Notes under the pieces: model-generated
Database searches by the model: none
What the model was told of the DNA's origin: nothing
Seen by the model: the letters and a program-made list of their open reading frames with translations, nothing else
Translations under genes and position numbers: made by a program
Shown: piece after piece, positions 1 to 64,000 of the stretch
How the letters are laid out: every line of letters begins with the position of its first letter
Numbering within the stretch: the stretch's first letter is position 1
Origin: Methanomicrobiales archaeon
GTDB taxonomy: Archaea > Halobacteriota > Methanomicrobia > Methanomicrobiales > JACTUA01
Length of the DNA: 64,000 nucleotides
Direction: 5' to 3'
Assembly (NCBI GenBank): GCA_015660865.1
Contig: JACTUA010000002.1
Coordinates: forward strand, 248,548 to 312,547

Positions 1-12
1 CGAAGGCCAGCC

Positions 13-45
13 TCACCCTTCAGGATTCTCCACCGGTTTTTTCAG
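13..45 (-). repeat. Diverged copy of the porB 3' end
   Basis: Read on the minus strand these 33 bases encode LKKPVENPEG plus a TGA stop. The true porB tail (88-120) encodes [10 protein letters not shown] plus stop. By hand alignment 27 of 33 bases match, and five of the six changes are synonymous third-codon changes. It lies about 40 bases beyond the porB stop. A tail duplication left by recombination with a related por gene is one explanation. What lies left of position 1 is unknown. Confidence 0.6.
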
Positions 46-62
46 CCCAGGTGAAAAAACCG
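34..62. terminator. Hairpin with T-tracts behind porB
   Basis: A perfect 11-base inverted repeat (arms 34-44 and 52-62, each carrying six A or T) encloses a 7-base loop. On the minus strand a TTTTTT run comes about 30 bases after the porB stop. Archaeal transcription ends at oligo-T runs, so this can serve as terminator for the por operon, and by symmetry for a plus-strand transcript too. It overlaps the diverged porB tail copy. Confidence 0.5.
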
Positions 63-87
63 ACCGCCGGCCGGGCGATCTTCGGAG

Positions 88-1002
88 TCAACCCTCGGGC
101 TTCTCTACCGGTTTTTTGAGCTTGATATCGATCCCGAACTTCTCGGCGTTCCTGTCCGCGGTGGCCTGGATCCTTGCGATCTCGGCCTCGTTCCTTGTGG
201 GCTTGAAGAGGTGGGCGAACCGCTTCTGGCCTTTGAGGTACTCCTCGACGGGTTTCCTCATCACCTTCTTCACTCTGGTGACCGTCCCGTCGGTCTGCTC
301 GAAGAGGACGAAGAGACCGGTCTCCACCGCGAGTTTACCCATGACCATGGTACGATCGCCCTCGTACCCCCACCCGGTGGGGCACGGAGCATGGATCTGG
401 ACGTAGCACGGCCCCTTCGTCTCAATCGCCCGCTCAACCTTCTGCATCAGATCGTTCGGGTAGGCGATGGAGGTGGTCGCCACGTACGGGGCCCCGTGGG
501 CAGCGAGGATGGCCGGCATGTCCTTCTTGGGCCGCCGGTTGCCAGTCGAGCATTTTCCTGCCGGGCTCGTGGTGGTATGGGCGTCGAGAGGCGTTGCCCC
601 GGAGCGCTGGATGCCTGTGTTCATGTAGGCCTCGTTGTCGTAGCAGATGTACGTGAAGTCATGGCCGCGCTCGAAGGCCCCGCTGATGCAGAGCATCCCG
701 ATATCGAAGGTCGCCCCGTCACCGCCGATGACCACCACCTTCTCGCTCCGCCCCTGCTTCTTCAGCGCAGCCTCGACGCCCGATGCCACCGCGGCCGCGT
801 TCTCGAAGAGGGAATGGATCCAGGGGACCTTCCAGGCGGTCTCGGGATAGGGGGTCGAGAAGACCTCCATGCACCCCGTGGCAGAGACGACGATGGTATC
901 TGTTCCCGCCGCCTTCATGATGAGCCGGGCTGCGAGGGCCGGGCCGCAGCCGCCGCACGCGCGGTGGCCGCAGTCGAAGAGCTCCAGGGTCTTGTCCACC
1001 AT
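88..1002 (-). CDS. porB: Pyruvate:ferredoxin oxidoreductase, beta subunit
   Basis: Thiamine-diphosphate-binding subunit of the four-subunit archaeal enzyme that interconverts pyruvate plus CoA with acetyl-CoA plus CO2 using ferredoxin; in methanogens it mainly makes pyruvate. The 304 residues show the N-terminal cluster cysteines C11, C16 and C19 ([10 protein letters not shown]), a further Cys at 44, and a GDGA...N cofactor motif from about residue 94 to 124. It is the last gene of porC-porD-porA-porB and starts one base after the porA stop. Length is normal for the family. The highly charged [11 protein letters not shown] tail is repeated just downstream. Confidence 0.95.
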
Positions 1003-2157
1003 CTATGCCACCTCCTCGCGAAGGCCGTAAAAGAGGTCCCCTTCGCCCTTCTCGGCGAGGGTGACGATCCGCTCGATGTCCCGCTTCCTCATGTCCCTCC
1101 CGCCAAGTCCGACTATATAATCGAGCACCGGGATCCCCGAGCCATAGAGGACGTCCTTCACCTCGAGCCCGACGGCGCCCTTGGAGCCGAGGGAGATATT
1201 CTTGTCAAGGACCGCGACCCGCTTTGCTCCCTTGAGGGCCGCGGCGACCTCCTCGCCCGGGAACGGCCGGTAGGTGCGGATCTTGAGGAGCCCCACCTTC
1301 CTCCCTGCCCCGCGCATCTCGTCGATCGCATCCTTGGCAGTGCCGCAGAGGGAGCCCATCGCCACGAGCACCGTCTCCGCGTCCTCGAGCCGGTAGCCCT
1401 CGACGAGGGCACTGTAGTCACGCCCGAATTTCTCTTTGAACTCCTTCCCTGCCTCCCGGATCTTCTCCCTGGACTGCTGCAGGGCCTGGTCGATCGCGTA
1501 CCGGAACTCCATGTAGTACTCCGGGAACGCGAACATGCCGAAGGAGATAGGATCTTTTGCATCCAGGCGCTGGCAGGGGTTGAACTTCGGGAGGTAGGCA
1601 TCCACCTCCTCCTGGGTGGGCATGTCCACGGGCTCGTACGTATGGGAGAGGATGAACCCGTCGAAGCAGACCATGGCCGGGAGGAGTATCTTCTGGTCCT
1701 CAGCCACCTTGTATGCCAGGTAGTGGAGATCGGCTGCCTCCTGGTTGTCCTCGGCGTAGAACTGGAGCCACCCCGAGTCCCGGAGGGAGATGGAGTCCTG
1801 CTGGTCGTTCCAGATGGAGAGGGGGGCCGAGATGGCGCGGTTCGCGATCGTCATCACCATGGGGAGGCGCATCCCTGCCAGGTTGAAGCAGACCTCGAAC
1901 ATGAGCGCGAGCCCCTGGGAGGAGGTGGCCGAGTAGGCCCGGGACCCTGCGGCCACGGCGCCCAAACAGGCCGAGAGAGCCGAGAACTCCGATTCAACGG
2001 TGATATACTCGGCGTCGAGTGTGCAGTTGGCCACCATCTCCGCGAGGCTCTCGACGATATGGGTCTGGGGGGTGATGGGATAGGCAGAGACCACATCGGG
2101 CCGACACATCCGGACCGCGTCGGAGACCGCGAGGGATCCCTCGATGAAGCGCATCAT
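1003..2157 (-). CDS. porA: Pyruvate:ferredoxin oxidoreductase, alpha subunit
   Basis: 384-residue alpha subunit. The N-terminal half has the pyrimidine-binding fold (VSAYPITPQTHIVE near residue 24), and the C-terminal third is the transketolase-C-like domain (LLKIRTYRPFP...) typical of POR alpha. It pairs with PorB to build the active site; the cofactor diphosphate motif itself is in PorB. It starts one base after the porD stop and abuts porB, so all four subunits are probably translated from one mRNA. ATG start gives the expected family length. Confidence 0.95.
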   Translation of the reverse strand: MMRFIEGSLAVSDAVRMCRPDVVSAYPITPQTHIVESLAEMVANCTLDAEYITVESEFSALSACLGAVAAGSRAYSATSSQGLALMFEVCFNLAGMRLPMVMTIANRAISAPLSIWNDQQDSISLRDSGWLQFYAEDNQEAADLHYLAYKVAEDQKILLPAMVCFDGFILSHTYEPVDMPTQEEVDAYLPKFNPCQRLDAKDPISFGMFAFPEYYMEFRYAIDQALQQSREKIREAGKEFKEKFGRDYSALVEGYRLEDAETVLVAMGSLCGTAKDAIDEMRGAGRKVGLLKIRTYRPFPGEEVAAALKGAKRVAVLDKNISLGSKGAVGLEVKDVLYGSGIPVLDYIVGLGGRDMRKRDIERIVTLAEKGEGDLFYGLREEVA

Positions 2158-2158
2158 G

Positions 2159-2419
2159 TCACTTCTCCTCCTTCACCATCTCGATGTCCTCTGCAGGGCA
2201 CTCCTCGGCGCAGAGGCCGCAGCCCTTGCAGTAGTCATAGTCGGGGATCATGAACTCATCTTCCTGCTCGATGATGCACCCCTCGGGGCAGACCATGGCG
2301 CAGAGGCCGCACTTCGTGCACTTGTTGTGCTTGAAGGCCGGCTTGAAGACCCGCCAGGCACCGGTCCTGTTCCCCCGGGACTTACCGGGCTTTGCGGTGC
2401 AGCCGACGGAAAGCGCCAT
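2159..2419 (-). CDS. porD: Pyruvate:ferredoxin oxidoreductase, delta subunit (2[4Fe-4S] ferredoxin)
   Basis: 86-residue ferredoxin-like electron-transfer subunit. Two CxxCxxCxxxC motifs are visible: CTKCGLCAMVCPEGC and CKGCGLCAEECPAED. They bind two [4Fe-4S] clusters that pass electrons from the PorA/PorB site to external ferredoxin. The N-terminal 30 residues are the usual delta-subunit extension. It sits between porC and porA with a one-base gap on the porA side and none on the porC side. The porC-D-A-B order is the usual methanogen arrangement. Confidence 0.95.
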   Translation of the reverse strand: MALSVGCTAKPGKSRGNRTGAWRVFKPAFKHNKCTKCGLCAMVCPEGCIIEQEDEFMIPDYDYCKGCGLCAEECPAEDIEMVKEEK

Positions 2420-2962
2420 TCACGCCGCCCCCTTTACCAGGTTGTAGGCCCGCCGGGCTGCCTCGATGTTCTTCCGGGCGAGTTCCTCGGAGAACCGGTG
2501 GCGGATGGCGTTCTCGATGGCCTCCAGCGTGATCTCCCCGCTCGCCGCGGCAAAAGCCCCCATGAGGCTCGTGTTCGTGATGGGGACGCCGAGGGTCTCA
2601 AGGGCGATCCCCGTTGCATCCACGGTGATGAGCCGGACACCCGGGGGAACGGTCCAGCCCCCTCCCTTCGCGGTGTTCACGATGGCGATCCCGCCCTTCT
2701 TCATCCCCGCAAAGACGTTCACATCCGCGATCAGGGTGCTGTCCTGGACGATGATGTAGTCCGGCTCGTAGACCTGGCTCCTGAGCCGGATCTTCTTGTC
2801 TGCGAACCGGACAAAGGCCTGGACCGGCGCCCCCCTCCGCTCGACCCCGAACATGGGGAAGGCCTGGGCAGAGACCCCGCCCTCGAACGCCGCCGTGGCG
2901 ATCAGCTCGGCCGCCGTGACCGAGCCCTGGCCGCCCCTTCCGTGGATGCGCAACTCCTTCAT
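2420..2962 (-). CDS. porC: Pyruvate:ferredoxin oxidoreductase, gamma subunit
   Basis: 180-residue gamma subunit, the CoA-side domain of the enzyme. The family glycine motif IHGRGGQGSVTAAELI is at residues 6-21. First gene of the por operon, preceded by a clear TATA box. Sequence, length and context all agree. A 2-oxoglutarate or indolepyruvate enzyme is the only family alternative, and the linked four-gene order favours pyruvate. Confidence 0.93.
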   Translation of the reverse strand: MKELRIHGRGGQGSVTAAELIATAAFEGGVSAQAFPMFGVERRGAPVQAFVRFADKKIRLRSQVYEPDYIIVQDSTLIADVNVFAGMKKGGIAIVNTAKGGGWTVPPGVRLITVDATGIALETLGVPITNTSLMGAFAAASGEITLEAIENAIRHRFSEELARKNIEAARRAYNLVKGAA

Positions 2963-3010
2963 AAGAAGATCCCGGATTATTTTACATGATTAAACATATT
3001 AAATATGCAG
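2963..3010 (-). promoter_or_regulatory. por operon promoter
   Basis: On the minus strand a near-palindromic TATA element, CATATTTAATATG, occupies 3007-2995. Allowing about 25 bases places transcription start near 2975 and leaves a leader of about 13 bases before the porC ATG (2962). The surrounding 3011-3078 stretch shows nothing else I can name. Confidence 0.6.
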
Positions 3011-3078
3011 ATCGAGGGCGCGATGTGGAGAGCGACCCGGGTGAGAGTCGGGGTTTGAGGGAACGAGCGGTCCCTACG

Positions 3079-3951
3079 TTACATCCGGACCTGGATCCCC
3101 AGAATCTCCTTTTTCCCGCCGAAGACGTCCCTCGCGATCCGTGCAAGGCCCCGGGAGGCGCACCATTCGTCAAACACCGTGGGTTTCTCCCCGAGAAGGG
3201 CCTCCACATCTGTAGCTGTGAGAGGCGCACAGGTCCCTGCAAGGGCGATCCGTGCCTGCGGGGAGAGGACCCTGAGGGCCGCGCACTCCATTGCTGCGAA
3301 GAGGGCGAGAGCCCTCATCCTCTCCCCGTCGGGGAGGGTGAAGTTGACTCCGGCCTGCATGAAGGCCCTGTTCGCGGAGATCTCGCCCTGATCGATCCTC
3401 CTGATGGCATCCACATCGATCGCCCCCTGGGTGGTTCCCGGTGCAAAGATGCAGGCATCGATGGCTCCCGCGATCCTTCCTTCTGAAACGAGGATGCTCA
3501 CCGTGTTTGAGGAGACATCGGATACCACGAAGTCATCCCCGAGCGACTGGTGAACCTCATATGCGATCCCGATCTTCTCCGGGCTCGCCTGGTGGGAGTA
3601 CGCCTTGAGCCTTGGATCAGTCGGGGAACCGCGGTGGAGGCCCGGGATGGCGACGGCTGGAAGACCGCTCTCAAGGACCGCATCGAAGATCCGCGTCCCC
3701 CCGCCGATATGCTCGCCCGCACCCTCCTGGCTCACCACCCCGCGGTTCGATAGATTGCCGATGGGGGTGATCTCGGAGAAGTTGTCTCCCATGGAGTAGC
3801 AGAGGGCGATACCCTTTATTTCACCGATGGGACCGAGCCGTTCCAGGTCCCGGATGGTGAAGTCCCGTGCATCCCTCCGGCTGATCTTGAACTCCGTCTC
3901 CCCCGAAGAGAAGCGGATGGCCGTGGTGCCGTGGTCGATGCCGATGAACAT
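3079..3951 (-). CDS. Methanogenesis marker protein 12 homologue (ASKHA-like)
   Basis: 290 residues starting FIGIDHGTTAIRFSS, an ASKHA-type phosphate-1 motif as in sugar and acetate kinases. The rest (ALCYSMGDNFSEITPIGN, GAGEHIGGGTRIFDAV) matches my memory of the methanogenesis marker 12 family, conserved in methanogens with no settled function. A second phosphate-type motif GDDFVVSDVSSNTVS lies mid-protein. It is transcribed alone, with its own TATA elements and a strong dyad in the leader. The methanogen-only distribution is the best taxonomic clue in the window. Confidence 0.8.
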   Translation of the reverse strand: MFIGIDHGTTAIRFSSGETEFKISRRDARDFTIRDLERLGPIGEIKGIALCYSMGDNFSEITPIGNLSNRGVVSQEGAGEHIGGGTRIFDAVLESGLPAVAIPGLHRGSPTDPRLKAYSHQASPEKIGIAYEVHQSLGDDFVVSDVSSNTVSILVSEGRIAGAIDACIFAPGTTQGAIDVDAIRRIDQGEISANRAFMQAGVNFTLPDGERMRALALFAAMECAALRVLSPQARIALAGTCAPLTATDVEALLGEKPTVFDEWCASRGLARIARDVFGGKKEILGIQVRM

Positions 3952-3970
3952 GGTCTCATCCTGCGCGGGG

Positions 3971-3992
3971 GATCAGGGACTCGTCCCTGATC
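3971..3992. promoter_or_regulatory. Perfect dyad in the marker-12 leader
   Basis: Arms GATCAGGGAC and GTCCCTGATC are separated by two bases, ending 20 bases before the ATG of the marker 12 gene. Candidate TATA boxes on the minus strand are CTATAATT (4027-4020) and CATATATTGG (4046-4037), which put transcription start at about 3998 or 4017. Either way the dyad lies at or just after the start of the RNA. It could be a repressor operator or a 5' hairpin. Confidence 0.55.
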
Positions 3993-4130
3993 AATTACTG
4001 GATCCTGTATCTTCCCGAGAATTATAGCCTCCGTTTCCAATATATGCCTGAAGGGAGGTATTCGGAATTATCTGGATCTGGTTTGTTTCGTGAGCCAAGG
4101 AATAAAAGAAATTTCCCTTCAGCAGGGCCC

Positions 4131-5531
4131 TCATGAGTCCCCGGCCCTAAAAATCAGCCAGTCCTTCTTCCCGGGCCTCCGGAAGCGGACAAGGGCGTAC
4201 CTGCCCGAGAGCCGGTTCCCGTGGAAGATCACCTCGATCTTCCCCTCGCCCCACTCGAGGGTATCATAGGTCCCCGTATCCCAGATCGCCTCGGTCCCTG
4301 CCCCGTACTCTCCCTCGGGGATGGTCCCCTCGAAGGTGAGGTACTCCAGGGGATGGTCCTCGGTCTCCACGGCGAGGTGCTTCTCTCCCCCCGCCTCGGG
4401 GATTCCCTTCGGGACCGCCCAGGACTTCAGCACCCCGCCCCGCTCCATCCGGAGATCGTAGTGGAGGTGTCGGGCGCGGTGCTCGTGGACGACAAAGGAG
4501 TTCCCCCGGGACTCAACCGCCTTCTTTCCACTCGGTTCGGGCGTCATGGTGAAGTCTCTCCTGGCCTGGTAGGGAATAAGGTTTTGCTCTGCACCTAGTT
4601 GATCCAGCGTACAGTCCTCCGGCTTCTTGTCGGTCCGGATCCGCACGAGCCGGGGCATACGGAGCCGGCCGTCCTTTGTCACCGAATGAAAGGCGACCTC
4701 GACCACCATGCGCGGGTGAACCCAGACGATCTCCCCCTTCTCGGTGCCGGTGAGGGTCGGTTCGCCCGCCTTCAGGCCTGCGAGCATGGAGGTTATTCCC
4801 TCGAGGTCAGCCTGGTCGAACCCCGTCCCCACCCTGCCGATGTAAACCCCCTTTCCCTGATCGCAGAGCCCGAGGACCAGGGCACCGAAGGTCCCCGCCC
4901 TTACTCCCTCACCCCTCGTGTAGCCGAAGACAACGCAGTCGCAGCTCTTGAGCGCCTTCACCTTCAGCCAGGAACCGCTCCTCGCCCCTGGCTCGTACGG
5001 GCTCCCCAACCGCTTTGCCATGACCCCCTCGAGTCCCCGCTTCACTACCTCGGCATAGTAGCGTTCCCCCTCCCCCTGCACGGCGATCGAGCGGACCAGG
5101 TACTTCCCTTCCTTCACGTACTCTTCGAGAATCCTCCTCCGCTCCTCCAGGGGCAGGTGAATAAGGGGGGCCCCGTCCCTTTCCAGGATATCGAAGGCCA
5201 CGTACGTCACGGGGAGACTCCGGGAGTCTGCCTCGATCTGGCGGGGATCGCTCTTCTGGAACCGTCCCATCAGGGCCTGGATATCATTCCGCCCGTCCCT
5301 GAGAAGGACGATCTCCCCGTCCAGTACGCACTCTGGCGCAAGCTCCCGTATCTCATCCAGTTCCGGGAACTGGCCCACCATCTCGCTGCCGCTCCGGGAG
5401 AGAATCGAAAGGGGGTTGGCATAGGCGACGGCCCGGATCCCGTCCCATTTCACCTCGAAGATCCAGTCCGGGGAGGAGAAGGGGGCATCCGCTGTCCGGG
5501 CGAGCATCGGGCTGTACCGGGGACCGGTCAT
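4131..5531 (-). CDS. ligD: ATP-dependent DNA ligase with C-terminal 3'-phosphoesterase (LigD-type)
   Basis: 466 residues with two domains. Residues 1-315 are a LigD-type ligase: nucleotidyl-acceptor lysine K28 in EVKWDGIR, EGVMAKR near 168-174 and SWLKVK near 187-192, then an OB-fold. Residues about 345-466 are a LigD phosphoesterase: HRARHLHYDLR (351-361) carries the metal-binding His/Asp/Arg set, followed by GTIPEGEYGAG. It seals ends in non-homologous end joining after clean-up. Pol is encoded separately two genes upstream. The Lig-then-PE order differs from the PE-Lig-Pol and Pol-PE-Lig bacterial fusions I know. Start overlaps the ku stop (ATGA). Confidence 0.9.
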   Translation of the reverse strand: MTGPRYSPMLARTADAPFSSPDWIFEVKWDGIRAVAYANPLSILSRSGSEMVGQFPELDEIRELAPECVLDGEIVLLRDGRNDIQALMGRFQKSDPRQIEADSRSLPVTYVAFDILERDGAPLIHLPLEERRRILEEYVKEGKYLVRSIAVQGEGERYYAEVVKRGLEGVMAKRLGSPYEPGARSGSWLKVKALKSCDCVVFGYTRGEGVRAGTFGALVLGLCDQGKGVYIGRVGTGFDQADLEGITSMLAGLKAGEPTLTGTEKGEIVWVHPRMVVEVAFHSVTKDGRLRMPRLVRIRTDKKPEDCTLDQLGAEQNLIPYQARRDFTMTPEPSGKKAVESRGNSFVVHEHRARHLHYDLRMERGGVLKSWAVPKGIPEAGGEKHLAVETEDHPLEYLTFEGTIPEGEYGAGTEAIWDTGTYDTLEWGEGKIEVIFHGNRLSGRYALVRFRRPGKKDWLIFRAGDS

Positions 5532-6319
5532 TGCTTCCCGAGCTTTGCCACGGTCTCCTCGAGGGCGACCATCAGCTCCTTCACCTCTGCCGCCTTGGGC
5601 TTCTCCACGCGGATGGTCTCACCCGCCCGTTTCTTCTCGATGAGCGCAAGGACCCGCTCATGGTAGGTATCCTGGTACGCGGAGATGTCGAAATCGCCGG
5701 AGAGCTCCGTGATGATCCTCTTTGCAAGGTCCAGCTGTTTCGGCCCGGGAGCTGACAGAGCTTTCAGCTCCTCGAAGGCAGAGGGATCCATGACCTCGTT
5801 TGCATACCGGAGAGTGGTGAGGATGAGCGCACCATGGTACGCGTGGACAACCGCAGGGTACTCCTTGGTCCTGAGGGTGAAGCGCCCGACCCCGGCCTCC
5901 CCCAGTTCCTCGCAGACGGTGAGGAGGAGGCTGTAGGCATCGGGGGTCCCGTCGGGGACGAGGGCAAAGGAGTTCTCGAAGAACACCGGGTCGAGCGAGA
6001 GATAGTGGACAAACGTGTCGATCCTGATCCTGCGGTCCGACTCGGGGAGGGCCGCGCGGAGCTCCTCCTTCTCGAGGACGATGAACTCGTTCTTCCGGAC
6101 CTCGAAGCCCTTCACAGTCTCCTCCCAGGGGACCACCTTCCCGTCGCGCGTGCAGACCCGCTCGTAGCGGAGAGGCTGCCCGTCCTTCCGGTGGAGGAGG
6201 CGGAAGGAGACCGACGTATCACGGGTCATCGGGTAGACCTTCACCGGGACGTTCACGAGACCGATGCTGATGGTTCCGCTCCAGATGGGGCGGCGGGGAC
6301 TCTTCTTCTCTTCGCTCAT
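5528..6319 (-). CDS. ku: Ku-type DNA end-binding protein
   Basis: 263-residue prokaryotic Ku, the homodimeric ring that loads on double-strand ends and recruits LigD. Signature stretches are RPIWSGTISIGLVNVPVKVY at the N-terminus, YYAxV-region equivalents around GFEVRKNEFIVLEKEEL, and a C-terminal KRAGETIRVEKPKA segment. The ATG at 6319 overlaps the pol stop as ATGA. The frame is open 43 codons further upstream, but that part lies inside pol and looks noncoding (Pro/Gly/Arg rich), so 6319 is the start. Middle gene of pol-ku-ligD. Confidence 0.93.
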   Translation of the reverse strand: MSEEKKSPRRPIWSGTISIGLVNVPVKVYPMTRDTSVSFRLLHRKDGQPLRYERVCTRDGKVVPWEETVKGFEVRKNEFIVLEKEELRAALPESDRRIRIDTFVHYLSLDPVFFENSFALVPDGTPDAYSLLLTVCEELGEAGVGRFTLRTKEYPAVVHAYHGALILTTLRYANEVMDPSAFEELKALSAPGPKQLDLAKRIITELSGDFDISAYQDTYHERVLALIEKKRAGETIRVEKPKAAEVKELMVALEETVAKLGKQ

Positions 6320-7191
6320 CCTTCTCCTCTCCCCGCGGGAAGTTTCTGGGGATGACGGAGGAGGTCCTTCCAGGGATCCTCCTCGCGTGCGGGGACACTC
6401 TGGATATGGAAGTCCCCGGGTTTTATCCCTTTTCCCACCTCCTCCCATGAGAGAGGGGTGGAGACCGTGGCCCGCGGGGTGGCCCTGGGGCTGTAGGGAG
6501 CCACCATGGTCTTCCCGGCCCCGTTCATCGCATAATCGACGAAGACCTTCCCGGGGTTCGCTGGGCCCGGGGCCTCGGAGGCGATGAGGGCATGCTCCCT
6601 CGCAAGGTTCCGGCTCATATCGTGGATGAAGCCTCTCACCTCCTGGAAGCTGAGGCCGTGGACGAGAGGGGTGACGAGGTGGAGGCCCCGCTTCCCCGAT
6701 GTCTTCACCGAGATGCGGATCCTCTGGGATGCCAGCCGGTCGCGAACGAGCAGGGCTTCTGCCGCCGCATCGGCGGTCGTTGCCGGAGGTTCCGGGTCCA
6801 GGTCGATGAAGAGAAGGTCCGGGGCGGTGTAGGAGCGGGTCGTGGAGAACATCACATGGATCTCGAGGGTGTCGAGGTTCGCGAGCCAGAGGAGGGTGTC
6901 CAGGTTGTTGCAGACGATGTAGCGGATCATCCGGTCCGCGGTCTCCGAGTGGTGCGGGTAGGTTTCCACCCAGTCGGGGGTCCCCATAGGGGCGTCCTTC
7001 TCATAGAAACCCGGGGCTCCCGCCCCGTCGGGGTACCGGGTGAGGACGATCGGCCTTCCTGCAAGGAGGGGCAGCATCCTCGGGGCTATCCTGATGAAGT
7101 ACTTGATCACCTCGAGTTTGGTGATCCCGGCCTCGGGGTAGAGGACCTTCGGGAGGTGCGTGAACTCCACCCGCGTCAGGGGATCTCCCAT
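6316..7191 (-). CDS. LigD-type primase-polymerase (end-joining polymerase)
   Basis: 291-residue stand-alone LigD polymerase domain of the archaeo-eukaryotic primase fold, which fills or extends ends before ligation. Motifs seen (numbering from 7191): FIDLDP with acidic residues at 130 and 132, SGKRGLHL at 165-172, and VDYAMN with Asp 219. The typical N-terminal HLPKVLYPEAGITK and LANLDTLEIH are also present. An in-frame GTG sits nine bases upstream (7200), but ATG 7191 has GGTG ten bases before it and is preferred. First gene of the operon; divergent from the epimerase at 7260. Confidence 0.9.
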   Translation of the reverse strand: MGDPLTRVEFTHLPKVLYPEAGITKLEVIKYFIRIAPRMLPLLAGRPIVLTRYPDGAGAPGFYEKDAPMGTPDWVETYPHHSETADRMIRYIVCNNLDTLLWLANLDTLEIHVMFSTTRSYTAPDLLFIDLDPEPPATTADAAAEALLVRDRLASQRIRISVKTSGKRGLHLVTPLVHGLSFQEVRGFIHDMSRNLAREHALIASEAPGPANPGKVFVDYAMNGAGKTMVAPYSPRATPRATVSTPLSWEEVGKGIKPGDFHIQSVPAREEDPWKDLLRHPQKLPAGRGEG

Positions 7192-7259
7192 CAGGAACAC
7201 CGCCGCCCGCAGATCATACGAACACCGGTATTTTACATGGGGAGGGCAAATAAGCTCTC
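7192..7259. promoter_or_regulatory. Divergent promoter between end-joining and glycan operons
   Basis: The 68-base gap holds one A/T-rich element, GTATTTTACA (7228-7237). Read rightward it is 27 bases before the ATG at 7260, giving a leaderless transcript. Read leftward (TGTAAAATAC) it would start transcription near 7207, leaving about 16 bases including GGTG before ATG 7191. A second leftward candidate is CTTATTTGCC (about 7246-7255). One TATA may serve both directions. Confidence 0.5.
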
Positions 7260-8198
7260 ATGGGCGCTGTGGTTACCGGCGGGTGCGGCTTCATCGGCTC
7301 TCACCTGGTGAACGCCCTCGCGGGGCGCGGAGAGAGCGTCGCCGTCATCGACAACCTGAGCACCGGTTCCGAGGCAAACATCGCGGGACCACTCAGGGAC
7401 GGCGGAACTACCCTCAGGAAAGCCGATCTCCTGCACGAGGGATGGGAGGATCTCTTCGCAGGAGCCGCCCGGGTCTACCACCTCGCCGCCGATCCCGATG
7501 TCAGGATGAGCGGGATCCATCCCGAGAACGTGATCCAGAACAACATCCTTGCCACGGGAAGGGTCCTCGAGGCGATGCGCCGCCATGATGTCCCCGGTAT
7601 CGTCTTCACCTCTACCTCGACGGTCTACGGCGAGGCATCGGTCATCCCCACCCCCGAGGACTACGCCCCCTTGGAACCGATCTCGGTCTACGCCGCGAGC
7701 AAGCTCGCGTGCGAGGCGCTCATCTCGGCGTACTGCCACTCCTACGGGATGCAGGGATGGGTCTTCCGGTTCGCGAACATCATCGGTGAGCGCTCGAACC
7801 ACGGGGTCATCTGGGACTTTGTCAACAAACTCCGGGAGAATCCCCGGGCCCTCGAGATCCTCGGGGACGGAAAGCAGACCAAGTCCTACCTCGAAATCCA
7901 CGAGTGCGTGAAGGCCATGCTCTATGCCGTGGACCAGGCGAAGGGGACCTACAATGTCCTGAACATCGGGTCCGAAGACTGGATCGATGTGACGGGGATC
8001 GCAGATATCGTTGTCCCGGCTCTCGGCCTCACGAAGGTGGACTACCGGTTCACCGGCGGGGAACGGGGCTGGGTCGGGGATGTCCCGAGGATGCTCCTCT
8101 CCATCGACCGTCTCAAAGGGCTGGGATGGAAGCCGGTCATGGGCTCCCGGGAGAGCGTGAAGGCAGCTGCAGAAGCCATGGCAAGGGATCTGCGGTGA
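7260..8198 (+). CDS. NAD-dependent sugar epimerase/dehydratase (GalE-like)
   Basis: 312-residue extended short-chain dehydrogenase acting on a nucleotide sugar. The Rossmann motif TGGCGFIGSHL is at residues 6-16, STSTVYGE carries the catalytic Ser/Thr, and YAASK is the YxxxK pair. The C-terminal half binds the nucleotide sugar. It is closest in style to archaeal UDP-glucose or UDP-HexNAc 4-epimerases, but the exact sugar cannot be read. First gene of the rightward glycan block; its stop overlaps the GTG of apgM. Confidence 0.8.
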   Translation: MGAVVTGGCGFIGSHLVNALAGRGESVAVIDNLSTGSEANIAGPLRDGGTTLRKADLLHEGWEDLFAGAARVYHLAADPDVRMSGIHPENVIQNNILATGRVLEAMRRHDVPGIVFTSTSTVYGEASVIPTPEDYAPLEPISVYAASKLACEALISAYCHSYGMQGWVFRFANIIGERSNHGVIWDFVNKLRENPRALEILGDGKQTKSYLEIHECVKAMLYAVDQAKGTYNVLNIGSEDWIDVTGIADIVVPALGLTKVDYRFTGGERGWVGDVPRMLLSIDRLKGLGWKPVMGSRESVKAAAEAMARDLR

Positions 8199-9355
8199 AG
8201 GTCCTCATCGTGGTCGGCGACGGGATGGCCGACGAGCCCCTTCATGAGCTCGGGGGAAAGACCCCGCTCGAGTATGCCAGCACCCCGAACTTCGACCGGA
8301 TCGCCCGCGAAGGGGCGTGCGGCATGCTCCGGACTATTCCCCCTGGCTTTGAGGCAGGGAGCGACATCGCGAACCTCTCCATTCTGGGGTACGATCCGAA
8401 GAAGTACTACACCGGCCGGGGCCCCCTCGAGGCCGCGAGTATGGACGTCTCCCTGGGGGAGAGAGATATCGCCTACCGCTGCAACCTGGTCACCGTAACT
8501 GACGGGGTGATGGAGGACTTTTCGGCCGGCCATATCCCGAGTAGCGAGGGGGGTCCGCTGATCCATGCCCTTGCCGCCTCAGTCGAAGGGGTCTCCCTCC
8601 ATGCCGGGGTCTCCTACCGCAACCTCATGGTGGTCCCAAACGGCGAAGGCGCAGAAACCACCCCGCCCCACGATATCGTGGGGGAGAGGATAGAGACCCA
8701 TCTCCCAAGGGGCGGGGACGCCCGCATCCTCATCCAGGCCATGGAGAGATCCCATGAAGTTCTCCAGGGTCTGTCGGTAAACCGCGGGCGCATCTCCCGC
8801 GGGCAGCGCCCCGCGACGATGATCTGGCCCTGGAGCGGGGGCAGGAAGCCCGATCTCCCCTCCTTCAGGGAACTCCATGGCATCTCCGGGGCGATGATCT
8901 CGGCCGTGGATCTCCTGAACGGGATCGCGCGCCTTGCAGGGATGGAGGTGATCAGGGTGCCCGGTGCGACCGGGTACCTTGACACCGATTATGATGCGAA
9001 GGCGCGATACGCAAGGAAGGCGCTGAAGCGGGTTGACTTCCTGTACCTCCACGTGGAGGCCCCGGACGAGGCCGGCCACATGGGGTCTGTCGAGGAGAAG
9101 GTAAAGGCCATTGAACGGGTCGACGGGATGGTCGGGAGCATTATGGAGACCTTCGATGGGATCATCGCAGTCCTCCCAGACCACCCAACTCCCATCCGGG
9201 TGAAGACCCATACCCCGGATCCGGTGCCTTTTGCAGTCCGGGGGCTTGCGCGGGACGACACCAGACGGCTTACCGAGAGGGAGGCTGCAAGGGGCATCTT
9301 CGGGACCATGGATGCGGTGGACCTCCTCAAGAGGATTCTTGCGCTTCCGGGCTGA
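8195..9355 (+). CDS. apgM: 2,3-bisphosphoglycerate-independent phosphoglycerate mutase, archaeal type
   Basis: 386 residues from a GTG start. Interconverts 3- and 2-phosphoglycerate in glycolysis and gluconeogenesis; alkaline-phosphatase fold with two metals. VVGDGMADEP holds a metal ligand, FEAGSDIANLSILGYDP holds the phosphorylated Ser, and APDEAGHMG and DHPTP carry further ligands. The frame is open 97 codons upstream, but that stretch is inside the epimerase gene and not like the family; GTG 8195 forms a GTGA overlap with the epimerase stop. A central-metabolism gene coupled to a glycan gene is unusual. Confidence 0.9.
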   Translation: MKVLIVVGDGMADEPLHELGGKTPLEYASTPNFDRIAREGACGMLRTIPPGFEAGSDIANLSILGYDPKKYYTGRGPLEAASMDVSLGERDIAYRCNLVTVTDGVMEDFSAGHIPSSEGGPLIHALAASVEGVSLHAGVSYRNLMVVPNGEGAETTPPHDIVGERIETHLPRGGDARILIQAMERSHEVLQGLSVNRGRISRGQRPATMIWPWSGGRKPDLPSFRELHGISGAMISAVDLLNGIARLAGMEVIRVPGATGYLDTDYDAKARYARKALKRVDFLYLHVEAPDEAGHMGSVEEKVKAIERVDGMVGSIMETFDGIIAVLPDHPTPIRVKTHTPDPVPFAVRGLARDDTRRLTEREAARGIFGTMDAVDLLKRILALPG

Positions 9356-9441
9356 ACCCGCTTTTTTCTTAGGGTTCCATCCCCGGCTTCAGGGTCGAAA
9401 ACCGTACCAGGAGATGATGCATTCACGGGAATTACGGTGAG

Positions 9442-9449
9442 TTATATGA
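9442..9449 (+). promoter_or_regulatory. TATA box before the KdnB-like gene
   Basis: TTATATGA is centred about 29 bases before the ATG at 9474. It predicts transcription start at about 9470, downstream of an alternative ATG at 9456. This decides the start and makes the transcript nearly leaderless. It probably drives the five-gene block through neuC. Confidence 0.45.
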
Positions 9450-9473
9450 TGGAATATGAAAGAATGGATCCTT

Positions 9474-10697
9474 ATGGGCGATGACCGGGGGATACAATTG
9501 GAATCCTGTGAATTTGAATTCAGGCTTAGGACACACCTCCATTTCGGGGCCGGGAAAGCGCTCCAGCTCGGGCGTATCCTGAAGGAGGTCCCGTACAGGC
9601 GGATAGGCATCATCCTGGATCCGGGGGTCGCAGGCCAGCCCTATATGCAGCAGGTCCTAGAGGGGATCAGGAAGGAGGCCTTCGAGGATATCCGGGTGTG
9701 GACCTATGACCTGAAGGAGGAGCCGGATTATGATGCCCTGGACCGGGTGAAGCCAGAGTTCATGACGGGTGGGAGATCTGCGGTCGATTGCTTTATCGGG
9801 ATAGGAGGGGGAAGTGTCATCGATTTTGCCAAGGGGCTTGCCACCCTCGCAGTGAACCCCGGCCCGGCCCTCTCCTTCCGCGGGTTCCCCGCCGGGCTCA
9901 CCCCGTCCCTCCCGATAGTGGCTGTTCCCACCACCGCGGGAACCGGGAGTGAGGTGACCTACAACGCCGTCTTCATCGACAGGGCAGGGAAGAGGAAGCT
10001 CGGCATCAACACGGAACACAACTTCCCGGCGCTCGCTGTCCTCGATCCCCTCCTCGTTGTTTCCAGCCCCGAGCGGGTCACCATATCCACGGGGATCGAC
10101 GGCCTCGTCCATGCTATCGAGAGCTACGGATGCCGGAGGTCCAATCCTCTCACCATGGTATTTGCCCGGGAGGGATTCGCCCATGTCTATTCCGCCCTCG
10201 AACGAATCCCCGACGCTCCCCATGATACCGGTGTGCGTGCCCACCTGCAGCTCGGAGCGTACCTTGCAGGGATCTCCCTCATGAATGCCGGGTCCGGCCC
10301 GGCGGGTGCCCTCTCGTATCCCCTGGGGGTCCATTTCGGGGTCGCCCACGGGCTTGCCGGGGGGGTCTTCCTGCCACCCCTCGTGGCGCACAACGTGGAG
10401 CGGGGCTTTGATTACTCGGCCCTCCATGATGCCATTGCGCCGGGCGACCGCCACCTCCCCCAGGAGGAGAAGAACAGGTCCTTTGCCTGGAAGATCCAAG
10501 AGCTCTGCCAGAAACTCGGAATACCGGACAATCTCCGGGTGTTCGGGGTGAACCCGGGGAACGTCCACCTGATCCTTGCGGATATCGATTCCCTGGGACC
10601 GGCCTTCGCACAGAATCCGGTGGATTTTTCCGTAGATGACGGCAAGAGACTGGTGATGAGGATGTCAGGGTCTCCCGAGCCCTCCCAGGGGGCGTGA
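9474..10697 (+). CDS. Iron-containing alcohol dehydrogenase, KdnB-like
   Basis: 407 residues of the group III metal-dependent alcohol dehydrogenase family. GIGGGSVIDFAKGLA is the NAD(P) diphosphate motif, VPTTAGTGSEVT follows, and the metal ligands lie in STGIDGLVHAIES and FGVAHGLAGG. Immediately followed by an aminotransferase that resembles KdnA. In Shewanella the KdnB/KdnA pair oxidises C8 of Kdo to an aldehyde and aminates it. Here the pair precedes neuA-neuB-neuC, so the substrate may be the terminal hydroxyl of a nonulosonate. General alcohol dehydrogenases of this family are the alternative. An ATG at 9456 is possible but lies before the predicted transcription start. Confidence 0.7.
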   Translation: MGDDRGIQLESCEFEFRLRTHLHFGAGKALQLGRILKEVPYRRIGIILDPGVAGQPYMQQVLEGIRKEAFEDIRVWTYDLKEEPDYDALDRVKPEFMTGGRSAVDCFIGIGGGSVIDFAKGLATLAVNPGPALSFRGFPAGLTPSLPIVAVPTTAGTGSEVTYNAVFIDRAGKRKLGINTEHNFPALAVLDPLLVVSSPERVTISTGIDGLVHAIESYGCRRSNPLTMVFAREGFAHVYSALERIPDAPHDTGVRAHLQLGAYLAGISLMNAGSGPAGALSYPLGVHFGVAHGLAGGVFLPPLVAHNVERGFDYSALHDAIAPGDRHLPQEEKNRSFAWKIQELCQKLGIPDNLRVFGVNPGNVHLILADIDSLGPAFAQNPVDFSVDDGKRLVMRMSGSPEPSQGA

Positions 10698-10701
10698 TGG
10701 C

Positions 10702-11886
10702 ATGCCGGGCTTTGAACTGATGGGAAGGGAGGAGCGCGAAGCGGTGAATGAGGTCTTTGACCGTGGCGGGGTCCTCTACCGCTACGGCTTCGACGAGATG
10801 AGGCAGCATGTCTTCAAGGTGGCAGAGTTCGAGGCTGCCTTTGCCGGGAAGTTCGGGGTACGTCACGCCCAGGCGGTCACCTCCGGCACGGCGGCCCTGA
10901 AGGTCGCCCTGAAAGCCATGGGGATCGGCCCCGGGGACGAGGTGATCACCCAGTGCCACACCTTCGTTGCAACGGTCGAGGCCATCATCGAAGCGAGGGC
11001 GACTCCCGTCATCAGCGAGGTCGACCGATCCCTCAACATGGATCCGGGGGATTTCGAGGCGAAGATCAGCTCCCGGACCCGGGCCGTCATTCCCGTCCAT
11101 ATGCTCGGATCCCCGGCGAGGATGCGGGAGATCCTCTCCATCGCCGGGCGCAACGGGATCATGGTCCTCGAGGACGCGGCCCAGGCTCCGGGGGGTGAGT
11201 ACCTGGGCAAGAAGCTCGGGACCCTCGGCACCGCCGGCTGCTTCAGCTTCGATTACGGCAAGGTCATCACCACCGGCGAGGGAGGGATGGTGGTGACTGA
11301 CCGGGAAGATGTGTACAGGAAGGCCCGGGAGTACACCGACCATGGGCATGAGTACAACCCCCTGGTCCCGAGGGGTGAGGACACCCGGACCGGCTGGGGA
11401 TTCAACTACAAGATGATGGAACTTCAGGGCGCCATCGGGCTCGCCCAGCTGAAGAAGCTGGACGATGCCCTGCAGAGACAGAGGGAGAACAAGCGGAAGA
11501 TAAAGGAAGGCATCCGGGATCTCCCGGGGATCAGTTTCCGTGAAATCCCCGATCCCAGAGGCGAGATCGGGGATGCCCTGGTCTTCTTCCTCGACGATGC
11601 TGCCTCTGCCCTCCGGTGCGCGGCCCAGCTCCGCGGGGATGGCATCGGCACCAAGAACCTCCCCGATGCCATCCAATGGCACTATGCCGGGACCTGGGAT
11701 CACATGCTCGCCTTCTTCGAGCGGTACCGGGGGAGAGATCTCATGCGGGAATGGCCGGTCTCCACCGACCTCATCAGCCGCGCCATCGCCCTCCCGGTCC
11801 TCATCAGGATGGACGGGCCGGTGATCGAACGGATGGTGGACCGGGTCCGGAAGGCCGTGGAACGGGTAACCGGTGACCGCCGATGA
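10702..11886 (+). CDS. DegT/DnrJ/EryC1 aminotransferase, KdnA-like
   Basis: 394-residue PLP enzyme. K187 in FSFDYGKVITTGEGG is the Schiff-base lysine; EDAAQAPGG holds the PLP-contacting Asp. The start MPGFELMG, the YRYGFDEMR segment, the DHGHEYN motif and SFREIPDP recall from memory Shewanella KdnA, the 8-amino-3,8-dideoxy-octulosonate transaminase, more than the sugar 3- or 4-aminotransferases elsewhere in this window. Begins four bases after the KdnB-like gene and overlaps neuA by ATGA. Inferred role: amination of a terminal aldehyde on a Kdo- or nonulosonate-type sugar. Confidence 0.75.
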   Translation: MPGFELMGREEREAVNEVFDRGGVLYRYGFDEMRQHVFKVAEFEAAFAGKFGVRHAQAVTSGTAALKVALKAMGIGPGDEVITQCHTFVATVEAIIEARATPVISEVDRSLNMDPGDFEAKISSRTRAVIPVHMLGSPARMREILSIAGRNGIMVLEDAAQAPGGEYLGKKLGTLGTAGCFSFDYGKVITTGEGGMVVTDREDVYRKAREYTDHGHEYNPLVPRGEDTRTGWGFNYKMMELQGAIGLAQLKKLDDALQRQRENKRKIKEGIRDLPGISFREIPDPRGEIGDALVFFLDDAASALRCAAQLRGDGIGTKNLPDAIQWHYAGTWDHMLAFFERYRGRDLMREWPVSTDLISRAIALPVLIRMDGPVIERMVDRVRKAVERVTGDRR

Positions 11887-12533
11887 TCCTCGGTGTAACC
11901 CCCGCCAGGGGGGGGTCCAGGGGGATCCGGAGGAAGAACCTCCGCCCCGTCTGCGGAAAGCCCCTCATCAGCTGGACCATCGAGGCCGCCCTGAGGTCCA
12001 CCCTCCTTGACCACTACCTCGTTTCCACAGAGGACCCCGAGATCGCCGGGGTGGCGAGAGGCGCAGGAGCGGAGGTTCTCCCCCGTCCCGGCGAGCTTGC
12101 AACGGACGATACGACCACCCTCTCGGTGCTCCAGCACGTCCTTTCCCACGTCCCTGCGTCCACCGTGGTCCTCCTCCAGTGCACGTCTCCGGTCCGGGAC
12201 GAGGGCCTCATCGACCGCTGCATCGGGAGGTTCAGGGAATCGGGGGCCGATTCCCTTGCAACCGGCTTCTGGTGCAGCCTCTTTGCATGGGGGAGCTACT
12301 CGGCGAGGCGGCAGGATCTCACGCCCTTCTTCCATGATGACGGGAACATTTATGTCATCAGGGCCGATCTCATCCGCAGGGGTGAGTTGTGGGGGCAGCG
12401 GATGGAGCCGTTTCCGGTGAGCAGGGACCAGACCTTTGAGATCGATGACGAGTTCGATCTCTGGCTGAACGAGAAGATCCTGGAACGCCGTTTCCAGTGC
12501 GGGCAGGGTGGAGGTTCCCCGTGGAGCGGATGA
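11883..12533 (+). CDS. neuA: CMP-nonulosonate cytidylyltransferase (NeuA-like)
   Basis: 216 residues. Activates a 2-keto-3-deoxy acid sugar with CTP. The nucleotide motif GVTPARGGSRGIRRKN is at the N-terminus, LLQCTSPVR is the mid-domain signature, and the end DQTFEIDDEFDLWL is the metal and sugar-binding segment of CMP-sialate synthetases. Lies between the KdnA-like gene and neuB with four-base overlaps on both sides. Whether it accepts Neu5Ac, a legionaminate or an amino-nonulosonate is open. Confidence 0.85.
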   Translation: MILGVTPARGGSRGIRRKNLRPVCGKPLISWTIEAALRSTLLDHYLVSTEDPEIAGVARGAGAEVLPRPGELATDDTTTLSVLQHVLSHVPASTVVLLQCTSPVRDEGLIDRCIGRFRESGADSLATGFWCSLFAWGSYSARRQDLTPFFHDDGNIYVIRADLIRRGELWGQRMEPFPVSRDQTFEIDDEFDLWLNEKILERRFQCGQGGGSPWSG

Positions 12534-13576
12534 GGATGAGGATCGGGGACAGGGAAGTTGGCGACGGGACCCCCTGCTTCATCATCGCGGAAGCCGGGGT
12601 GAACCACAACGGCGATCCGAACCTTGCGAGGAGACTCATCGACATCGCAAAAAGTGCGGGCGCTGACGCAATAAAATTCCAGACCTTCACCGCCGATGCA
12701 CTCGTGACGAGAGATGCGGAGAAAGCCGGGTACCAGAAGGCGACCACAGGTGGAAGAGAGTCACAGTATGACATGATACAGGATCTTGAGCTCACCCACG
12801 AAGACTTCAGGAAGCTCTCGGACTATGCTCGGGAGCGCGGGATCGTGTTCCTCTCATCGCCCTTTGATGAAGAGAGCGCGGATTTTCTCGAGACCCTCGG
12901 TATAACAGCATATAAAATCCCCTCGGGGGAGATCACGAACCTCCCCTTCCTCGAGCATATCGCAAAGAAAGGGAGGCCGGTCATTTTATCGACAGGAATG
13001 GCAGACCTCCGCGAGATCTCGGAGGCCCTCGATGCCCTGAGGTCATCGGGACAGGAAGAGATCATCCTCCTCCATTGCGTGACCAGCTATCCGGCCCCCT
13101 TCGAATCCCTGAACCTGAGAGCAATAGAGACCCTGAGGGATACCTTTCACCTCCCGGTCGGGTTCTCGGATCATGCGGAAGGGATCACCTCGGCCCTGAT
13201 CGCACGCGCTCTCGGGGCCTGTATCATCGAGAAGCACTTCACCCTGTCCCGCGATCTCCCGGGTCCCGATCACAAGGCCTCCCTCGAACCGGGGGAGCTG
13301 CAGTCGATGGTGGAGATGATCCACCGCGTTGACGGGGCCCTCGGGACCGGGATCAAGGAGCCGGGGTGCGAGGAACTGGAGATGCGGAGGATTGCCCGGA
13401 AAAGCCTCGTCGCTATGATGGACATTCCGCGGGGAACCATGATAACGGGGGAGATGATCGGGATGAAACGCCCGGGAACCGGGATTGAACCCAAAGAATT
13501 CACCTCGGTCATCGGGAGAAGAGCTGCGAGGACCATCCGGAAAGACGAACTCATCGGCTGGCACATGATACAATGA
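12530..13576 (+). CDS. neuB: N-acetylneuraminate/nonulosonate synthase
   Basis: 348 residues. Condenses phosphoenolpyruvate with an N-acylmannosamine-type sugar. TIM barrel: IIAEAGVNHNGD, IKFQTFTADALV, IPSGEITNLPF, FSDHAEG, EKHFTLSRDLPGPDHKASLEP are all family motifs. The C-terminal 60 residues form the antifreeze-like SAF domain (ARKSLVAMMDIPRGTMIT). ATG 12530 overlaps the neuA stop (ATGA); the frame is open 11 codons earlier but within neuA. Followed by neuC with another ATGA. Confidence 0.93.
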   Translation: MRMRIGDREVGDGTPCFIIAEAGVNHNGDPNLARRLIDIAKSAGADAIKFQTFTADALVTRDAEKAGYQKATTGGRESQYDMIQDLELTHEDFRKLSDYARERGIVFLSSPFDEESADFLETLGITAYKIPSGEITNLPFLEHIAKKGRPVILSTGMADLREISEALDALRSSGQEEIILLHCVTSYPAPFESLNLRAIETLRDTFHLPVGFSDHAEGITSALIARALGACIIEKHFTLSRDLPGPDHKASLEPGELQSMVEMIHRVDGALGTGIKEPGCEELEMRRIARKSLVAMMDIPRGTMITGEMIGMKRPGTGIEPKEFTSVIGRRAARTIRKDELIGWHMIQ

Positions 13577-14718
13577 AGCGAAAGATCCTCTCTGTCACAG
13601 GCACCCGTGCAGATTACGGCCTGATGCATGCCGTGTACCGGAACATAACGGAACACCCTTCCCTCTCCCTGGAGCTGGTCATCACCGGTATGCATCTCCT
13701 GGATGAATTCGGCTCCACCGCTGATGAGATAAAAAAGGATGGCTTCAGGTACCATATCATCGAATCAACCCCCCGGGATGATACGAAGGAGGCAATGGCC
13801 CTCTTCATCGGGGATTTCATCCAGAAATTCACCCTTTTTTTGAGGGGCACCCGCCCGGATATCCTCCTCCTGGTCGGAGATCGGGGGGAGATGCTCGGGG
13901 CAGCGATAGCAGGGGTCTACCTGGGCATCCCCGTTGCCCATATCCATGGCGGAGAGATCACTTCGACCGTGGATGAGTATGCACGGCATGCCATCACGAA
14001 GCTCTCAAACATTCACTTTGCGGCGACACCGGAGAACGGCGATCGTATCGTCAGGATGGGCGAGGATCCCTCGAGGGTGTTTGTGGTCGGGGCACCCGGC
14101 CTCGACGAGATCCTCCATGAGCCCCTCCTCCCCGCCGAAGTTATCGTCCGGAAGTATCCCCTGCGCCCCGGCGAGCAGCTCCTCCTCGTGATCCAGCACC
14201 CGGTTTCTCTCGACGCCGATAAGTCGGCATCCCAGATGGAGGAGACCCTGAAGGCCATCGCGGCCCTCTCCATGAGGACCATCCTCATCTACCCGAATGC
14301 AGACGCGGGCGGGCGGGCAATGATAGAGGCAATCCGCCGGTTCGAGCGGCTGCCGTTCCTCACTGTCTCTCAAAACATCCCCCACCGGGAGTACCTGAGC
14401 CTCCTCTCAGTGGCTTCCGTTCTCATCGGGAATTCGAGCAGCGGGATCATCGAGGCCCCCTCCTTCGGCCTGCCTGTAGTAAATATCGGCACCCGGCAGC
14501 AGGGGCGTCAGAGGGCCGGGAACGTCATCGATGTGGACCATGATCATCTCGCCATCAGGAAGGCAGTAGAAAAGGCCCTCTTTGATGAGGAATTCAGGAG
14601 AGCCGTCCGGACATGCAGGAATCCCTACGGGGACGGAAGGGCAGGCGGGCGGATCGCATCCACCCTCGCCTCGGTGAAGATCGACAGGCAGCTGCTCGGG
14701 AAGAAGATCACGTATTGA
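13573..14718 (+). CDS. neuC: UDP-N-acetylglucosamine 2-epimerase, hydrolysing
   Basis: 381-residue GT-B-fold enzyme that converts UDP-GlcNAc (or a diamino analogue) to the free 2-epimer and UDP, supplying NeuB. Motifs: VTGTRADYGLM at the N-terminus, VGDRGEML, HIHGGEIT, GNSSSGIIEAPSFG and NIGTRQQGR. With neuB and neuA this completes UDP-GlcNAc to CMP-sialic-acid-type sugar. I see no PglF/LegB-type 4,6-dehydratase in the window, so a Neu5Ac-like product is more likely than legionaminate. Last gene of the coupled run; a 127-base gap follows. Confidence 0.92.
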   Translation: MKRKILSVTGTRADYGLMHAVYRNITEHPSLSLELVITGMHLLDEFGSTADEIKKDGFRYHIIESTPRDDTKEAMALFIGDFIQKFTLFLRGTRPDILLLVGDRGEMLGAAIAGVYLGIPVAHIHGGEITSTVDEYARHAITKLSNIHFAATPENGDRIVRMGEDPSRVFVVGAPGLDEILHEPLLPAEVIVRKYPLRPGEQLLLVIQHPVSLDADKSASQMEETLKAIAALSMRTILIYPNADAGGRAMIEAIRRFERLPFLTVSQNIPHREYLSLLSVASVLIGNSSSGIIEAPSFGLPVVNIGTRQQGRQRAGNVIDVDHDHLAIRKAVEKALFDEEFRRAVRTCRNPYGDGRAGGRIASTLASVKIDRQLLGKKITY

Positions 14719-14845
14719 AGCCCGGGATCCACCTTCGCCCCTGTCCCCGGATCCCTAGCATCCTCCAGGGCAGCCCCCGAATGCAGGTCCCGGGCCGTGG
14801 ATTGCCCCGTAGGTGAGGCATTTATGCTTGTGAGGGAGATAACCT

Positions 14846-15283
14846 ATGAGGATTATGAGATTCAGCGAATGGAAATATCCCGAGATAACGGAGAGAACCC
14901 TCACTTCCTATTACTGGCTCGTTCACCACAAGGATAACCTGAAACTGGGATACAAGACCGATATCGGGGCTTTTACCTATATCAATGCACAGAAGGGCGT
15001 CACCATCGAGGATTACGTCCAGATAGGCTCCCACTGTTCCCTCTACTCCCTCTCGACCATCGACGGGAAGGAGGGGCCCATCACCCTGAAGAGGAACTCC
15101 CGGATCGGGACCCATAGCGTGATCCTGCCGGGCGTGACGGTGGGGGAGAACTCGGTCGTCGGCGCGTGCAGCCTCGTGGACAGGGATATCCCCCCCAACG
15201 TGGTGGCCTTCGGGACGCCGGCGGTGGTGCAGAGGCCCCTCACCCCCGAGGAGATCCTGAAGTCCGAAGGGGAGGCGGCATGA
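14846..15283 (+). CDS. Left-handed beta-helix acyltransferase
   Basis: 145 residues with hexapeptide repeats from about residue 40 to 130 (VTIEDYVQIGSHCSL, SRIGTHSVILPGVTVGENSVVGA, PPNVVAFGTPA), the fold of sugar N- and O-acetyltransferases using acetyl-CoA. A GGGAGAT Shine-Dalgarno lies just before ATG, with GCATTTATGC as possible TATA. Its stop overlaps the aminotransferase start, so it probably N-acylates the amino group that enzyme installs. It is at the short end for the family. Confidence 0.8.
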   Translation: MRIMRFSEWKYPEITERTLTSYYWLVHHKDNLKLGYKTDIGAFTYINAQKGVTIEDYVQIGSHCSLYSLSTIDGKEGPITLKRNSRIGTHSVILPGVTVGENSVVGACSLVDRDIPPNVVAFGTPAVVQRPLTPEEILKSEGEAA

Positions 15284-16413
15284 GCTGGAAGATCCCCCTC
15301 TTCAAGATATACTGGGACGAGGCGGATATAGAAGCCGTGAAGGAGGTCATCTCCTCCGGCATGAACTGGGCGACCGGCCCGAAAGTCGAGGAGTTTGAAC
15401 GGCTCATCGCGGAATACACCGGCACCTCCCATGCGGTCGCCTTCAACTCCGGCACCTCGGCACTCCATGCGGCGATGATCGCCCATGGCATCACGGAGGG
15501 AGACGAGGTGATCGTCCCCTCCTTCACCTTCATCGCCACGGCAAACGCCCCCCTCTTCGTCCGGGCACGGCCGGTCTTTGCCGATGTAGAGGAGGAGACA
15601 TATGGCCTCGATCCCGGTGATGTCGTCGGGAAGATCACGCAGAAGACCCGGGCCATCATGCCCGTGCACGTGGGGGGCTGCCCGTGCAAAATCCGGGAAC
15701 TCCGGGAGATCGCCGAGGATCATCATCTTCTCCTTATCGAGGATGCGGCCGAATCCCTCGGGTCCCGGATCGGCGATGAGAAGGTGGGCAGCTACGGCGA
15801 ATCGGCGATGTTCTCCTTCTGCGCCCCCAAGGTCATCACCACCGGCGAGGGCGGGGTCATCGTCACGGACTCGCTGGATATCACCGAACGGCTGAAACTC
15901 CTCCGGTCCCATGGCCGGGCCGAGACCCGGGACTACTTCTCGACAAATGAGTACCTGGACTACGTGACCCTCGGGTACAACTTCCGGCTCTCGAACATCA
16001 TCGCGGCCCTCGGCATCGCCCAGCTGAAGAAGATCGATGAGATCATCGGAATGCGCCGGGAGAACTCGCGCTTCCTTACGCAACTCCTGGAGAGGAGAGC
16101 TCCGGCGGTCAGGACCCCACGCTCCCCGAAGGACTACTATCACCTCTTCCAGATGTACACCGTCCGGTGCCGGCACCGCGACGGACTCATGAAATACCTC
16201 GGGGACCAGGGGATCATGGCCAAGGTCTATTTCCCGCCCGTCCACCTCACCCATTTCTACCGGAATGTGCTCGGCTACCGGTGCGACCTCCCTGTCACCG
16301 AGAAGCTGGCCCGGGAATGCCTGACCCTCCCCATGTATCCAGCCCTCTCGAGGGATGAGATGATCACCATGGCAGATCAGATCGCCTCCTTTTTCCAGGG
16401 GGTACCTGCATGA
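15280..16413 (+). CDS. DegT/DnrJ/EryC1 sugar aminotransferase
   Basis: 377-residue PLP aminotransferase for a nucleotide-linked keto-sugar. K184 in FSFCAPKVITTGEGG is the PLP lysine; IEDAAESLGS carries the conserved Asp. ATG 15280 overlaps the acyltransferase stop as ATGA, and its own stop overlaps the following epimerase. The acyltransferase/aminotransferase/epimerase set suggests an acetamido sugar, but the keto-sugar source is not encoded next to it. Distinct from the KdnA-like enzyme at 10702. Confidence 0.85.
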   Translation: MSWKIPLFKIYWDEADIEAVKEVISSGMNWATGPKVEEFERLIAEYTGTSHAVAFNSGTSALHAAMIAHGITEGDEVIVPSFTFIATANAPLFVRARPVFADVEEETYGLDPGDVVGKITQKTRAIMPVHVGGCPCKIRELREIAEDHHLLLIEDAAESLGSRIGDEKVGSYGESAMFSFCAPKVITTGEGGVIVTDSLDITERLKLLRSHGRAETRDYFSTNEYLDYVTLGYNFRLSNIIAALGIAQLKKIDEIIGMRRENSRFLTQLLERRAPAVRTPRSPKDYYHLFQMYTVRCRHRDGLMKYLGDQGIMAKVYFPPVHLTHFYRNVLGYRCDLPVTEKLARECLTLPMYPALSRDEMITMADQIASFFQGVPA

Positions 16414-17300
16414 CCACTCCCCGGGTCCTCATCACCGGGGGTGCGGGGTTCATCGGGATGCACCTCGTCCGCACCTTCAGCGAGCATGGCAACAGGGTGA
16501 CCATTTATGACTTGCAGCCGCCTGCGGGAGACCCCGGCGACGGGGTGACGTTCATCAGGGGAGACATCTTCGATGGGGAGGCCCTCGGATCTGCCGTCCG
16601 GGAGAACGACGCGGTGGTCCACCTCGTCGGGCTCGCCGACGCCGGGATCGCCCAGACAGACCCGATGAAATCCTTCCGGCTGAACGTCCTTTCGCTCCAG
16701 AATGTCCTGGAGGCGTGCAGGCGAAGCGGCGGGAAGAAGATCGTTTTCCCCTCGTCGGCTGCCATCTACGGCATCACCGAAGACCTCCCCATCAGGGAGA
16801 GCTTCCCTCCCAACCCGACGAACATCTACTCCTGGCACAAGCTTCTCTGCGAGAAGATGATCCAGGCATACCAGAAGAATTACGGGGTAGAGTACGTGAT
16901 CCTCCGCCTCTTCAACGTATATGGGCGGGGGAACGAGGGGGTCATCGGGATATTTCTCGACAAGGCGAGGAAGGGCGAGCTGATCGAGAGCTTCGGCCCG
17001 TTCCAGTACCGGGATTTTATCTACGGGGGGGATGTGGCCGAGGCGATCCACCGGTCGGTGATCTTTGACAAGGCGATGAACCGGACCCTGAACATCGGCT
17101 CCGGGAGGGGGGTCCAGATCCGGGAGATCCTGGAGATGGTCTGCAGGATCTATCCCAACGTCAGGTGGGTGGAGAAGAAGACCCCCTTCACGGTCTATGA
17201 CTCCATCGCGGATATCACCCTTGCCCGTATCATCCTTGATTTCAGGCCGAAGGACTCCCGGGAGTTCCTCGAGAAGATCATCCGCGATGAGATGGCCTGA
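16410..17300 (+). CDS. NAD-dependent sugar epimerase/dehydratase
   Basis: 296-residue extended SDR. ITGGAGFIGMHL at residues 8-19 binds NAD; SSAAIYG and YSWHK supply the catalytic Ser and YxxxK pair. It overlaps the aminotransferase by four bases and ends the rightward block. Substrate not readable; a UDP- or dTDP-linked hexosamine is likely from context. The next gene is convergent. Confidence 0.75.
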   Translation: MTTPRVLITGGAGFIGMHLVRTFSEHGNRVTIYDLQPPAGDPGDGVTFIRGDIFDGEALGSAVRENDAVVHLVGLADAGIAQTDPMKSFRLNVLSLQNVLEACRRSGGKKIVFPSSAAIYGITEDLPIRESFPPNPTNIYSWHKLLCEKMIQAYQKNYGVEYVILRLFNVYGRGNEGVIGIFLDKARKGELIESFGPFQYRDFIYGGDVAEAIHRSVIFDKAMNRTLNIGSGRGVQIREILEMVCRIYPNVRWVEKKTPFTVYDSIADITLARIILDFRPKDSREFLEKIIRDEMA

Positions 17301-17432
17301 CTTACAGGGATAATTCGACCTGGACCCGGGTAAATTGCCCGAATACCCTTCGGGACCCCCACCGGTTCCCTGGAGGATGATCCGGGAAACGGGAGCGGTC
17401 CCGCGGAGTTATAGGGCCGTAGAGCGGGACCT

Positions 17433-18629
17433 TTACGTCCCTTTCAGGAACCGTGCCAAGATCTCCCAGGATGGCCTTTCCTCTGATACCTCAGTCTTGA
17501 TGTACGAACGCCGGTAAGAGCGGTACGCAATCCTGTCGACCTGAAGCTCCTTCTCCCAGTCTGCCGGGAGGGGGCTGTCCAGGTAGATGGGCCTCTTCCC
17601 GAGCTCCTTTGCGATGGCCTCGATGTACGGGCCCATGACGTACCGCTCGTAGTTTTGATCCGTGATGAAGAGAAGGGGCTTTTCGAAGAGGACCGCGAAA
17701 TTTACCGCGGTGCTCCCATGGAGGATGGCAAACTTGCACCGCTTGACGAGATCCGCAGTCCTGCCCTGGATCACCTCCCTTCCGCCGAACTGTGCCTTCT
17801 GTTCAGGGGTGTACTGCGCAAGGGGATGGGCGGCGATGACGACCCGCACCGCGATCTCTCTCTCCAGGGAATCGAAGAACCGGCGCAGTTCAGAGAAGTA
17901 GGTATCCATCCAGGCTGGAACCGGTTCCTTCATGTACCGGAAGTCCAGATGGTAGAAGTCGTTCCCGTCGAGGAAGACCGCGAGGTTCAGGTCTGCCGGA
18001 TCACCCGTATCCCGGATCTGGAGGTAGATGTCATAGTCAAGGGTATGGATGGGGAGAATCCTGGTCCGCCCGCCCCTGATGTCCAGGGGATACCGGACAG
18101 GTTCCCAAGATCGTTCTCCTCCAACGAGGTAGAGGTATGCCGGCCGGACTCCTAAAAGGGAGTAATACCGGAGGATCAGCTTATTCAGGAGGAGGGAAAG
18201 GATCTTCCTCGGCGCGTCCAGCCTGATGGTACCGGTGAATCTCTCAGGGAGGGGCAGGATATTTGTCACGATGACTGCAAAGGGGATCTCCCTCTTCGAA
18301 AGGGCCCGGTAAACAAAGAGGGTGCGGAGGGAGTACCCGATGATGCACATCACCAGAGTTGAAGGTCCGACGTTATGAAGGGCCTGGAGGATCTCCCCTT
18401 TCCCTGTGAACCTCACCGGGAGGAATCCTCCAGGAAGAGGGGCAGGCGATAGATCCGGGGAGTATACCTCGGGATCCAGCACCGGGGAAATATCCCATGC
18501 CTCCACCCGGAAACCCTCTTTCTGAAGGGCCTGTATCCCGAACCGTTCATAATCGCGGGTTGAGAATTCCCTCTCTTGGAGGAAAATGATGGTCTCCACC
18601 GGATTCATGCCTTCGTACCTGTTTTGCAT
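17433..18629 (-). CDS. Putative GT-B-like glycan transferase, unassigned family
   Basis: 398 residues, not confidently recognised. The C-terminal half has features of GT-B transferases of the polysialyl/CDP-glycerol transferase type: VVIAAHPLAQY, then LVKRCKFAILHGSTAVNFAVLFEKPLLFITD, where a His-Gly-Ser-Thr turn and a donor-site helix would sit. No signal peptide or membrane helix is evident. It is the last gene of the leftward dTDP-sugar block, 100 bases after rmlB. A second in-frame ATG at 18608 begins MNPVETIIFLQ and may be the real start. Confidence 0.5.
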   Translation of the reverse strand: MQNRYEGMNPVETIIFLQEREFSTRDYERFGIQALQKEGFRVEAWDISPVLDPEVYSPDLSPAPLPGGFLPVRFTGKGEILQALHNVGPSTLVMCIIGYSLRTLFVYRALSKREIPFAVIVTNILPLPERFTGTIRLDAPRKILSLLLNKLILRYYSLLGVRPAYLYLVGGERSWEPVRYPLDIRGGRTRILPIHTLDYDIYLQIRDTGDPADLNLAVFLDGNDFYHLDFRYMKEPVPAWMDTYFSELRRFFDSLEREIAVRVVIAAHPLAQYTPEQKAQFGGREVIQGRTADLVKRCKFAILHGSTAVNFAVLFEKPLLFITDQNYERYVMGPYIEAIAKELGKRPIYLDSPLPADWEKELQVDRIAYRSYRRSYIKTEVSEERPSWEILARFLKGT

Positions 18630-18729
18630 CGCAGATGATGAATGGTTGTTCTCTGTTTGGCCCTGCCAGTCACGTTCACCGGAGACAACAGATGGAACGG
18701 GAGGGCCAACGCCGGAGTGGCGGGTTCAT

Positions 18730-19695
18730 CTACCGCCTGGCCACATCCCTGCCGATCAGGGGCATCCACCATCCTTCGTTTTGCCGGTACCAGTTCACCG
18801 TCCGGTCCAGTGCCTTCTCGAAGCCCTGGCCCGGCTTCCAGCCGAGATCCCGGATCTTGGTCGTATCGAGGGAGTAGCGGTAGTCATGACCTGGCCGATC
18901 GGTGACATGGGTGATGAGGGTTTCGGGTCTCCCGGTCATGGAGAGGACGAGGCGTGCAACGTCAATGTTCCTTCTTTCCTCGCCGGATGCGATATTGTAC
19001 ACCTGCCCAGGCTTTCCCTTTGTCAGCACCAGATCAACGGCTGTGCAGTTGTCCTCGACATAGAGCCAGTCCCTGACGTTCTCACCCTTTCCGTAGATGG
19101 GGAGGGGCTCCTCGCGGAGCGCCCGGATGATCAGGACCGGTATGAGCTTCTCGGGATACTGGTACGGGCCGAAGTTGTTGGATGACCGGGTGATACAGAC
19201 GGGGAGGTCGTAGGTCTTGAAGTAGGCGAGGGCGAGGTGATCTGCGCCCGCCTTGCTGGCAGAGTAAGGGGAGGAGGGATCCAAAGCGTCGGTCTCCCGG
19301 AAGGACCCGGTCTCCCGGCTTCCGTAGACCTCATCGGTGCTGATCTGAACATAGGTGCCTACCTCCATTCTCCGTGCGTACTCGAGGAGGACATGGGTGC
19401 CAAGCACATCGGTCCTGACAAAGACCCCGGCGTCGGTGATGGAACGGTCCACATGGGTCTCAGCAGCGAAGTTGAGGATGGCATCGCAGGGCCCCACGGC
19501 ATGAACGTCCCGCGGGTGGGTAATATCCCCTTTGACAAAGGTAATCCTGTCAAGGAGATCCTGGAGGTTCTCACGCCTCCCTGCATAGGTGAGCTTGTCG
19601 AGGACCACCACCTCGTCATCAGGACGATACGCAAGGAGATGACGGACGAAGTTGGTGCCGATGAAACCGGCCCCTCCCGTCACGAGGATCCGCAT
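18730..19695 (-). CDS. rmlB: dTDP-glucose 4,6-dehydratase
   Basis: 321 residues. Makes dTDP-4-keto-6-deoxyglucose. ITVGGAGFIG-type NAD motif (LVTGGAGFIGTNF), ISTDEVYGS with the catalytic Thr-Asp-Glu triad, YSASKAGAD, and RSSNNFGPYQYPEKLIP are diagnostic. The frame allows an ATG at 19707, but ATG 19695 has GGGTGATC two bases before it, close to the ideal archaeal Shine-Dalgarno, so 19695 is chosen. Four bases after the rmlC-like stop; part of rmlA-rmlC-rmlB. Confidence 0.93.
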   Translation of the reverse strand: MRILVTGGAGFIGTNFVRHLLAYRPDDEVVVLDKLTYAGRRENLQDLLDRITFVKGDITHPRDVHAVGPCDAILNFAAETHVDRSITDAGVFVRTDVLGTHVLLEYARRMEVGTYVQISTDEVYGSRETGSFRETDALDPSSPYSASKAGADHLALAYFKTYDLPVCITRSSNNFGPYQYPEKLIPVLIIRALREEPLPIYGKGENVRDWLYVEDNCTAVDLVLTKGKPGQVYNIASGEERRNIDVARLVLSMTGRPETLITHVTDRPGHDYRYSLDTTKIRDLGWKPGQGFEKALDRTVNWYRQNEGWWMPLIGRDVARR

Positions 19696-19699
19696 CCGA

Positions 19700-20167
19700 T
19701 CACCCATGCCTCTTCCCGGGTGTCAGGAGCCACCGGTAGGGAATCTCAGCGGCATCCGGGGGGAGACGATACTCGTCGGGCTGCCCGGTCCTATAAGGCT
19801 CGGTGGGCACATTGATGATGAAGGCCTCCTCTTCCGAGACACACTTCCACCCATGGTACACCCCCGGCGGGATGAAGATGAGGAGGGGATGCTCCTCGCC
19901 GGTTGAGAACTCCGCCACTTCTCCACGGGTCGGGGAGTCATGGCGGGCATCGAAGAGGACGAGCTGGATCTCGCCCCGGATACAGGAGACCAGATCGGCC
20001 TGGATATGGTGGAGGTGCCAGGCCTTCACCACGCCATGGTATGTGGTGGTCAGGTACACCTGCCCGAACCTCTGGAAGAGAGGGTCATCCGACCGGAGGA
20101 TGACCATGAGCCGTCCGCGCTCATCACAGGTGAATGAGAGCTCCCTGGTCCGGACGCCATGGATCAT
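19700..20167 (-). CDS. rmlC: dTDP-4-dehydrorhamnose 3,5-epimerase-like cupin
   Basis: 155 residues of the RmlC cupin family. GVVKAWHLHHIQAD holds the catalytic His/Lys region, PPGVYHGWKCVSEEEA and INVPTEPY the barrel end. It is shorter than the roughly 180-residue bacterial enzyme but resembles archaeal versions I remember. With no rmlD in the window, the product may be an amino-6-deoxysugar rather than rhamnose, and this cupin might act as a 3,5-epimerase or a 3,4-ketoisomerase. Overlaps rmlA by four bases. Confidence 0.75.
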   Translation of the reverse strand: MIHGVRTRELSFTCDERGRLMVILRSDDPLFQRFGQVYLTTTYHGVVKAWHLHHIQADLVSCIRGEIQLVLFDARHDSPTRGEVAEFSTGEEHPLLIFIPPGVYHGWKCVSEEEAFIINVPTEPYRTGQPDEYRLPPDAAEIPYRWLLTPGKRHG

Positions 20168-21225
20168 AGCCGCACCTGCGAGCTGTCACCAAGGATATAC
20201 CTCCTGGCACCGGCAATTCTCCCATTCTTCTCGATGGTAACCTCCTTCCCGATCAGGCTTTCGGCGATCTTTTCCCCGTCAGAGATCCGGGTCCCCTCCA
20301 TGACGATGGAGTCCTCGATCTCGGTACGGGTGATGGTGACATGGTGGCCGATACTCGTGTACGGGCCGATGGAACCACCGGTGATGACGCAGTCGTCCCC
20401 GATGATAGCCGGGCCCTTCACGACCGAACCGTCCCGAATCATGGTGTTCGTGCCGATGGCCACCCTTCCCTCCACCGTGGAATTCTCGATTCTCCCTTGG
20501 TTTCCGGGCTTCAGCGTATCGAGGATGAGCCGGTTTGCTTCCAGGATGTCCTCGGTCCTCCCTGTATCTTTCCACCAGCCGGTCACCATGCGGTAGCGCA
20601 CCTCGTACCCGTTCTGGATGAGCCAGTGGAGGGCATCGGTGATCTCGAGCTCCCCCCTCCAGGAGGGTTCGATGTGATCGATGGCCTCGAAGATGACCGG
20701 GGTCAGGCCATAGATCCCTACAATGGAGAGGTTACTCGGCGGAACCTTCGGTTTCTCAACGAGCCTGACGATGACCTTCTTCTGCTCATCGACGAGGGCG
20801 ACCCCGTACTGGGTCGGGTCCTTTACCTCTGTGAGAAGGAGACTTGCAGCCGCCTTTGATTCAGAGAAATCCCTGATGAAATCGGCACTTCCGGATTTGA
20901 GGAGGTTATCCCCGAGATACATGACAAAGGGATCGTCCTTGAGGAAGGGTTCTGCTATCTTCACGGCGTGGGCAAGCCCTCTTGGTGCGTCCTGCTCGAT
21001 GAACTCGATCCGTGCATCCCAGGTGACACTGGTCACGGCCTCCCTCACCTGCTCCCTGTTGGGGCCGACGATAATACCTATATCATGGATCCCGGCCCCT
21101 ATGAGATCCTCTATCCCGTAGAAGAGTATGGGCTTATTGGCAACCGGAATGAGCTGTTTCTGCTGGGAATAGGTCAGGGGACGCAGGCGTGTTCCGTGCC
21201 CCCCGGAGAGGATCAGACCCTTCAT
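20164..21225 (-). CDS. rmlA: Glucose-1-phosphate thymidylyltransferase, long form
   Basis: 353 residues. Nucleotidyltransferase domain (GLILSGGHGTRLRPLTYSQQ, then QLIPVANKPI) followed by a C-terminal beta-helix with hexapeptides (IENSTVEGRVAIGTNTMIRDG). This is the long RmlA type common in archaea and actinobacteria, which makes dTDP-glucose from dTTP and glucose 1-phosphate. First gene of its three-gene run and nearly leaderless behind a TATA box. Confidence 0.9.
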   Translation of the reverse strand: MKGLILSGGHGTRLRPLTYSQQKQLIPVANKPILFYGIEDLIGAGIHDIGIIVGPNREQVREAVTSVTWDARIEFIEQDAPRGLAHAVKIAEPFLKDDPFVMYLGDNLLKSGSADFIRDFSESKAAASLLLTEVKDPTQYGVALVDEQKKVIVRLVEKPKVPPSNLSIVGIYGLTPVIFEAIDHIEPSWRGELEITDALHWLIQNGYEVRYRMVTGWWKDTGRTEDILEANRLILDTLKPGNQGRIENSTVEGRVAIGTNTMIRDGSVVKGPAIIGDDCVITGGSIGPYTSIGHHVTITRTEIEDSIVMEGTRISDGEKIAESLIGKEVTIEKNGRIAGARRYILGDSSQVRL

Positions 21226-21246
21226 TCATTATGATCTCGCACTCAC

Positions 21247-21259
21247 ACCATAAATAGTT
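21247..21259 (-). promoter_or_regulatory. rmlA promoter TATA box
   Basis: On the minus strand ACTATTTATGG (21259-21249) is centred about 28 bases before the rmlA ATG (21225), predicting a leaderless transcript. It separates the rml run from the upstream glycosyltransferase/aminotransferase pair, which is 87 bases away. Confidence 0.5.
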
Positions 21260-21312
21260 CCCACGGAATCTCCTAAAAACGCGTTTATCCAGGATCCCGG
21301 CCGGGTTCTTCG

Positions 21313-22131
21313 CTACAGCATCGCCTTTACCCTCAGGAACTCGAGTTTACATCGGAATATGACATACTTCATCCAGTTTCTCCGGAAGATCTCCGGATGC
21401 GCGACCCTCCATTGCCCCATGACCATGACACCCTCCTTGAGAAGGCAGTCCATCCGGGTATAGGTGTTGCTCCCCCTGTGATCCCGGTACTGGAGAAGGG
21501 GCTCGTCCAGCACCTCCACTCTTTCTGTCGAGAGGATCCTGAGGAGCAGGTCGTAATCCTCGGAGATCCTCAACTCGGGTGAGAATCCACCTATCTCGAG
21601 AAAGAGGCCTTTTTCCATCATCACCGAAGATACCGCCACCAGGGGATCGAAGAGTATCTGTTCGAACCAGTTCACCGCGCCCCCCTTCGGAAAGCGCCGC
21701 ACCCGGGATGAACGTATGCGGCCTTCCCCATCGATGATGGCCGAGTTCGTGAAGCTGATCCGGGAACGGGAACGGGAGAGGGCATCCACCTGGCGGGCAA
21801 CCTTGTCAGGGGTCCAGATATCGTCCTGATCGATGAAGGCGATATAGAAACCCCTTGCCCTTTCCACGCCGGTATTCCTGGCCCTGCTGACACCGCTGTT
21901 CGGGATATGCACGATCATGAGCTTTCCGCCGAACCGCTCGCGGTACTCTTCAAGGATGGCAGGGCTCCGGTCGCTTGACCCGTCATCGATGGCTATCACC
22001 TCCAGGGCCGGATAGGTCTGCCGGAGAAGGCTCTCAAGAGTCTCGGAGAGGTACTTCTCGCCGTTATAGACGGGCAGTATCGCACTGACAAGAGGCTGGC
22101 GGGTTTCGGGTGATGTCGAACCCTGAGTCAT
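21313..22131 (-). CDS. Family 2 glycosyltransferase
   Basis: 272-residue inverting GT-A transferase. SAILPVYNGEKYLSETLESLL, AIDDGSSDRSP, NSGVSRARNTGVERARG and IAFIDQDD (the metal-binding DxD equivalent) are the standard motifs, followed by FSPELRISEDYDLLLRI with the catalytic ED. Cytosolic, no membrane helix. ATGA overlap with the aminotransferase upstream. Donor and acceptor unknown; a dTDP-aminosugar from the neighbouring genes is plausible. Confidence 0.88.
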   Translation of the reverse strand: MTQGSTSPETRQPLVSAILPVYNGEKYLSETLESLLRQTYPALEVIAIDDGSSDRSPAILEEYRERFGGKLMIVHIPNSGVSRARNTGVERARGFYIAFIDQDDIWTPDKVARQVDALSRSRSRISFTNSAIIDGEGRIRSSRVRRFPKGGAVNWFEQILFDPLVAVSSVMMEKGLFLEIGGFSPELRISEDYDLLLRILSTERVEVLDEPLLQYRDHRGSNTYTRMDCLLKEGVMVMGQWRVAHPEIFRRNWMKYVIFRCKLEFLRVKAML

Positions 22132-23252
22132 GCAAGGTCCCTCAGCCCAGAGGAGACCTGGAGGATCACCCGCTCCACCTCTTCGTCGGTGATATCAGGA
22201 AAGAGGGGAAGGGAGATGATCTCCCGGTAGATCTGCTCGGTTACCGGAAGCACGAGCCCCTCCCTCCGGTAATAGGAGAAGAGGTGGCTAGGTATATAGT
22301 GGACTCCGGATCCCACGCCCCTGCCTGCGAGGAAGTCTATCAGCTCATTCCGATGAGATCGAACCCTCATCATGTAGGCGAAGAGCCCGATCCCCTCGTA
22401 GTCCCTGTTCCCCAGGATCTCCACCCCGTCCATATCCCCGAAGGCCTCGTCATACCGGCGTGCCACCTCGATCTTCCGCCTGTTCATCGCGCCGAACTTG
22501 CGGATCTGGACAAGCCCGATGGCTGCGCTGATGTTGCTCATGTGGTACCGATATCCCTGGGTCACCACATCGTAGAACCAGCTCCGCTCATTGCGGTAGC
22601 GGCTCCAGGTATCCTTATCGATGCCCAGGATCCGTTTCTGCTGGATGCGCTCCAGAAGTCCGTTATCCCTGAAGACCACGGCACCCCCTTCCCCGCACGT
22701 GATATTCTTGATGGGGTCGAAGCTGAAACAGGCCATCTCACCGAAAGATCCAATTGGCCTCCCCCCGTAGGAGGAACCGAAGGCATGGGCTGCGTCCTCA
22801 ACGATATGGAGATCGCGTTCTCCAGCCAGTTCCTGCAGTTCATCCATATCGCAGGGTATGCCCCTGTAATGGACCGGAAGGATTGCCCGCGTCTCCGGGG
22901 TTAATCTCCTCCTTGCATCCTCCACATCCAGATTGAGGTCTTCCTCCCTGATATCACAGAAGACGGGGCGTGCACCGGTCGCCGAGATGGCCTGGACCGT
23001 TGCGACGAAGGTGAAAGAGGGGACCAGAACCTCATCGCCGGGCCCGATGCCGAGCGTTTCAAGGGCTAGGTGGAGGGCGGTGGTCCCGGTATTCGTGCAG
23101 ACCACGTTGGAGGCCCCGAGGAACTGCGAGATAGCCTCTTCGAACTCCAGCACATCCGCTCCCAGGCCAAGCCAGCCCGAGGCAAATACCTTCCTCACCG
23201 CTGCAAGCTCCTCCTCCCCAACGGAAGGGCGGGAGACAGGGATCGGTTCCAT
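22128..23252 (-). CDS. DegT/DnrJ/EryC1 sugar aminotransferase
   Basis: 374 residues. PLP lysine K182 in FSFDPIKNITCGEGG, VEDAAHAFGSS with the conserved Asp, and MSNISAAIGLVQ. Its position beside rmlA, rmlC and rmlB points to amination of dTDP-4-keto- or 3-keto-6-deoxyhexose, as in viosamine or Fuc3N/Qui3N routes. A TTG at 23261 would add three residues, but ATG 23252 lies about 31 bases from a TATA-like TTCATATCC. First gene of the leftward block. Confidence 0.85.
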   Translation of the reverse strand: MEPIPVSRPSVGEEELAAVRKVFASGWLGLGADVLEFEEAISQFLGASNVVCTNTGTTALHLALETLGIGPGDEVLVPSFTFVATVQAISATGARPVFCDIREEDLNLDVEDARRRLTPETRAILPVHYRGIPCDMDELQELAGERDLHIVEDAAHAFGSSYGGRPIGSFGEMACFSFDPIKNITCGEGGAVVFRDNGLLERIQQKRILGIDKDTWSRYRNERSWFYDVVTQGYRYHMSNISAAIGLVQIRKFGAMNRRKIEVARRYDEAFGDMDGVEILGNRDYEGIGLFAYMMRVRSHRNELIDFLAGRGVGSGVHYIPSHLFSYYRREGLVLPVTEQIYREIISLPLFPDITDEEVERVILQVSSGLRDLA

Positions 23253-23495
23253 ACTGATCAATGTGGGCAGGCGGGGGATATGAATTGTCTTCAGGGATCA
23301 GGGTTGATCAGGCCCTCAGGTCTGAAAACGGTGGGGAAATTGAGAGGAGAGATGAGGAAGGGCGGCCCATTTGCCCTCAAAGCCCTTCTCCATGGCATCG
23401 AGAATCCTTCATCCCTGCCGTTCTACTCATACTGATTTATACCATGCCGACGGATTAAGAATATAGGTGAATCAACCCCGTACTGGTGCATTTTG
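23253..23495. promoter_or_regulatory. Divergent intergenic region with two promoters
   Basis: 243 bases between divergent blocks. Leftward TATA candidate TTCATATCC near 23279-23287. Rightward candidate GATTTATACC (23434-23443) would start transcription near 23465 and leave a 30-base leader with GGTG at 23485-23488 before ATG 23496. No gene or repeat seen between. Confidence 0.4.
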
Positions 23496-24368
23496 ATGAA
23501 ACGGAGAGGCATCCAAGAGATCCTGGAAGGTGGGTATGGGAGGGTCCTGAGATACCTGTCGCCAGATCGGTACAGGCAGTATGCCAAGAGGAGAACTGCA
23601 TCCCGGTATGATATGTGCCGCGAGCCTTCCGAGGATTACTATGCCGGTATCTATCTCCATTTCATCAGGGAAGATCTCAGCAGGCGGTTCGGCGCCAGGC
23701 CATTGAAGATCCTTGATGTTGGATGCGGACAGGGCCGTCTGTCCATCCCCCTAGCCAGAGACGGGCACACCCTCACCGGTATTGACATCTCCGACGATGC
23801 CATCGGGATGGCACGGGCCTATGCCTCGATGGAGCAGGTCAGGGTGGAATGGATTCCAGATGATCTCTCCTCCCTTAAGGTACAACTCCCGGATACCCTC
23901 TTTGACTGTATCATCTGCACAGAATTGCTCTACATGGTCGAAGATCCGGAAGCATTCATAAAGGAACTCCTGGGATGGTTGCAAGAAGGAGGATTGCTCC
24001 TTCTCTCTCTGCGAACCCGCTTCTATTACCTGCTCACCAGTATAAAAAGAGGGGACTGGGATATGGCCTCTCTGGTGGCCCGTGGTTTTTCAGGAACGAT
24101 GGATGGCCTGCTCTTTCACTGGCATACGAAAGCAAGCATCGGAGATATGCTCTCGCACCTAGGCCTTCAACCCATCCGTTACAGAGGTATAGGGATCCTC
24201 TCTGGCATACCGGGGGACCCGCTTGGGTCTATCTGTATGCCGTCACCCCTCGATCCGGAGGAGCGGAAAGCTCTCATGGATATCGAACTCCTCCTTGCCG
24301 AGGACTACGCAGAGAACGGCCGTTACCTTTACGTTGCCGCAAAGGTGGCCTCACAGCCTGGAGCCTGA
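23496..24368 (+). CDS. Class I SAM-dependent methyltransferase
   Basis: 290 residues. ILDVGCGQGRLSIPLA is the SAM motif I, LTGIDISDDAIGMAR motif II, and FDCIICTELLYMVEDPEAFI motif IV. The N-terminal 60 residues are Arg-rich and the C-terminal third (residues about 180-270) is a probable substrate lid. A TTG at 23493 is one codon earlier; ATG 23496 with GGTG before it is preferred. Probably O-methylates a glycan sugar. Base composition is visibly less GC-rich than the core genes. Confidence 0.8.
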   Translation: MKRRGIQEILEGGYGRVLRYLSPDRYRQYAKRRTASRYDMCREPSEDYYAGIYLHFIREDLSRRFGARPLKILDVGCGQGRLSIPLARDGHTLTGIDISDDAIGMARAYASMEQVRVEWIPDDLSSLKVQLPDTLFDCIICTELLYMVEDPEAFIKELLGWLQEGGLLLLSLRTRFYYLLTSIKRGDWDMASLVARGFSGTMDGLLFHWHTKASIGDMLSHLGLQPIRYRGIGILSGIPGDPLGSICMPSPLDPEERKALMDIELLLAEDYAENGRYLYVAAKVASQPGA

Positions 24369-24373
24369 CTCCC

Positions 24374-26248
24374 ATGGCCAGGATAGAGATACTTGACTAT
24401 ACCACAGCCATTGAATATGTCTCTCAATTCCTTCCTGAGGCGGAGACACCTGATGATTGCGAATGGATTTTTCTGGGAGACGACTACAGGAAACTGAAGT
24501 ACCTCCGCAAACGATTCCAGGATCGTCTCCGGGAGAAGGATATTGCTTCGGAATTCCATTCCGCAACCGAAGATCTGAGAATCCCCTTTGTCGAGTATCT
24601 CTCCTCTTATGCCCGGGATCATCCAGGATTTCGGCTGTGTTCCAGTTTTTATGAACGGATACCGTTTCAATCCCACGTCTTCCAGAACCTGTGCTACCTC
24701 GCGAGCGCTACAAATGCCATTGAACAGAGCATGGCAGAACGTATCCTCGTTATCTGTCAGGATGAGGCCGTTGCCCTGGATCTTGCACAAACCCTGGAGG
24801 ATACTTCCCTCCATAAAATCGGGATCCGAACAGAGGGAAAGTTCACCGTTCCTCTGGGATGGTGGCGTGCTGGCGTGAAAACGCTCCTCGATGTGATCCC
24901 TTATGCAACCTTCCAAGCAATCACCCTGTTGCTTCGCCATCTCAGCTCCTCATGGATCTTCTGGCGCGAGGATCTCCCCAGCAAGAACATCAGGGACTGC
25001 ATCCTGATCCATACATGGGTTGCGGAATCCACCTGCTCCGCGAAGGGTTACAGGGAGCTGTACTGTGGTGATCTCCAGGATCGACTCATGGAGAGGGGGC
25101 ACACCTGTATCCTGCTCCCCCACCTCCCCCCTGGGAAGAATCTCTCCCTTGCCCCGTACCTGGGCTGTATCAGAGCCCTGAAGAACTCCCGGAGGCGATT
25201 CCTTCCTGAAGAATTATTCCTGGGTCTCCCTGAGATCCTCTCCATCTGGCTCCGGAGCATCCTGAACTATCCGAGGCCCGGGATCCACCTGATCCGGAAT
25301 CTCTCCTTCGGCGGGTGTGTATATCTCCAGGACCTTGAGGACTGGATGGGCCTCTCCATCTGCTATCCCCTCGCGATCCATTCCCTCGCCAGGGGATTGA
25401 GGAGGAGGGAGATCCATCCCGATATCCTCGTCCTCCTCCACGAAAACTACAGCTGGGAGAAGGCGTTCATCCACGGGCTCCGAGCCTCGTTCCCCTCGAT
25501 GAGAATCCACGGGTATCTTCACACGACCCCGTCGAAGTATTTCCTCATGCACCTGCTTCCCGAATCCTCACCCGACTTTACCTATCTCCCCGATCTCATC
25601 ATTACGAACGGACCAAGGACATCGGAGTTCCTCCTCGCGGGAAACTACCCGAGGGAACGGGTGATCACCGGGGGAGCGCTGAGATACGTGTCCCTTACGG
25701 AGAGGGCGTCCGGATACCCACCCGGGGATGGCGAGGTCCCCCGGACGATCCTCGTCGCGCTTCCCATCGATCTCGACGAGTCTGTGGAGATTCTCGACAA
25801 GGTGTCCGAAGCCCTTGCCCGCAGCCCCGGCCTCGTCGTCTCATGCAAGCCTCACCCCTTCCTCGCTCTCGACAGGCTCTTCCGGGCCGTGGACCCCGAG
25901 GTCTTTCAACGGATCCTCCTCACCCAGGATCCCCTCGATTCGCTCCTGGCAGGCACAGGGGTACTCGTGTACTCGACATCTTCGAGCTGCATGGATGCCC
26001 TCGCGATGGGGGTACCCGTCCTCAAGATTGTATCAGAGCGGCGGCTCGATATCGATCCGGTTGGAGACTGCCGTGGCAGAACCCCGTACGTGCGGGCGGC
26101 GCGAAACCCCGAGGAGATCGCCTCCGAGGTCCGGAACCTTGCCATGAGGACGTTTACCCCCGAGGAGAGGAGGCAACTCGCAGAGATCGTGGCCGGTATC
26201 TTTGCCCGGGTCACCGAGGAGACCTACGCTGCCTTTACACGGCGGTAA
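24374..26248 (+). CDS. Large GT-B-like surface carbohydrate biosynthesis protein
   Basis: 624 residues. The C-terminal 250 look like a GT-B donor half: HGYLHTTPSKYF, DLIITNGPRTSEFLLAGNYP, VVSCKPHPFLALDRLF, and SLLAGTGVLVYSTSSSCMDALAMGVPVLKI, a typical donor-site Ser/Thr-rich loop and helix. The N-terminal 370 are unassigned. It recalls a large family seen in Leptospira O-antigen loci (TIGR04326-like, from memory). The frame is open 133 codons upstream inside the methyltransferase; ATG 24374, six bases after that gene, is chosen. Function beyond glycan transfer cannot be stated. Confidence 0.55.
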   Translation: MARIEILDYTTAIEYVSQFLPEAETPDDCEWIFLGDDYRKLKYLRKRFQDRLREKDIASEFHSATEDLRIPFVEYLSSYARDHPGFRLCSSFYERIPFQSHVFQNLCYLASATNAIEQSMAERILVICQDEAVALDLAQTLEDTSLHKIGIRTEGKFTVPLGWWRAGVKTLLDVIPYATFQAITLLLRHLSSSWIFWREDLPSKNIRDCILIHTWVAESTCSAKGYRELYCGDLQDRLMERGHTCILLPHLPPGKNLSLAPYLGCIRALKNSRRRFLPEELFLGLPEILSIWLRSILNYPRPGIHLIRNLSFGGCVYLQDLEDWMGLSICYPLAIHSLARGLRRREIHPDILVLLHENYSWEKAFIHGLRASFPSMRIHGYLHTTPSKYFLMHLLPESSPDFTYLPDLIITNGPRTSEFLLAGNYPRERVITGGALRYVSLTERASGYPPGDGEVPRTILVALPIDLDESVEILDKVSEALARSPGLVVSCKPHPFLALDRLFRAVDPEVFQRILLTQDPLDSLLAGTGVLVYSTSSSCMDALAMGVPVLKIVSERRLDIDPVGDCRGRTPYVRAARNPEEIASEVRNLAMRTFTPEERRQLAEIVAGIFARVTEETYAAFTRR

Positions 26249-26402
26249 AAGGATCCGGTTTCCCCGATCTGCCTCCACCTGACCGGATCAGGTGCGAGAG
26301 GGTGATACCCTCAGATTGCGATGTCATCCAACCGGGATCCTCACCCCACCTCTCCTCATTCGTTATCCGCGAAATGCCCACCCTGCCCCGAAATCAACAG
26401 AG

Positions 26403-26412
26403 AACTTTAATT
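26403..26412 (+). promoter_or_regulatory. Flippase gene promoter
   Basis: CTTTAATTC lies about 31 bases before the ATG at 26439, with GGTGAAG between. The rest of the 190-base gap after 26248 shows no gene or repeat. Confidence 0.4.
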
Positions 26413-26438
26413 CACCCGCAGGGTGAAGTCATTACGGA

Positions 26439-27875
26439 ATGGGAAAGGTCGAGATTGAGGTACACCGCCATGGCCTGATGATGCTTGGCTCTTCCGCAGG
26501 GATAACCTTCGTCGGGGTTCTTGCGACCATGTTCTATGCCCACTGGCTTGGCGCAGAGATCCTCGGGGCCTACTTTCTCTTCCTCTCGTACTACAATATC
26601 CTGGCCCTCCTGTCAGACCTCGGGTTCAACACCGCTGCACTGAAACGCATCAGCGAAGGGATCCAGCCGGATGCCTACTTTACCCTGAGTTTCCTCCTCC
26701 GTTTGATCCTCTACGGCCTCGTCAGTATCCTCCTTGTGGCCTTCAGGGATCGCTTTGTGGACCTCAACAATGCCGGACTGTTCTGGATTCTCATCGCGGT
26801 ATTCGGGATCGGGACACTCGCCTCCTGCCTCGCTACGGCCATCGGAGGCGCAAACCGCCTGGGCCTCGCGGCGTCCATGAGCATCCTCGACAATATCACC
26901 CGGATAGGGGTTCAATTCACGGGTGTTCTGCTCGGATTCAAGGTCTTCGGGCTCGTAGGGGGAATTATTGCAGGTCTCTCGGTCGAGATCGTCATCGCCC
27001 TGAGATATCTCGATTTCCGCCCCGTTCAGGTTCGCCTCGAACATCTCCGGAGCCTGATCCATTATTCCCTGTGGGCGTTCCTCGCCTCCTCCGGCGTCGC
27101 TGTTATGGACAACATCAATGTGATCCTCATCGGCTATTTCATGGCATCATCCGATGTCGGGATCTATGGCATCTGCTGGACCTTCTCATTCTTCGGGCTC
27201 TTTGTCACAACCGCCCTCTGCAATACCCTCTGGGTGAAGGTCAGCCGGTGGAGCGCCACCGGGGATAGGGAAACAATTGCCCTTGCCCTCTCCCGGGCAT
27301 GTTCCTATGCCCTGCTCTTCACCATCCCCATCCTCGTCGGTGGGATCATCCTGGGGGAGGATCTCCTCTACTACCTCTTTTCAGCAAGTTTCGCCGCCGG
27401 GTTTGGTGCGCTGGTCCTTCTTCTCTTCGCAAGAACCGTGCAGTCGGTATACCAGCTCTTCTACACCTTCCTCATGGCCATGGATGCAGCGAGGGACGCG
27501 TTCTTTGTTGTTCTGGTGGGAAGCATCGTGAACATCACCCTCTCCGTGGTATTGATCCCGGTGCTGGGCCTTGTCGGTGCAGCGGCCGGAACGCTGGTGA
27601 CGGCCAGTATCAGCCTCGTCATAGCCTTCAGGAAACTCCGCCGGCACACACCGGTCAGCCTTGACTCCTTCGCAATCATGCGCTTTCTGGGGGCCGCCGG
27701 GATCATGGGGGCCGTTCTCATCCTCGGCAAAGTTCTGGTATCGATTCATGCCTTCTGGAGACCGGTTCTTCTCGTCCTGCTCGGGGCTGGCGTGTATTTC
27801 GGTATCCTCCTCCTCATCGACCGCCGGCTGCGTGATGATGCCCGCCGGACACTCATGATCCGCTGGCGGGGATGA
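26439..27875 (+). CDS. Polysaccharide flippase (MOP/Wzx-like)
   Basis: 478-residue multispan membrane protein with about 12-14 hydrophobic segments from residue 12 onward (SSAGITFVGVLATMFYAHWLG, and similar). The N-terminal segment plus ALGAYFLFLSYYNILALLSDLG-like sequence fits oligosaccharide flippases of the MOP superfamily. It would move lipid-linked glycan across the membrane. No Wzy-type polymerase is evident nearby. It lies in the centre of the glycan region and is transcribed from its own TATA box. Confidence 0.85.
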   Translation: MGKVEIEVHRHGLMMLGSSAGITFVGVLATMFYAHWLGAEILGAYFLFLSYYNILALLSDLGFNTAALKRISEGIQPDAYFTLSFLLRLILYGLVSILLVAFRDRFVDLNNAGLFWILIAVFGIGTLASCLATAIGGANRLGLAASMSILDNITRIGVQFTGVLLGFKVFGLVGGIIAGLSVEIVIALRYLDFRPVQVRLEHLRSLIHYSLWAFLASSGVAVMDNINVILIGYFMASSDVGIYGICWTFSFFGLFVTTALCNTLWVKVSRWSATGDRETIALALSRACSYALLFTIPILVGGIILGEDLLYYLFSASFAAGFGALVLLLFARTVQSVYQLFYTFLMAMDAARDAFFVVLVGSIVNITLSVVLIPVLGLVGAAAGTLVTASISLVIAFRKLRRHTPVSLDSFAIMRFLGAAGIMGAVLILGKVLVSIHAFWRPVLLVLLGAGVYFGILLLIDRRLRDDARRTLMIRWRG

Positions 27876-27970
27876 TGGGAGAGGGGATTTTCACCGATTC
27901 CGGAATAGGATACGTCTTTCTCTCGACGGTCCGGAAATTTTTCATAAAGAGCTGAAAAATGAGATAATAA

Positions 27971-29233
27971 GTGATAAATTGGGCGTCGTCCATATTCTCG
28001 CTTGTCATGCCAGATTCCTTTATAAAACGGGTCTCCCGATTGCACCGGCAGGGGATGCTTGCCTATGCAATAAAATTGGAAATGATACCTTACCTGATCG
28101 GGATAAGGTACTTATTTTTCCCTGACCCGTTCGGTCGGCAGCCGGGCCTTGAGATCACCCTTCATTGCCCTGATTACACACGACCGCCAGATGACAGGAA
28201 TGAGATGGAGCTTGTTGAGAGGATCTTCTCCTCCTATAAGGCCATGAAGAGGGACCAGAAGAGAGCCCAGGATAGGTACCTTCCTTCGTCTATGTGGAGT
28301 GACAAGCTCTCCAGCGGATACTCCTCCCTGATGAAGGGCCTGCAATCAGACGATCCCTCCCAATTCCACTTCTTTCTTGCTAACTTCGGCGCATGGAAGG
28401 AGGATCTCGGCATCGAGAATACCAGCTTTCTCAGGAAGAATATGCGATCATGGCCGACGAGGGCTTATCTGAAGCATGTCGTCTTCTACCAGCAGCTGAG
28501 GAGATGGCATTGGTTCTATAACCAGAGAAAACCGACGGAATCCCTTTCTTATCCGGAGTTCGGGAATCAGGCAGGCGCATATCTCGGTGAGAACTTCATC
28601 GGGGTTGGATCCTTTTTCAATGAGATCTATGGCTCAATCCTCCACGGGCTCATAGAGGACAGGGAGCGTCCCGTTGTCGCAGATCTGGGTGCCGGGTATG
28701 GCAAACTGGCATACTTCACCCTGCGCACGGCGAAAAGGTTCTGCTTCATTGACTTCGACTTACCCGAGACCCTGTGCCTCTGCGCCTATTACCTCATGAA
28801 GGCATGGCCTGACAAGAGGGCGCTCCTCTATGGCGAAGAGGAGTATTCACCGGGAGCACATGAAAAGTACGATCTCATCTTCATGCCCAACTACGAGATT
28901 GAAAAGGCCGGGCAGGACACCATCGACCTGTTCATGAATATCACAAGCCTCGGGGAGATGGACCGGAGTGCCGTGATCAATTACATCCATCATATTACAC
29001 GGTCCACACACTACTTCTTCCATATGAACCATGACAATTATCCGTCGCATTTCTCCCGGGATATACAGGGGATGCTTGGATATGAGTACCCGGTTCCCAG
29101 GGACAGGTTCAAGTTGCTCTTCCGGTACCTGGATGCAGGCCATCTCCTTTACCATGGGTTCATCGATTTTAAGACTGATATATTCCTGTACCTTTATGAA
29201 AAGCAGGAGGAACGCAACAGCAAGGAATCGTGA
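27971..29233 (+). CDS. Putative sugar O-methyltransferase (NanM-like)
   Basis: 420 residues. Mid-protein PVVADLGAGYGKLAYFTLR is a SAM motif I, and CFIDFDLPETLCLCAYYL plus YDLIFMPNYEIE follow in order. The overall pattern matches the putative sugar O-methyltransferase family I recall as TIGR04371. The first codon is GTG 27971; ATG 28007 (MPDSFIKRVSRLHRQG) is an alternative. By hand count the row 28981-29040 is 37% GC and 28501-28560 is 45%, versus 72% at 1201-1260, so the gene looks acquired. No clear partner; separate from the operon at 29453. Confidence 0.65.
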   Translation: MINWASSIFSLVMPDSFIKRVSRLHRQGMLAYAIKLEMIPYLIGIRYLFFPDPFGRQPGLEITLHCPDYTRPPDDRNEMELVERIFSSYKAMKRDQKRAQDRYLPSSMWSDKLSSGYSSLMKGLQSDDPSQFHFFLANFGAWKEDLGIENTSFLRKNMRSWPTRAYLKHVVFYQQLRRWHWFYNQRKPTESLSYPEFGNQAGAYLGENFIGVGSFFNEIYGSILHGLIEDRERPVVADLGAGYGKLAYFTLRTAKRFCFIDFDLPETLCLCAYYLMKAWPDKRALLYGEEEYSPGAHEKYDLIFMPNYEIEKAGQDTIDLFMNITSLGEMDRSAVINYIHHITRSTHYFFHMNHDNYPSHFSRDIQGMLGYEYPVPRDRFKLLFRYLDAGHLLYHGFIDFKTDIFLYLYEKQEERNSKES

Positions 29234-29373
29234 TTCAGGGTCGCCGGATTTGAAAATGCCCGGTCAGATCCGTGATCAGAAACAAATAACCATGCGGAAG
29301 AATCCGGAAGGAGGATAAACGGGGATAGCATTCCTGTTCCAAGATCACAGCTCCCGGATTGACATGAATGAAA

Positions 29374-29414
29374 AACCGCTGTGATTGCGGTTCTCTCACA
29401 GTAGAAATTTAATA
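29374..29414 (+). promoter_or_regulatory. TATA box with upstream inverted repeats before the 29453 operon
   Basis: AAATTTAATA (29405-29414) is the TATA box; predicted start near 29436, and GGGGGGTAGAG precedes ATG 29453. Just upstream, AACCGC and GCGGTT flank 7 bases (29374-29392), and CTGTGA and TCACAG flank 11 bases (29379-29401). These nested repeats abut the TATA box where an archaeal activator or repressor would bind. Confidence 0.45.
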
Positions 29415-29452
29415 CCGTCCCCTTCCTATTATAACATGAAAGGGGGGTAGAG

Positions 29453-30385
29453 ATGACAGAATGCACGATCGCCCTCACGATTCGCTCCTTTGACCATGAC
29501 GGACCAGCGATGGCGAAGCTGCGGAAACGGTGCAGGGTAGGATATATCAACAGATCCGGCAGGCGCCTGACGGAAGGGGACCTCTCCCGGGTCCTCGACG
29601 GAGTCGAGGGGGTGATTGCCGGGACCGAGCCCTTCAGCCGGAAGGTCATGGACACCTGTCCCCTGCTGCAGATCATCTCCCGGGTCGGGACGGGCATCGA
29701 TTCCATCGACATGGAGGCGGCCCAGACCCGGGGCATCCGGGTCTTCACCACCCCTGAACCGCCTGTACAGGCCGTTGCCGAACATACCCTGGCCCTCCTC
29801 CTCTCGGTCTTAAAGGGCATACCACTGAGGAATGAGATGATCCGGAAGGGGGAGGAAGCAATGCAGCCGGGAACCCTCCTTGCGGGGAAAACCGTGGGAA
29901 TCATCGGTTTCGGCAGGATCGGCCAGACAGTTGCAGGGATGCTCGGGCCTTTCGGCTGCCGGATCCTTGCCTATGATCCTTACAGAAAGGGGCCGGATCA
30001 AGCAGGGGTGGAGTTTCCCGCTTCTCTCGAAGATCTCGCGGGAGAAGCCGATATCCTCACGCTTCACGCCTCTGCCCAGCCGGGGGGGCGGCCCATCATC
30101 GACAGGCACCTCCTCTCCCGCTGCCGGAGGGGAGTGGTGATCCTCAACACCGCCCGTGGGTCCCTCATCGACGAGGATGCCCTCGTCCATGCCCTCGAGG
30201 AGGGTACCGTGGCCGCTGCCGGCCTCGATGTTTTTCCCAGCGAACCCTATAGAGGACCCCTCCTTCGCTTCCCCCAGGTCATCGCGACCCCCCATGTGGC
30301 ATCGAACACCACTGAGACCCGGCGGGAGATGGAGATGGAGGCGGTGGAGAACCTGCTCCGGGGGTTCGAAGGAGGGCGTGAATGA
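29453..30385 (+). CDS. D-2-hydroxyacid dehydrogenase (SerA-like)
   Basis: 310 residues. NAD motif GKTVGIIGFGRIGQTVAGML near residue 144-163, catalytic Arg in LNTARGSLIDEDAL, and catalytic His in IATPHVASNTT, all of the D-isomer-specific 2-hydroxyacid dehydrogenase family. No ACT domain, unlike serine-pathway SerA. It heads an eight-gene operon ending at 36030 and is overlapped by the next gene (ATGA). Inferred role: oxidation or reduction of a hydroxyacid precursor for the activated sugar acid made by this operon. Confidence 0.8.
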   Translation: MTECTIALTIRSFDHDGPAMAKLRKRCRVGYINRSGRRLTEGDLSRVLDGVEGVIAGTEPFSRKVMDTCPLLQIISRVGTGIDSIDMEAAQTRGIRVFTTPEPPVQAVAEHTLALLLSVLKGIPLRNEMIRKGEEAMQPGTLLAGKTVGIIGFGRIGQTVAGMLGPFGCRILAYDPYRKGPDQAGVEFPASLEDLAGEADILTLHASAQPGGRPIIDRHLLSRCRRGVVILNTARGSLIDEDALVHALEEGTVAAAGLDVFPSEPYRGPLLRFPQVIATPHVASNTTETRREMEMEAVENLLRGFEGGRE

Positions 30386-31302
30386 GGGCGCTCGTTACCG
30401 GGGGATCCGGATTCCTTGGACACCATATCATCCGCGAGCTCCTGAAGCAGGGCATAGAGACCACAGGGTATGACATCTTGCCTCCCCGGCAGAGGATGAG
30501 AGATAGCTCACGGGAGAAACTCCTGAACTTCCGCAGGGGAGACCTTCTCGATCAAAAAGGCCTCGTCGAATCCATGGAGGGATGCGATCTCGTCTTCCAT
30601 ACCGCGGCTATCGCCGATATCGAGGAGGCCCGCACGGTTCCCGCGAGGACCATGGAGGTGAACGTGGTGGGAACGGCGAATTGCCTCGAAGCAGCCCGGA
30701 GGTGCGGCGTGAAGCGGTTCCTCCTCGCAAGCTCGGTCTATACAGCAGGGAACCGGGGTTCCTTCTACCGGATCTCGAAGGTCGCCGGCGAGTCCCTCTG
30801 CCGGTCCTTCCATGAGGAGTTCAGCCTCGGGTACACCATCCTCAAGTATGGAAGCCTCTATGGCCGTGAAGCCAACCACTGGAACTTCATCTACAATGTC
30901 TGCAGGGAACTCCTCACGAAGGGGGAGTTCCATTACACCTCCACCCCGGAGGCGGTCCGGGAGTACATCCACATAAGCGACGCATGCCGGGAGACGGTCA
31001 GGATCGCCCTGGATCCCCAATTTGCCAACAGGACTGTCCTGATCACCGGACACCAGCGGATGAAGATGGGGGAGTTCTTCGAGATGGTCCGGGAGATCCT
31101 CGGCCGGGAGATCCGCATCACGTACGCCACCGATGAGAACCGTCTCCATTACGTCATGACCCCCTATGCCTTTGAGACAGACATTCCGGTAAGGGTAAAC
31201 CTCTCCCAGTATGTCGATATCAGCGAAGGTATCCTGGACTGCCTGCGGGAGGTTCAGCGGGAGCTGGACAGGGAGAAGGGTGTGAAAGGCCGGGAGGACT
31301 GA
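30382..31302 (+). CDS. NAD-dependent sugar epimerase/dehydratase
   Basis: 306-residue extended SDR. ALVTGGSGFLGHHII at the N-terminus, then FHTAAIADIEEA, LLASSVYTAG and YRISK (YxxxK). The reading FYRISKVAGES is typical of nucleotide-sugar epimerases. Overlaps the dehydrogenase by four bases, and the radical SAM gene starts five bases after its stop. Substrate not identified. Confidence 0.78.
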   Translation: MRALVTGGSGFLGHHIIRELLKQGIETTGYDILPPRQRMRDSSREKLLNFRRGDLLDQKGLVESMEGCDLVFHTAAIADIEEARTVPARTMEVNVVGTANCLEAARRCGVKRFLLASSVYTAGNRGSFYRISKVAGESLCRSFHEEFSLGYTILKYGSLYGREANHWNFIYNVCRELLTKGEFHYTSTPEAVREYIHISDACRETVRIALDPQFANRTVLITGHQRMKMGEFFEMVREILGREIRITYATDENRLHYVMTPYAFETDIPVRVNLSQYVDISEGILDCLREVQRELDREKGVKGRED

Positions 31303-31306
31303 CACG

Positions 31307-32284
31307 ATGGAGGTGGACGCGAACTTCCACACCATCGGCGGGAGGAGCGTGGTGGAGAGAGAGGACGCCCGCTTCCGGGAATACCGGCGGAAGTGGAAAG
31401 AGTGGCCGGAGACCTTTCATGCGGGGGAGTTCCCCCTCCACCTGGACCTGGAGACGAACAGCGTCTGCAACCTCCAGTGCCCGTTCTGCGCCACCACCCA
31501 TAACCGGTACCGGGCCGGTTTTATTGAAGAGGCGATCTGGAAGAAGGTCCTCGACGAGGGCGGGCGGAATGAACTCTTCTCCCTGAAGTTCACCTTCCGG
31601 GGAGAACCCCTCCTCCACCCGGACCTCCCCAAGATGGTGAAGTACGCGAAGGATGCGGGGATCCTTGACGTGTACTTCAACACGAACGCCGTCAGGCTCA
31701 CGGAGCCCGTGATCCGGGCCCTCATCGACGCGGGCCTTGACAGGATATCCATCTCCTTCGAAGGCTTCGAGAAGTCCGTCTACGAGAGCTACCGGGTCGG
31801 GGCGAGGTTCGAGCAGGTTGTCCGGAATATCGAGGCCCTGAAACGGGTGAGGGAGGAGGTCGGGTCGCCCAGGCCCCTTGTTCGGATCCAGACTGTGCTT
31901 GTTCCCGAGCTTGCAGGCAGGGAGAAGGAGTATTCCGCCTTCTGGACCCCCCGGGCTGACGAAGTCGCATATCTCGATATGAAGGATGAGGACGGGAACC
32001 CTGACCACCGGGGTATCGTTGCAGACTGGGCATGCCCCCAGCTCTGGCAGAGGATGACCATCACCTGGGACGGGAAGATCCTGCCCTGCGTCCATGACAT
32101 CTACGAGTGGATGAGATTCGGGAATATCCTCGATATCCCTATCCGGGATGCATGGAAGAGTGCACAGGAGGAGGACTACCGGAACCGGCACAGGACTGGA
32201 CATGCCCACGAGATCCCGGCCTGTGACCGGTGCCCCCTCCGGGAGAACGAGATCCGGAAGCTCTCCAGGTGTGGTGGACCGTGA
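31307..32284 (+). CDS. Radical SAM enzyme with SPASM-type C-terminus
   Basis: 325 residues. CNLQCPFC (Cys 54, 58, 61) binds the SAM-cleaving [4Fe-4S] cluster. FRGEPLLHPDL and SISFEGFEKSVYES are the usual core strands. The C-terminal cysteines (ACPQLW, PCVHD, CDRCPL, RCGGP) form a SPASM or twitch cluster domain. It sits between an epimerase and a cytidylyltransferase and overlaps the latter by GTGA. Radical chemistry on a sugar or on a glycan-linked carboxylate is likely; which reaction cannot be read. Confidence 0.85.
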   Translation: MEVDANFHTIGGRSVVEREDARFREYRRKWKEWPETFHAGEFPLHLDLETNSVCNLQCPFCATTHNRYRAGFIEEAIWKKVLDEGGRNELFSLKFTFRGEPLLHPDLPKMVKYAKDAGILDVYFNTNAVRLTEPVIRALIDAGLDRISISFEGFEKSVYESYRVGARFEQVVRNIEALKRVREEVGSPRPLVRIQTVLVPELAGREKEYSAFWTPRADEVAYLDMKDEDGNPDHRGIVADWACPQLWQRMTITWDGKILPCVHDIYEWMRFGNILDIPIRDAWKSAQEEDYRNRHRTGHAHEIPACDRCPLRENEIRKLSRCGGP

Positions 32285-33024
32285 TCCCTGCTCTCCTCAT
32301 CGGAAGGGAGGGAAGCCTCGGGTTTCCCGGGAAGAATGTCTATCCCCTCCTGGGGCGGGCCTTGATGGAGTACCCGCTCCTCGCAGCGAAGGGATCCAGG
32401 AACGTCGATGCCCTCTTTGTTTCCACAGACTCGCCCAGGATCGGGGAGATCAGCGAGGGGTATGGGGCCCGGATCATCCATCGCCCGCCCGTGCTCTGCA
32501 CGGCCGAAGCCCTTGGAGAGGATGTCTTTGTCCATGGGTACCGGGAGATACGGGCCGGGCTCAGGGAGGGGGATTCTATCGAGATGCTCGTCCTCCTGAT
32601 GTGCAACGCACCCACCATCACCGCCGACCTCATAGATGAGGGTATCGAGGCGCTCCGTGCGCACCCGGAGTATGACTCGGCGGTGACCGTATCCAGGTAC
32701 AACATGTACAGCCCTCTCAGGGCAAGGAGGATCGGCAGGGATGGACTCCTCCATCCCTTCGTCCCCATCGAGACCTTCGGGGATCCCTATTCCCTGAACT
32801 GCGACCGGGATTCCCAGGGGGATGTTTGGTTCGCCGACATGGGCGCATCCATCGTCCGGCCCGGGAACCTCGAGCACCTGGAGGAGGGGCTTCTCCCCCA
32901 GAAATGGATGGGCCGGCATATCTATCCCCTGAAGCAATGGGGAGGCCTTGATATCGATTACGAGTGGCAGATTCCCCAGGCCAGGTTCTGGCTCGGGAGG
33001 CACGGCTATCGTGAGGTGAACTGA
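32281..33024 (+). CDS. Second cytidylyltransferase (acylneuraminate-CMP type)
   Basis: 247 residues from GTG 32281, which overlaps the radical SAM stop as GTGA. LLIGREGSLGFPGKN is the nucleotide loop; VSTDSPRIGEISEGYGARII and LVLLMCNAPTIT follow as in CMP-Neu/Kdo synthetases, and DIDYEWQIPQARF ends the domain like IDxxxDL. It differs from the NeuA at 11883 in loop and length, so it likely activates a different acid. The operon lacks a NeuB partner of its own. Confidence 0.75.
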   Translation: MIPALLIGREGSLGFPGKNVYPLLGRALMEYPLLAAKGSRNVDALFVSTDSPRIGEISEGYGARIIHRPPVLCTAEALGEDVFVHGYREIRAGLREGDSIEMLVLLMCNAPTITADLIDEGIEALRAHPEYDSAVTVSRYNMYSPLRARRIGRDGLLHPFVPIETFGDPYSLNCDRDSQGDVWFADMGASIVRPGNLEHLEEGLLPQKWMGRHIYPLKQWGGLDIDYEWQIPQARFWLGRHGYREVN

Positions 33025-33026
33025 CC

Positions 33027-33776
33027 ATGTTTGAGGCTATCCGGGGGAAGCGGGCTCTCATTACCGGTGCGGGATCGGGGATGGGGGCCTGCATGGCAGA
33101 ACTCTTTGCCGATCATGGGGCCATCGTCGGTATTCATTACAATAAAAGCGAGGCAGGTGCGAGGAAGGTTCAGGGGATGATCCAGGAGAAGGGCGGGGAA
33201 GCGATCCTGCTCCGGGCTGATCTCATGGATCCCGGAGCGTGTTCTCACCTCGTGCCCCGCTTCACCCAGGAGGCCGGCGGGATTGAGGTTCTCGTAAACA
33301 ATGCAGGGGGTGTCCAGGGCCACCCGCACTTCCTGGAGATGGACCGGGAATCATGGGACCGGACCATCAGCCTCGATCTCACGGCACCCTTCTTCCTTGC
33401 CCGATCTGCCTTCGGGTACATGATGGACCATGGGGGAGGACGGATTATCAGTATCAGCTCCATCGCCGCGAAATACGGGGGCTCTGCGGAGACGATCCAT
33501 TACGGCGCAGCGAAAGCAGGTGTCGAGGCCGTGACAAAAACCCTTGCCAGGGCAGGGGCCCGGTACGGGATCCTGGTGAATGCCGTCCAGCCGGGTGTCA
33601 TCGGTACCGATTTCCACCGGAAGATCGGGAGGGCTTCCCTGGAAGAACGGGTGAAGCAGATCCCCCTTGGAAGGGCCGGGACGCCCCTCGATGTGGCGCG
33701 GCTCTGCCTCTTCCTCGCTTCCGAGGGCGGGGATTTCATCACCGGGCAGGTCTACGGGGTGACGGGAGGAGATTGA
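33027..33776 (+). CDS. Short-chain dehydrogenase/reductase (FabG-like)
   Basis: 249-residue classical SDR. ITGAGSGMGACMAE is the TGxxxGxG motif, LVNNAGG the NNAG motif, SISSIAA carries Ser and YGAAK the catalytic Tyr/Lys. C-terminal FITGQVYGVTGGD is standard. Probably reduces or oxidises a keto group of the sugar acid. Two-base gap from the cytidylyltransferase. Confidence 0.85.
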   Translation: MFEAIRGKRALITGAGSGMGACMAELFADHGAIVGIHYNKSEAGARKVQGMIQEKGGEAILLRADLMDPGACSHLVPRFTQEAGGIEVLVNNAGGVQGHPHFLEMDRESWDRTISLDLTAPFFLARSAFGYMMDHGGGRIISISSIAAKYGGSAETIHYGAAKAGVEAVTKTLARAGARYGILVNAVQPGVIGTDFHRKIGRASLEERVKQIPLGRAGTPLDVARLCLFLASEGGDFITGQVYGVTGGD

Positions 33777-33813
33777 CATATCTCCCTCAACCGCCGAACC
33801 GGATTCCACCCCC

Positions 33814-34671
33814 TTGAGAGAGGACACGGGATCCCCCCCTTCCCCTACCCAGAGGATTCTCTCCTGGGCGCGGAGGTTTCTCGCGGGAGTCCTCGAACGG
33901 AATGCCCTGGAAAACATGGAGGCCAAACTGGGTGGTCTTGATCCCCGGATCCGGGCACTGGTCACCGGTGAGGATGAACGCTCCCATTACGGGGACATGG
34001 ATCTGGAGGAGATCGGGCTGCAGCACATAGCCCGAAGCTTCACCATCGACAGGATCCGGTTCATCAGGGATACCCTTCCCCGGGGGATCCGGGGCACCGT
34101 TGTAGACCTGGGTGATACGAACGGGATCTTTCTCCGGTCCATGGGGCAGGAAGGGATTGGGGTGAACATCAGCGACCCTGCGATCAGATCCCTTCGGGCC
34201 CGCGGCCTGGAGACCCTGAAGGCAGATATTGAGTTCCTCCCGTTCAGGGACAATTCCATCGAGCTTGTGCTCCTCTTCGAGACCCTGGAGCATGTTCCGA
34301 ACCCGATCAAGGTGCTCCGGGAGATCGGCCGGGTCTGTTCACGCTCCCTGGTCCTCTCCATTCCCCTCGTCGGAAAGACCACCATTCACGGGGGCGGGTA
34401 TGATCCGGAACGTCCAGCCGAACAGCACCATATCTTCGAATTCTCAGTCCCGGACTTCAGGGAGATCCTGACCCACACCCCCTTTGTACTCGGGAGGGAC
34501 CAGATTGCCACGGTGCTCGGCGAGAAAGGCAGGATTCTTGACCGGCTTGTCATAGCCCTGTGGTCGATCTTCCGGGAGAAGGATATGTTCTGCGGATGCT
34601 TCCGGAGATTCTACATCTGCCATCTCGTCCGGAAGGATCGGGCTTTGGGAGATCCCGAGCAGGGAGGCTGA
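33814..34671 (+). CDS. SAM-dependent methyltransferase (class I)
   Basis: 285 residues if read from TTG 33814; an ATG at 33916 gives MEAKLGGLDPR. VVDLGDTNGIFLRSMGQEG is motif I (atypical: Asp-Thr where Gly-x-Gly is common), FRDNSIELVLLFETLEHVPNP motif IV, and SLVLSIPLVG follows. The end is rich in Cys and Arg (DMFCGCFRRFYICHLVRK). The weak start and odd motif I leave the N-terminus uncertain. Lies inside the operon between SDR and HAD genes. Confidence 0.7.
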   Translation: MREDTGSPPSPTQRILSWARRFLAGVLERNALENMEAKLGGLDPRIRALVTGEDERSHYGDMDLEEIGLQHIARSFTIDRIRFIRDTLPRGIRGTVVDLGDTNGIFLRSMGQEGIGVNISDPAIRSLRARGLETLKADIEFLPFRDNSIELVLLFETLEHVPNPIKVLREIGRVCSRSLVLSIPLVGKTTIHGGGYDPERPAEQHHIFEFSVPDFREILTHTPFVLGRDQIATVLGEKGRILDRLVIALWSIFREKDMFCGCFRRFYICHLVRKDRALGDPEQGG

Positions 34672-34678
34672 TCGCTCA

Positions 34679-35344
34679 ATGAAACCGAGGCAGGTATCCG
34701 TTCTCATCCTCGATTTCGACGGTGTCATCCTGGAATCGGTGGGGGTGAAGACCGAGGCATTCCGGAAGCTCTTCTCGTTCCGTCCCGATCATGTCGATGA
34801 AATTGTGGATTACCACCGGAGGAATACGGGAGTCTCCAGGTTCGATAAGTTCCGGCACATCTACAGGGAGATCCTGAAGGAGGCCCTCTCCGATGAGCAG
34901 TTCAACCTTCTTTCGGAACGGTATGCAGGACTCGTGGTGGAGGGCGTGGTTCACTCACCCTTCGTCCATGGTGCCCAGGAGTTCCTCGGCGCCTTCTCCC
35001 GGCACCTCCCCATCTTCGTGGTCTCGGCGACCCCCGAGGAGGAGCTCCATTCCATCATCAGGTGGAGAGGACTGGAAGGCCACTTCAGGGGGATCTACGG
35101 GGCACCCACCACGAAGACAGATGCCATCAGGGAGATCAGGGAAAGAACCGGCTCGGCCCGGGAGGAGACCCTCTTTGTGGGAGACGCCGTGAATGACCTC
35201 AGAGCCGCGAAGGTCTGCGGCGTGCGGTTTGTTGGGAGGCGCCCACCCGAAGATCCGGATCGATTCAGGACCGAGGATGGTGTCGAGGCCGTGGTCTCGG
35301 ATCTTGAGGAACTGTCCAAAATCCTGGAAGGAGAGGCATGCTGA
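34679..35344 (+). CDS. HAD-family phosphatase
   Basis: 221 residues. Motif I LILDFDGVI (nucleophile Asp), motif II VVSATP, motif III Lys in TKTDAIREI, motif IV FVGDAVNDLRAA: a complete haloacid-dehalogenase set with a helical cap at about residues 18-85. Likely removes a phosphate from the sugar acid before CMP activation, the role HAD phosphatases play in nonulosonate and Kdo routes. Overlapped by the next gene by seven bases. Confidence 0.85.
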   Translation: MKPRQVSVLILDFDGVILESVGVKTEAFRKLFSFRPDHVDEIVDYHRRNTGVSRFDKFRHIYREILKEALSDEQFNLLSERYAGLVVEGVVHSPFVHGAQEFLGAFSRHLPIFVVSATPEEELHSIIRWRGLEGHFRGIYGAPTTKTDAIREIRERTGSAREETLFVGDAVNDLRAAKVCGVRFVGRRPPEDPDRFRTEDGVEAVVSDLEELSKILEGEAC

Positions 35345-36030
35345 TCCGGATATCCCATCCCCTGGAGCAGGGATTGCCCCTCTACCCGGGAACTCCCTCC
35401 CTGTCGATCATTCCTTATCGCACCTTCGAGAAAGGGGACGCCTCCTCGTCAAGCACCATCACCTTCCATACCCATTCGGGAACCCATATTGATGCGCCCC
35501 GACATTTCTGCCCCGGCGGGAGTACCATCGCGGATCTCCTCAGAGCCGAGAGCATCTTCACCCACGTAACGATTCTCCCGCTCCCCATGGCCGGGGATAC
35601 CTGCATCGCGGCAAGGGACCTTGAACCTTTCCTCCCGCAGATCCAGGAGGGCCAGGCCATCCTCATCCGCACCGGAGATTGCCTGCGGAGGGAACGGGAT
35701 CCGGGAGGCTATGGAGCAGTTCATCCCTGGATCCACCCCGGTATCGCCGATTTCCTCAGGGAGCATGCCCCCTCCCTCCGGCTCTTCGGTCTGGATGCCA
35801 TCTCCATCTCATCCCCTGCCCATCGCGAGGAGGGGAGGGAATGCCACCGGGCCTTCCTCTGCGGTTCTCCCCCAATCCTCCTCATGGAAGATATCGATCT
35901 CTCGGATGAGCGGCTGACCGGGAGCGGCTGGTCGCTCCATATCTATCCATGGCTCCTTGAGTCCCTGGATGGAATACCGGTCACGGCTATCGCTGAAAGG
36001 CCGGAAGGGGAGGATGTTCCGGTCACATGA
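35338..36030 (+). CDS. Cyclase family metal hydrolase (kynurenine-formamidase-like)
   Basis: 230 residues of the cyclase family. HSGTHIDAPRHF (His 46 and 50, Asp 52, His 56) is the metal-binding signature. Members include kynurenine formamidase, isatin hydrolase and lactonase-like enzymes. No tryptophan-degradation genes are near, so an amidase, deformylase or lactonase step on the operon's sugar product is more likely. Overlaps the HAD gene; last of the operon. Confidence 0.82.
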   Translation: MLIRISHPLEQGLPLYPGTPSLSIIPYRTFEKGDASSSSTITFHTHSGTHIDAPRHFCPGGSTIADLLRAESIFTHVTILPLPMAGDTCIAARDLEPFLPQIQEGQAILIRTGDCLRRERDPGGYGAVHPWIHPGIADFLREHAPSLRLFGLDAISISSPAHREEGRECHRAFLCGSPPILLMEDIDLSDERLTGSGWSLHIYPWLLESLDGIPVTAIAERPEGEDVPVT

Positions 36031-36204
36031 ATATCTCTTCTCCTCCCCTTCACCTTGCTCACCACCAAAGGGCCGGGCAACCGGGAACATCTGAAGATGG
36101 GGGAGCCTTTCTCCCAAGTATTGCCTTATGATAGGGATACCTATGATCCCCGAGCAGGAATGAGATATCCTCACGGACCGGGTGGGGCCAATCGGAAGGG
36201 AATC

Positions 36205-36215
36205 GCATATATAGG
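36205..36215 (+). promoter_or_regulatory. Strong TATA box before the epimerase/dehydrogenase pair
   Basis: GCATATATAGG predicts transcription start near 36234, giving a leader of about 48 bases with a GAGGGGGAGAG run before ATG 36282. The rest of the 251-base gap from 36031 shows no gene or clear repeat. Confidence 0.55.
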
Positions 36216-36281
36216 CACATTTCCAAATAGAATGAACAACCGTTCTCCTTCGGGACATGAGAGGGGGAGAGCCCGCACCTT

Positions 36282-37208
36282 ATGAAGTACCTCATCACCG
36301 GCGGGGCAGGATTCATCGGGTCCCACCTTGCCGATGCACTGGCAGGATCCCATGAACTCGTCCTCATCGACGATCTGGCCAGCGGGAGGGTGGAGAATAT
36401 CCAGCACCTCATCGAATCGAGGGCGGTGACCTTCATCCGGGGGTCTATTACCGACCTCCCCCTCCTGAGAGAGTGCATGGAGGGGGTGGACGGTGTCTTC
36501 CACCAGGCTGCCCTCGTATCGGTGCTGCGGTCGGTGAGGGATCCCGTCTCCACGAATGAGGCAAATGTGACGGGGACCCTCAAGCTCCTGGTCGCTGCCC
36601 GTGACGCCGCGGTGAAGGCGGTGGTGTTTGCCTCGTCCTCGTCGGTATACGGGGATTCGCCGGTACTTCCCAAGCGGGAGGATATGCCCCTCGTGCCAAA
36701 GTCTCCTTATGCCATCTCCAAGCTCGCCGGGGAGCACTATATGCGGGTCTTCTCTGAGCTGTACGGTATTCGGACGGTCTCGCTCCGCTACTTTAACGTC
36801 TTCGGACCCCGCCAGGACCCGGACTCCCCGTATGCCGCGGTCATCCCCAGGTTCATCACCCGGATCCTCAGGGGAGAATCACCCATGATCGACGGGGACG
36901 GCGGGCAGACCAGGGACTTCACCTATGTCAGGGATGTGGTCCAGGGAAACGTCAAGGCCATGGAGTCCCATGCCCGGGGCGTCTTCAATATCGCCTGCGG
37001 TCAGCAGATCTCGATCCTTGACCTCGCCCGGACCATCATGGCCATCTCCGGGAGAGAGGTCCCGATCCACCACGCCGAACCCCGTCCGGGGGACATCCGT
37101 TATTCCCTTGCCGATATCTCGGCGGCGCGGGAGAGACTCCAGTACACCCCCGGGTACAGCCTGAGAACCGGGCTTGAGGGGACTATTCCATGGTACATGA
37201 CAACCTGA
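36282..37208 (+). CDS. UDP-hexosamine 4-epimerase-like SDR (GalE/WbpP-like)
   Basis: 308 residues. LITGGAGFIGSHLADAL, ASSSSVYGDSPVLP with catalytic Ser, YAISK (Tyr/Lys pair), and RYFNVFGPRQDP, a motif strongly typical of UDP-Glc/UDP-GlcNAc 4-epimerases of WbpP type. It overlaps the dehydrogenase that follows by 19 bases. Together they would make UDP-GalNAcA or a related uronate from UDP-GlcNAc. Confidence 0.83.
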   Translation: MKYLITGGAGFIGSHLADALAGSHELVLIDDLASGRVENIQHLIESRAVTFIRGSITDLPLLRECMEGVDGVFHQAALVSVLRSVRDPVSTNEANVTGTLKLLVAARDAAVKAVVFASSSSVYGDSPVLPKREDMPLVPKSPYAISKLAGEHYMRVFSELYGIRTVSLRYFNVFGPRQDPDSPYAAVIPRFITRILRGESPMIDGDGGQTRDFTYVRDVVQGNVKAMESHARGVFNIACGQQISILDLARTIMAISGREVPIHHAEPRPGDIRYSLADISAARERLQYTPGYSLRTGLEGTIPWYMTT

Positions 37209-38440
37209 AGCCGAAAAAAGTCTGCGCCGTCGTGGGGCTCGGCTATGTCGGCCTGCCCCTTGCGGAGGCCTTCTCCCGCCACCTACCCACCATCGGATTC
37301 GACATCGATCCCGTGAGGGTTCGGGAGGTGGGGCGGACCTCCCCGAAGATCCAGGCAACCACAGATCCCGAACGGCTCCGGGAGGCCGATTACATCTTCA
37401 TCTGTGTCCCCACCCCGGTCACCCGGGCCAAGCAGCCGGACCTCGAGCCCATCCGCTCGGCTGCGGCCACCGTGGGGCGGCACCTGAAGCGCGGATCCAC
37501 GGTGGTGCTCGAGTCCACGGTCTACCCTGGTGTCACCGAGGAGATCATGAAGCCAATCCTGGAACATGAGTCAGGCCTCACCTGTGGTGATGGGTTCCGG
37601 ATCGGCTACTCACCCGAGCGGATCAACCCCGGGGACCCTGCCCACGCCCTCGCAAGCATCGTGAAGATCGTGGCTGGCATGGACCAGGTGACCGCTGACG
37701 AGCTTGCCCGTGTCTACGGCCTCATCACGAAGGTCTTTCTGGTGAAGGATATCCGGACCGCCGAGGCTGCCAAGGTCATCGAGAACATCCAGCGGGATCT
37801 CAATATCGCCCTGATGAACGAGCTCTCCATCATCTTCCACCTCCTGGGGATTGACACCCGGGAAGTCCTCGAGGCCGCAGCGACGAAGTGGAACTTCATC
37901 CCCTTCACTCCGGGGCTTGTCGGGGGGCACTGCATCCCCGTCGACCCCTACTACCTCGTGGCCCGCGCCCAGGAGAGGGGCTACCACCCCCAGGTGATCC
38001 TTGCAGGGCGGGCCATCAACGACTTCATGCCCGCGTACGTGGCACGAATGGCCATCCGGGGATTGAACGATGCCGGGAAGGTGATCAGGGGATCCCGGGT
38101 ACTGATCATGGGACTCACCTACAAGGAGAACGTCCCCGATACCCGCGAATCCCCGGTCGAGGGGATCGTCAGGGAGCTCGAAGAGTTCGGGGTCATGGTC
38201 TTCGGTCACGATCCCCTCGTCCCGCAGGCTGTCATGGACCGCTTCGGGGTCAGGCCCTGGGATGGGAGACAGGGACTCTTTGATGCCATCATCATCACCG
38301 TCGCCCACGACGAGTTCCGGAAGATGACGCTTCCGGAGATCCGGAAGCTCCTCTCCGATCATCCGGTTCTCGTCGATGTGAGGGGGATGGTGGACGAGGA
38401 AGGCGCCCGTTCCCTCGGCATTCACTACCAGCGCCTCTGA
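37190..38440 (+). CDS. UDP-N-acetylhexosamine 6-dehydrogenase
   Basis: 416 residues. VVGLGYVGLPLAEAF at the N-terminus, YSPERINPGDPAH, EAAKVIENIQRDLNIA, and LVGGHCIPVDPYYL with the catalytic Cys are standard for WecC/WbpA/WbpO-type nucleotide-sugar dehydrogenases, which oxidise C6 to the carboxylate in two NAD steps. The pairing with a 4-epimerase favours UDP-GlcNAc/GalNAc over UDP-Glc. Convergent with asnB. Confidence 0.9.
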   Translation: MVHDNLKPKKVCAVVGLGYVGLPLAEAFSRHLPTIGFDIDPVRVREVGRTSPKIQATTDPERLREADYIFICVPTPVTRAKQPDLEPIRSAAATVGRHLKRGSTVVLESTVYPGVTEEIMKPILEHESGLTCGDGFRIGYSPERINPGDPAHALASIVKIVAGMDQVTADELARVYGLITKVFLVKDIRTAEAAKVIENIQRDLNIALMNELSIIFHLLGIDTREVLEAAATKWNFIPFTPGLVGGHCIPVDPYYLVARAQERGYHPQVILAGRAINDFMPAYVARMAIRGLNDAGKVIRGSRVLIMGLTYKENVPDTRESPVEGIVRELEEFGVMVFGHDPLVPQAVMDRFGVRPWDGRQGLFDAIIITVAHDEFRKMTLPEIRKLLSDHPVLVDVRGMVDEEGARSLGIHYQRL

Positions 38441-38511
38441 GGGTGAATCCGTCCTCTCTCGTCTGGAATGGCTGAGGGCACTCCACCATGGCCCGTTGTG
38501 GATTCATACGT

Positions 38512-40371
38512 CTAGGCGAGATCAAGCCCGAAGCAGGACGCCCATATCTCGAGCGCAAAGAGGTTCCAGGCGATCAGGGCCGGGCGGTTGGATCCCGCCC
38601 GCTCAAAGCCCTGGAGAACCTTCGTGAAGTTGCCGGAGGGGAGGGCCTTCCTGGCGAAGGTGCTGTCATAGAGCGCCTGCGAGATCGCCTCCCGGAGATC
38701 TCCACGGACCCATGTGAGGTAAGGGACGCCAAACCCCTGCTTGGGCCGTTCCAGGATCGAACGGGGGAGGAGGTCACGCACCACCCGCCTCCAGATATAC
38801 TTCTCCACGCCCCCCCGGATCTTCAGGGATGAGGGAATGCGGAAGGCGAACTCGACCAGATCCCTGTCCAGGGTGGGAACCCGCTCCTCCACGGAGTGTG
38901 CCATCGTTGCCTTGTCGGCCTTCATCAGGTAGAGGTCCGGCAGGTGGTTCAAGCAGTCCAGGGCCAGGATGCGGTTCAGGGGGTCCTGGAACCCAAGGGG
39001 CATGCGAGGCTGGGTGCGGGCATCGGCGCAGCCCCCATTCCCCAGCCACCGGAGTTCGTCATCCGTGATGCCGGTGATCCTCCAGGCGTAGGTCTGTGCA
39101 GCCTCAAGGGATTCCTGCCCCAGGTAATGCATGTACACGGGGATCCGGTTGTGGAAGGGATCCCCGCTCCAGGGCGCGAGGGAGATGGCCCGGTCCAGGC
39201 CCCTGCGGAGGAATCGGGGCAGGGAGAACCACGGGCTCCACCTCACGCCATGGCGGTAGCTCGGGTATCCCCCGAAGAGTTCGTCGGAACCCTCTCCTGC
39301 CAGGACCACCTTCACGTTCTTCCGCGCCTCCCGGGCGAGGAAGAAGTTGGCAATGACCGCCGCGTCCCCGATCGGTTCGTCAAAGTGCCAGGTGATGGAT
39401 GGTAACTCCCTCAGCACGTCCCCGGGCCCGATATCCACCTCATGGTGGATCGTCCCCAGGTGCCGGGAGACCTCCTCTGCGAACGCGAACTCTGAGACGG
39501 CCGGGCCGAAGCCGGCGGTGAAGGTATGGAACCCGTAGTCAACCTCCCTGCATGCGATGGCGGTGATGGCACTCGAGTCAATCCCCCCTGAGAGGAAAGC
39601 CCCGATAGGAACATCGGCGATCATACGCAGGCGGGTGGCTTCCTCGAGGATCGCCCGGAGCCGGGACGCAAGGGCGGCCTCATCCCCCTCCTCCCGCCCT
39701 TCCCTGAGGGTCCAGTACCTGGAGAGGGAGAGGGCCCCGGTCTCCGGGGAGAAGACCATGATGCATGCCGGGGGCAGCCGGTGGATACCGGCGATAAGGG
39801 TCCGGTCCCCCGGGATGTACTGGTTGCGCAGGTAGCCGCAGAGAGCCTCCCGATCCAGGACTTTGTCTATGCCCAGGGATGAAAAAGCGGCAACGATCGC
39901 CTTGATCTCTGAGGCGAAGAGGAGAGTGGTGCCATCATGGTAGTAGTAGAGGGGTTTCTTCCCGATAGGGTCCCGGGCCAGGATCAGCCTCTTCTCCCGG
40001 GCATCCCAGAGGGCAAAGGCGTACATCCCCCGCAGTCGGTCAAGGAAAGGGAGCCCGTACTCCTCATAGGCATGGACCAGGACCTCGGTGTCGGTCCGTG
40101 AGGAGAAGGTGTGGCGGGAGAGATCTGCCCTGAGCCCCTGATAATTGTAGACCTCACCGTTGTAGGTGATCCAGATCTCTCCGTTCTCGTTCGAGAGGGG
40201 CTGGCGGCCCTGTGGGGAGAGATCGATGATGGAGAGGCGGGCATGACCGAGGGAGACATATCCGTCTGACCACGTTCCCCTGTCGTCAGGTCCCCGGTGC
40301 CGGAGCACATCAACCATGGAAGCCAGGAGGCCGTCGTCAGAAAATCCGGTGAACCCGCAGATGCCGCACAT
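38512..40371 (-). CDS. asnB: Asparagine synthase-type glutamine amidotransferase
   Basis: 619 residues. MCGICGFTGF gives the N-terminal nucleophile Cys2; the glutaminase domain ends near residue 200, and FLSGGIDSSAITA is the PP-loop of the ATP-dependent amidation domain. Could be the cell's asparagine synthetase, but AsnB relatives in glycan loci (WbpS type) turn uronic acids into uronamides, and a uronate-forming dehydrogenase is the next gene. Both readings are open. Confidence 0.85.
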   Translation of the reverse strand: MCGICGFTGFSDDGLLASMVDVLRHRGPDDRGTWSDGYVSLGHARLSIIDLSPQGRQPLSNENGEIWITYNGEVYNYQGLRADLSRHTFSSRTDTEVLVHAYEEYGLPFLDRLRGMYAFALWDAREKRLILARDPIGKKPLYYYHDGTTLLFASEIKAIVAAFSSLGIDKVLDREALCGYLRNQYIPGDRTLIAGIHRLPPACIMVFSPETGALSLSRYWTLREGREEGDEAALASRLRAILEEATRLRMIADVPIGAFLSGGIDSSAITAIACREVDYGFHTFTAGFGPAVSEFAFAEEVSRHLGTIHHEVDIGPGDVLRELPSITWHFDEPIGDAAVIANFFLAREARKNVKVVLAGEGSDELFGGYPSYRHGVRWSPWFSLPRFLRRGLDRAISLAPWSGDPFHNRIPVYMHYLGQESLEAAQTYAWRITGITDDELRWLGNGGCADARTQPRMPLGFQDPLNRILALDCLNHLPDLYLMKADKATMAHSVEERVPTLDRDLVEFAFRIPSSLKIRGGVEKYIWRRVVRDLLPRSILERPKQGFGVPYLTWVRGDLREAISQALYDSTFARKALPSGNFTKVLQGFERAGSNRPALIAWNLFALEIWASCFGLDLA

Positions 40372-40524
40372 CCGGTCCCATCTCCCTTCAACCTATCATC
40401 CGGTGCCCCATATCGCTTTCGCCCATCCGAAAAACCGGCGGCTATAGCTCTCTCGTTCAGGTAACCAGCGAAATTCTACAGGGGGGTGGCATACAATTCA
40501 TCGAATTTACCTGTCTTCCGGATC

Positions 40525-41607
40525 TCATCTGACCTCGCGGAAACGGTCCCGGCCGGAATTCCGCCGCTCCTGATCGCCGTCCAGCAACCTCCTGTGGATA
40601 CGAATCATGCGATCGACGAGCATTCCCTCGTCGTAACGCTCGGCCATGTCCTGCCTTCCCCGTTCTCCCATCCTGGTACGTTCATCGGGATGTTCCTTCA
40701 TCCACCGGACCGCCGTGGAGAGGGCTGCTGTATCATGGGGCGGAATAAGGATCCCGGTGGTCATGTCCCGGACCAGCTCGGGCGTACCTCCTACCCCGGT
40801 TGCAATGACCGGGACGGAACAGGCAAGGCACTCCATGAGAAAGTTGGAGATCCCTTCCGTGTAGGAGGGCAAGATACCTATATCTGCAGCATTGATGAGC
40901 GAGACCGCCGATTGGGGTTGTATCATGCCGGGAAACTGGCAGTTTGGCGGATGATCCGGAACCTGCCCCGGCCCGGCAACAATAAAGAGGCAGTCAGGGT
41001 GGTCCCCGGCAGCACGGACGATCTCGTTCACACCCTTCCAGGGATGGAGCCTCCCCATGAAGAGGAGGATGGGCCGCTCCAGGGGAAGGCCCCAGGTGAT
41101 ACGGCAGGCCTCCCGGTCCATCGGGAGGTATCTCCCCGTGTTCACGCCGCTGCTGATGGCCTCGACCCTGTCGGGTTCTGCACCGAGGAGGGTGATCAGC
41201 CGTCCCCGGATCTCCTCGCTGACCGCAAGGATGAAATCGGCCCGGTGGATCATCGATCGGGTGATCGCCCGGTACAGGGCGTTCCGGTAAGGGAAGATAC
41301 GGCCGTCGTCCCCATGGAACTTGATGATGAACGGCCTCTCCCCCTTGAGGAGCCATGGGACAAGGCTGCTGTGGGGGATGTAGTGCGCCTGGAGGATATC
41401 CACCGAGGGGTCGCGGGCGAGACGGAGGCTTGAGAGGTAGAAGGGAAGGTATCCCAGAACAGAACGGGAGGTCTTTGCTGCGACCTTGACGTGAACGCCC
41501 TTCTCGATGAGCCGTTCAACCATCTTCCTGATGTGAACGCCGCTGGAATCCCTCTCCGAAGCGGGATACGCATTGGAGAAGACCGCCAGGGTGTAGGGAT
41601 CCATCAT
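40525..41607 (-). CDS. Family 4 glycosyltransferase
   Basis: 360-residue GT-B transferase. N-terminal AVFSNAYPASERDSSGVHIRKMVERL acceptor half, EAISSGVNTGRYLP, LLFMGRLHPWKGVNEIVRA, and EGISNFLMECLACSVPVIATGVGGTPELV, the EX7E donor motif of GT4. A TATA box (TTATTTAATAAAA, 41624-41636) centred about 24 bases before ATG 41607 predicts leaderless mRNA. Donor unknown. Confidence 0.9.
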   Translation of the reverse strand: MMDPYTLAVFSNAYPASERDSSGVHIRKMVERLIEKGVHVKVAAKTSRSVLGYLPFYLSSLRLARDPSVDILQAHYIPHSSLVPWLLKGERPFIIKFHGDDGRIFPYRNALYRAITRSMIHRADFILAVSEEIRGRLITLLGAEPDRVEAISSGVNTGRYLPMDREACRITWGLPLERPILLFMGRLHPWKGVNEIVRAAGDHPDCLFIVAGPGQVPDHPPNCQFPGMIQPQSAVSLINAADIGILPSYTEGISNFLMECLACSVPVIATGVGGTPELVRDMTTGILIPPHDTAALSTAVRWMKEHPDERTRMGERGRQDMAERYDEGMLVDRMIRIHRRLLDGDQERRNSGRDRFREVR

Positions 41608-41623
41608 AAGTGAATACCCGTCA

Positions 41624-41636
41624 TTATTTAATAAAA
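41624..41636 (-). promoter_or_regulatory. TATA box of the GT4 gene
   Basis: A/T-only element, TTTTATTAAATAA on the minus strand, 17-29 bases before the start codon. The mRNA would be leaderless. The region 41608-41690 shows nothing else. Confidence 0.6.
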
Positions 41637-41690
41637 GAATTGAGGGAACCGGGAGCCCGGTTCAATCGATTTCCCTTTCCCCGCTGCCAG

Positions 41691-42353
41691 TCAGGAGAGC
41701 CCTGCAAGGAGCCGTCCTGCATCTCTCATGAGCGCGCCGACTTCGCCTGCTTTCAGATGGCTGATGACCTGGCTCTCGCGGATCGCCCAGACACTCGAAT
41801 ATTTCTGCGAGAGCACCTCCCCCAATGACCAGGATTCCGTGTCCAGCACGAACCGCACGTTTCCGATCTCGCGGGAGGTATGGGCATCGCTGCCCATGAT
41901 GCCGGGCTTTCCAAGCTCCTTGGAAAGGCTCAGGGCCCGGGCATTCTCATCTGGCGTGCACCGGCCGTTCCAGACCTCGATCAGGTCCACCGTCCGCGCT
42001 ATCTCCTCGACCATCCGGTGGGAACGATAGGGGTGCGGCAGGATCGAGATGCCTGCCTGCTCCCGAATTGCGGTGATAGCATCCTCCCATGCCGTGGCAC
42101 GGATCTCCTCATTGATAAATAGGCCCATGATATCGCCGGCATCGGTAGCGAGCTCAACCCCGGTAATCACCTCAACCCCCTCAGCTTTCGCCCAATGTTC
42201 AGCCTCCCAGGCGCCCAGGAGGGTGCCGTGGTCGGTGATGCCAACGCAGGTGAGGCCGGCCCTTCGCGCCCGTCTGAGGATCCGCCTGGGGGAGAGGAGG
42301 GAGTCGTGCGAGTAGCGCGAGTGGATGTGCAGGTCAGCGATACGGGGTTCCAT
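41691..42353 (-). CDS. PHP-domain metal-dependent hydrolase
   Basis: 220 residues. ADLHIHSRYSHDS (metal-binding His-x-His), GITDHGTLLG and SISILPHPYR-like ISILPHPY, with MGSDAHTSREIG near the end, make a full PHP set. Family members are phosphatases or phosphoesterases, for example histidinol or capsule-regulatory tyrosine phosphatases. Overlaps the ATP-grasp gene by 20 bases; last of a three-gene run with a deacetylase. Confidence 0.85.
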   Translation of the reverse strand: MEPRIADLHIHSRYSHDSLLSPRRILRRARRAGLTCVGITDHGTLLGAWEAEHWAKAEGVEVITGVELATDAGDIMGLFINEEIRATAWEDAITAIREQAGISILPHPYRSHRMVEEIARTVDLIEVWNGRCTPDENARALSLSKELGKPGIMGSDAHTSREIGNVRFVLDTESWSLGEVLSQKYSSVWAIRESQVISHLKAGEVGALMRDAGRLLAGLS

Positions 42354-43482
42354 GCGGCCTCCAGAAGCGTCCCTCCCGGACCCGGATGAGGAACTCAGCT
42401 GCGGTCATACCCAGCTGGACAAGGTTCGGGGCAATGTCCCGGGGATCTATGTCCGTGCGGATGGATGGATCCATAAAATCGGCAAAAAATCGTGGGATTG
42501 CCCTGGGGTTGGTCATCGCGTGGAAGAGATCGAGGGGGAAGGGCCAGCGGAACCGGACACCGACCCGGTATCTGAGCACAGGTTCGATATCGCCCTCCAC
42601 CGCCATGCGGCAGAGAAGATAGGGAAAGTCCACACCCGAAGCGATGGCAAGCTCAAGCGAACCCCAGAACTTGGGGTTCACCTCCATGAGCACGTAGGTG
42701 CCATCAGGCTGCTTCTTGAACTCCACCATGGCGACACCGTGCCATCCCAGGTGGTCCAGGAGCCGCCGTCCCAGGGCCTCCAGCAGGGGGTCATATATGG
42801 ATTCGGCCAGCGCACTCGGCCCACCGGTCACCGGATACTCGCGCAGCCTCCTGTGCATGAAAACCGCCCGTGCCTGCCCCTGGTTATAGAGGGCAAAGAA
42901 GCCGTAGCCCTCACCCGGGATATACTCCTGGATAATGGGCTGATAAGGCGCAAGCCGTTCATAGCAGCTCTTTAGCTCGCGGGGAGACCTTGCGTAGCAG
43001 ACATAACCGGATTCCTCCGAACCCTTCACCACCACAGGGTAGGTGACGCTCCTCCCCAGGTCTTCCACCTCCTTCCCGTTGCCGGGATAGTATGTCTCGG
43101 GAACCGGTATCCCGATCTCGCGGGCGCACCGCACGGTAAGCCCTTTCGAGCCGGCCACCCGGAGGGCTTCCCCGCCCGCGATGGGCACGCGCGTGTGATG
43201 CTCCAGCTCCTTGCGGATGCGCGCTGCCTGCATGACGGCCGCGAAGCTGACGGGAATCAGGAGATCGTAGGACTCCTCCTCCACCAGGTTCAGGAGATAC
43301 GTGGCAAAGCGATCATCGCGCTCGGGATCCGGCGCAAGCCGCTTTCTCCGGGTGTAGCGGGAGAAGAAAGAGATGCTGGACCGCATATGGGAGAGCACCG
43401 TTACATCGATGCCCTTCTTCCCAAGCGATCGCACTGCAGCAAGCGTATGCTTGAAATTCCCGTCCGTGATGAGGACCTTCAT
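42334..43482 (-). CDS. ATP-grasp ligase, CarB-like
   Basis: 382 residues. Pre-ATP domain with KVLITDGNFKHTLAAVRSL, ATP-grasp core with YPVVVKGSEESGYV, PIIQEYIPGEGYGFFAL and VLMEVNPKFWGSLELA carrying the Mg ligands. Such enzymes join a carboxylate to an amine and occur in glycan loci. ATG 43482 with GGTGA eleven bases earlier is preferred over a start 19 codons upstream that lies inside the deacetylase gene. Middle gene of deacetylase / ATP-grasp / PHP. Confidence 0.82.
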   Translation of the reverse strand: MKVLITDGNFKHTLAAVRSLGKKGIDVTVLSHMRSSISFFSRYTRRKRLAPDPERDDRFATYLLNLVEEESYDLLIPVSFAAVMQAARIRKELEHHTRVPIAGGEALRVAGSKGLTVRCAREIGIPVPETYYPGNGKEVEDLGRSVTYPVVVKGSEESGYVCYARSPRELKSCYERLAPYQPIIQEYIPGEGYGFFALYNQGQARAVFMHRRLREYPVTGGPSALAESIYDPLLEALGRRLLDHLGWHGVAMVEFKKQPDGTYVLMEVNPKFWGSLELAIASGVDFPYLLCRMAVEGDIEPVLRYRVGVRFRWPFPLDLFHAMTNPRAIPRFFADFMDPSIRTDIDPRDIAPNLVQLGMTAAEFLIRVREGRFWRPHGTPYR

Positions 43483-43489
43483 GAAATCT

Positions 43490-44893
43490 TCACCGGAGCC
43501 GCACCATAATCTCTTCCCGGTCGCACCGGATATCCACATAGTCTTTCACATGAACCCATGGTCTAGAGATCTCGGCCACGCGTTCACCGGAGATATGGAT
43601 ACGGAGGGTTAGCGGGGGGAGACCTTCAAAGCTGGCAAGACCGTGGAGCCGGATCCGCACCAGGCCACCCTCCTGCTCGCACCTGATCTGTACATCCCTG
43701 CGCATGCGGAACCATGCCACTGCATCCTGTGCCCGGCTCACCCACGCCCCCTGAGCCCTGGCCTGATCCACAAGAATCCGGAAGAACTCTCCCCATCGCC
43801 TGGGAGGTGCAAGGGATTCGTGATGCCAGAGGAGGGTTACGACCCCGCCGAACCGCTGCGCCCAGGTGAGGATCTCGCTGCACCGCGCTCTGGCACCGCG
43901 GGTGTCGAGATCCAGGCAGGGCACACGCTGCCAGCCCTTCTCCTTCGGGAGCCAGCAGAACTTTCCAAAGAGGGCAAGATCCTGGATGTGGAGGGGCAGC
44001 TCCAGGAGACCGGGCGCGGTGCGGGGGCGATACACCTGGAGGGTGCCTGCACGAAAGCCGACATCCTCATTGTAACCGAAGGTTGAGTCATAGGAGAAGC
44101 CTGCCTGGTCCAGGTTACGCCATGTCTCTTCATTCCAGAGCAGCCAGTGGGTGCGGTGACCGGCGGCATCGATCCCCATGTCGGAGAAGACCTGCCGTTC
44201 CTCTCTCCCCCGCACGGGATCGACCCAGGCATCGATGCCGTGTATCCCCGCCTCCCAGCCCATCCGGATGAGGCCATCGAGATCGGCACGATTCGGCTCA
44301 TAGCCGGAGGCCCGGATGGGGGGACACCGAAGCCCGGCACGGCCCCGAAACGGAATGATGTAGAAGGTTGAACGGATCCCCATCTCCTCCTCAAGCGCCA
44401 TCCACTCCCCAAGGGAGTTCCATGGATCCCTGCCCCAACCGGCTTTTGCAAAGAGGATCCGGAGGCCGTCACCGATCCACCCCTTCCTGAAACACTGGAA
44501 TACCGCGTAGGCAACAGAGAGGAGGGGCCGTTCCCGTACCGTCATTACATCCACGTCGTGGGTCACGGCAAGGATTGAGGAAAAGCCCCAGGGAACGGGC
44601 GGGATCTCAACGAGCATGGTGACGCGCTTCAGCTCATTGCGCAGGCTGTCAATGAGGATCTCACAGGTAGGCTCATGGTGATGGTCTTCCCCACGGTTCA
44701 GGAGATCGCCGACCTGCTGGAAGAGGTTCATATCAGGTATACGGGCCGAAGTGCCGGGCAGGCCGTCCAATGCCGCCCGGGGTCCGATGACGGCATCATA
44801 GACCCGGGCGGGATTATACCATTCCCAGGGAATCTTGAGGAGCTGAAAAGTCTCCTCTACCGCATAGGCATCCCCAGGGAGGACCCCGATCAT
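43490..44893 (-). CDS. Polysaccharide-deacetylase-like protein
   Basis: 467 residues from ATG 44893 (485 from GTG 44947). VTHDVDVM gives the Asp-x-Asp of the family 4 esterase metal site, GWEAGIHGIDAW a likely HxxxD-type helix, and LLWHHESL a final His. An N-terminal extension of about 110 and a beta-rich C-terminal 90 flank the barrel. ATG 44893 has GGTG seven bases before it. Its frame begins just after top6A on the same strand, so read-through from the topoisomerase operon is possible. Confidence 0.72.
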   Translation of the reverse strand: MIGVLPGDAYAVEETFQLLKIPWEWYNPARVYDAVIGPRAALDGLPGTSARIPDMNLFQQVGDLLNRGEDHHHEPTCEILIDSLRNELKRVTMLVEIPPVPWGFSSILAVTHDVDVMTVRERPLLSVAYAVFQCFRKGWIGDGLRILFAKAGWGRDPWNSLGEWMALEEEMGIRSTFYIIPFRGRAGLRCPPIRASGYEPNRADLDGLIRMGWEAGIHGIDAWVDPVRGREERQVFSDMGIDAAGHRTHWLLWNEETWRNLDQAGFSYDSTFGYNEDVGFRAGTLQVYRPRTAPGLLELPLHIQDLALFGKFCWLPKEKGWQRVPCLDLDTRGARARCSEILTWAQRFGGVVTLLWHHESLAPPRRWGEFFRILVDQARAQGAWVSRAQDAVAWFRMRRDVQIRCEQEGGLVRIRLHGLASFEGLPPLTLRIHISGERVAEISRPWVHVKDYVDIRCDREEIMVRLR

Positions 44894-44948
44894 CCGGCAC
44901 CGTCTCGATGCGCCTCCCTGGTCGGTTGGGTGCACCGCATCCGTCACC

Positions 44949-46043
44949 CTACCGCCCCAGGATGCCCATCTCCGAGAGCCGGGACGGGAGGTATTCCTTT
45001 GTCACGAAGTCCAGGCCCCTCGCCGCAAAGGCCTGCTGTTCTGACTTGAGCTTCATCTCGAGCTGGAGGTTGATCTGCCCCTTCCAGTACGGGCTGTCGA
45101 ACCGCGGGTCCGAGAGTTCGGCCTTTAATGCATCCACGTCCTTGTCGCTGAGATCATCGGCCGGGAGGTTGTAGTCCCTGATATCCGAGGGCTGGACGCC
45201 GATGAACTGCGCCCGGGGGGTCGCGAGGAGCTCGGAGATATGGGCGCTCTTGATCGCCCCGTATGCCACCGACGCGAAGATCCGGTAGGACCAGGGGTCC
45301 CCGTCGGTGAAGACGGTGACGGGGAGGCCGAACTGCTCGTTCAGCCGGTGGAGGACCCGGCGGGTCGAGCGGGCGGGCTGCCCCTTCAGGTGGACCACGA
45401 TTGCCTGGTGCTCCTCGTCGAAGCCGTTCTCGATGAGCCGCGCGTACATGCCGCCCGTCTCGAGGGCGATGACGAACTTCGCGTCATGCTCCAGGAACTC
45501 CACGGTCTCCACGTCGTTCGGGATCTGGTAGCCCGCCTCGCCGACATCATCGCGGCAGTGGATCTCCCGCACGCCGCGCCGGGTCTTTTCCCGGATCCGG
45601 AGAGGGCCGAAGACCGTCGCACCGTCCTCCTCGGGCCGGAGGTGGAAGGCCTCCCGCTGGAGGTCAGTGATGATCTCCAAATCCTCGATGAGGAGGTTGG
45701 ACTCGTCCTGGGCCCCGAACTTGGCCCGCTTCCACCCCTCGGAGATGTAGTAGAGCTCCCTCAGGGTCGAGGACCGGTTCTCTGCGAGCTGCTGCTTGAT
45801 GAACCCGATGACATAGGCCATCTTCAGGAGGTGGAGCGCCCCCTTCTCCGAGGTCGCGGCCCGGAGGCTCTCGCGGTCGCCGTACTTCCAGACCTCGCTC
45901 TCTATATCGTACTCGATGTTCGCCTTTGTCCTCGTGGGGAGCCTGATGAACGGGATCTCCCCTCCCTGCATCTCGTTGTACCATTCCAGGGCGATGGCGA
46001 GGAGGCGCGTCCTCGCGAGCGTGTCGAACTCCTCCTTAGACAT
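44949..46043 (-). CDS. top6A: DNA topoisomerase VI subunit A
   Basis: 364 residues. Spo11/Top6A family: catalytic tyrosine in [16 protein letters not shown], Toprim acid [11 protein letters not shown] and metal-binding DGDPWSY. Cuts both DNA strands in the type IIB enzyme of archaea, which relaxes and decatenates DNA. It overlaps top6B by eight bases in the order top6B-top6A. Length is normal. Confidence 0.97.
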
Positions 46044-47838
46044 CCAGATCCACCACCAGCTTCAGGGCCTCGTCAACCCCCTGGATATCGAGGGTCCCCC
46101 CGCCGGCCCCCGCGTACTTCGCCTCCCATCCCTCGCCGGGTTTCAGGGTGGTCTTCCAGACCCGGGTATAGTCCCCCTCGACGACGTGGGCGTATTCCGG
46201 TTTTGGAGCTGCATCCGGGGCGGGGTCCCGGGAGGTGTCGTAGATGGTTGGCGAGACCTCCTTGTCGGTGTAGTTGCGTACCGCAATCCTGACAGTGCCA
46301 TCAGAAGTCCACTTTTTGGCCACCAGCCGGTGCATGATCCTCCCCTCGATGGGGGTGGTGTCAGGGACCGGCTTCCCTGTCACCTCGGCGACCTTCGCCG
46401 CGATCTCGGGGATGATAGCGCAGAGGGCCCGTGCGCGGTCCTCCTGGACCCGCTGCTTGTCCCTCCTCGAGAGGAAGGTCTTCAGCTCCCGCCCGAGGTC
46501 CTTCAAGGCGAGATCGATCTCCTTCTCGATCTCGGGGATGGCAGCGATGGCGTCCTTGGACTCGCTTGTGAACGGCACGTTCGTCGAGGCCACATGCACC
46601 AGAATAAGTGCCGGCCCGACAGGGAGGCCGTCCTGGGAGAGCCCGTAGTTCCTCCAGTTCACCCCGGCGATCGCCTGGGTAATGGCGCAGGCACCCTGCT
46701 GGTACATGAGGGGGACCCGGTTTGCGAACCTGAGGATGACGGCCTTCTCGTCAGAGGGGAGCCTCCCCCCGTAGCCGATGGCCGTCTCGACGACGAAGGG
46801 ATGGCCGCTGTACACGGAGGGCGGGCGGGTCCTGGCCTTGACAAAGTCGAGCTGGAACTCCTTGTCCAGGCTCTTCCTGATAAGCTCCTCGCCGATGGGC
46901 GAGAGGCACTGGGTGGTCGGGGGCGCGGGGATATTGACCGCCTGCATCGCGGCGAGGAGGGCCTTCTGCTCCTCACCCGAGAGGGACTTCACCTTCTTCG
47001 AACCAGCGAGGCCCGCCTTCTTTATGATCTCATCGGCCGCCTTCTTCCCTACCCTGCTGAAGGACTCGACGAGGAAACCCTCCAGGGTGAGGGAGCTGTC
47101 GGCGGCCATCCGCTTGAGGAGCCCGATCTCAATCCCGTGGGGGTGGGGCTGGATGGGGCAGGGCAGCGGGATGGGGTCGTGGCTCACCCGGTCGAAGGTG
47201 GAGACCTCCCCGTCGATCTCCGCCCGGATTCGCGCGTGGGGGTTCACCACCGAGGTGTACTTCAGGTAGTCGACGAGGCGCTTCTTCGCGGCAAGGGTCG
47301 CCCGGAGCTCGATCTCCACCCGTGTACCATGGGTCCTGTCCCACTCCACCTCCTTCTGAGATACTATCTCGGGCTCATTGGACTCGATCTTGATGGCGAG
47401 TTCGAACCGGGTCGCAGGCCCCTTCGCATCGGTCCTGGAGATGACGAGGGATGGAACCCCCGTGGTGAGCTGGGCATAGAGGACCGCCGCTGAGATCCCG
47501 ATCCCCTGCTGCCCCCGGCTCTGCTTGATCTGGTGGAACCGTGAGCCGTAGAGGAGCTTGCCGAAGACGAAGGGGACCTGGGCCGGGACGATCCCGGGGC
47601 CGTTGTCCTCGACCGTGACCCGGAAGACCTCCTCGGAGATCTTCTTCACCTGGACGAAGATGTCCGGGAGGACCTCCGCCTCCTCGCAGGCGTCAAGCGC
47701 GTTGTCCACCGCCTCCTTCACGGTGGTGATGATACCCCTCGTGGGGGAGTCGAAGCCCAGCAGGTGCTTGTTCTTCTCGAAGAACTCAGCGATGCTGATG
47801 GCCCGCTGCTTCCGGGCGAGCTCGTCAGCGAGGGACAC
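46036..47838 (-). CDS. top6B: DNA topoisomerase VI subunit B
   Basis: 600 residues. GHKL ATPase: [13 protein letters not shown] (N box), VEDNGPGI (G1), [12 protein letters not shown] (G2); then the helix-two-turn-helix and transducer domain with the conserved Lys, and a C-terminal Ig-like extension ([16 protein letters not shown]). Drives the ATP-gated clamp for Top6A. Overlaps hisS by 14 bases, an uncommon but compact arrangement. Confidence 0.97.
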
Positions 47839-49057
47839 GGGCAGCCACCTCGGCCACGGCGGTATCGAGGGGGGTGACCTTCTGTTCGCCCGACTGGAGG
47901 TCCTTTAAGGTCACCGTCCCCGTCGCTACCTCCCGCTGGCCCAGGATCACCGCGAAGTCCGCGGCCTTTGCCGCGTGGGCCATCTGGGCCCCCAGGTTCC
48001 GGTCCAGCAGGTCCAGCTCCGCGCAGATCCCCCTGTCCCTGAACGCCTTTGCCACCTCGAAGCCACGGATCCGGCCCTCCTCTGTGGTGCAGATCGCAAC
48101 CCGGACCTTTCGGTCCGCCTTCACCTCGCCGAGGGAGACCATGAGCCGGTCGAAGCCGATGGCAAACCCGCACGATGGGACGTCGTCCCCGCCGAAGAGG
48201 TGGGCGAGGCGGTACGCGCCGCCCCCGAGGACCTGGTTCTCGGCGCCGAGGTTGGGCGCAAACCCCTCGAAGACCATGCCCGTGTAGTAGTCCAGCCCCC
48301 GGGCTATGCCGAAGTCCAGGGTATAGACAAGGCTGTTTTTATCGAGGATCTCCACGATCTCCCCGATCCGCTTCTTCTCCGGGATCTCGCCGGTGACAGC
48401 AAAGAGCTCGTCGAGGGTCCGTGCATGGGCAAGATCCCTGAGGCGCGGGACCAGGTCATCCCGGCCGATCCCTGCGAGGAAGGGGGTAAGCCCGTCGAAG
48501 TCCCGCTTGTCGAGGAATGCCATGGCCTTCGCCTGGGCTCCAAGTTCGAGACCTTGAAGAAGGTGCTTCATCGGCGCCAGGTGGCCGACGTGGAGATCGC
48601 AGGGGATGCCTGCAGCCCGGAGAAGGTCATCGGCGAGGAGGATCGCCTCCGCGTCGGATCTCGGGGTGTCTGCCCCGATGAGCTCGACCCCGAACTGCCA
48701 GAACTGCCGGTACCGGCCCTTCTGGGGCCGCTCGTACCGGAAGCAGTCGGCGAAATAATACCACCTCAGGGGTTTCGGGAGAACCTTCGCTTCGGAAACA
48801 AACATCCGGAGCACCGGTGCCGTGATCTCGGGCCGCAGCGCCATCTTCCGGCCCCCCTTGTCCTCAAAGACGTACATCTCCCCGATGATCCCGGCCCCGG
48901 AACGGATGGTGAAGAGCTCGAGCTCCTCAAACTCCGGCGTGCAGACCTCGCGGTAGCCCCACCGCGTCGCCTTCTCCCGGAGATTCGCTTCCACCGCCCG
49001 GCGCCTCTCCATCTCATCCGGCAGAAAATCCCTGGTTCCTCTCGGTCTCTGGAGCAT
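47825..49057 (-). CDS. hisS: Histidyl-tRNA synthetase
   Basis: 410-residue class II synthetase. Motif 2 region YYFADCFRYERPQKGRYRQF, the histidine-specific ARGLDYYTGMVFE, motif 3 GFAIGFDRLM, and a C-terminal anticodon domain (VAICTTEEGR...). The N-terminal LQRPRGTRDFLPDE is typical. First of the hisS-top6B-top6A run. Confidence 0.96.
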   Translation of the reverse strand: MLQRPRGTRDFLPDEMERRRAVEANLREKATRWGYREVCTPEFEELELFTIRSGAGIIGEMYVFEDKGGRKMALRPEITAPVLRMFVSEAKVLPKPLRWYYFADCFRYERPQKGRYRQFWQFGVELIGADTPRSDAEAILLADDLLRAAGIPCDLHVGHLAPMKHLLQGLELGAQAKAMAFLDKRDFDGLTPFLAGIGRDDLVPRLRDLAHARTLDELFAVTGEIPEKKRIGEIVEILDKNSLVYTLDFGIARGLDYYTGMVFEGFAPNLGAENQVLGGGAYRLAHLFGGDDVPSCGFAIGFDRLMVSLGEVKADRKVRVAICTTEEGRIRGFEVAKAFRDRGICAELDLLDRNLGAQMAHAAKAADFAVILGQREVATGTVTLKDLQSGEQKVTPLDTAVAEVAARVPR

Positions 49058-49076
49058 CCCGTCTCACCCGGTATTT

Positions 49077-49394
49077 CTATCCTGTACCCTTATCTTTCCT
49101 CCGGCCCGTCATCCCCAGGAGCCGGTCGAGGACAGGTTCACCCGAGAAGACCTTCTCCCGCTTCTCCCTCCCCTGGAGGTAGAGGGCGAGGAGGATGAGG
49201 CCGAGCCCGACGACCTCATCCCAGATGAGGGCAATATCGAGAGCCACCAGGGAGAGCGTGGCATATGCCACCCCGTGGTAGGCAGCGGCACGGTAGCCAG
49301 GGAGGGCGGTCCGGAGGAAAACCCTCGTGTCCCTGAACCAGAGAAAGTAGGTGACCGCAACACCGAATCCGGCGACAAAGAGGAGGTAACTCAT
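49077..49394 (-). CDS. Small membrane protein, unassigned
   Basis: 105 residues with three or four hydrophobic segments (YLLFVAGFGVAVTYFLWF at 3-20, and others around 34-73) and a basic, Lys/Arg-rich C-terminus (GRKDKG). Not recognised. Lies 19 bases upstream of hisS on the same strand, so it may be the first gene of that transcript; divergent from larB. Confidence 0.6.
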   Translation of the reverse strand: MSYLLFVAGFGVAVTYFLWFRDTRVFLRTALPGYRAAAYHGVAYATLSLVALDIALIWDEVVGLGLILLALYLQGREKREKVFSGEPVLDRLLGMTGRRKDKGTG

Positions 49395-49443
49395 GGCAAA
49401 TACTAATTAGGATACGGGCCCCCATATCTCTATTCAGTTGGCC

Positions 49444-50723
<1,280 letters not shown>

Positions 50724-50746
50724 TCAGCCTTCCCCGGTGTCATCCC

Positions 50747-52027
50747 ATGTTCAGGTTCCTGAAGGACTTCATGAAAGGTGAAAGAGCACCTTCAGCCCTC
50801 GAGATCGGGGACATCCCGGCATGGATCGATGGGGAGGAGGGGAAGGTGAAGGACGACCTCGCCGAGCGGGTGGGGGCCGCCCGGGCGGTATTGCGTGATG
50901 CACGGCGGCAGATGGAAGAGGTGCTCTCCGGCTTCGATACAGATTCCCCCGAAGAGGTCCCCCACCCGAAACTCGCCGGAGTGACGGAGCGATCCCTGCC
51001 TCTCTTCCTGAAGGCCATGAGGACGAGCCTCTCCCGGGCCCTGCCTGACGACCCGGAGGGGTTCTATACCGCGGCCGGGGAGATCCTGAAGGGATGCCTC
51101 TCGGCCTTCCGGGGGCAGGGTCGGTACCTTGCCTCCCGGTTCCCCGAGGAGATGAAGGTGCTCAGGCGAGGATTGGATACGATGGGGGGGGAGGTGAACG
51201 CCCTCACTCCCGAGATCTCCCGGGCCCGCGAACGCCTCATAGGGCTTGCAGATCTCAGGGAATCCCTTGCACACTACCGCGATGCAAAAAAACGGGCTGC
51301 ATCCGGGCAGCTGGAGATCCGTTCCCTCGAGGAAGAGGTAAAGACATCCGGGGTGTCCCTGGAACGCGTGAACGGGGCCATTGCGGACCTTGAGAATGGA
51401 GAGGATTACCTTGCATGCCAGGGAGAGCTCTCCCGGATCAAGAGCCTTGAAGGAGACCGCAGTGAGGCAACCCGCCTCTACCGGGCTTCCGCGGCCACCT
51501 CTCTCCACCTCTTCAGGAAAGGGGAGAAGGTTGCGTTCCGGAAGAAAGATCGCGAAGCCATGCGGATCCTCCATGAAGCCATCGAGTTCATGGACCGGGA
51601 TCCCCCCATCCCGGAGGACACCTTCTTGAGAATCCTCCCTCCAGCCCAGAAGGTGATAGCCGCCATGGTTGCATCGGGAGACCTCCCCCTGAAGAACAAG
51701 GAAGAGACCGACCTCCTCGAGGTGCCGAAACGCCTCCTCCAGGTGATCAGAGAGGCCTCGCGGAGATTCCAGGGGATCTCGGACGAGATCTCCTCGGCAG
51801 AGGCCTCCGTCCTCTCGCATCCCGCCATCGCGAAGAGCCGGGACCTGAAGAAGGGGAGGGCGGAGCTGGAGAAGCGGATCACCCTCGCAAAGGACAGGCT
51901 GGAGTTCGCGAGGAAGGAGGCCGCGGATCTCGGAGGACTGGTACATGCCTCCCTCGATGAGGTGCGCCAGAGGGTCGAAGGCCTGTCCGGAAAACCCGTC
52001 CAGATCAGGGAACCTGAGCTTCCATAA
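50747..52027 (+). CDS. Coiled-coil protein, unassigned
   Basis: 426 residues, almost all helical with charged heptads (for example SLEEEVKTSGVSLERVN and KKGRAELEKRITLAK), no Cys clusters, no signal peptide or membrane span. Predicted coiled coils at about 40-70, 145-225 and 340-400. Not recognised; may be a cytoskeletal or scaffold protein of Methanomicrobia. Starts 23 bases after nadM; convergent with the kinase. Confidence 0.6.
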   Translation: MFRFLKDFMKGERAPSALEIGDIPAWIDGEEGKVKDDLAERVGAARAVLRDARRQMEEVLSGFDTDSPEEVPHPKLAGVTERSLPLFLKAMRTSLSRALPDDPEGFYTAAGEILKGCLSAFRGQGRYLASRFPEEMKVLRRGLDTMGGEVNALTPEISRARERLIGLADLRESLAHYRDAKKRAASGQLEIRSLEEEVKTSGVSLERVNGAIADLENGEDYLACQGELSRIKSLEGDRSEATRLYRASAATSLHLFRKGEKVAFRKKDREAMRILHEAIEFMDRDPPIPEDTFLRILPPAQKVIAAMVASGDLPLKNKEETDLLEVPKRLLQVIREASRRFQGISDEISSAEASVLSHPAIAKSRDLKKGRAELEKRITLAKDRLEFARKEAADLGGLVHASLDEVRQRVEGLSGKPVQIREPELP

Positions 52028-52082
52028 AAATATGACGGGAGGAGAGTCCCGAAGGAGAACCCCGGCAGGCGTGCCGGAACCA

Positions 52083-53249
52083 TCATCCCCGGTGTTCCTC
52101 ACCGAGGAACCTGAGGAGGTCCTCCTCCAGGTCCCCGGCCCGCGGGTAACGTCTTTTTGGTTCCTTCTCCAGGCACCGCATGATGATCCCATCCACGGGC
52201 CGGGCAGCCGGGTTCAGGGATGACGGGAGGGCGGGGGCCGAGGAGAGTATCCTGCCCGTGATCTCGGCGATGCCCTCACCGGTGAAGGGAGGCTGGCCGG
52301 TTACGAGCTCGTAGAAGATGCCCCCGGCACCGTAGATATCGGTGCGCTCATCCGCATGGCCGAACCGCCCCGGGTCGACCTGCTCCGGGGCCGCGTAATT
52401 GGGCGAGAAGCCGGAGAGATCGGTGGCGGTTCCTCCACCGAGGAACTTCGAGAGGCCCCAGTCCCCGATCTTCGGCTCGAGGGTATCGGTAAGGGGGATG
52501 TTTCCCGGCTTCAGGTCCCGGTGGATGATGCCCCGGGCATGGGCAAAGGCGAGACCACGCGCGATACCGGCGACGATGCGGGCGGCGGTCCTGATATCAA
52601 GGGGCTTTTTCAGCTCATCCAGGGAACGGGGGAAGAACTCCATCTCCACGTACGGGACGGGGAGAATGTTCGCGCCGAGGATCTGTGCGATATTCTCGTG
52701 CTTCAGCTCTTCCCAGGTCCGCATCTCCTTGAGGAATGCCATCCCCGTCACCTCGTCCATGGTGAGGGGGACCTTGACCGCAACGACCCTCCCGCTGTCC
52801 TTTCTCCTGGCACGAAAGACCCGGGAGACACCCCCGCTCCCGATGACCTCCGGATCCGTGAACCGGCTGAGGAGATCCCTGGGGAAGCTTGACGGGAGAT
52901 GAGACTCCGGGGACGCATGGTCCTCTCCCGCAATCTGGGTCCGGATACCTTCCCCTGCCGGTTCCCCGGGGATGGTCCCTTCTTTTGATCTCATCCCGCG
53001 ATGCTGCCAGAAGGCGAGGACGGTTGAGGCGAAGGTCGCCCCTCCCAGGCCAAGGAGGATCATGCTCCTCCTCACCGCAACCGGTGAGAGGGGGATGAGG
53101 ATGAGGAGGGCGGCTGTCGCTACCGCTGAGAGGAATGGATGGTAGCGGGAGAGCACGGGCGCAGGACGGGAACGGTATGCTGCAAGGGCGAGGCCAAAAG
53201 ACGAGAAGCCCAGGAATGCGAGGAGGATGCAGAGGGAGACGGGAGCCAC
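52083..53249 (-). CDS. Membrane-anchored Hanks-type Ser/Thr kinase
   Basis: 388 residues from GTG 53249. Two or three membrane spans (6-24, 43-58, 65-82), a linker, then a kinase domain from about residue 130: IGSGGVSRVFRA, VAVKVP (ATP Lys), HRDLKPGNI (catalytic loop), DWG in place of DFG, YAAPEQ. Cytosolic kinase. The reading frame stays open, hydrophobic and free of ATG/GTG/TTG for 85 codons upstream, so the annotated start is doubtful; see the next entry. Next to an FHA/winged-helix gene. Confidence 0.8.
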   Translation of the reverse strand: MAPVSLCILLAFLGFSSFGLALAAYRSRPAPVLSRYHPFLSAVATAALLILIPLSPVAVRRSMILLGLGGATFASTVLAFWQHRGMRSKEGTIPGEPAGEGIRTQIAGEDHASPESHLPSSFPRDLLSRFTDPEVIGSGGVSRVFRARRKDSGRVVAVKVPLTMDEVTGMAFLKEMRTWEELKHENIAQILGANILPVPYVEMEFFPRSLDELKKPLDIRTAARIVAGIARGLAFAHARGIIHRDLKPGNIPLTDTLEPKIGDWGLSKFLGGGTATDLSGFSPNYAAPEQVDPGRFGHADERTDIYGAGGIFYELVTGQPPFTGEGIAEITGRILSSAPALPSSLNPAARPVDGIIMRCLEKEPKRRYPRAGDLEEDLLRFLGEEHRG

Positions 53250-53521
53250 TCCTTCGCCCCGGGAAGTCAGGCGGATGACAACCGCATTCTCGAGGAGGAT
53301 CGAGGACGAGAGGGTGACAATGCCGAGGATCGCGTGCCCTGCCGCAAGGATGATATCCCACCTCCGGGGGAGGGTTGTGGTGTACGCCGACGAACGCCCG
53401 CGATCGGCCCAGAAGATGATGGAGAATGCCAGGGCCCCGAGGCCGAGGATCGCGAGGTCGAGGAGGGGAGGATCCTCAGGATCGCCGCGAGAACGGGATG
53501 GGTTTCAGGAGTCGCCGCCAC
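53250..53521 (-). pseudogene. Probable frameshifted N-terminus of the kinase gene
   Basis: Upstream of GTG 53249 the kinase frame stays open to a TGA at 53507-53505 and encodes two more likely spans (LLDLAILGLGALAFSIIFW and AILGIVTLSSSILLENAVV) but no start. In another frame GTG 53521 has a good Shine-Dalgarno (GGAGGTAA, 8 bases) and reads AATPETHPVLAAILRILP. Adding one base to the four-C run (GGGG at 53465-53468, plus strand) joins them into a 479-residue kinase with about five spans. Sequencing error or true frameshift. Confidence 0.6.
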
Positions 53522-53606
53522 CGGGAGTTACCTCCGTCCCCCTCCATCCCTATAGGGGTTGCTCCTCCCCCATACGCGAACACTGGAAACCAATCCCCAC
53601 CTGCCC

Positions 53607-54449
53607 TCAGGCCTCGCGGGCTTTCGCGGTCCCTTCGTCGTCCGTCGTTCGGGCAGGGCCGGATAGGTCCAGGGCCGGGGGGATGGCCAGGACGAGCCTC
53701 GCCCCCGTCATTCCCTGGCCCAGCTCAAGGATGTCCCCGTTCCGGAGGGAGATCGCCTTGTCCAGCGTCACCTTCTTCCCGTTGATGAAGGAACCTCCGG
53801 TGCTCCCGCAGTCCTCGAAGGTTACCCCTGCTCCTACCCTGATCTTCCCGTGGGGGCGCGAGATGCGGGTCACCGCCTGGTAGGAATCATCAAGGACGAT
53901 CTCCCGATCCGGATCGGCTGCTCCCTGCTGGCCGGTGTCCCGCCGCCCCACCCTCGTCTCCCCTGCCGCGAGGGTAAAGGCCCTGCCGTCCTCCTTGCCC
54001 CCCATCACGACGACCATCGGCGAGCTGCCCAGGAGGGCCCCGCTCACCCCACCCTTCACCTGGTTGAGGCGTTCGTCCAGGGCCCGGTCCACTCCTGTGA
54101 TCCGGAGGTTTGAGAAGATGCCGAGAGTACGGACGATCCTCTCTAGGCTCCCGGGAACGACAGAGTATTCCCAGACCGGGTGCACCCCCTTGGAGGTCTC
54201 CCTGCCGATCCCGGCCTCTTTCCGGATGACCCCGATCGAGAGGAGCCTGTCGAGGTGCTTCTTGGTGTTCTCATAGCTCGTTTCGGTCTCACGGGAGATG
54301 GATGTGACGTCCATGGGCCTCTTCTCAAGGAGCTTGAGGATCCGGAGCCTGGTGCTGCTCGAGAGGATATCGAGGTAGGCCGAGAGCTCATCGATGATAT
54401 CCCCGTCCCCGGGCCCTGTCACGGTATCGGGCAGCCTCCCGCTGCTCAT
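53607..54449 (-). CDS. Winged-helix regulator with C-terminal FHA domain
   Basis: 280 residues. Residues 18-100 form an ArsR/MarR-like winged helix (YLDILSSSTRLRILKLLEKRP, SYENTKKHLDRLLSIGVIRK). Residues 155-250 are an FHA phosphothreonine-binding domain: ETRVGRRD, SRPHGKI, GSTGGSFINGKKV hold the Gly-Arg, Ser-x-x-His and Asn-Gly positions. Directly upstream of the membrane kinase on the same strand. Inferred: a transcription factor that docks to phosphorylated kinase or is phosphorylated by it. A GGAGGATG site precedes the start. Confidence 0.85.
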   Translation of the reverse strand: MSSGRLPDTVTGPGDGDIIDELSAYLDILSSSTRLRILKLLEKRPMDVTSISRETETSYENTKKHLDRLLSIGVIRKEAGIGRETSKGVHPVWEYSVVPGSLERIVRTLGIFSNLRITGVDRALDERLNQVKGGVSGALLGSSPMVVVMGGKEDGRAFTLAAGETRVGRRDTGQQGAADPDREIVLDDSYQAVTRISRPHGKIRVGAGVTFEDCGSTGGSFINGKKVTLDKAISLRNGDILELGQGMTGARLVLAIPPALDLSGPARTTDDEGTAKAREA

Positions 54450-54586
54450 GGAAGATCTTCATCCTCCCGCCTCATCAGGCTACCGCACGCCGGGAACAGA
54501 GCCGAAGACCTTGTCCTGGTGTCACAGGGTCTTCTCCAGGTGGGAAACGCATCCCTTCCCGGGCGGTTCGTTCAACACTCTTAATC

Positions 54587-54599
54587 ACAATATTTTTTC
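54587..54599 (+). promoter_or_regulatory. TATA box before the 109-residue protein gene
   Basis: ACAATATTTTTTC is centred about 31 bases before ATG 54624, so the mRNA would be nearly leaderless. The 174-base gap to the divergent FHA gene shows nothing else clear. Confidence 0.4.
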
Positions 54600-54623
54600 A
54601 TCAGGGAATTCGAACGATAGGTG

Positions 54624-54950
54624 ATGGCAGAAGGGTCTCCTCTTAAAAACCGCCTGCATCTCTGGCTCGTCGTACCTGCCCTCGCGTGGGGAGGGATCCT
54701 TGCGAGGGTTCTCCTCCCCTTTCCGCCACCCTACATCTCCTTCGGGGCCTATGGGTGCGTGCTCGGCTCCATCGCGATCGCGGTCCTCGCAATCCGGAAG
54801 AAGAAGAAGGATATTGTCTCCCTCTGTACACCGATCTTTGCCTTCTTCATCTTCAACCCGATGGCACCAACCCCTGACTTTCTGATAGAACTGCTCTATG
54901 CCGCGACCCTCACCGCCCTCCTGATCCGGCTCGAGAAGAGGTTTCACTGA
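54624..54950 (+). CDS. Small membrane protein, unassigned
   Basis: 108 residues with three hydrophobic segments (LWLVVPALAWGGILARVLL, AYGCVLGSIAIAVLAI, and TPIFAFFIFNPMAPTPDFLI to LLYAATLTALLI) and basic ends. Not recognised. A GTG three bases earlier is an alternative. Thirty bases before a soluble orphan gene. Confidence 0.55.
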   Translation: MAEGSPLKNRLHLWLVVPALAWGGILARVLLPFPPPYISFGAYGCVLGSIAIAVLAIRKKKKDIVSLCTPIFAFFIFNPMAPTPDFLIELLYAATLTALLIRLEKRFH

Positions 54951-54979
54951 GATGATGGAATGAGAACCGAGGTATCCTG

Positions 54980-55447
54980 ATGGACAGTTACCTTTCCCAG
55001 TACATCGACCGGGTCAGGCCGGCCTTCTCGGGTATACCGAGAGATGCGGCCCACCAGGTCGCCTTTGCATTCCTCTCCTATAAGTTGGGGATCTACAACG
55101 ATGCGGTGATCCGGTGCGACCAGGCACTGAAACTCATCGAGGAGCGCCCGATCCCCGGGGTCCTCGGGAAGGCCCTGAAGATCGTCCGCGAACGGGCGAT
55201 AGCCCTCTCCCAGGCCCAGTATGACGCCAGGCTCCCCTTCCTCTTCACGAAAGATGATCTCCCCCTCGGGATCATCGACCCGAAAGAGCCGGTGGCGGAT
55301 GCCGATCTCTTCCAGCTGACCGATGCCCTCCTTCTCCTCTATGCTGCAGCCCTTACTGCTTCGCCCGATGATGAGCAGGCCCTGGAGGAGCAGGAGAAGT
55401 ACATACTCCAGCTCATTGCCACGTACCGCAAATCCCTGAAAAAGTAA
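54980..55447 (+). CDS. Helical orphan protein, unassigned
   Basis: 155 residues, TPR-like in composition (AHQVAFAFLSYKLGIYNDAVIRCDQALKLIEER). No catalytic motif. The tail LIATYRKSLKK is repeated in degenerate form 86 bases downstream. Follows the small membrane protein with a 29-base gap; may be co-transcribed. Confidence 0.55.
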   Translation: MDSYLSQYIDRVRPAFSGIPRDAAHQVAFAFLSYKLGIYNDAVIRCDQALKLIEERPIPGVLGKALKIVRERAIALSQAQYDARLPFLFTKDDLPLGIIDPKEPVADADLFQLTDALLLLYAAALTASPDDEQALEEQEKYILQLIATYRKSLKK

Positions 55448-55538
55448 AAGGCATGTCCCTCCCCTGGACGGGGATCGGGATCTTGCTTGTTCTCTAGCTC
55501 ATTGCAACGTATTGCAGGGCCCTGAAAAAGTGAAAGGC
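55411..55538 (+). repeat. Duplicated gene tail, two 42-base copies
   Basis: Copy 1 is 55411-55452, the end of the 155-residue gene and its stop; copy 2 is 55497-55538. By hand 35 of 42 bases match. Copy 2 still encodes LIATYCRALKK plus TGA. The pattern is the same as the porB tail copy at the left end of the window: a free-standing, coding-like 3' end just behind the real one. Confidence 0.6.
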
Positions 55539-55591
55539 CTGCCGCCGTCTCACAGAACCGGGATCTCCCTGTCAGGAGAACGGGGCGGGGA

Positions 55592-55912
55592 TCAGAGCGA
55601 GTCGAGGCTTATCTTCTCGAAGTCCTGGGCAGCCCGGGCGATCTCCGTCACCCCGAACGCAGTCTGGACCGTGGTGATCTCGAGCTCGATTGCCACATTG
55701 CAGACGTAATCCAGGATGTCCACCGAGAGCTCCTTCTTCTCCCGGGACTTGCGTACCTGGTCCATGAGGTCCTTCAGTTTCTCGGGAGGCTCCATGCGGA
55801 GCTTCGCAAGGCTGATCACGCACATGTAGATCCGTGTCAGGTTGCGATCAGGCCCGGTGATCGTGTCAAAGAAGTTCCTGACGACCTGGGCCTGGTAGAT
55901 CTCTGCCCCCAT
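55592..55912 (-). CDS. Small soluble protein, unassigned
   Basis: 106 residues, helical (VVRNFFDTITGPDRNLTRIYMCVISLAKLR; ILDYVCNVAIELEITTVQTAF). No known motif. Convergent with the preceding orphan; 73 bases separate its start from the ychF stop, so transcription from its own promoter is likely. Confidence 0.5.
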   Translation of the reverse strand: MGAEIYQAQVVRNFFDTITGPDRNLTRIYMCVISLAKLRMEPPEKLKDLMDQVRKSREKKELSVDILDYVCNVAIELEITTVQTAFGVTEIARAAQDFEKISLDSL

Positions 55913-55985
55913 ACGTAACCGGAGGGTTCGAGAGTCCGCTTTAAATAGTTGCTGGTGACGGGGGCAGATCGCGTCTCCCCGGGCC

Positions 55986-57155
55986 TCACCTCCGGGTGGA
56001 GATGATCTTGATGATATCCCGGTCCTTGAGCTGGTGGGTGTCCTTCACCCGCATCTTCGTCCGGGCATCCACCGCGAACAGGAATCCCTCGCCGATCTCG
56101 GTGTGCACGCGGAAGGCGAGGTCGCGGGGGGTCGATCCCTTCTTCATGAGGAAGGCATCCGGGAGGACCCGGCCCTGGCTGTCGGAGTACTTGTGCTCGT
56201 CCTCGACGGGGTAGACCACCATGAGGTCGAGGAGGGAGAAGATCGCGTGGTTCAGGGCCTCCTGGACCCCCGTCCCGCCGAACTTCCCCATCACGGCGGC
56301 GATTCTTTGGAGCCCAGCCTTCTGGGCGGGGTTGAGGGTCTCGGGCTTCAGGACGGAGAAGGAGGGGTCGCCGGGAAGGTACCTGATGATGCCGGCAGAG
56401 GCCGCGTTCCGGAGGGCGAGCTCGCCGGCGCTCGTAGCGAAATGGATCCCTTTGTTCCGGAGCCCTTCGACAAGGGCATCAGGGGCCTCGTCCACCCTGT
56501 TCCCGACGAGCATCATGGGCTTTGCCACCGAGAGAAGCCTCCTGCAGAACCGGACGAGGTCCGGCTCCTGGGCTCTCGTCATGTCAAGCCCGGACTCAAG
56601 CTCCACCGCTTTCACCTGTTCGAGGGTGATGCCCAGTCCCGCGATGAGCTCGGCAATGGAAAGGACCATGGAGGATGTCTTCCCCTGGGATGACCGCTGG
56701 ATCTTGGACCAGTGCTTCTCCAGGATCCCATAGAGCCACATGGACATCTCGTACTCGAGGAACTCGATATCACCGTCGGGATTATGCGAGCCGGCCCCGA
56801 CCGGGTTCCCTTCGACATCGGTGGAGCCGCTCGCGTCCAGGATGTGGAGGATGGCATCGGCCTGCCTGAGGTGGTCGAGGAACTGGTTCCCAAGGCCGCG
56901 CCCCTTGTGGGCCTCGGGGACGAGGCCTGCCACGTCGATGAGGCCGATGGGGATGAACCTGACCCCGTCCTTGCAGACGCCGCAGGTCGTCCCGAGCTCC
57001 CGGCAGACGCAGGGTGTACGGACGTAGGCGACCCCGTGATTGGCATCGATGGTCGTGAACGGGTAATTGGCGATCTCCACGTTCGCAAGGGTCGCCGCTT
57101 TAAAGAACGTAGACTTGCCGCAGTTCGGTTTTCCTGCAAGTGCCAGCGTGATCAT
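55986..57155 (-). CDS. ychF: YchF/OLA1-family P-loop NTPase
   Basis: 389 residues. LALAGKPNCGKSTFFKAAT is the P-loop, LIDVAGLVPEAHKGRGLG the Switch II (G3) region, LVGNRVDE a G4-like motif, and a C-terminal TGS domain (LPDAFLMKKGSTPRDLAFRVH). An insert CVCRELGTTCGVCKDG carries four cysteines spaced C-x-C-x7-C-x2-C. The frame is open 33 codons upstream, but that part is unlike the family; ATG 57155 is chosen. Ribosome-associated in other organisms. Confidence 0.93.
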   Translation of the reverse strand: MITLALAGKPNCGKSTFFKAATLANVEIANYPFTTIDANHGVAYVRTPCVCRELGTTCGVCKDGVRFIPIGLIDVAGLVPEAHKGRGLGNQFLDHLRQADAILHILDASGSTDVEGNPVGAGSHNPDGDIEFLEYEMSMWLYGILEKHWSKIQRSSQGKTSSMVLSIAELIAGLGITLEQVKAVELESGLDMTRAQEPDLVRFCRRLLSVAKPMMLVGNRVDEAPDALVEGLRNKGIHFATSAGELALRNAASAGIIRYLPGDPSFSVLKPETLNPAQKAGLQRIAAVMGKFGGTGVQEALNHAIFSLLDLMVVYPVEDEHKYSDSQGRVLPDAFLMKKGSTPRDLAFRVHTEIGEGFLFAVDARTKMRVKDTHQLKDRDIIKIISTRR

Positions 57156-57196
57156 AGCTATCCCTTTTAATGATGCAGAGGCGCGTACTAGATACC

Positions 57197-57787
57197 ATGA
57201 GTTACACGACAAGGGATATTTATTATTTTGATCGGCCCGGCGGGGAGAACACACGGGATGCGGCCCGGATGGCGGTGGAGAGGGCGAAGTCCCTGGGAAT
57301 CCGGAGGATCCTCGTCGCGAGCTCGGGCGGATCCACGGCCCTCGCCTTCCTGGAGGCGTTGAAGGGGACCGGCATCGAGCTCGTCGTGGTGACCCATGTG
57401 GTGGGCTTCGCGAAGCCCGGGGTCTGGGAGTTCGAAGAGGAGGCTGCGGAGACGCTCCGCGCCGCGGGGGTAAGGATTGTGACCGGGACCCATGCCCTTT
57501 CCGGCCTCGAGCGCGCCCTCTCGCGCTCCCAGCGGGTCGGCGGGGGATCGCGGACCGAGGCCATCGCCGAGGCGCTCCGGCGCATCGTCGCGGTGGGCCT
57601 GAAGGTGGCCGTGGAGTGCACCCTCATCGCCGCGGACCAGGGGATCATTCCCATCGACGAGGAGATCGTGGCAGCCGGGGGGACCATGAGCGGGGCCGAC
57701 ACCGTCTGTGTCATCCGCCCGGCTCACACCGCGTCCTTCTTCGACCTCCAGGTCCGCGAGATCGTGGCCATGCCCAGGAACAGATAG
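57197..57787 (+). CDS. Pyruvate-kinase C-terminal-domain-like protein
   Basis: 196 residues. The whole protein resembles the alpha/beta domain of pyruvate kinase (IRRILVASSGGSTALAFLEAL, VVVTHVVGFAKPGVWEF, GTHALSGLERAL) without the catalytic barrel. Two ATGs lie earlier (57170, 57173), but a TATA-like CCCTTTTAATG about 28 bases before ATG 57197 favours a leaderless start there. Free-standing homologues occur in archaea; role unknown. Confidence 0.75.
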   Translation: MSYTTRDIYYFDRPGGENTRDAARMAVERAKSLGIRRILVASSGGSTALAFLEALKGTGIELVVVTHVVGFAKPGVWEFEEEAAETLRAAGVRIVTGTHALSGLERALSRSQRVGGGSRTEAIAEALRRIVAVGLKVAVECTLIAADQGIIPIDEEIVAAGGTMSGADTVCVIRPAHTASFFDLQVREIVAMPRNR

Positions 57788-57790
57788 AGC

Positions 57791-58630
57791 ATGGTCCTCG
57801 AATCCTTGAGAGAGTCGTTCTCCCGGATGACGGATACACCGGTGCTCTGGATCACCGGCCTCTTCATGGGAGCCCTCTTTGCCCTCGACCTCTTCCTCCA
57901 GGTCGGCGGAAGCACCGTCCTTGGATCCCGGGTGGGTTTCCTTGGACTCTGCGCCCTCCCCTTCTTCCTCGGGGGATCCTATGGGACGATCCGGGGGGAG
58001 GAGCCGGGTATCCGCGGCTATGTCAGTGCAGGCGCGAGGTACTACTTCAGGATCCTCCTTGCAGGGGCTGTCATGATAAGCGCAGCCCTCCTCACCGCTT
58101 TTCTCGTCATGATCCCCGTCACCATCGCCGGGGGATCCCTCCAGGCCACCACGGCTCTTTCTTTCATCGGCGTGGGTGTCCCCTTTGCCTTCTTCGCGTT
58201 CTTCTTCGATACCGCAATTGTCTTCGAGGACCGGAAGGTTCTCGATTCCCTCCGGAGGTCCGTGGAGTTCGTCCTCGGGAACCCGGGAAGGGCCGTGGCC
58301 TTCTATCTGGTGAACCTGGCCATCGGGTTTCTCATCCTCTTTGTCTCGGTCGTCGCCTGGTCCTTCACCATCGCCGACCGGATCCAGCCTTTCATGGATA
58401 CGAACCAGACAATACTTCAGAACATGAACATGACCGCTGAACAGGTGATGAACCTCATCGGGGTCTCAGGGCTCTGGGCGGGGGCCATCATCGGGTTCTT
58501 CTCGGTCATGATTGGGAGTACCCTCATCCTCTCCTTCAAGGCCTGCTTCTTCCGCCGGACGGCACCCGCAGGTGCCGCTCCTCCCGAAGAGGGAGAGTTC
58601 GACGAGAAGGGGAGATGGTACCGCTACTAG
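57791..58630 (+). CDS. Multispan membrane protein (DUF7847-like)
   Basis: 279 residues with about six hydrophobic segments (at roughly 18-37, 50-65, 88-115, 121-146, 180-206, 225-252) and a soluble acidic C-terminus (PPEEGEFDEKGRWYRY). Resembles the archaeal glycerophosphodiester-permease-like DUF7847 group as I remember it. Three bases after the preceding gene, so probably in one transcript. Confidence 0.6.
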   Translation: MVLESLRESFSRMTDTPVLWITGLFMGALFALDLFLQVGGSTVLGSRVGFLGLCALPFFLGGSYGTIRGEEPGIRGYVSAGARYYFRILLAGAVMISAALLTAFLVMIPVTIAGGSLQATTALSFIGVGVPFAFFAFFFDTAIVFEDRKVLDSLRRSVEFVLGNPGRAVAFYLVNLAIGFLILFVSVVAWSFTIADRIQPFMDTNQTILQNMNMTAEQVMNLIGVSGLWAGAIIGFFSVMIGSTLILSFKACFFRRTAPAGAAPPEEGEFDEKGRWYRY

Positions 58631-58653
58631 GGTGCCGGGCGAACCATCTCCCT

Positions 58654-59928
58654 TTACGGGAAGAGGAGGAGGAGGACGAGGGCAACGAGCCCGCCGGCAA
58701 GGGTGGCAACGAGATTCGTTCCCGCGTTCCCGATGAACCCCTTGTTCTCGAAGAGTGCCCCCACCAGGCTGTCCACGTTGGAGCCTGCGAAACCGGCCAG
58801 GGTTACAAAGAGGAGAACCCGTATCGTGCCGATGCCAAGGAGAAATGCAGAGAGGGCGATCGCGGCTGATGCGCAGAGGGAGGCCACCTCACCAAGGAGG
58901 GTGATCCCGCCGTTCGTCCCTTTCGGGACGGGTTCGAAGGTGGTGATGAGCACGGGTTCATGGGAGGTCATCCCGATCTCCCCGCCCATGGTATCCGCTG
59001 CCGCGGTGGCAACACTCCCGAGGAAGAGGGCGAGAGGGAGGGGGCTTCCGCCCGAGAGGCCGTAGAGGACCGCGGCCGCCACCCCCACGAGGCCGTTGGC
59101 AAAGACATTGACGTACCCCCTCACCCCCCCGTGGGATTCCGCTATCCCTGCGGCCGCCTTTGCATCGAACCGGTACCGGGTGGCGGCCGAACCGATGACC
59201 AGGAAGGCGAGCATGACCAGGAACCAGCGCACGTCAGCAAAGACGATGAGGATGATCCCGACCAGGGACCCCGAGAAGAGGCCGCTCACGTCCGCAACCC
59301 TGAACCGGTAGGCGAAATACCCGAAGGAGAACGCGACGATGATCGCGGTAAGGAGGATCTGGGCCGATACCTGGTAGTTCAGGTCCTCGAAGAGGAACAT
59401 GGTCATGGCGACGCCCAGGCCCTCAACCATGAGCACGTCGTTCCTGTCCTTCAGGGCTGACTTGAGGAGGACAGCGACCACCACACCGAGGAGGAGCAGG
59501 AGGGGATCGCGGTGGCCCAGGTAAAGCATCGCAAGGGCCCCGCCCGCTGAGGAGGCTGCGAGGTAGGTGAGATACCGGTGGTGCCCGCCCCGGCTTGCCC
59601 GGTAGGCTGTCTCTCCTGCCACGACGATGCCGAGGGTGGTGATGAAGATCAGGAGGGGGAGCCAGCCCAGGCCGTAAAGGATTGCGAGGATGATGATGGA
59701 GATGGAGATGGCGCGGGTTCCCCGGATGAGGTAGAGGATTCCCGAGCAGAGTATGACCAGGATGGAGAGGAGGAACGGGGGCTGGAGGAAGGGGGAGGCG
59801 AGGATGCACCCCGCTGTAAGGATGAGGGCGACCAGGATCGCGGCATACTTCCCGATCCAATCGCGGAACCTGATCCTCCCGGGTATATCGCCCTGCCCCG
59901 GGTCCGGGTCCTCCGCGGACTTCATCAT
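58654..59928 (-). CDS. DUF92-type membrane protein with N-terminal extension
   Basis: 424 residues. The C-terminal half has the DUF92/TIGR00297 signatures: ATAAADTMGGEIGM, VPKGTNGGITLLGE, AGSNVDSLVGALFE and NAGTNLVATLAGG. Relatives include the chloroplast phytyl-phosphate kinase VTE6, suggesting an isoprenyl-phosphate kinase-like role in archaeal lipid metabolism. The N-terminal 190 residues add about six spans, a dolichol-kinase-like extension. TATA-like GATTATTC upstream. Confidence 0.75.
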   Translation of the reverse strand: MMKSAEDPDPGQGDIPGRIRFRDWIGKYAAILVALILTAGCILASPFLQPPFLLSILVILCSGILYLIRGTRAISISIIILAILYGLGWLPLLIFITTLGIVVAGETAYRASRGGHHRYLTYLAASSAGGALAMLYLGHRDPLLLLLGVVVAVLLKSALKDRNDVLMVEGLGVAMTMFLFEDLNYQVSAQILLTAIIVAFSFGYFAYRFRVADVSGLFSGSLVGIILIVFADVRWFLVMLAFLVIGSAATRYRFDAKAAAGIAESHGGVRGYVNVFANGLVGVAAAVLYGLSGGSPLPLALFLGSVATAAADTMGGEIGMTSHEPVLITTFEPVPKGTNGGITLLGEVASLCASAAIALSAFLLGIGTIRVLLFVTLAGFAGSNVDSLVGALFENKGFIGNAGTNLVATLAGGLVALVLLLLFP

Positions 59929-60152
59929 TCTCTCACATCTGACCGCATGAGAATAATCCTTTTTGGTATCGATTCCTGCCCCTGAAACCCGCCGTGAAGG
60001 AAAAGACTTCCGGTTATCCCCCGGCTTTCCCCGCGTGCCGCACCGATGCCGTCGGGATCCCCCCTACCATGCAAAAGTGCGAAAACCGCTGCTTCCCGCT
60101 GCTTCCGGTCTCTCCACCGGCCTGAGTGAACAGAAAAAAGGATGGGGTCTCG

Positions 60153-60815
60153 TTACTTCTGGAATTCCTTCAGGAACCCGTCCATCAACTGGGGAGCCCT
60201 GTCCTTCAGCCCGAAGCCGAGGATGAGTGCGATCCCTGCACCGATGCCGATCCCAATCCCCCATGCGATGGGCGTTATGAAGGTGTATACGATGGTGAGA
60301 TCGAGCTCCAGCTGGGAGAGGGCAAGGATGATGACCACGAGATAGAGGAAGAGCCGGAGGCCGAGGTTTATGATGCTGAAGAAGGACAGCCCCCCGTAGA
60401 GCTTCTCGAGCATACCTGCGAGGTAATCGATGAAGACAAAACCCACGAAGAGAATGATGCCGAAGATGACAACGTTCGGGATATAGTTGACCGCCCTCTC
60501 GACGAACGTGGTGAGGGGGTCGATCTTGAGGATATCCGCTGCAACCATGATCGCGAGGAGGTACACGAAGATCCTGATGATGATATCCCCGAGATACCCG
60601 AGGGTGATCCCCGTCTTCTGGAAGCTCCCGCCGACCGGGGACTTGAGGACATACGTATCGATCCCGCTCTTCTCAAAGATGATCCGGACGACTTTTCCGA
60701 GGATCCGGCCGATGATCCACCCGATCAAGAGGACGATGATCGCCCCGATGAGGTAGGGGAGGATGGCAAAGGTCGCCTGAGTCTGGGTCGTAAGATACCC
60801 TGCAATATCCACCAT
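60153..60815 (-). CDS. MscS-like/TM-helix membrane protein
   Basis: 220 residues with four or five spans (ILPYLIGAIIVLLIGWIIGRILG, DIIIRIFVYLLAIMVAADIL, VVIFGIILFVGFVFIDYLAG, LRLFLYLVVIILALSQL, TPIAWGIGIGIGAGIALILGFGLKDRA). The repeated LIGWIIGRILGK / GFGLKDRAP pattern is that of conserved TM-helix (CmpX) proteins related to small-conductance channels. A strong TATA box is upstream. Confidence 0.75.
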   Translation of the reverse strand: MVDIAGYLTTQTQATFAILPYLIGAIIVLLIGWIIGRILGKVVRIIFEKSGIDTYVLKSPVGGSFQKTGITLGYLGDIIIRIFVYLLAIMVAADILKIDPLTTFVERAVNYIPNVVIFGIILFVGFVFIDYLAGMLEKLYGGLSFFSIINLGLRLFLYLVVIILALSQLELDLTIVYTFITPIAWGIGIGIGAGIALILGFGLKDRAPQLMDGFLKEFQK

Positions 60816-60843
60816 AGACTATCACAAGAGAACCCACGGCAAT

Positions 60844-60859
60844 CCTATAAAAATATAGC
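60844..60859 (-). promoter_or_regulatory. TATA box of the MscS-like gene
   Basis: GCTATATTTTTATAGG on the minus strand, palindromic at its ends, puts transcription start near 60826, about 11 bases before ATG 60815. Confidence 0.55.
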
Positions 60860-61045
60860 GAAATTGTCCGGGCCACGGCTTCCCGCCCGAATCCAGCCCC
60901 CGAATCCGGGAGGGTAGATCCCCGTTCGCCATCGCGGTTTCGGGAACACCGGGCCGATCCCTTCAGTCAGGGCCGGACGCCCGTTTCCGGATCAGGGCCC
61001 CTCTTCCGGTCCAGAATGAAAGGTATTTTTTCTTGGAGATCAAAA

Positions 61046-63670
61046 ATGAGAAGATACAACGGGAACGGACGGCGGAATTTGCCCCCTTTACGAGAGATCC
61101 CCAAGCACTACGACTTCACCGAGGTGGAAGAGCGGTGGCAGCGGACCTGGCGGGACGAGGATAACTACTTTGACCGGACCTCCTCCCGACCCCGGTACAT
61201 CATAGACACCCCCCCGCCGTACCCGACAGGGAACTTCCATATCGGGAACGCCCTCAACTGGTGCTACATCGACTTCATCGCCCGCTACCGGCGGATGCAG
61301 GGCTATAATGTCATGTTCCCCCAGGGCTGGGACTGCCATGGCCTCCCCACCGAGGTGAAGGTGGAGGAGGAGCACGGCATCACGAAGAACGATGTCTCCA
61401 GGGAGGAGTTCAGGCAGATGTGCAGGGAGCTTACAGCCCGGAACATCGCACTCATGCGGCGGACCATGCGCCGGCTCGGCTTCTCGACCGACTGGTCCAA
61501 CGAGTACATCACGATGCTCCCCGAGTACTACGGCAAGACCCAGCGGTCGTTTCTCACGATGTTCCATGCGGGTTACATCTACCAGGCCGAGCACCCGGTA
61601 AACTTCTGCATCCGGTGCGAGACCGCCATCGCGTTTGCCGAGGTCACCTACCAGGAGCGGGAGACGACCCTCACGACCTTCGACTTCGACGGTGTCGAGA
61701 TCGCCACCACGAGGCCCGAGCTTCTCGTGGCATGCGTTGCCGTCGCGGTCCATCCCGATGACGAGCGCTTCACCCGGCTCCACGGGAAGGAGCTCACCGT
61801 CCCCTTCTTCGGGCAGCGGGTGCCGGTCCTCCAGGACGGCGCGGTCGACCCGACATTCGGGACCGGCGCGGTCATGATCTGCACCTTCGGCGACAAGCAG
61901 GATGTCCACTGGTGGAAGGAGTACGGCCTCCCCCTCAGGAAGGCCATCGACCGGAAGGGGACGATGACCGGTATCGCCGGGAAGTTCGCGGGGATGCGGG
62001 TTGAGGATGCCAGGAAGGACATCGTCGCGGACATGAAGAAGGCGAACCTCCTCCGGGGGGAGAAGAGGATCACCCAGCGGGTGGGGACCTGCTGGAGATG
62101 CAAGACCCCGATCGAGATCCTCTCCGAGCGGCAGTGGTTCATCAAAGTGAAGCACGAGGAGATCCTCAAGGCCGCCCGCGAGGTGAAGTGGATCCCGGAG
62201 CACATGCGAACCCGGCTCGAGAACTGGGTGGCCCAGATGGAGTGGGACTGGTGCATCTCCCGGCAGCGGATCTTCGCAACCCCCATCCCCGTCTGGTTCT
62301 GCGATGCCTGTGGCGAGATGATCTTCCCGTCCGAGGATGACCTGCCTGTCGACCCGACCGCAGTCCGGCCGAAGGCCCCCTGCCCCATGTGCGGCGGGAC
62401 GAAGTTCACTCCCGAGGAGGATGTCCTCGATACATGGATGGACTCCTCCATCTCCGTCCTCCATGTCACCGGCTGGGACGGGAGCGGGACCCCGCCCCTC
62501 TTCCCCGCCCAGCTCCGCCCCCAGGGGCATGACATCATCCGCACCTGGGCCTGCTACACCATCCTCCGGTCCGTCGCCCTCACGGGCCAGAAGCCCTGGG
62601 ACGGGATACTCGTCAACGGCATGGTCCTCGGCGAGGACGGCTTCAAGATGTCGAAGAGCCGGGGGAACATCATCCAGCCCGAGGAGATCCTCGGGAAGTA
62701 CGGGGCCGACTCCTTCAGGCAGTGGTCCGCCTCGGGCGCTGCGACGGGTTCGGATATCATGTTCAACTGGAACGATGTCGTCGCCGCGTCCCGGCTCCAG
62801 ACCAAGCTCTGGAACATCGTCCGCTTCATCCTCCCAAAGATCGGTAACAGCGCCGGGAGGAAGGAAGAGATCACGGCTCTCGCCGATCGCTGGCTCCTGG
62901 ACCGCCTCTCCGGGACCGTGGGAGAGGTGACATCGGCCATGGAGGCCTATGCCTTTGACCAGGCGTTAAAGGCCATCCGGGAGTTCGCCTGGGACATCCT
63001 GGCCGACGAGTATATCGAGCTCGTGAAAGGGAGGCTCTACTCGGAGGAGCCGGAGCGGGAGAGTGCCGTCGCAGCCCTCTCCATCACCCTCGACGCCCTC
63101 ATCAGGATGCTCGCCCCCTTCGTTCCCCACTTTGCCGAGGAATGTTACCACCACCTGAAGGGGAGATCCGTTCACAAGGAACCGTGGGTCGAGTTCGGGT
63201 TCCGTGACGCTGCTGCACGGGAGAAGGGGGATCTCCTTGCAAGGATCGTCTCCGATCTCAGAACCTACAAGCATGACCGGGGGATGGCCCTGAACGCCCC
63301 CTTCGGGCGCCTGACCATCTACACGAGGAGCCCTGTGGATGATTCAGGCGATGCCGCCCGGGCGCTCAATGCCGAGGTCCTGTGGAGAACGGAGGAACCT
63401 GTGCTTGAGAAGCGGGTGCAGGACGTGAAGTTCAACATGGGCGTCGTCGGCCCCGCCTTCAAGGGAAGGGCCAGGGAGTTCATGGATGCGGTGCGGAGAC
63501 TCCCTCCCGAATCACTGGAGAACCCTCCTGCCGCCATGATCCTCGGGGGTGGCGAGGTCCCTGTCCCGGCCGGCGCCTTCACCCCGAACTTCTCGTATGC
63601 CATCGGGGGGAAGGACGTGGACGTCATCACCGTCGGCGACGTGATCGTGGCTGTCGAGCGAGCTCCCTGA
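61046..63670 (+). CDS. valS: Valyl-tRNA synthetase
   Basis: 874 residues. HIGH-type motif in [34 protein letters not shown], editing domain with [30 protein letters not shown] in [11 protein letters not shown]-terminal anticodon and coiled segments. An ATG at 61016 is in frame, but GGAGATC lies six bases before ATG 61046 and the extra ten residues are unlike ValS. The 3' end overlaps tmk by 44 bases on the opposite strand. Confidence 0.95.
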
Positions 63671-64000
63671 TCCCCCTCTCCACAAACCGGTGGATCTCAT
63701 CGGCAGGGAGGAGTGCATCCACGAGGACGAAGCGGGCGGGCTCGGCCTCGGCAAGGGACAGGTAGTTCCCCTGGACCTTTTCGAGGAAGGGTCCGTCTTC
63801 GAAGTGCTCCCGCCGTTTGTCCCCGGGCAGCCGTTTTATCGCTTCGTCAACAGGGATGAAGAGGAGGAAGGTCCTGTCGGGAACCACAGTCCAGCCATTA
63901 TGGAGGGCGCGGAGCCAGCCCAGCGGATCAGGGATCCTCTCTTCCAGCATCACGCCCTGGTAGGCGTACCGGCTGTCGGTGTACCTGTCCGAGATGACCA
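63627..64000 (-). CDS. tmk: Thymidylate kinase, C-terminal part (runs off the right end)
   Basis: The last 124 codons visible. [13 protein letters not shown] is the dTMP kinase DRYxxS region, followed by [13 protein letters not shown], a LID-like basic stretch, and [17 protein letters not shown]. Makes dTDP from dTMP. The N-terminal P-loop is outside the window. The very basic tail (RQPRSRRRR) comes from the overlap with valS. Confidence 0.85.

Follow-up and report, generated by a model that had tools for sequence, protein, structure and literature searches.

The question raised by this locus is how a sugar acid could be joined to CMP by an operon that has a cytidylyltransferase (CT) and no gene for a NeuB- or KdsA-type synthase. 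To our knowledge, CMP-activated sugars are few, comprising the sialic-type nonulosonic acids together with Kdo and related sugars; a PEP-dependent condensation is the first step in the synthesis of almost all those known. The operon occupies positions 29453-36030 of the forward strand in the window, the whole stretch of 64,000 nucleotides of a Methanomicrobiales archaeon that was analyzed here. As an earlier note on this DNA had described, it consists of eight tightly packed ORFs of the same direction; their successive junctions measure -4, +4, -4, +2, +37, +7 and -7 bp, and an A+T-rich stretch lies immediately upstream of 29453 (Table 1). The eight genes very probably make an acidic surface sugar attached to CMP.

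Table 1. Genes of the operon and other features of the window discussed in the text.
Feature	Position	Strand	Family	Remarks
HADH, D-2-hydroxyacid dehydrogenase (PGDH-like)	29453..30385	+	PF02826/PF00389	
NDE, extended SDR of the NAD-dependent epimerase/dehydratase family	30382..31302	+	PF01370	4-bp overlap with HADH
rSAM, twitch/SPASM radical SAM enzyme, BtrN-like	31307..32284	+	PF04055+PF13186	
CT, cytidylyltransferase	32281..33024	+	PF02348	GTG start
SDR, FabG-like reductase	33027..33776	+	PF13561	
Methyltransferase	33814..34671	+	PF08241	Optional part; TTG start uncertain
HAD, phosphatase-like hydrolase	34679..35344	+	PF13419	
CYC, cyclase / kynurenine-formamidase-like metal hydrolase	35338..36030	+	PF04199	
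GT620, 624-aa GT-B-fold protein	24374..26248	+		No Pfam match; upstream of the range described in the earlier note
Wzx-type flippase	26439..27875	+	PF13440/PF01943	Adjoins GT620
NeuB	12497-13576			Separate operon
NeuA-type CT	11883-12533			In the NeuB operon

The grouping of the eight genes is far beyond chance. With CT as bait and score thresholds of our own setting, 80 loci were gathered, and the same families recur around CT in these loci. The earlier proposal of an operon devoted to a CMP-activated sugar acid is supported, the packed genes behaving as one conserved unit. The gene order also proved to be kept in other Methanomicrobia (L022, L023, L028, L031 and L112), where the earlier note had suggested looking for it. 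The catalytic residues of HADH, NDE, SDR, HAD, CYC and CT are kept across their families, as are the seven cysteines of rSAM, and relatives of the methyltransferase occur in 17 of the 80 loci.

The CT sequences of these loci make up a family of their own (53-75% identity), which extends from methanogens to many bacterial phyla; a plasmid collection searched for CT relatives at E 1e-20 yielded none. The ORF as listed reaches back to 32230, and the starts of the homologues read MIPALLIGREGS, hence the GTG start given in Table 1. The family domain PF02348 is present (38.6 bits, cut-off 22.6), and the core is highly conserved, including R9, G11-S12, G14, P16, K18-N19 and D224/D226. The best PDB match is NeuA; the PseF model scores below equivalog grade (58.7 bits, cut-off 205.7), and the models of the KdsB family give 19-38 bits against cut-offs of 193-255, which is not KdsB grade. 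Identity to the NeuA-type CT of the window is about 31% over 181 residues. Judged by these comparisons, the enzyme is the founder of an unnamed family and no duplicate of NeuA, in keeping with its listing as a second cytidylyltransferase in the earlier note. Its place is occupied in one locus, L129, by a KdsB-type CT.

The chemistry that precedes activation is suggested mainly by rSAM. Its best PDB match by sequence is BtrN, with the four auxiliary cysteines aligned gap-free at about 20% identity, and BtrN also ranks first in PDB by fold (E 2.3e-14; TM 0.57/0.74, with 0.74 on the target; rmsd 5.4), further matches being BlsE, DesII and SpeY, a twitch dehydrogenase. The CX3CX2C motif (C54/C58/C61) and the auxiliary cysteines C243/C261/C306/C309 are invariant in 32 sequences. 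A two-electron alcohol oxidation is carried out by BtrN (PMC9012708). Exclusivity was counted in the 43 loci flanked on each side by 7 kb or more: rSAM or rSAM2 is found in 31, a Gfo/Idh/MocA dehydrogenase in 9, and both in none (Fisher 4e-7, computed, like the other Fisher values, without regard to the relatedness of the loci). The swap between rSAM and Gfo requires at least 16 switches on the CT tree. In the nearest relatives (L022, L028 and L112), a block MT-Gfo-UGE lies exactly between NDE and CT, at the position of rSAM, and in L129 the candidate oxidant is a zinc MDR dehydrogenase. Because rSAM shares its sequence type, the spacing of its cysteines and its fold with BtrN, and because NAD-type dehydrogenases take its place elsewhere, it is predicted to be an alcohol oxidant: by analogy, it looks like an oxygen-free sugar-alcohol dehydrogenase that converts a sugar hydroxyl to a ketone. 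Since Gfo is usually accompanied by UGE (12 of 12) and a methyltransferase (10 of 12), it may be the marker of a different branch and not a plain substitute for rSAM.

These replacements also bear on the origin of the carbon skeleton, which the earlier note had sought in the hydroxyacid dehydrogenase together with the radical SAM enzyme. A related explanation holds that an unrecognized condensation in the operon makes the skeleton and that the radical SAM enzyme forms or rearranges carbon bonds. The operon indeed has no NeuB, KdsA or HpcH, PF03328 is absent from the carrier genomes of the host's order, and G142, a Methanoregula genome (96% complete) with the cassette, has neither NeuB nor a KdsA-type synthase (PF00793). 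We nevertheless consider this explanation very unlikely: a BtrN-like enzyme is exchanged here for NAD-type dehydrogenases, which form no C-C bonds, and a few CT loci do without either kind of enzyme. The earlier suggestion is likewise not supported; its other component, HADH, belongs to a module common to loci with HpcH/HpaI aldolases.

The ketone predicted for rSAM appears to have two fates. Among the same 43 loci, a HisC-like aminotransferase (L023 is an example) is present in 22, a FabG-like SDR in 19, and both in 1 (4e-8); the choice is independent of the type of oxidant, and at least 16 switches between the two are required on the CT tree. The best reading of this pattern is that the ketone would be reduced in the window and aminated in the relatives.

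A conventional synthase is not far away. The earlier statement that no NeuB/KdsA-type synthase is present stands for the operon, and for KdsA-type enzymes in the whole genome, where a search for DAHP/KdsA-type synthases (PF00793) gave no match while control genomes were positive; but the window does contain one NeuB, the sole NeuB of the genome, in another operon that has a CT as well. The CT studied here might use the product of this NeuB, with the eight genes only tailoring a nonulosonic acid. Although NeuB lies in the same locus here and is present in 7 of the 8 archaeal carriers tested, this explanation is quite unlikely, as the NeuB operon has its own, only 31% identical CT, G142 carries the cassette without NeuB, and only 15 of the 80 loci show a NeuB-like cluster. 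Because G142 has the cassette without NeuB or KdsA, it is plausible that NeuB-type condensation is dispensable.

The remaining four genes, HADH, NDE, HAD and CYC, are conserved as well. R235, E264 and H281 of HADH are kept in at least 93% of the family rows, S117/Y129/K133 of NDE and D12, D14, K146 and D169 of HAD are conserved, and CYC has the conserved metal motif HSGTHIDAPRHF (HxGTHxDxPxHF type, H46-F57) with H170/E184. The best PDB match of CYC is kynurenine formamidase, and the equivalog model TIGR03035 for that enzyme scores below its cut-off (47.7 bits against 223). CYC was tried as a marker gene for the cassette and dropped, being present in 49 of 199 genomes. HADH occurs in 55 and NDE in 54 of the 80 loci; HAD adjoins CYC in all 13 loci bearing both. 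In archaeal NDE neighborhoods, collected free of the CT bait, the four genes are also found without this CT; in most such cases their neighbors are an HpcH/HpaI aldolase and a different CT. No HpcH aldolase was found in the 80 CT loci; an aldolase is therefore not hidden nearby. We infer that the four genes form a supply module common to the aldolase-based loci.

Alternatively, two pathways may share one island: CT, the radical SAM enzyme and SDR would make the CMP-activated product, and HADH-NDE-HAD-CYC another building block of the same polysaccharide, such as a hydroxy-acid or a further sugar acid. In both L067 and L072 the module is indeed set apart, its genes being encoded on the opposite strand; it accompanies other CTs and the HpcH aldolase in other methanogens, and L108, L109 and L114 have HAD-CYC as an isolated pair. 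However, module and CT are together in most long-flank loci (NDE in 37 of 43, HADH in 35) and strictly so within the host's order, where NDE is present in 6 of 6 CT-bearing genomes and in 5 of 193 other genomes (6e-9). Moreover, in Methanomicrobia HADH-NDE directly precedes rSAM or MT-Gfo-UGE, followed by CT, in one closely packed run. We regard the two-pathway explanation as rather unlikely. In our first scheme NDE was a C1 dehydrogenase, CYC a lactonase and HADH the former of the 2-keto group. Such a C1/C2-oxidation role is doubtful because the same four genes occur in aldolase loci, where it would be superfluous, and the scheme is kept as one possibility; the role of the module is the weakest part of our explanation.

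The product would be transferred by GT620, homologues of which occur in about 48 of the 80 loci and which belongs to the system of the cassette. Its predicted fold is GT-B, with 2-epimerases and CalG-type GTs as the nearest structures, a fold common to 2-epimerases and so no proof of CMP-donor use; on this model GT620 is a probable transferase of the product. The adjoining flippase is probably part of the same polysaccharide locus. GT620 is a distant relative of TIGR04326 (the O_ant_LIC13510 family of surface carbohydrate biosynthesis), with E357 and H494 invariant and P495 nearly so; it scores only 67, and one locus member 238, against a cut-off of 250. This family provides the only link to the Leptospira O-antigen loci in which the earlier note had suggested searching: the cassette was not found there, and the paper on the Leptospira rfb locus mentions none of its enzymes by name.

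Taken together, we propose, with slightly better than even confidence, that the product of the operon is an acidic keto-sugar, activated with CMP and destined for a surface polysaccharide, and that it is made by the following steps, in this presumed order. The radical SAM enzyme would take a hydrogen atom off the secondary carbinol group of a sugar or of a sugar acid; its four-cysteine auxiliary cluster would accept the second electron, and a ketone would result with neither oxygen nor NAD being needed. SDR would reduce the ketone, in a net epimerization or as part of a deoxygenation, and the aminotransferase of the relatives would install an amine. HAD would remove a phosphate, and the methyltransferase would methylate. 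The module might serve C1 oxidation to a lactone (NDE), opening of the lactone (CYC) and conversion of a 2-hydroxy to a 2-keto group (HADH). We infer that the substrate of CT, here called X, is a 2-keto acid; CT would form CMP-X from its anomeric hydroxyl, and GT620 would transfer X.

More tentatively, archaea and bacteria may have in these loci a new and widespread class of keto-sugar acids activated with CMP. In this class, a preformed sugar would be oxidized with no NeuB/KdsA-type condensation, the oxygen-independent radical SAM dehydrogenase would be interchangeable with NAD-linked Gfo or zinc dehydrogenases, and reduction or amination of the ketone would follow; a single set of CT and transferase would then give a family of combinatorial variants, much as in the nonulosonic acids. 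The conserved CT family, the glycan-type neighborhoods, and the swappable oxidants with reduction or amination point to a branch of glycan chemistry in bacteria and archaea that has gone unrecognized. If true, BtrN-type dehydrogenation by a radical SAM enzyme, a reaction known from antibiotic pathways, would have a role in the biosynthesis of cell-surface glycans as well. The named isolate Methanolobus psychrotolerans, whose locus L029 has the gene set rSAM-CT-SDR-HADH-NDE-HAD-CYC, is open to direct tests.

The earlier note knew of no pathway with this gene set, and the cassette is likewise not described in the literature searched (radical SAM with CMP-sugars or ulosonic acids, BtrN with polysaccharide, TIGR04326, and 2-keto-3-deoxy acids with cytidylyltransferase). 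It resembles the nonulosonic pathways (sialic, legionaminic and pseudaminic; NeuB/NeuA, PseI/PseF, LegI/LegF) in a PF02348 CT distantly like NeuA and PseF, a HAD, an epimerase-like SDR and its location in a polysaccharide locus. Unlike these pathways, it has neither a NeuB-type synthase nor a 2-epimerase, its CT stands in a family of its own and falls short of the PseF cut-off, and it has radical SAM or Gfo/MDR oxidation combined with SDR or a HisC-like aminotransferase. With Kdo/Kdo8N biosynthesis (KdsA-D-C-B; KdnB oxidation, then KdnA amination) it shares a hydroxyl that would be oxidized and then aminated, CMP activation and, in L129, a KdsB-type CT. However, the genome lacks KdsA, the oxidant is a radical SAM or Gfo/MDR enzyme whereas theirs is an Fe-ADH, and the aminotransferase is HisC-like, with SDR as an alternative, whereas theirs is of the DegT type. 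Finally, BtrN, from the butirosin pathway to 2-deoxystreptamine, and SpeY share with rSAM the twitch radical SAM fold, the cysteine pattern and, in the relatives of the cassette, an aminotransferase partner. In related antibiotic pathways, the step of BtrN is performed by an NAD/zinc dehydrogenase (NeoA). Distinct from these enzymes, to which its identity is low, rSAM occurs, in archaea as in bacteria, at loci for surface glycans, where it is coupled to CMP activation.

The eight open reading frames proposed in the earlier note were recovered at the same positions, all on a single strand; adjacent frames overlap or lie no more than 37 bp apart. Their assignments by Pfam and NCBIfam are listed in the table; catalytic residues are retained in the family alignments, and none of the eight proteins reaches a pathway-defining NCBIfam equivalog cut-off. 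The putative sugar O-methyltransferase directly upstream matches TIGR04371 (86 bits versus a cut-off of 44). An asparagine-synthase-like amidotransferase is encoded midway through the polysaccharide locus, with a uronic acid as the possible target of amidation.

Features of the window and of the compared loci (L)
Feature	Position	Strand	Assignment
Eight-gene operon	29453-36030	+	
HADH			D-2-hydroxyacid dehydrogenase
NDE			extended SDR, epimerase/dehydratase family
rSAM			radical SAM + SPASM/twitch
CT			PF02348 cytidylyltransferase
SDR			FabG-like
Methyltransferase			methyltransferase
HAD			HAD
CYC			PF04199 cyclase
GT620	24374-26248	+	624-aa protein
Upstream gene	27971-29233	+	putative sugar O-methyltransferase
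NeuB operon	9456-14718	+	Fe-ADH, DegT aminotransferase, CT, NeuB, NeuC
Amidotransferase	38512-40371	-	asparagine-synthase-like
Gfo group	L022:7116-9980		methyltransferase, Gfo, UGE
Gfo group	L028:7020-9972		methyltransferase, Gfo, UGE
Gfo group	L112:7221-10100		methyltransferase, Gfo, UGE
B12-binding radical SAM (example)	L040:3248-4759		~500-aa family

A scan with CT, using one genome per species, yielded 80 loci with 53-75% identity to the window protein. Their record titles include Methanomicrobiales, Methanolobus and Methanoperedens among archaea, as well as Nitrospirae, Omnitrophota, Elusimicrobia, Chloroflexi/Dehalococcoidales, NC10, Deltaproteobacteria, alpha- and betaproteobacteria, Acidobacteria, Planctomycetes, Verrucomicrobia, Acidimicrobiia and candidate phyla. 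The other CT of the window is only 31% identical to the cassette CT over ~181 residues; therefore, the latter is not a NeuA duplicate, the outcome that the earlier note had named as refuting. By profile HMMs, the 80 loci, many of which run off contig ends, contain HADH (55), NDE (54), rSAM (41), a diverged rSAM2 (12), SDR (29), HAD (39) and CYC (15). The gene order, for which the earlier note had proposed a search, is conserved in other Methanomicrobia: in L022, L023, L028 and L112 it is HADH-NDE, followed by rSAM, rSAM-UGE (a GalE-like SDR) or methyltransferase-Gfo-UGE, then CT, next either SDR or an oppositely oriented aminotransferase gene, and finally HAD-CYC. L031 has the same arrangement except that HAD-CYC is divergent. 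Another recurring neighbor is a TIM-barrel relative of 5-keto-gluconate epimerase. A B12-binding radical SAM family, which may act as a sugar C-methyltransferase or dehydratase, adjoins CT in 22 of the 80 loci and also occurs at L104, L105 and L127-L129, including aldolase loci.

The best PDB sequence match of rSAM is BtrN, spanning both domains, and the four auxiliary cysteines of BtrN correspond to C243, C261, C306 and C309 in a gap-free alignment; the full set of seven cysteines shows no variation across 32 sequences. In a PDB search, the confident predicted structure (pLDDT 92) matches BtrN first; BlsE, SuiB and DesII come next, and the matches also include SpeY, a twitch dehydrogenase. 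BtrN oxidizes a hydroxyl group of an aminocyclitol by two electrons (PMC9012708), and we infer a reaction of this type for the window enzyme.

Among the 43 CT loci flanked by 7 kb or more on each side, rSAM or rSAM2 occurs in 31 and a Gfo/Idh/MocA dehydrogenase (Gfo) in 9, never together (Fisher 4e-7, relatedness ignored); SDR occurs in 19 and a HisC-like aminotransferase in 22, with both in one locus (4e-8, relatedness ignored). The two choices are independent (aminotransferase/SDR 17/18 with rSAM, 6/5 with rSAM2, 8/4 with Gfo). Each character changed at least 16 times on the CT tree, so a single inherited state does not account for the pattern. The Gfo proteins (PF01408) resemble inositol and sugar 3-dehydrogenases, and in three loci the Gfo group, whose methyltransferase has an N-terminal cysteine motif, stands in the exact place of rSAM. 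In L129 (G474), a zinc MDR dehydrogenase similar to L-threonine 3-dehydrogenase and scyllo-inosose 3-dehydrogenase accompanies a KdsB-type CT and the remaining set. Both exclusions would be explained if a sugar hydroxyl were oxidized to a ketone, which would then be reduced by SDR or aminated by the aminotransferase.

NDE is present in 6/6 genomes of the order Methanomicrobiales with a strong CT match versus 5/193 others. In most NDE genomes lacking the cassette CT, and in further genomes of the phylum, HADH-NDE adjoin an HpcH/HpaI aldolase and a different CT, which is KdsB-grade in L103-L105 and on a separate contig of G151 (L133), and PseF-like in L130 and L132 by test and in L127, L128 and L131 by position. 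PF03328 proteins are absent from all six CT genomes of the order and from all 80 CT loci, and a search with the aldolase as query recovered 11 genomes, with no overlap with the CT genomes. Thus, HADH-NDE-HAD-CYC and GT620 are common to both locus types, whereas "aldolase and other CT" and "CT, oxidant and SDR or aminotransferase" are alternatives. This supports a CMP-keto-acid theme common to both and weakens the assignment of HADH, NDE and CYC to C1/C2 oxidation. The methanogen loci with an aldolase and a KdsB- or PseF-like cytidylyltransferase (L103-L105, L110, L127, L128, L130-L133), most of which adjoin HADH-NDE, HAD, CYC or the GT-B protein, possibly represent an aldolase-based archaeal CMP-ulosonate route. 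The HAD-CYC pair stands alone, without other cassette genes, in L108, L109 and L114 (family f4 of the order) and so has its own use.

The genome of the window has no KdsA-type synthase, and its one NeuB lies in the separate 9.4-14.7 kb operon. Neither synthase was found in Methanoregula G142, which carries the cassette, although an assembly gap is possible at 96% completeness; a preformed sugar would therefore be the simplest source of the carbon skeleton. In the NeuB operon, Fe-ADH and the aminotransferase recall KdnB/KdnA (Kdo8N, Shewanella), of which KdnB is a Kdo 8-oxidase (PMC5125639); this suggests a sialic-type acid whose amino group would be placed by oxidation and transamination.

GT620, with relatives in ~48 of the 80 CT loci and in aldolase loci, has no Pfam match, is a distant relative of TIGR04326 and has a predicted GT-B fold; it is the strongest candidate for the transfer of the cassette product. 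The cassette is a real, widely conserved unit, very probably for a CMP-sugar, which would work like a system that oxidizes and then reduces or aminates a sugar, feeding a CMP transferase. In agreement with the earlier note, no description of a pathway with this set was found in the literature searched, and by the features tested the cassette is distinct from both the NeuB/NeuA and the Kdo pathways.
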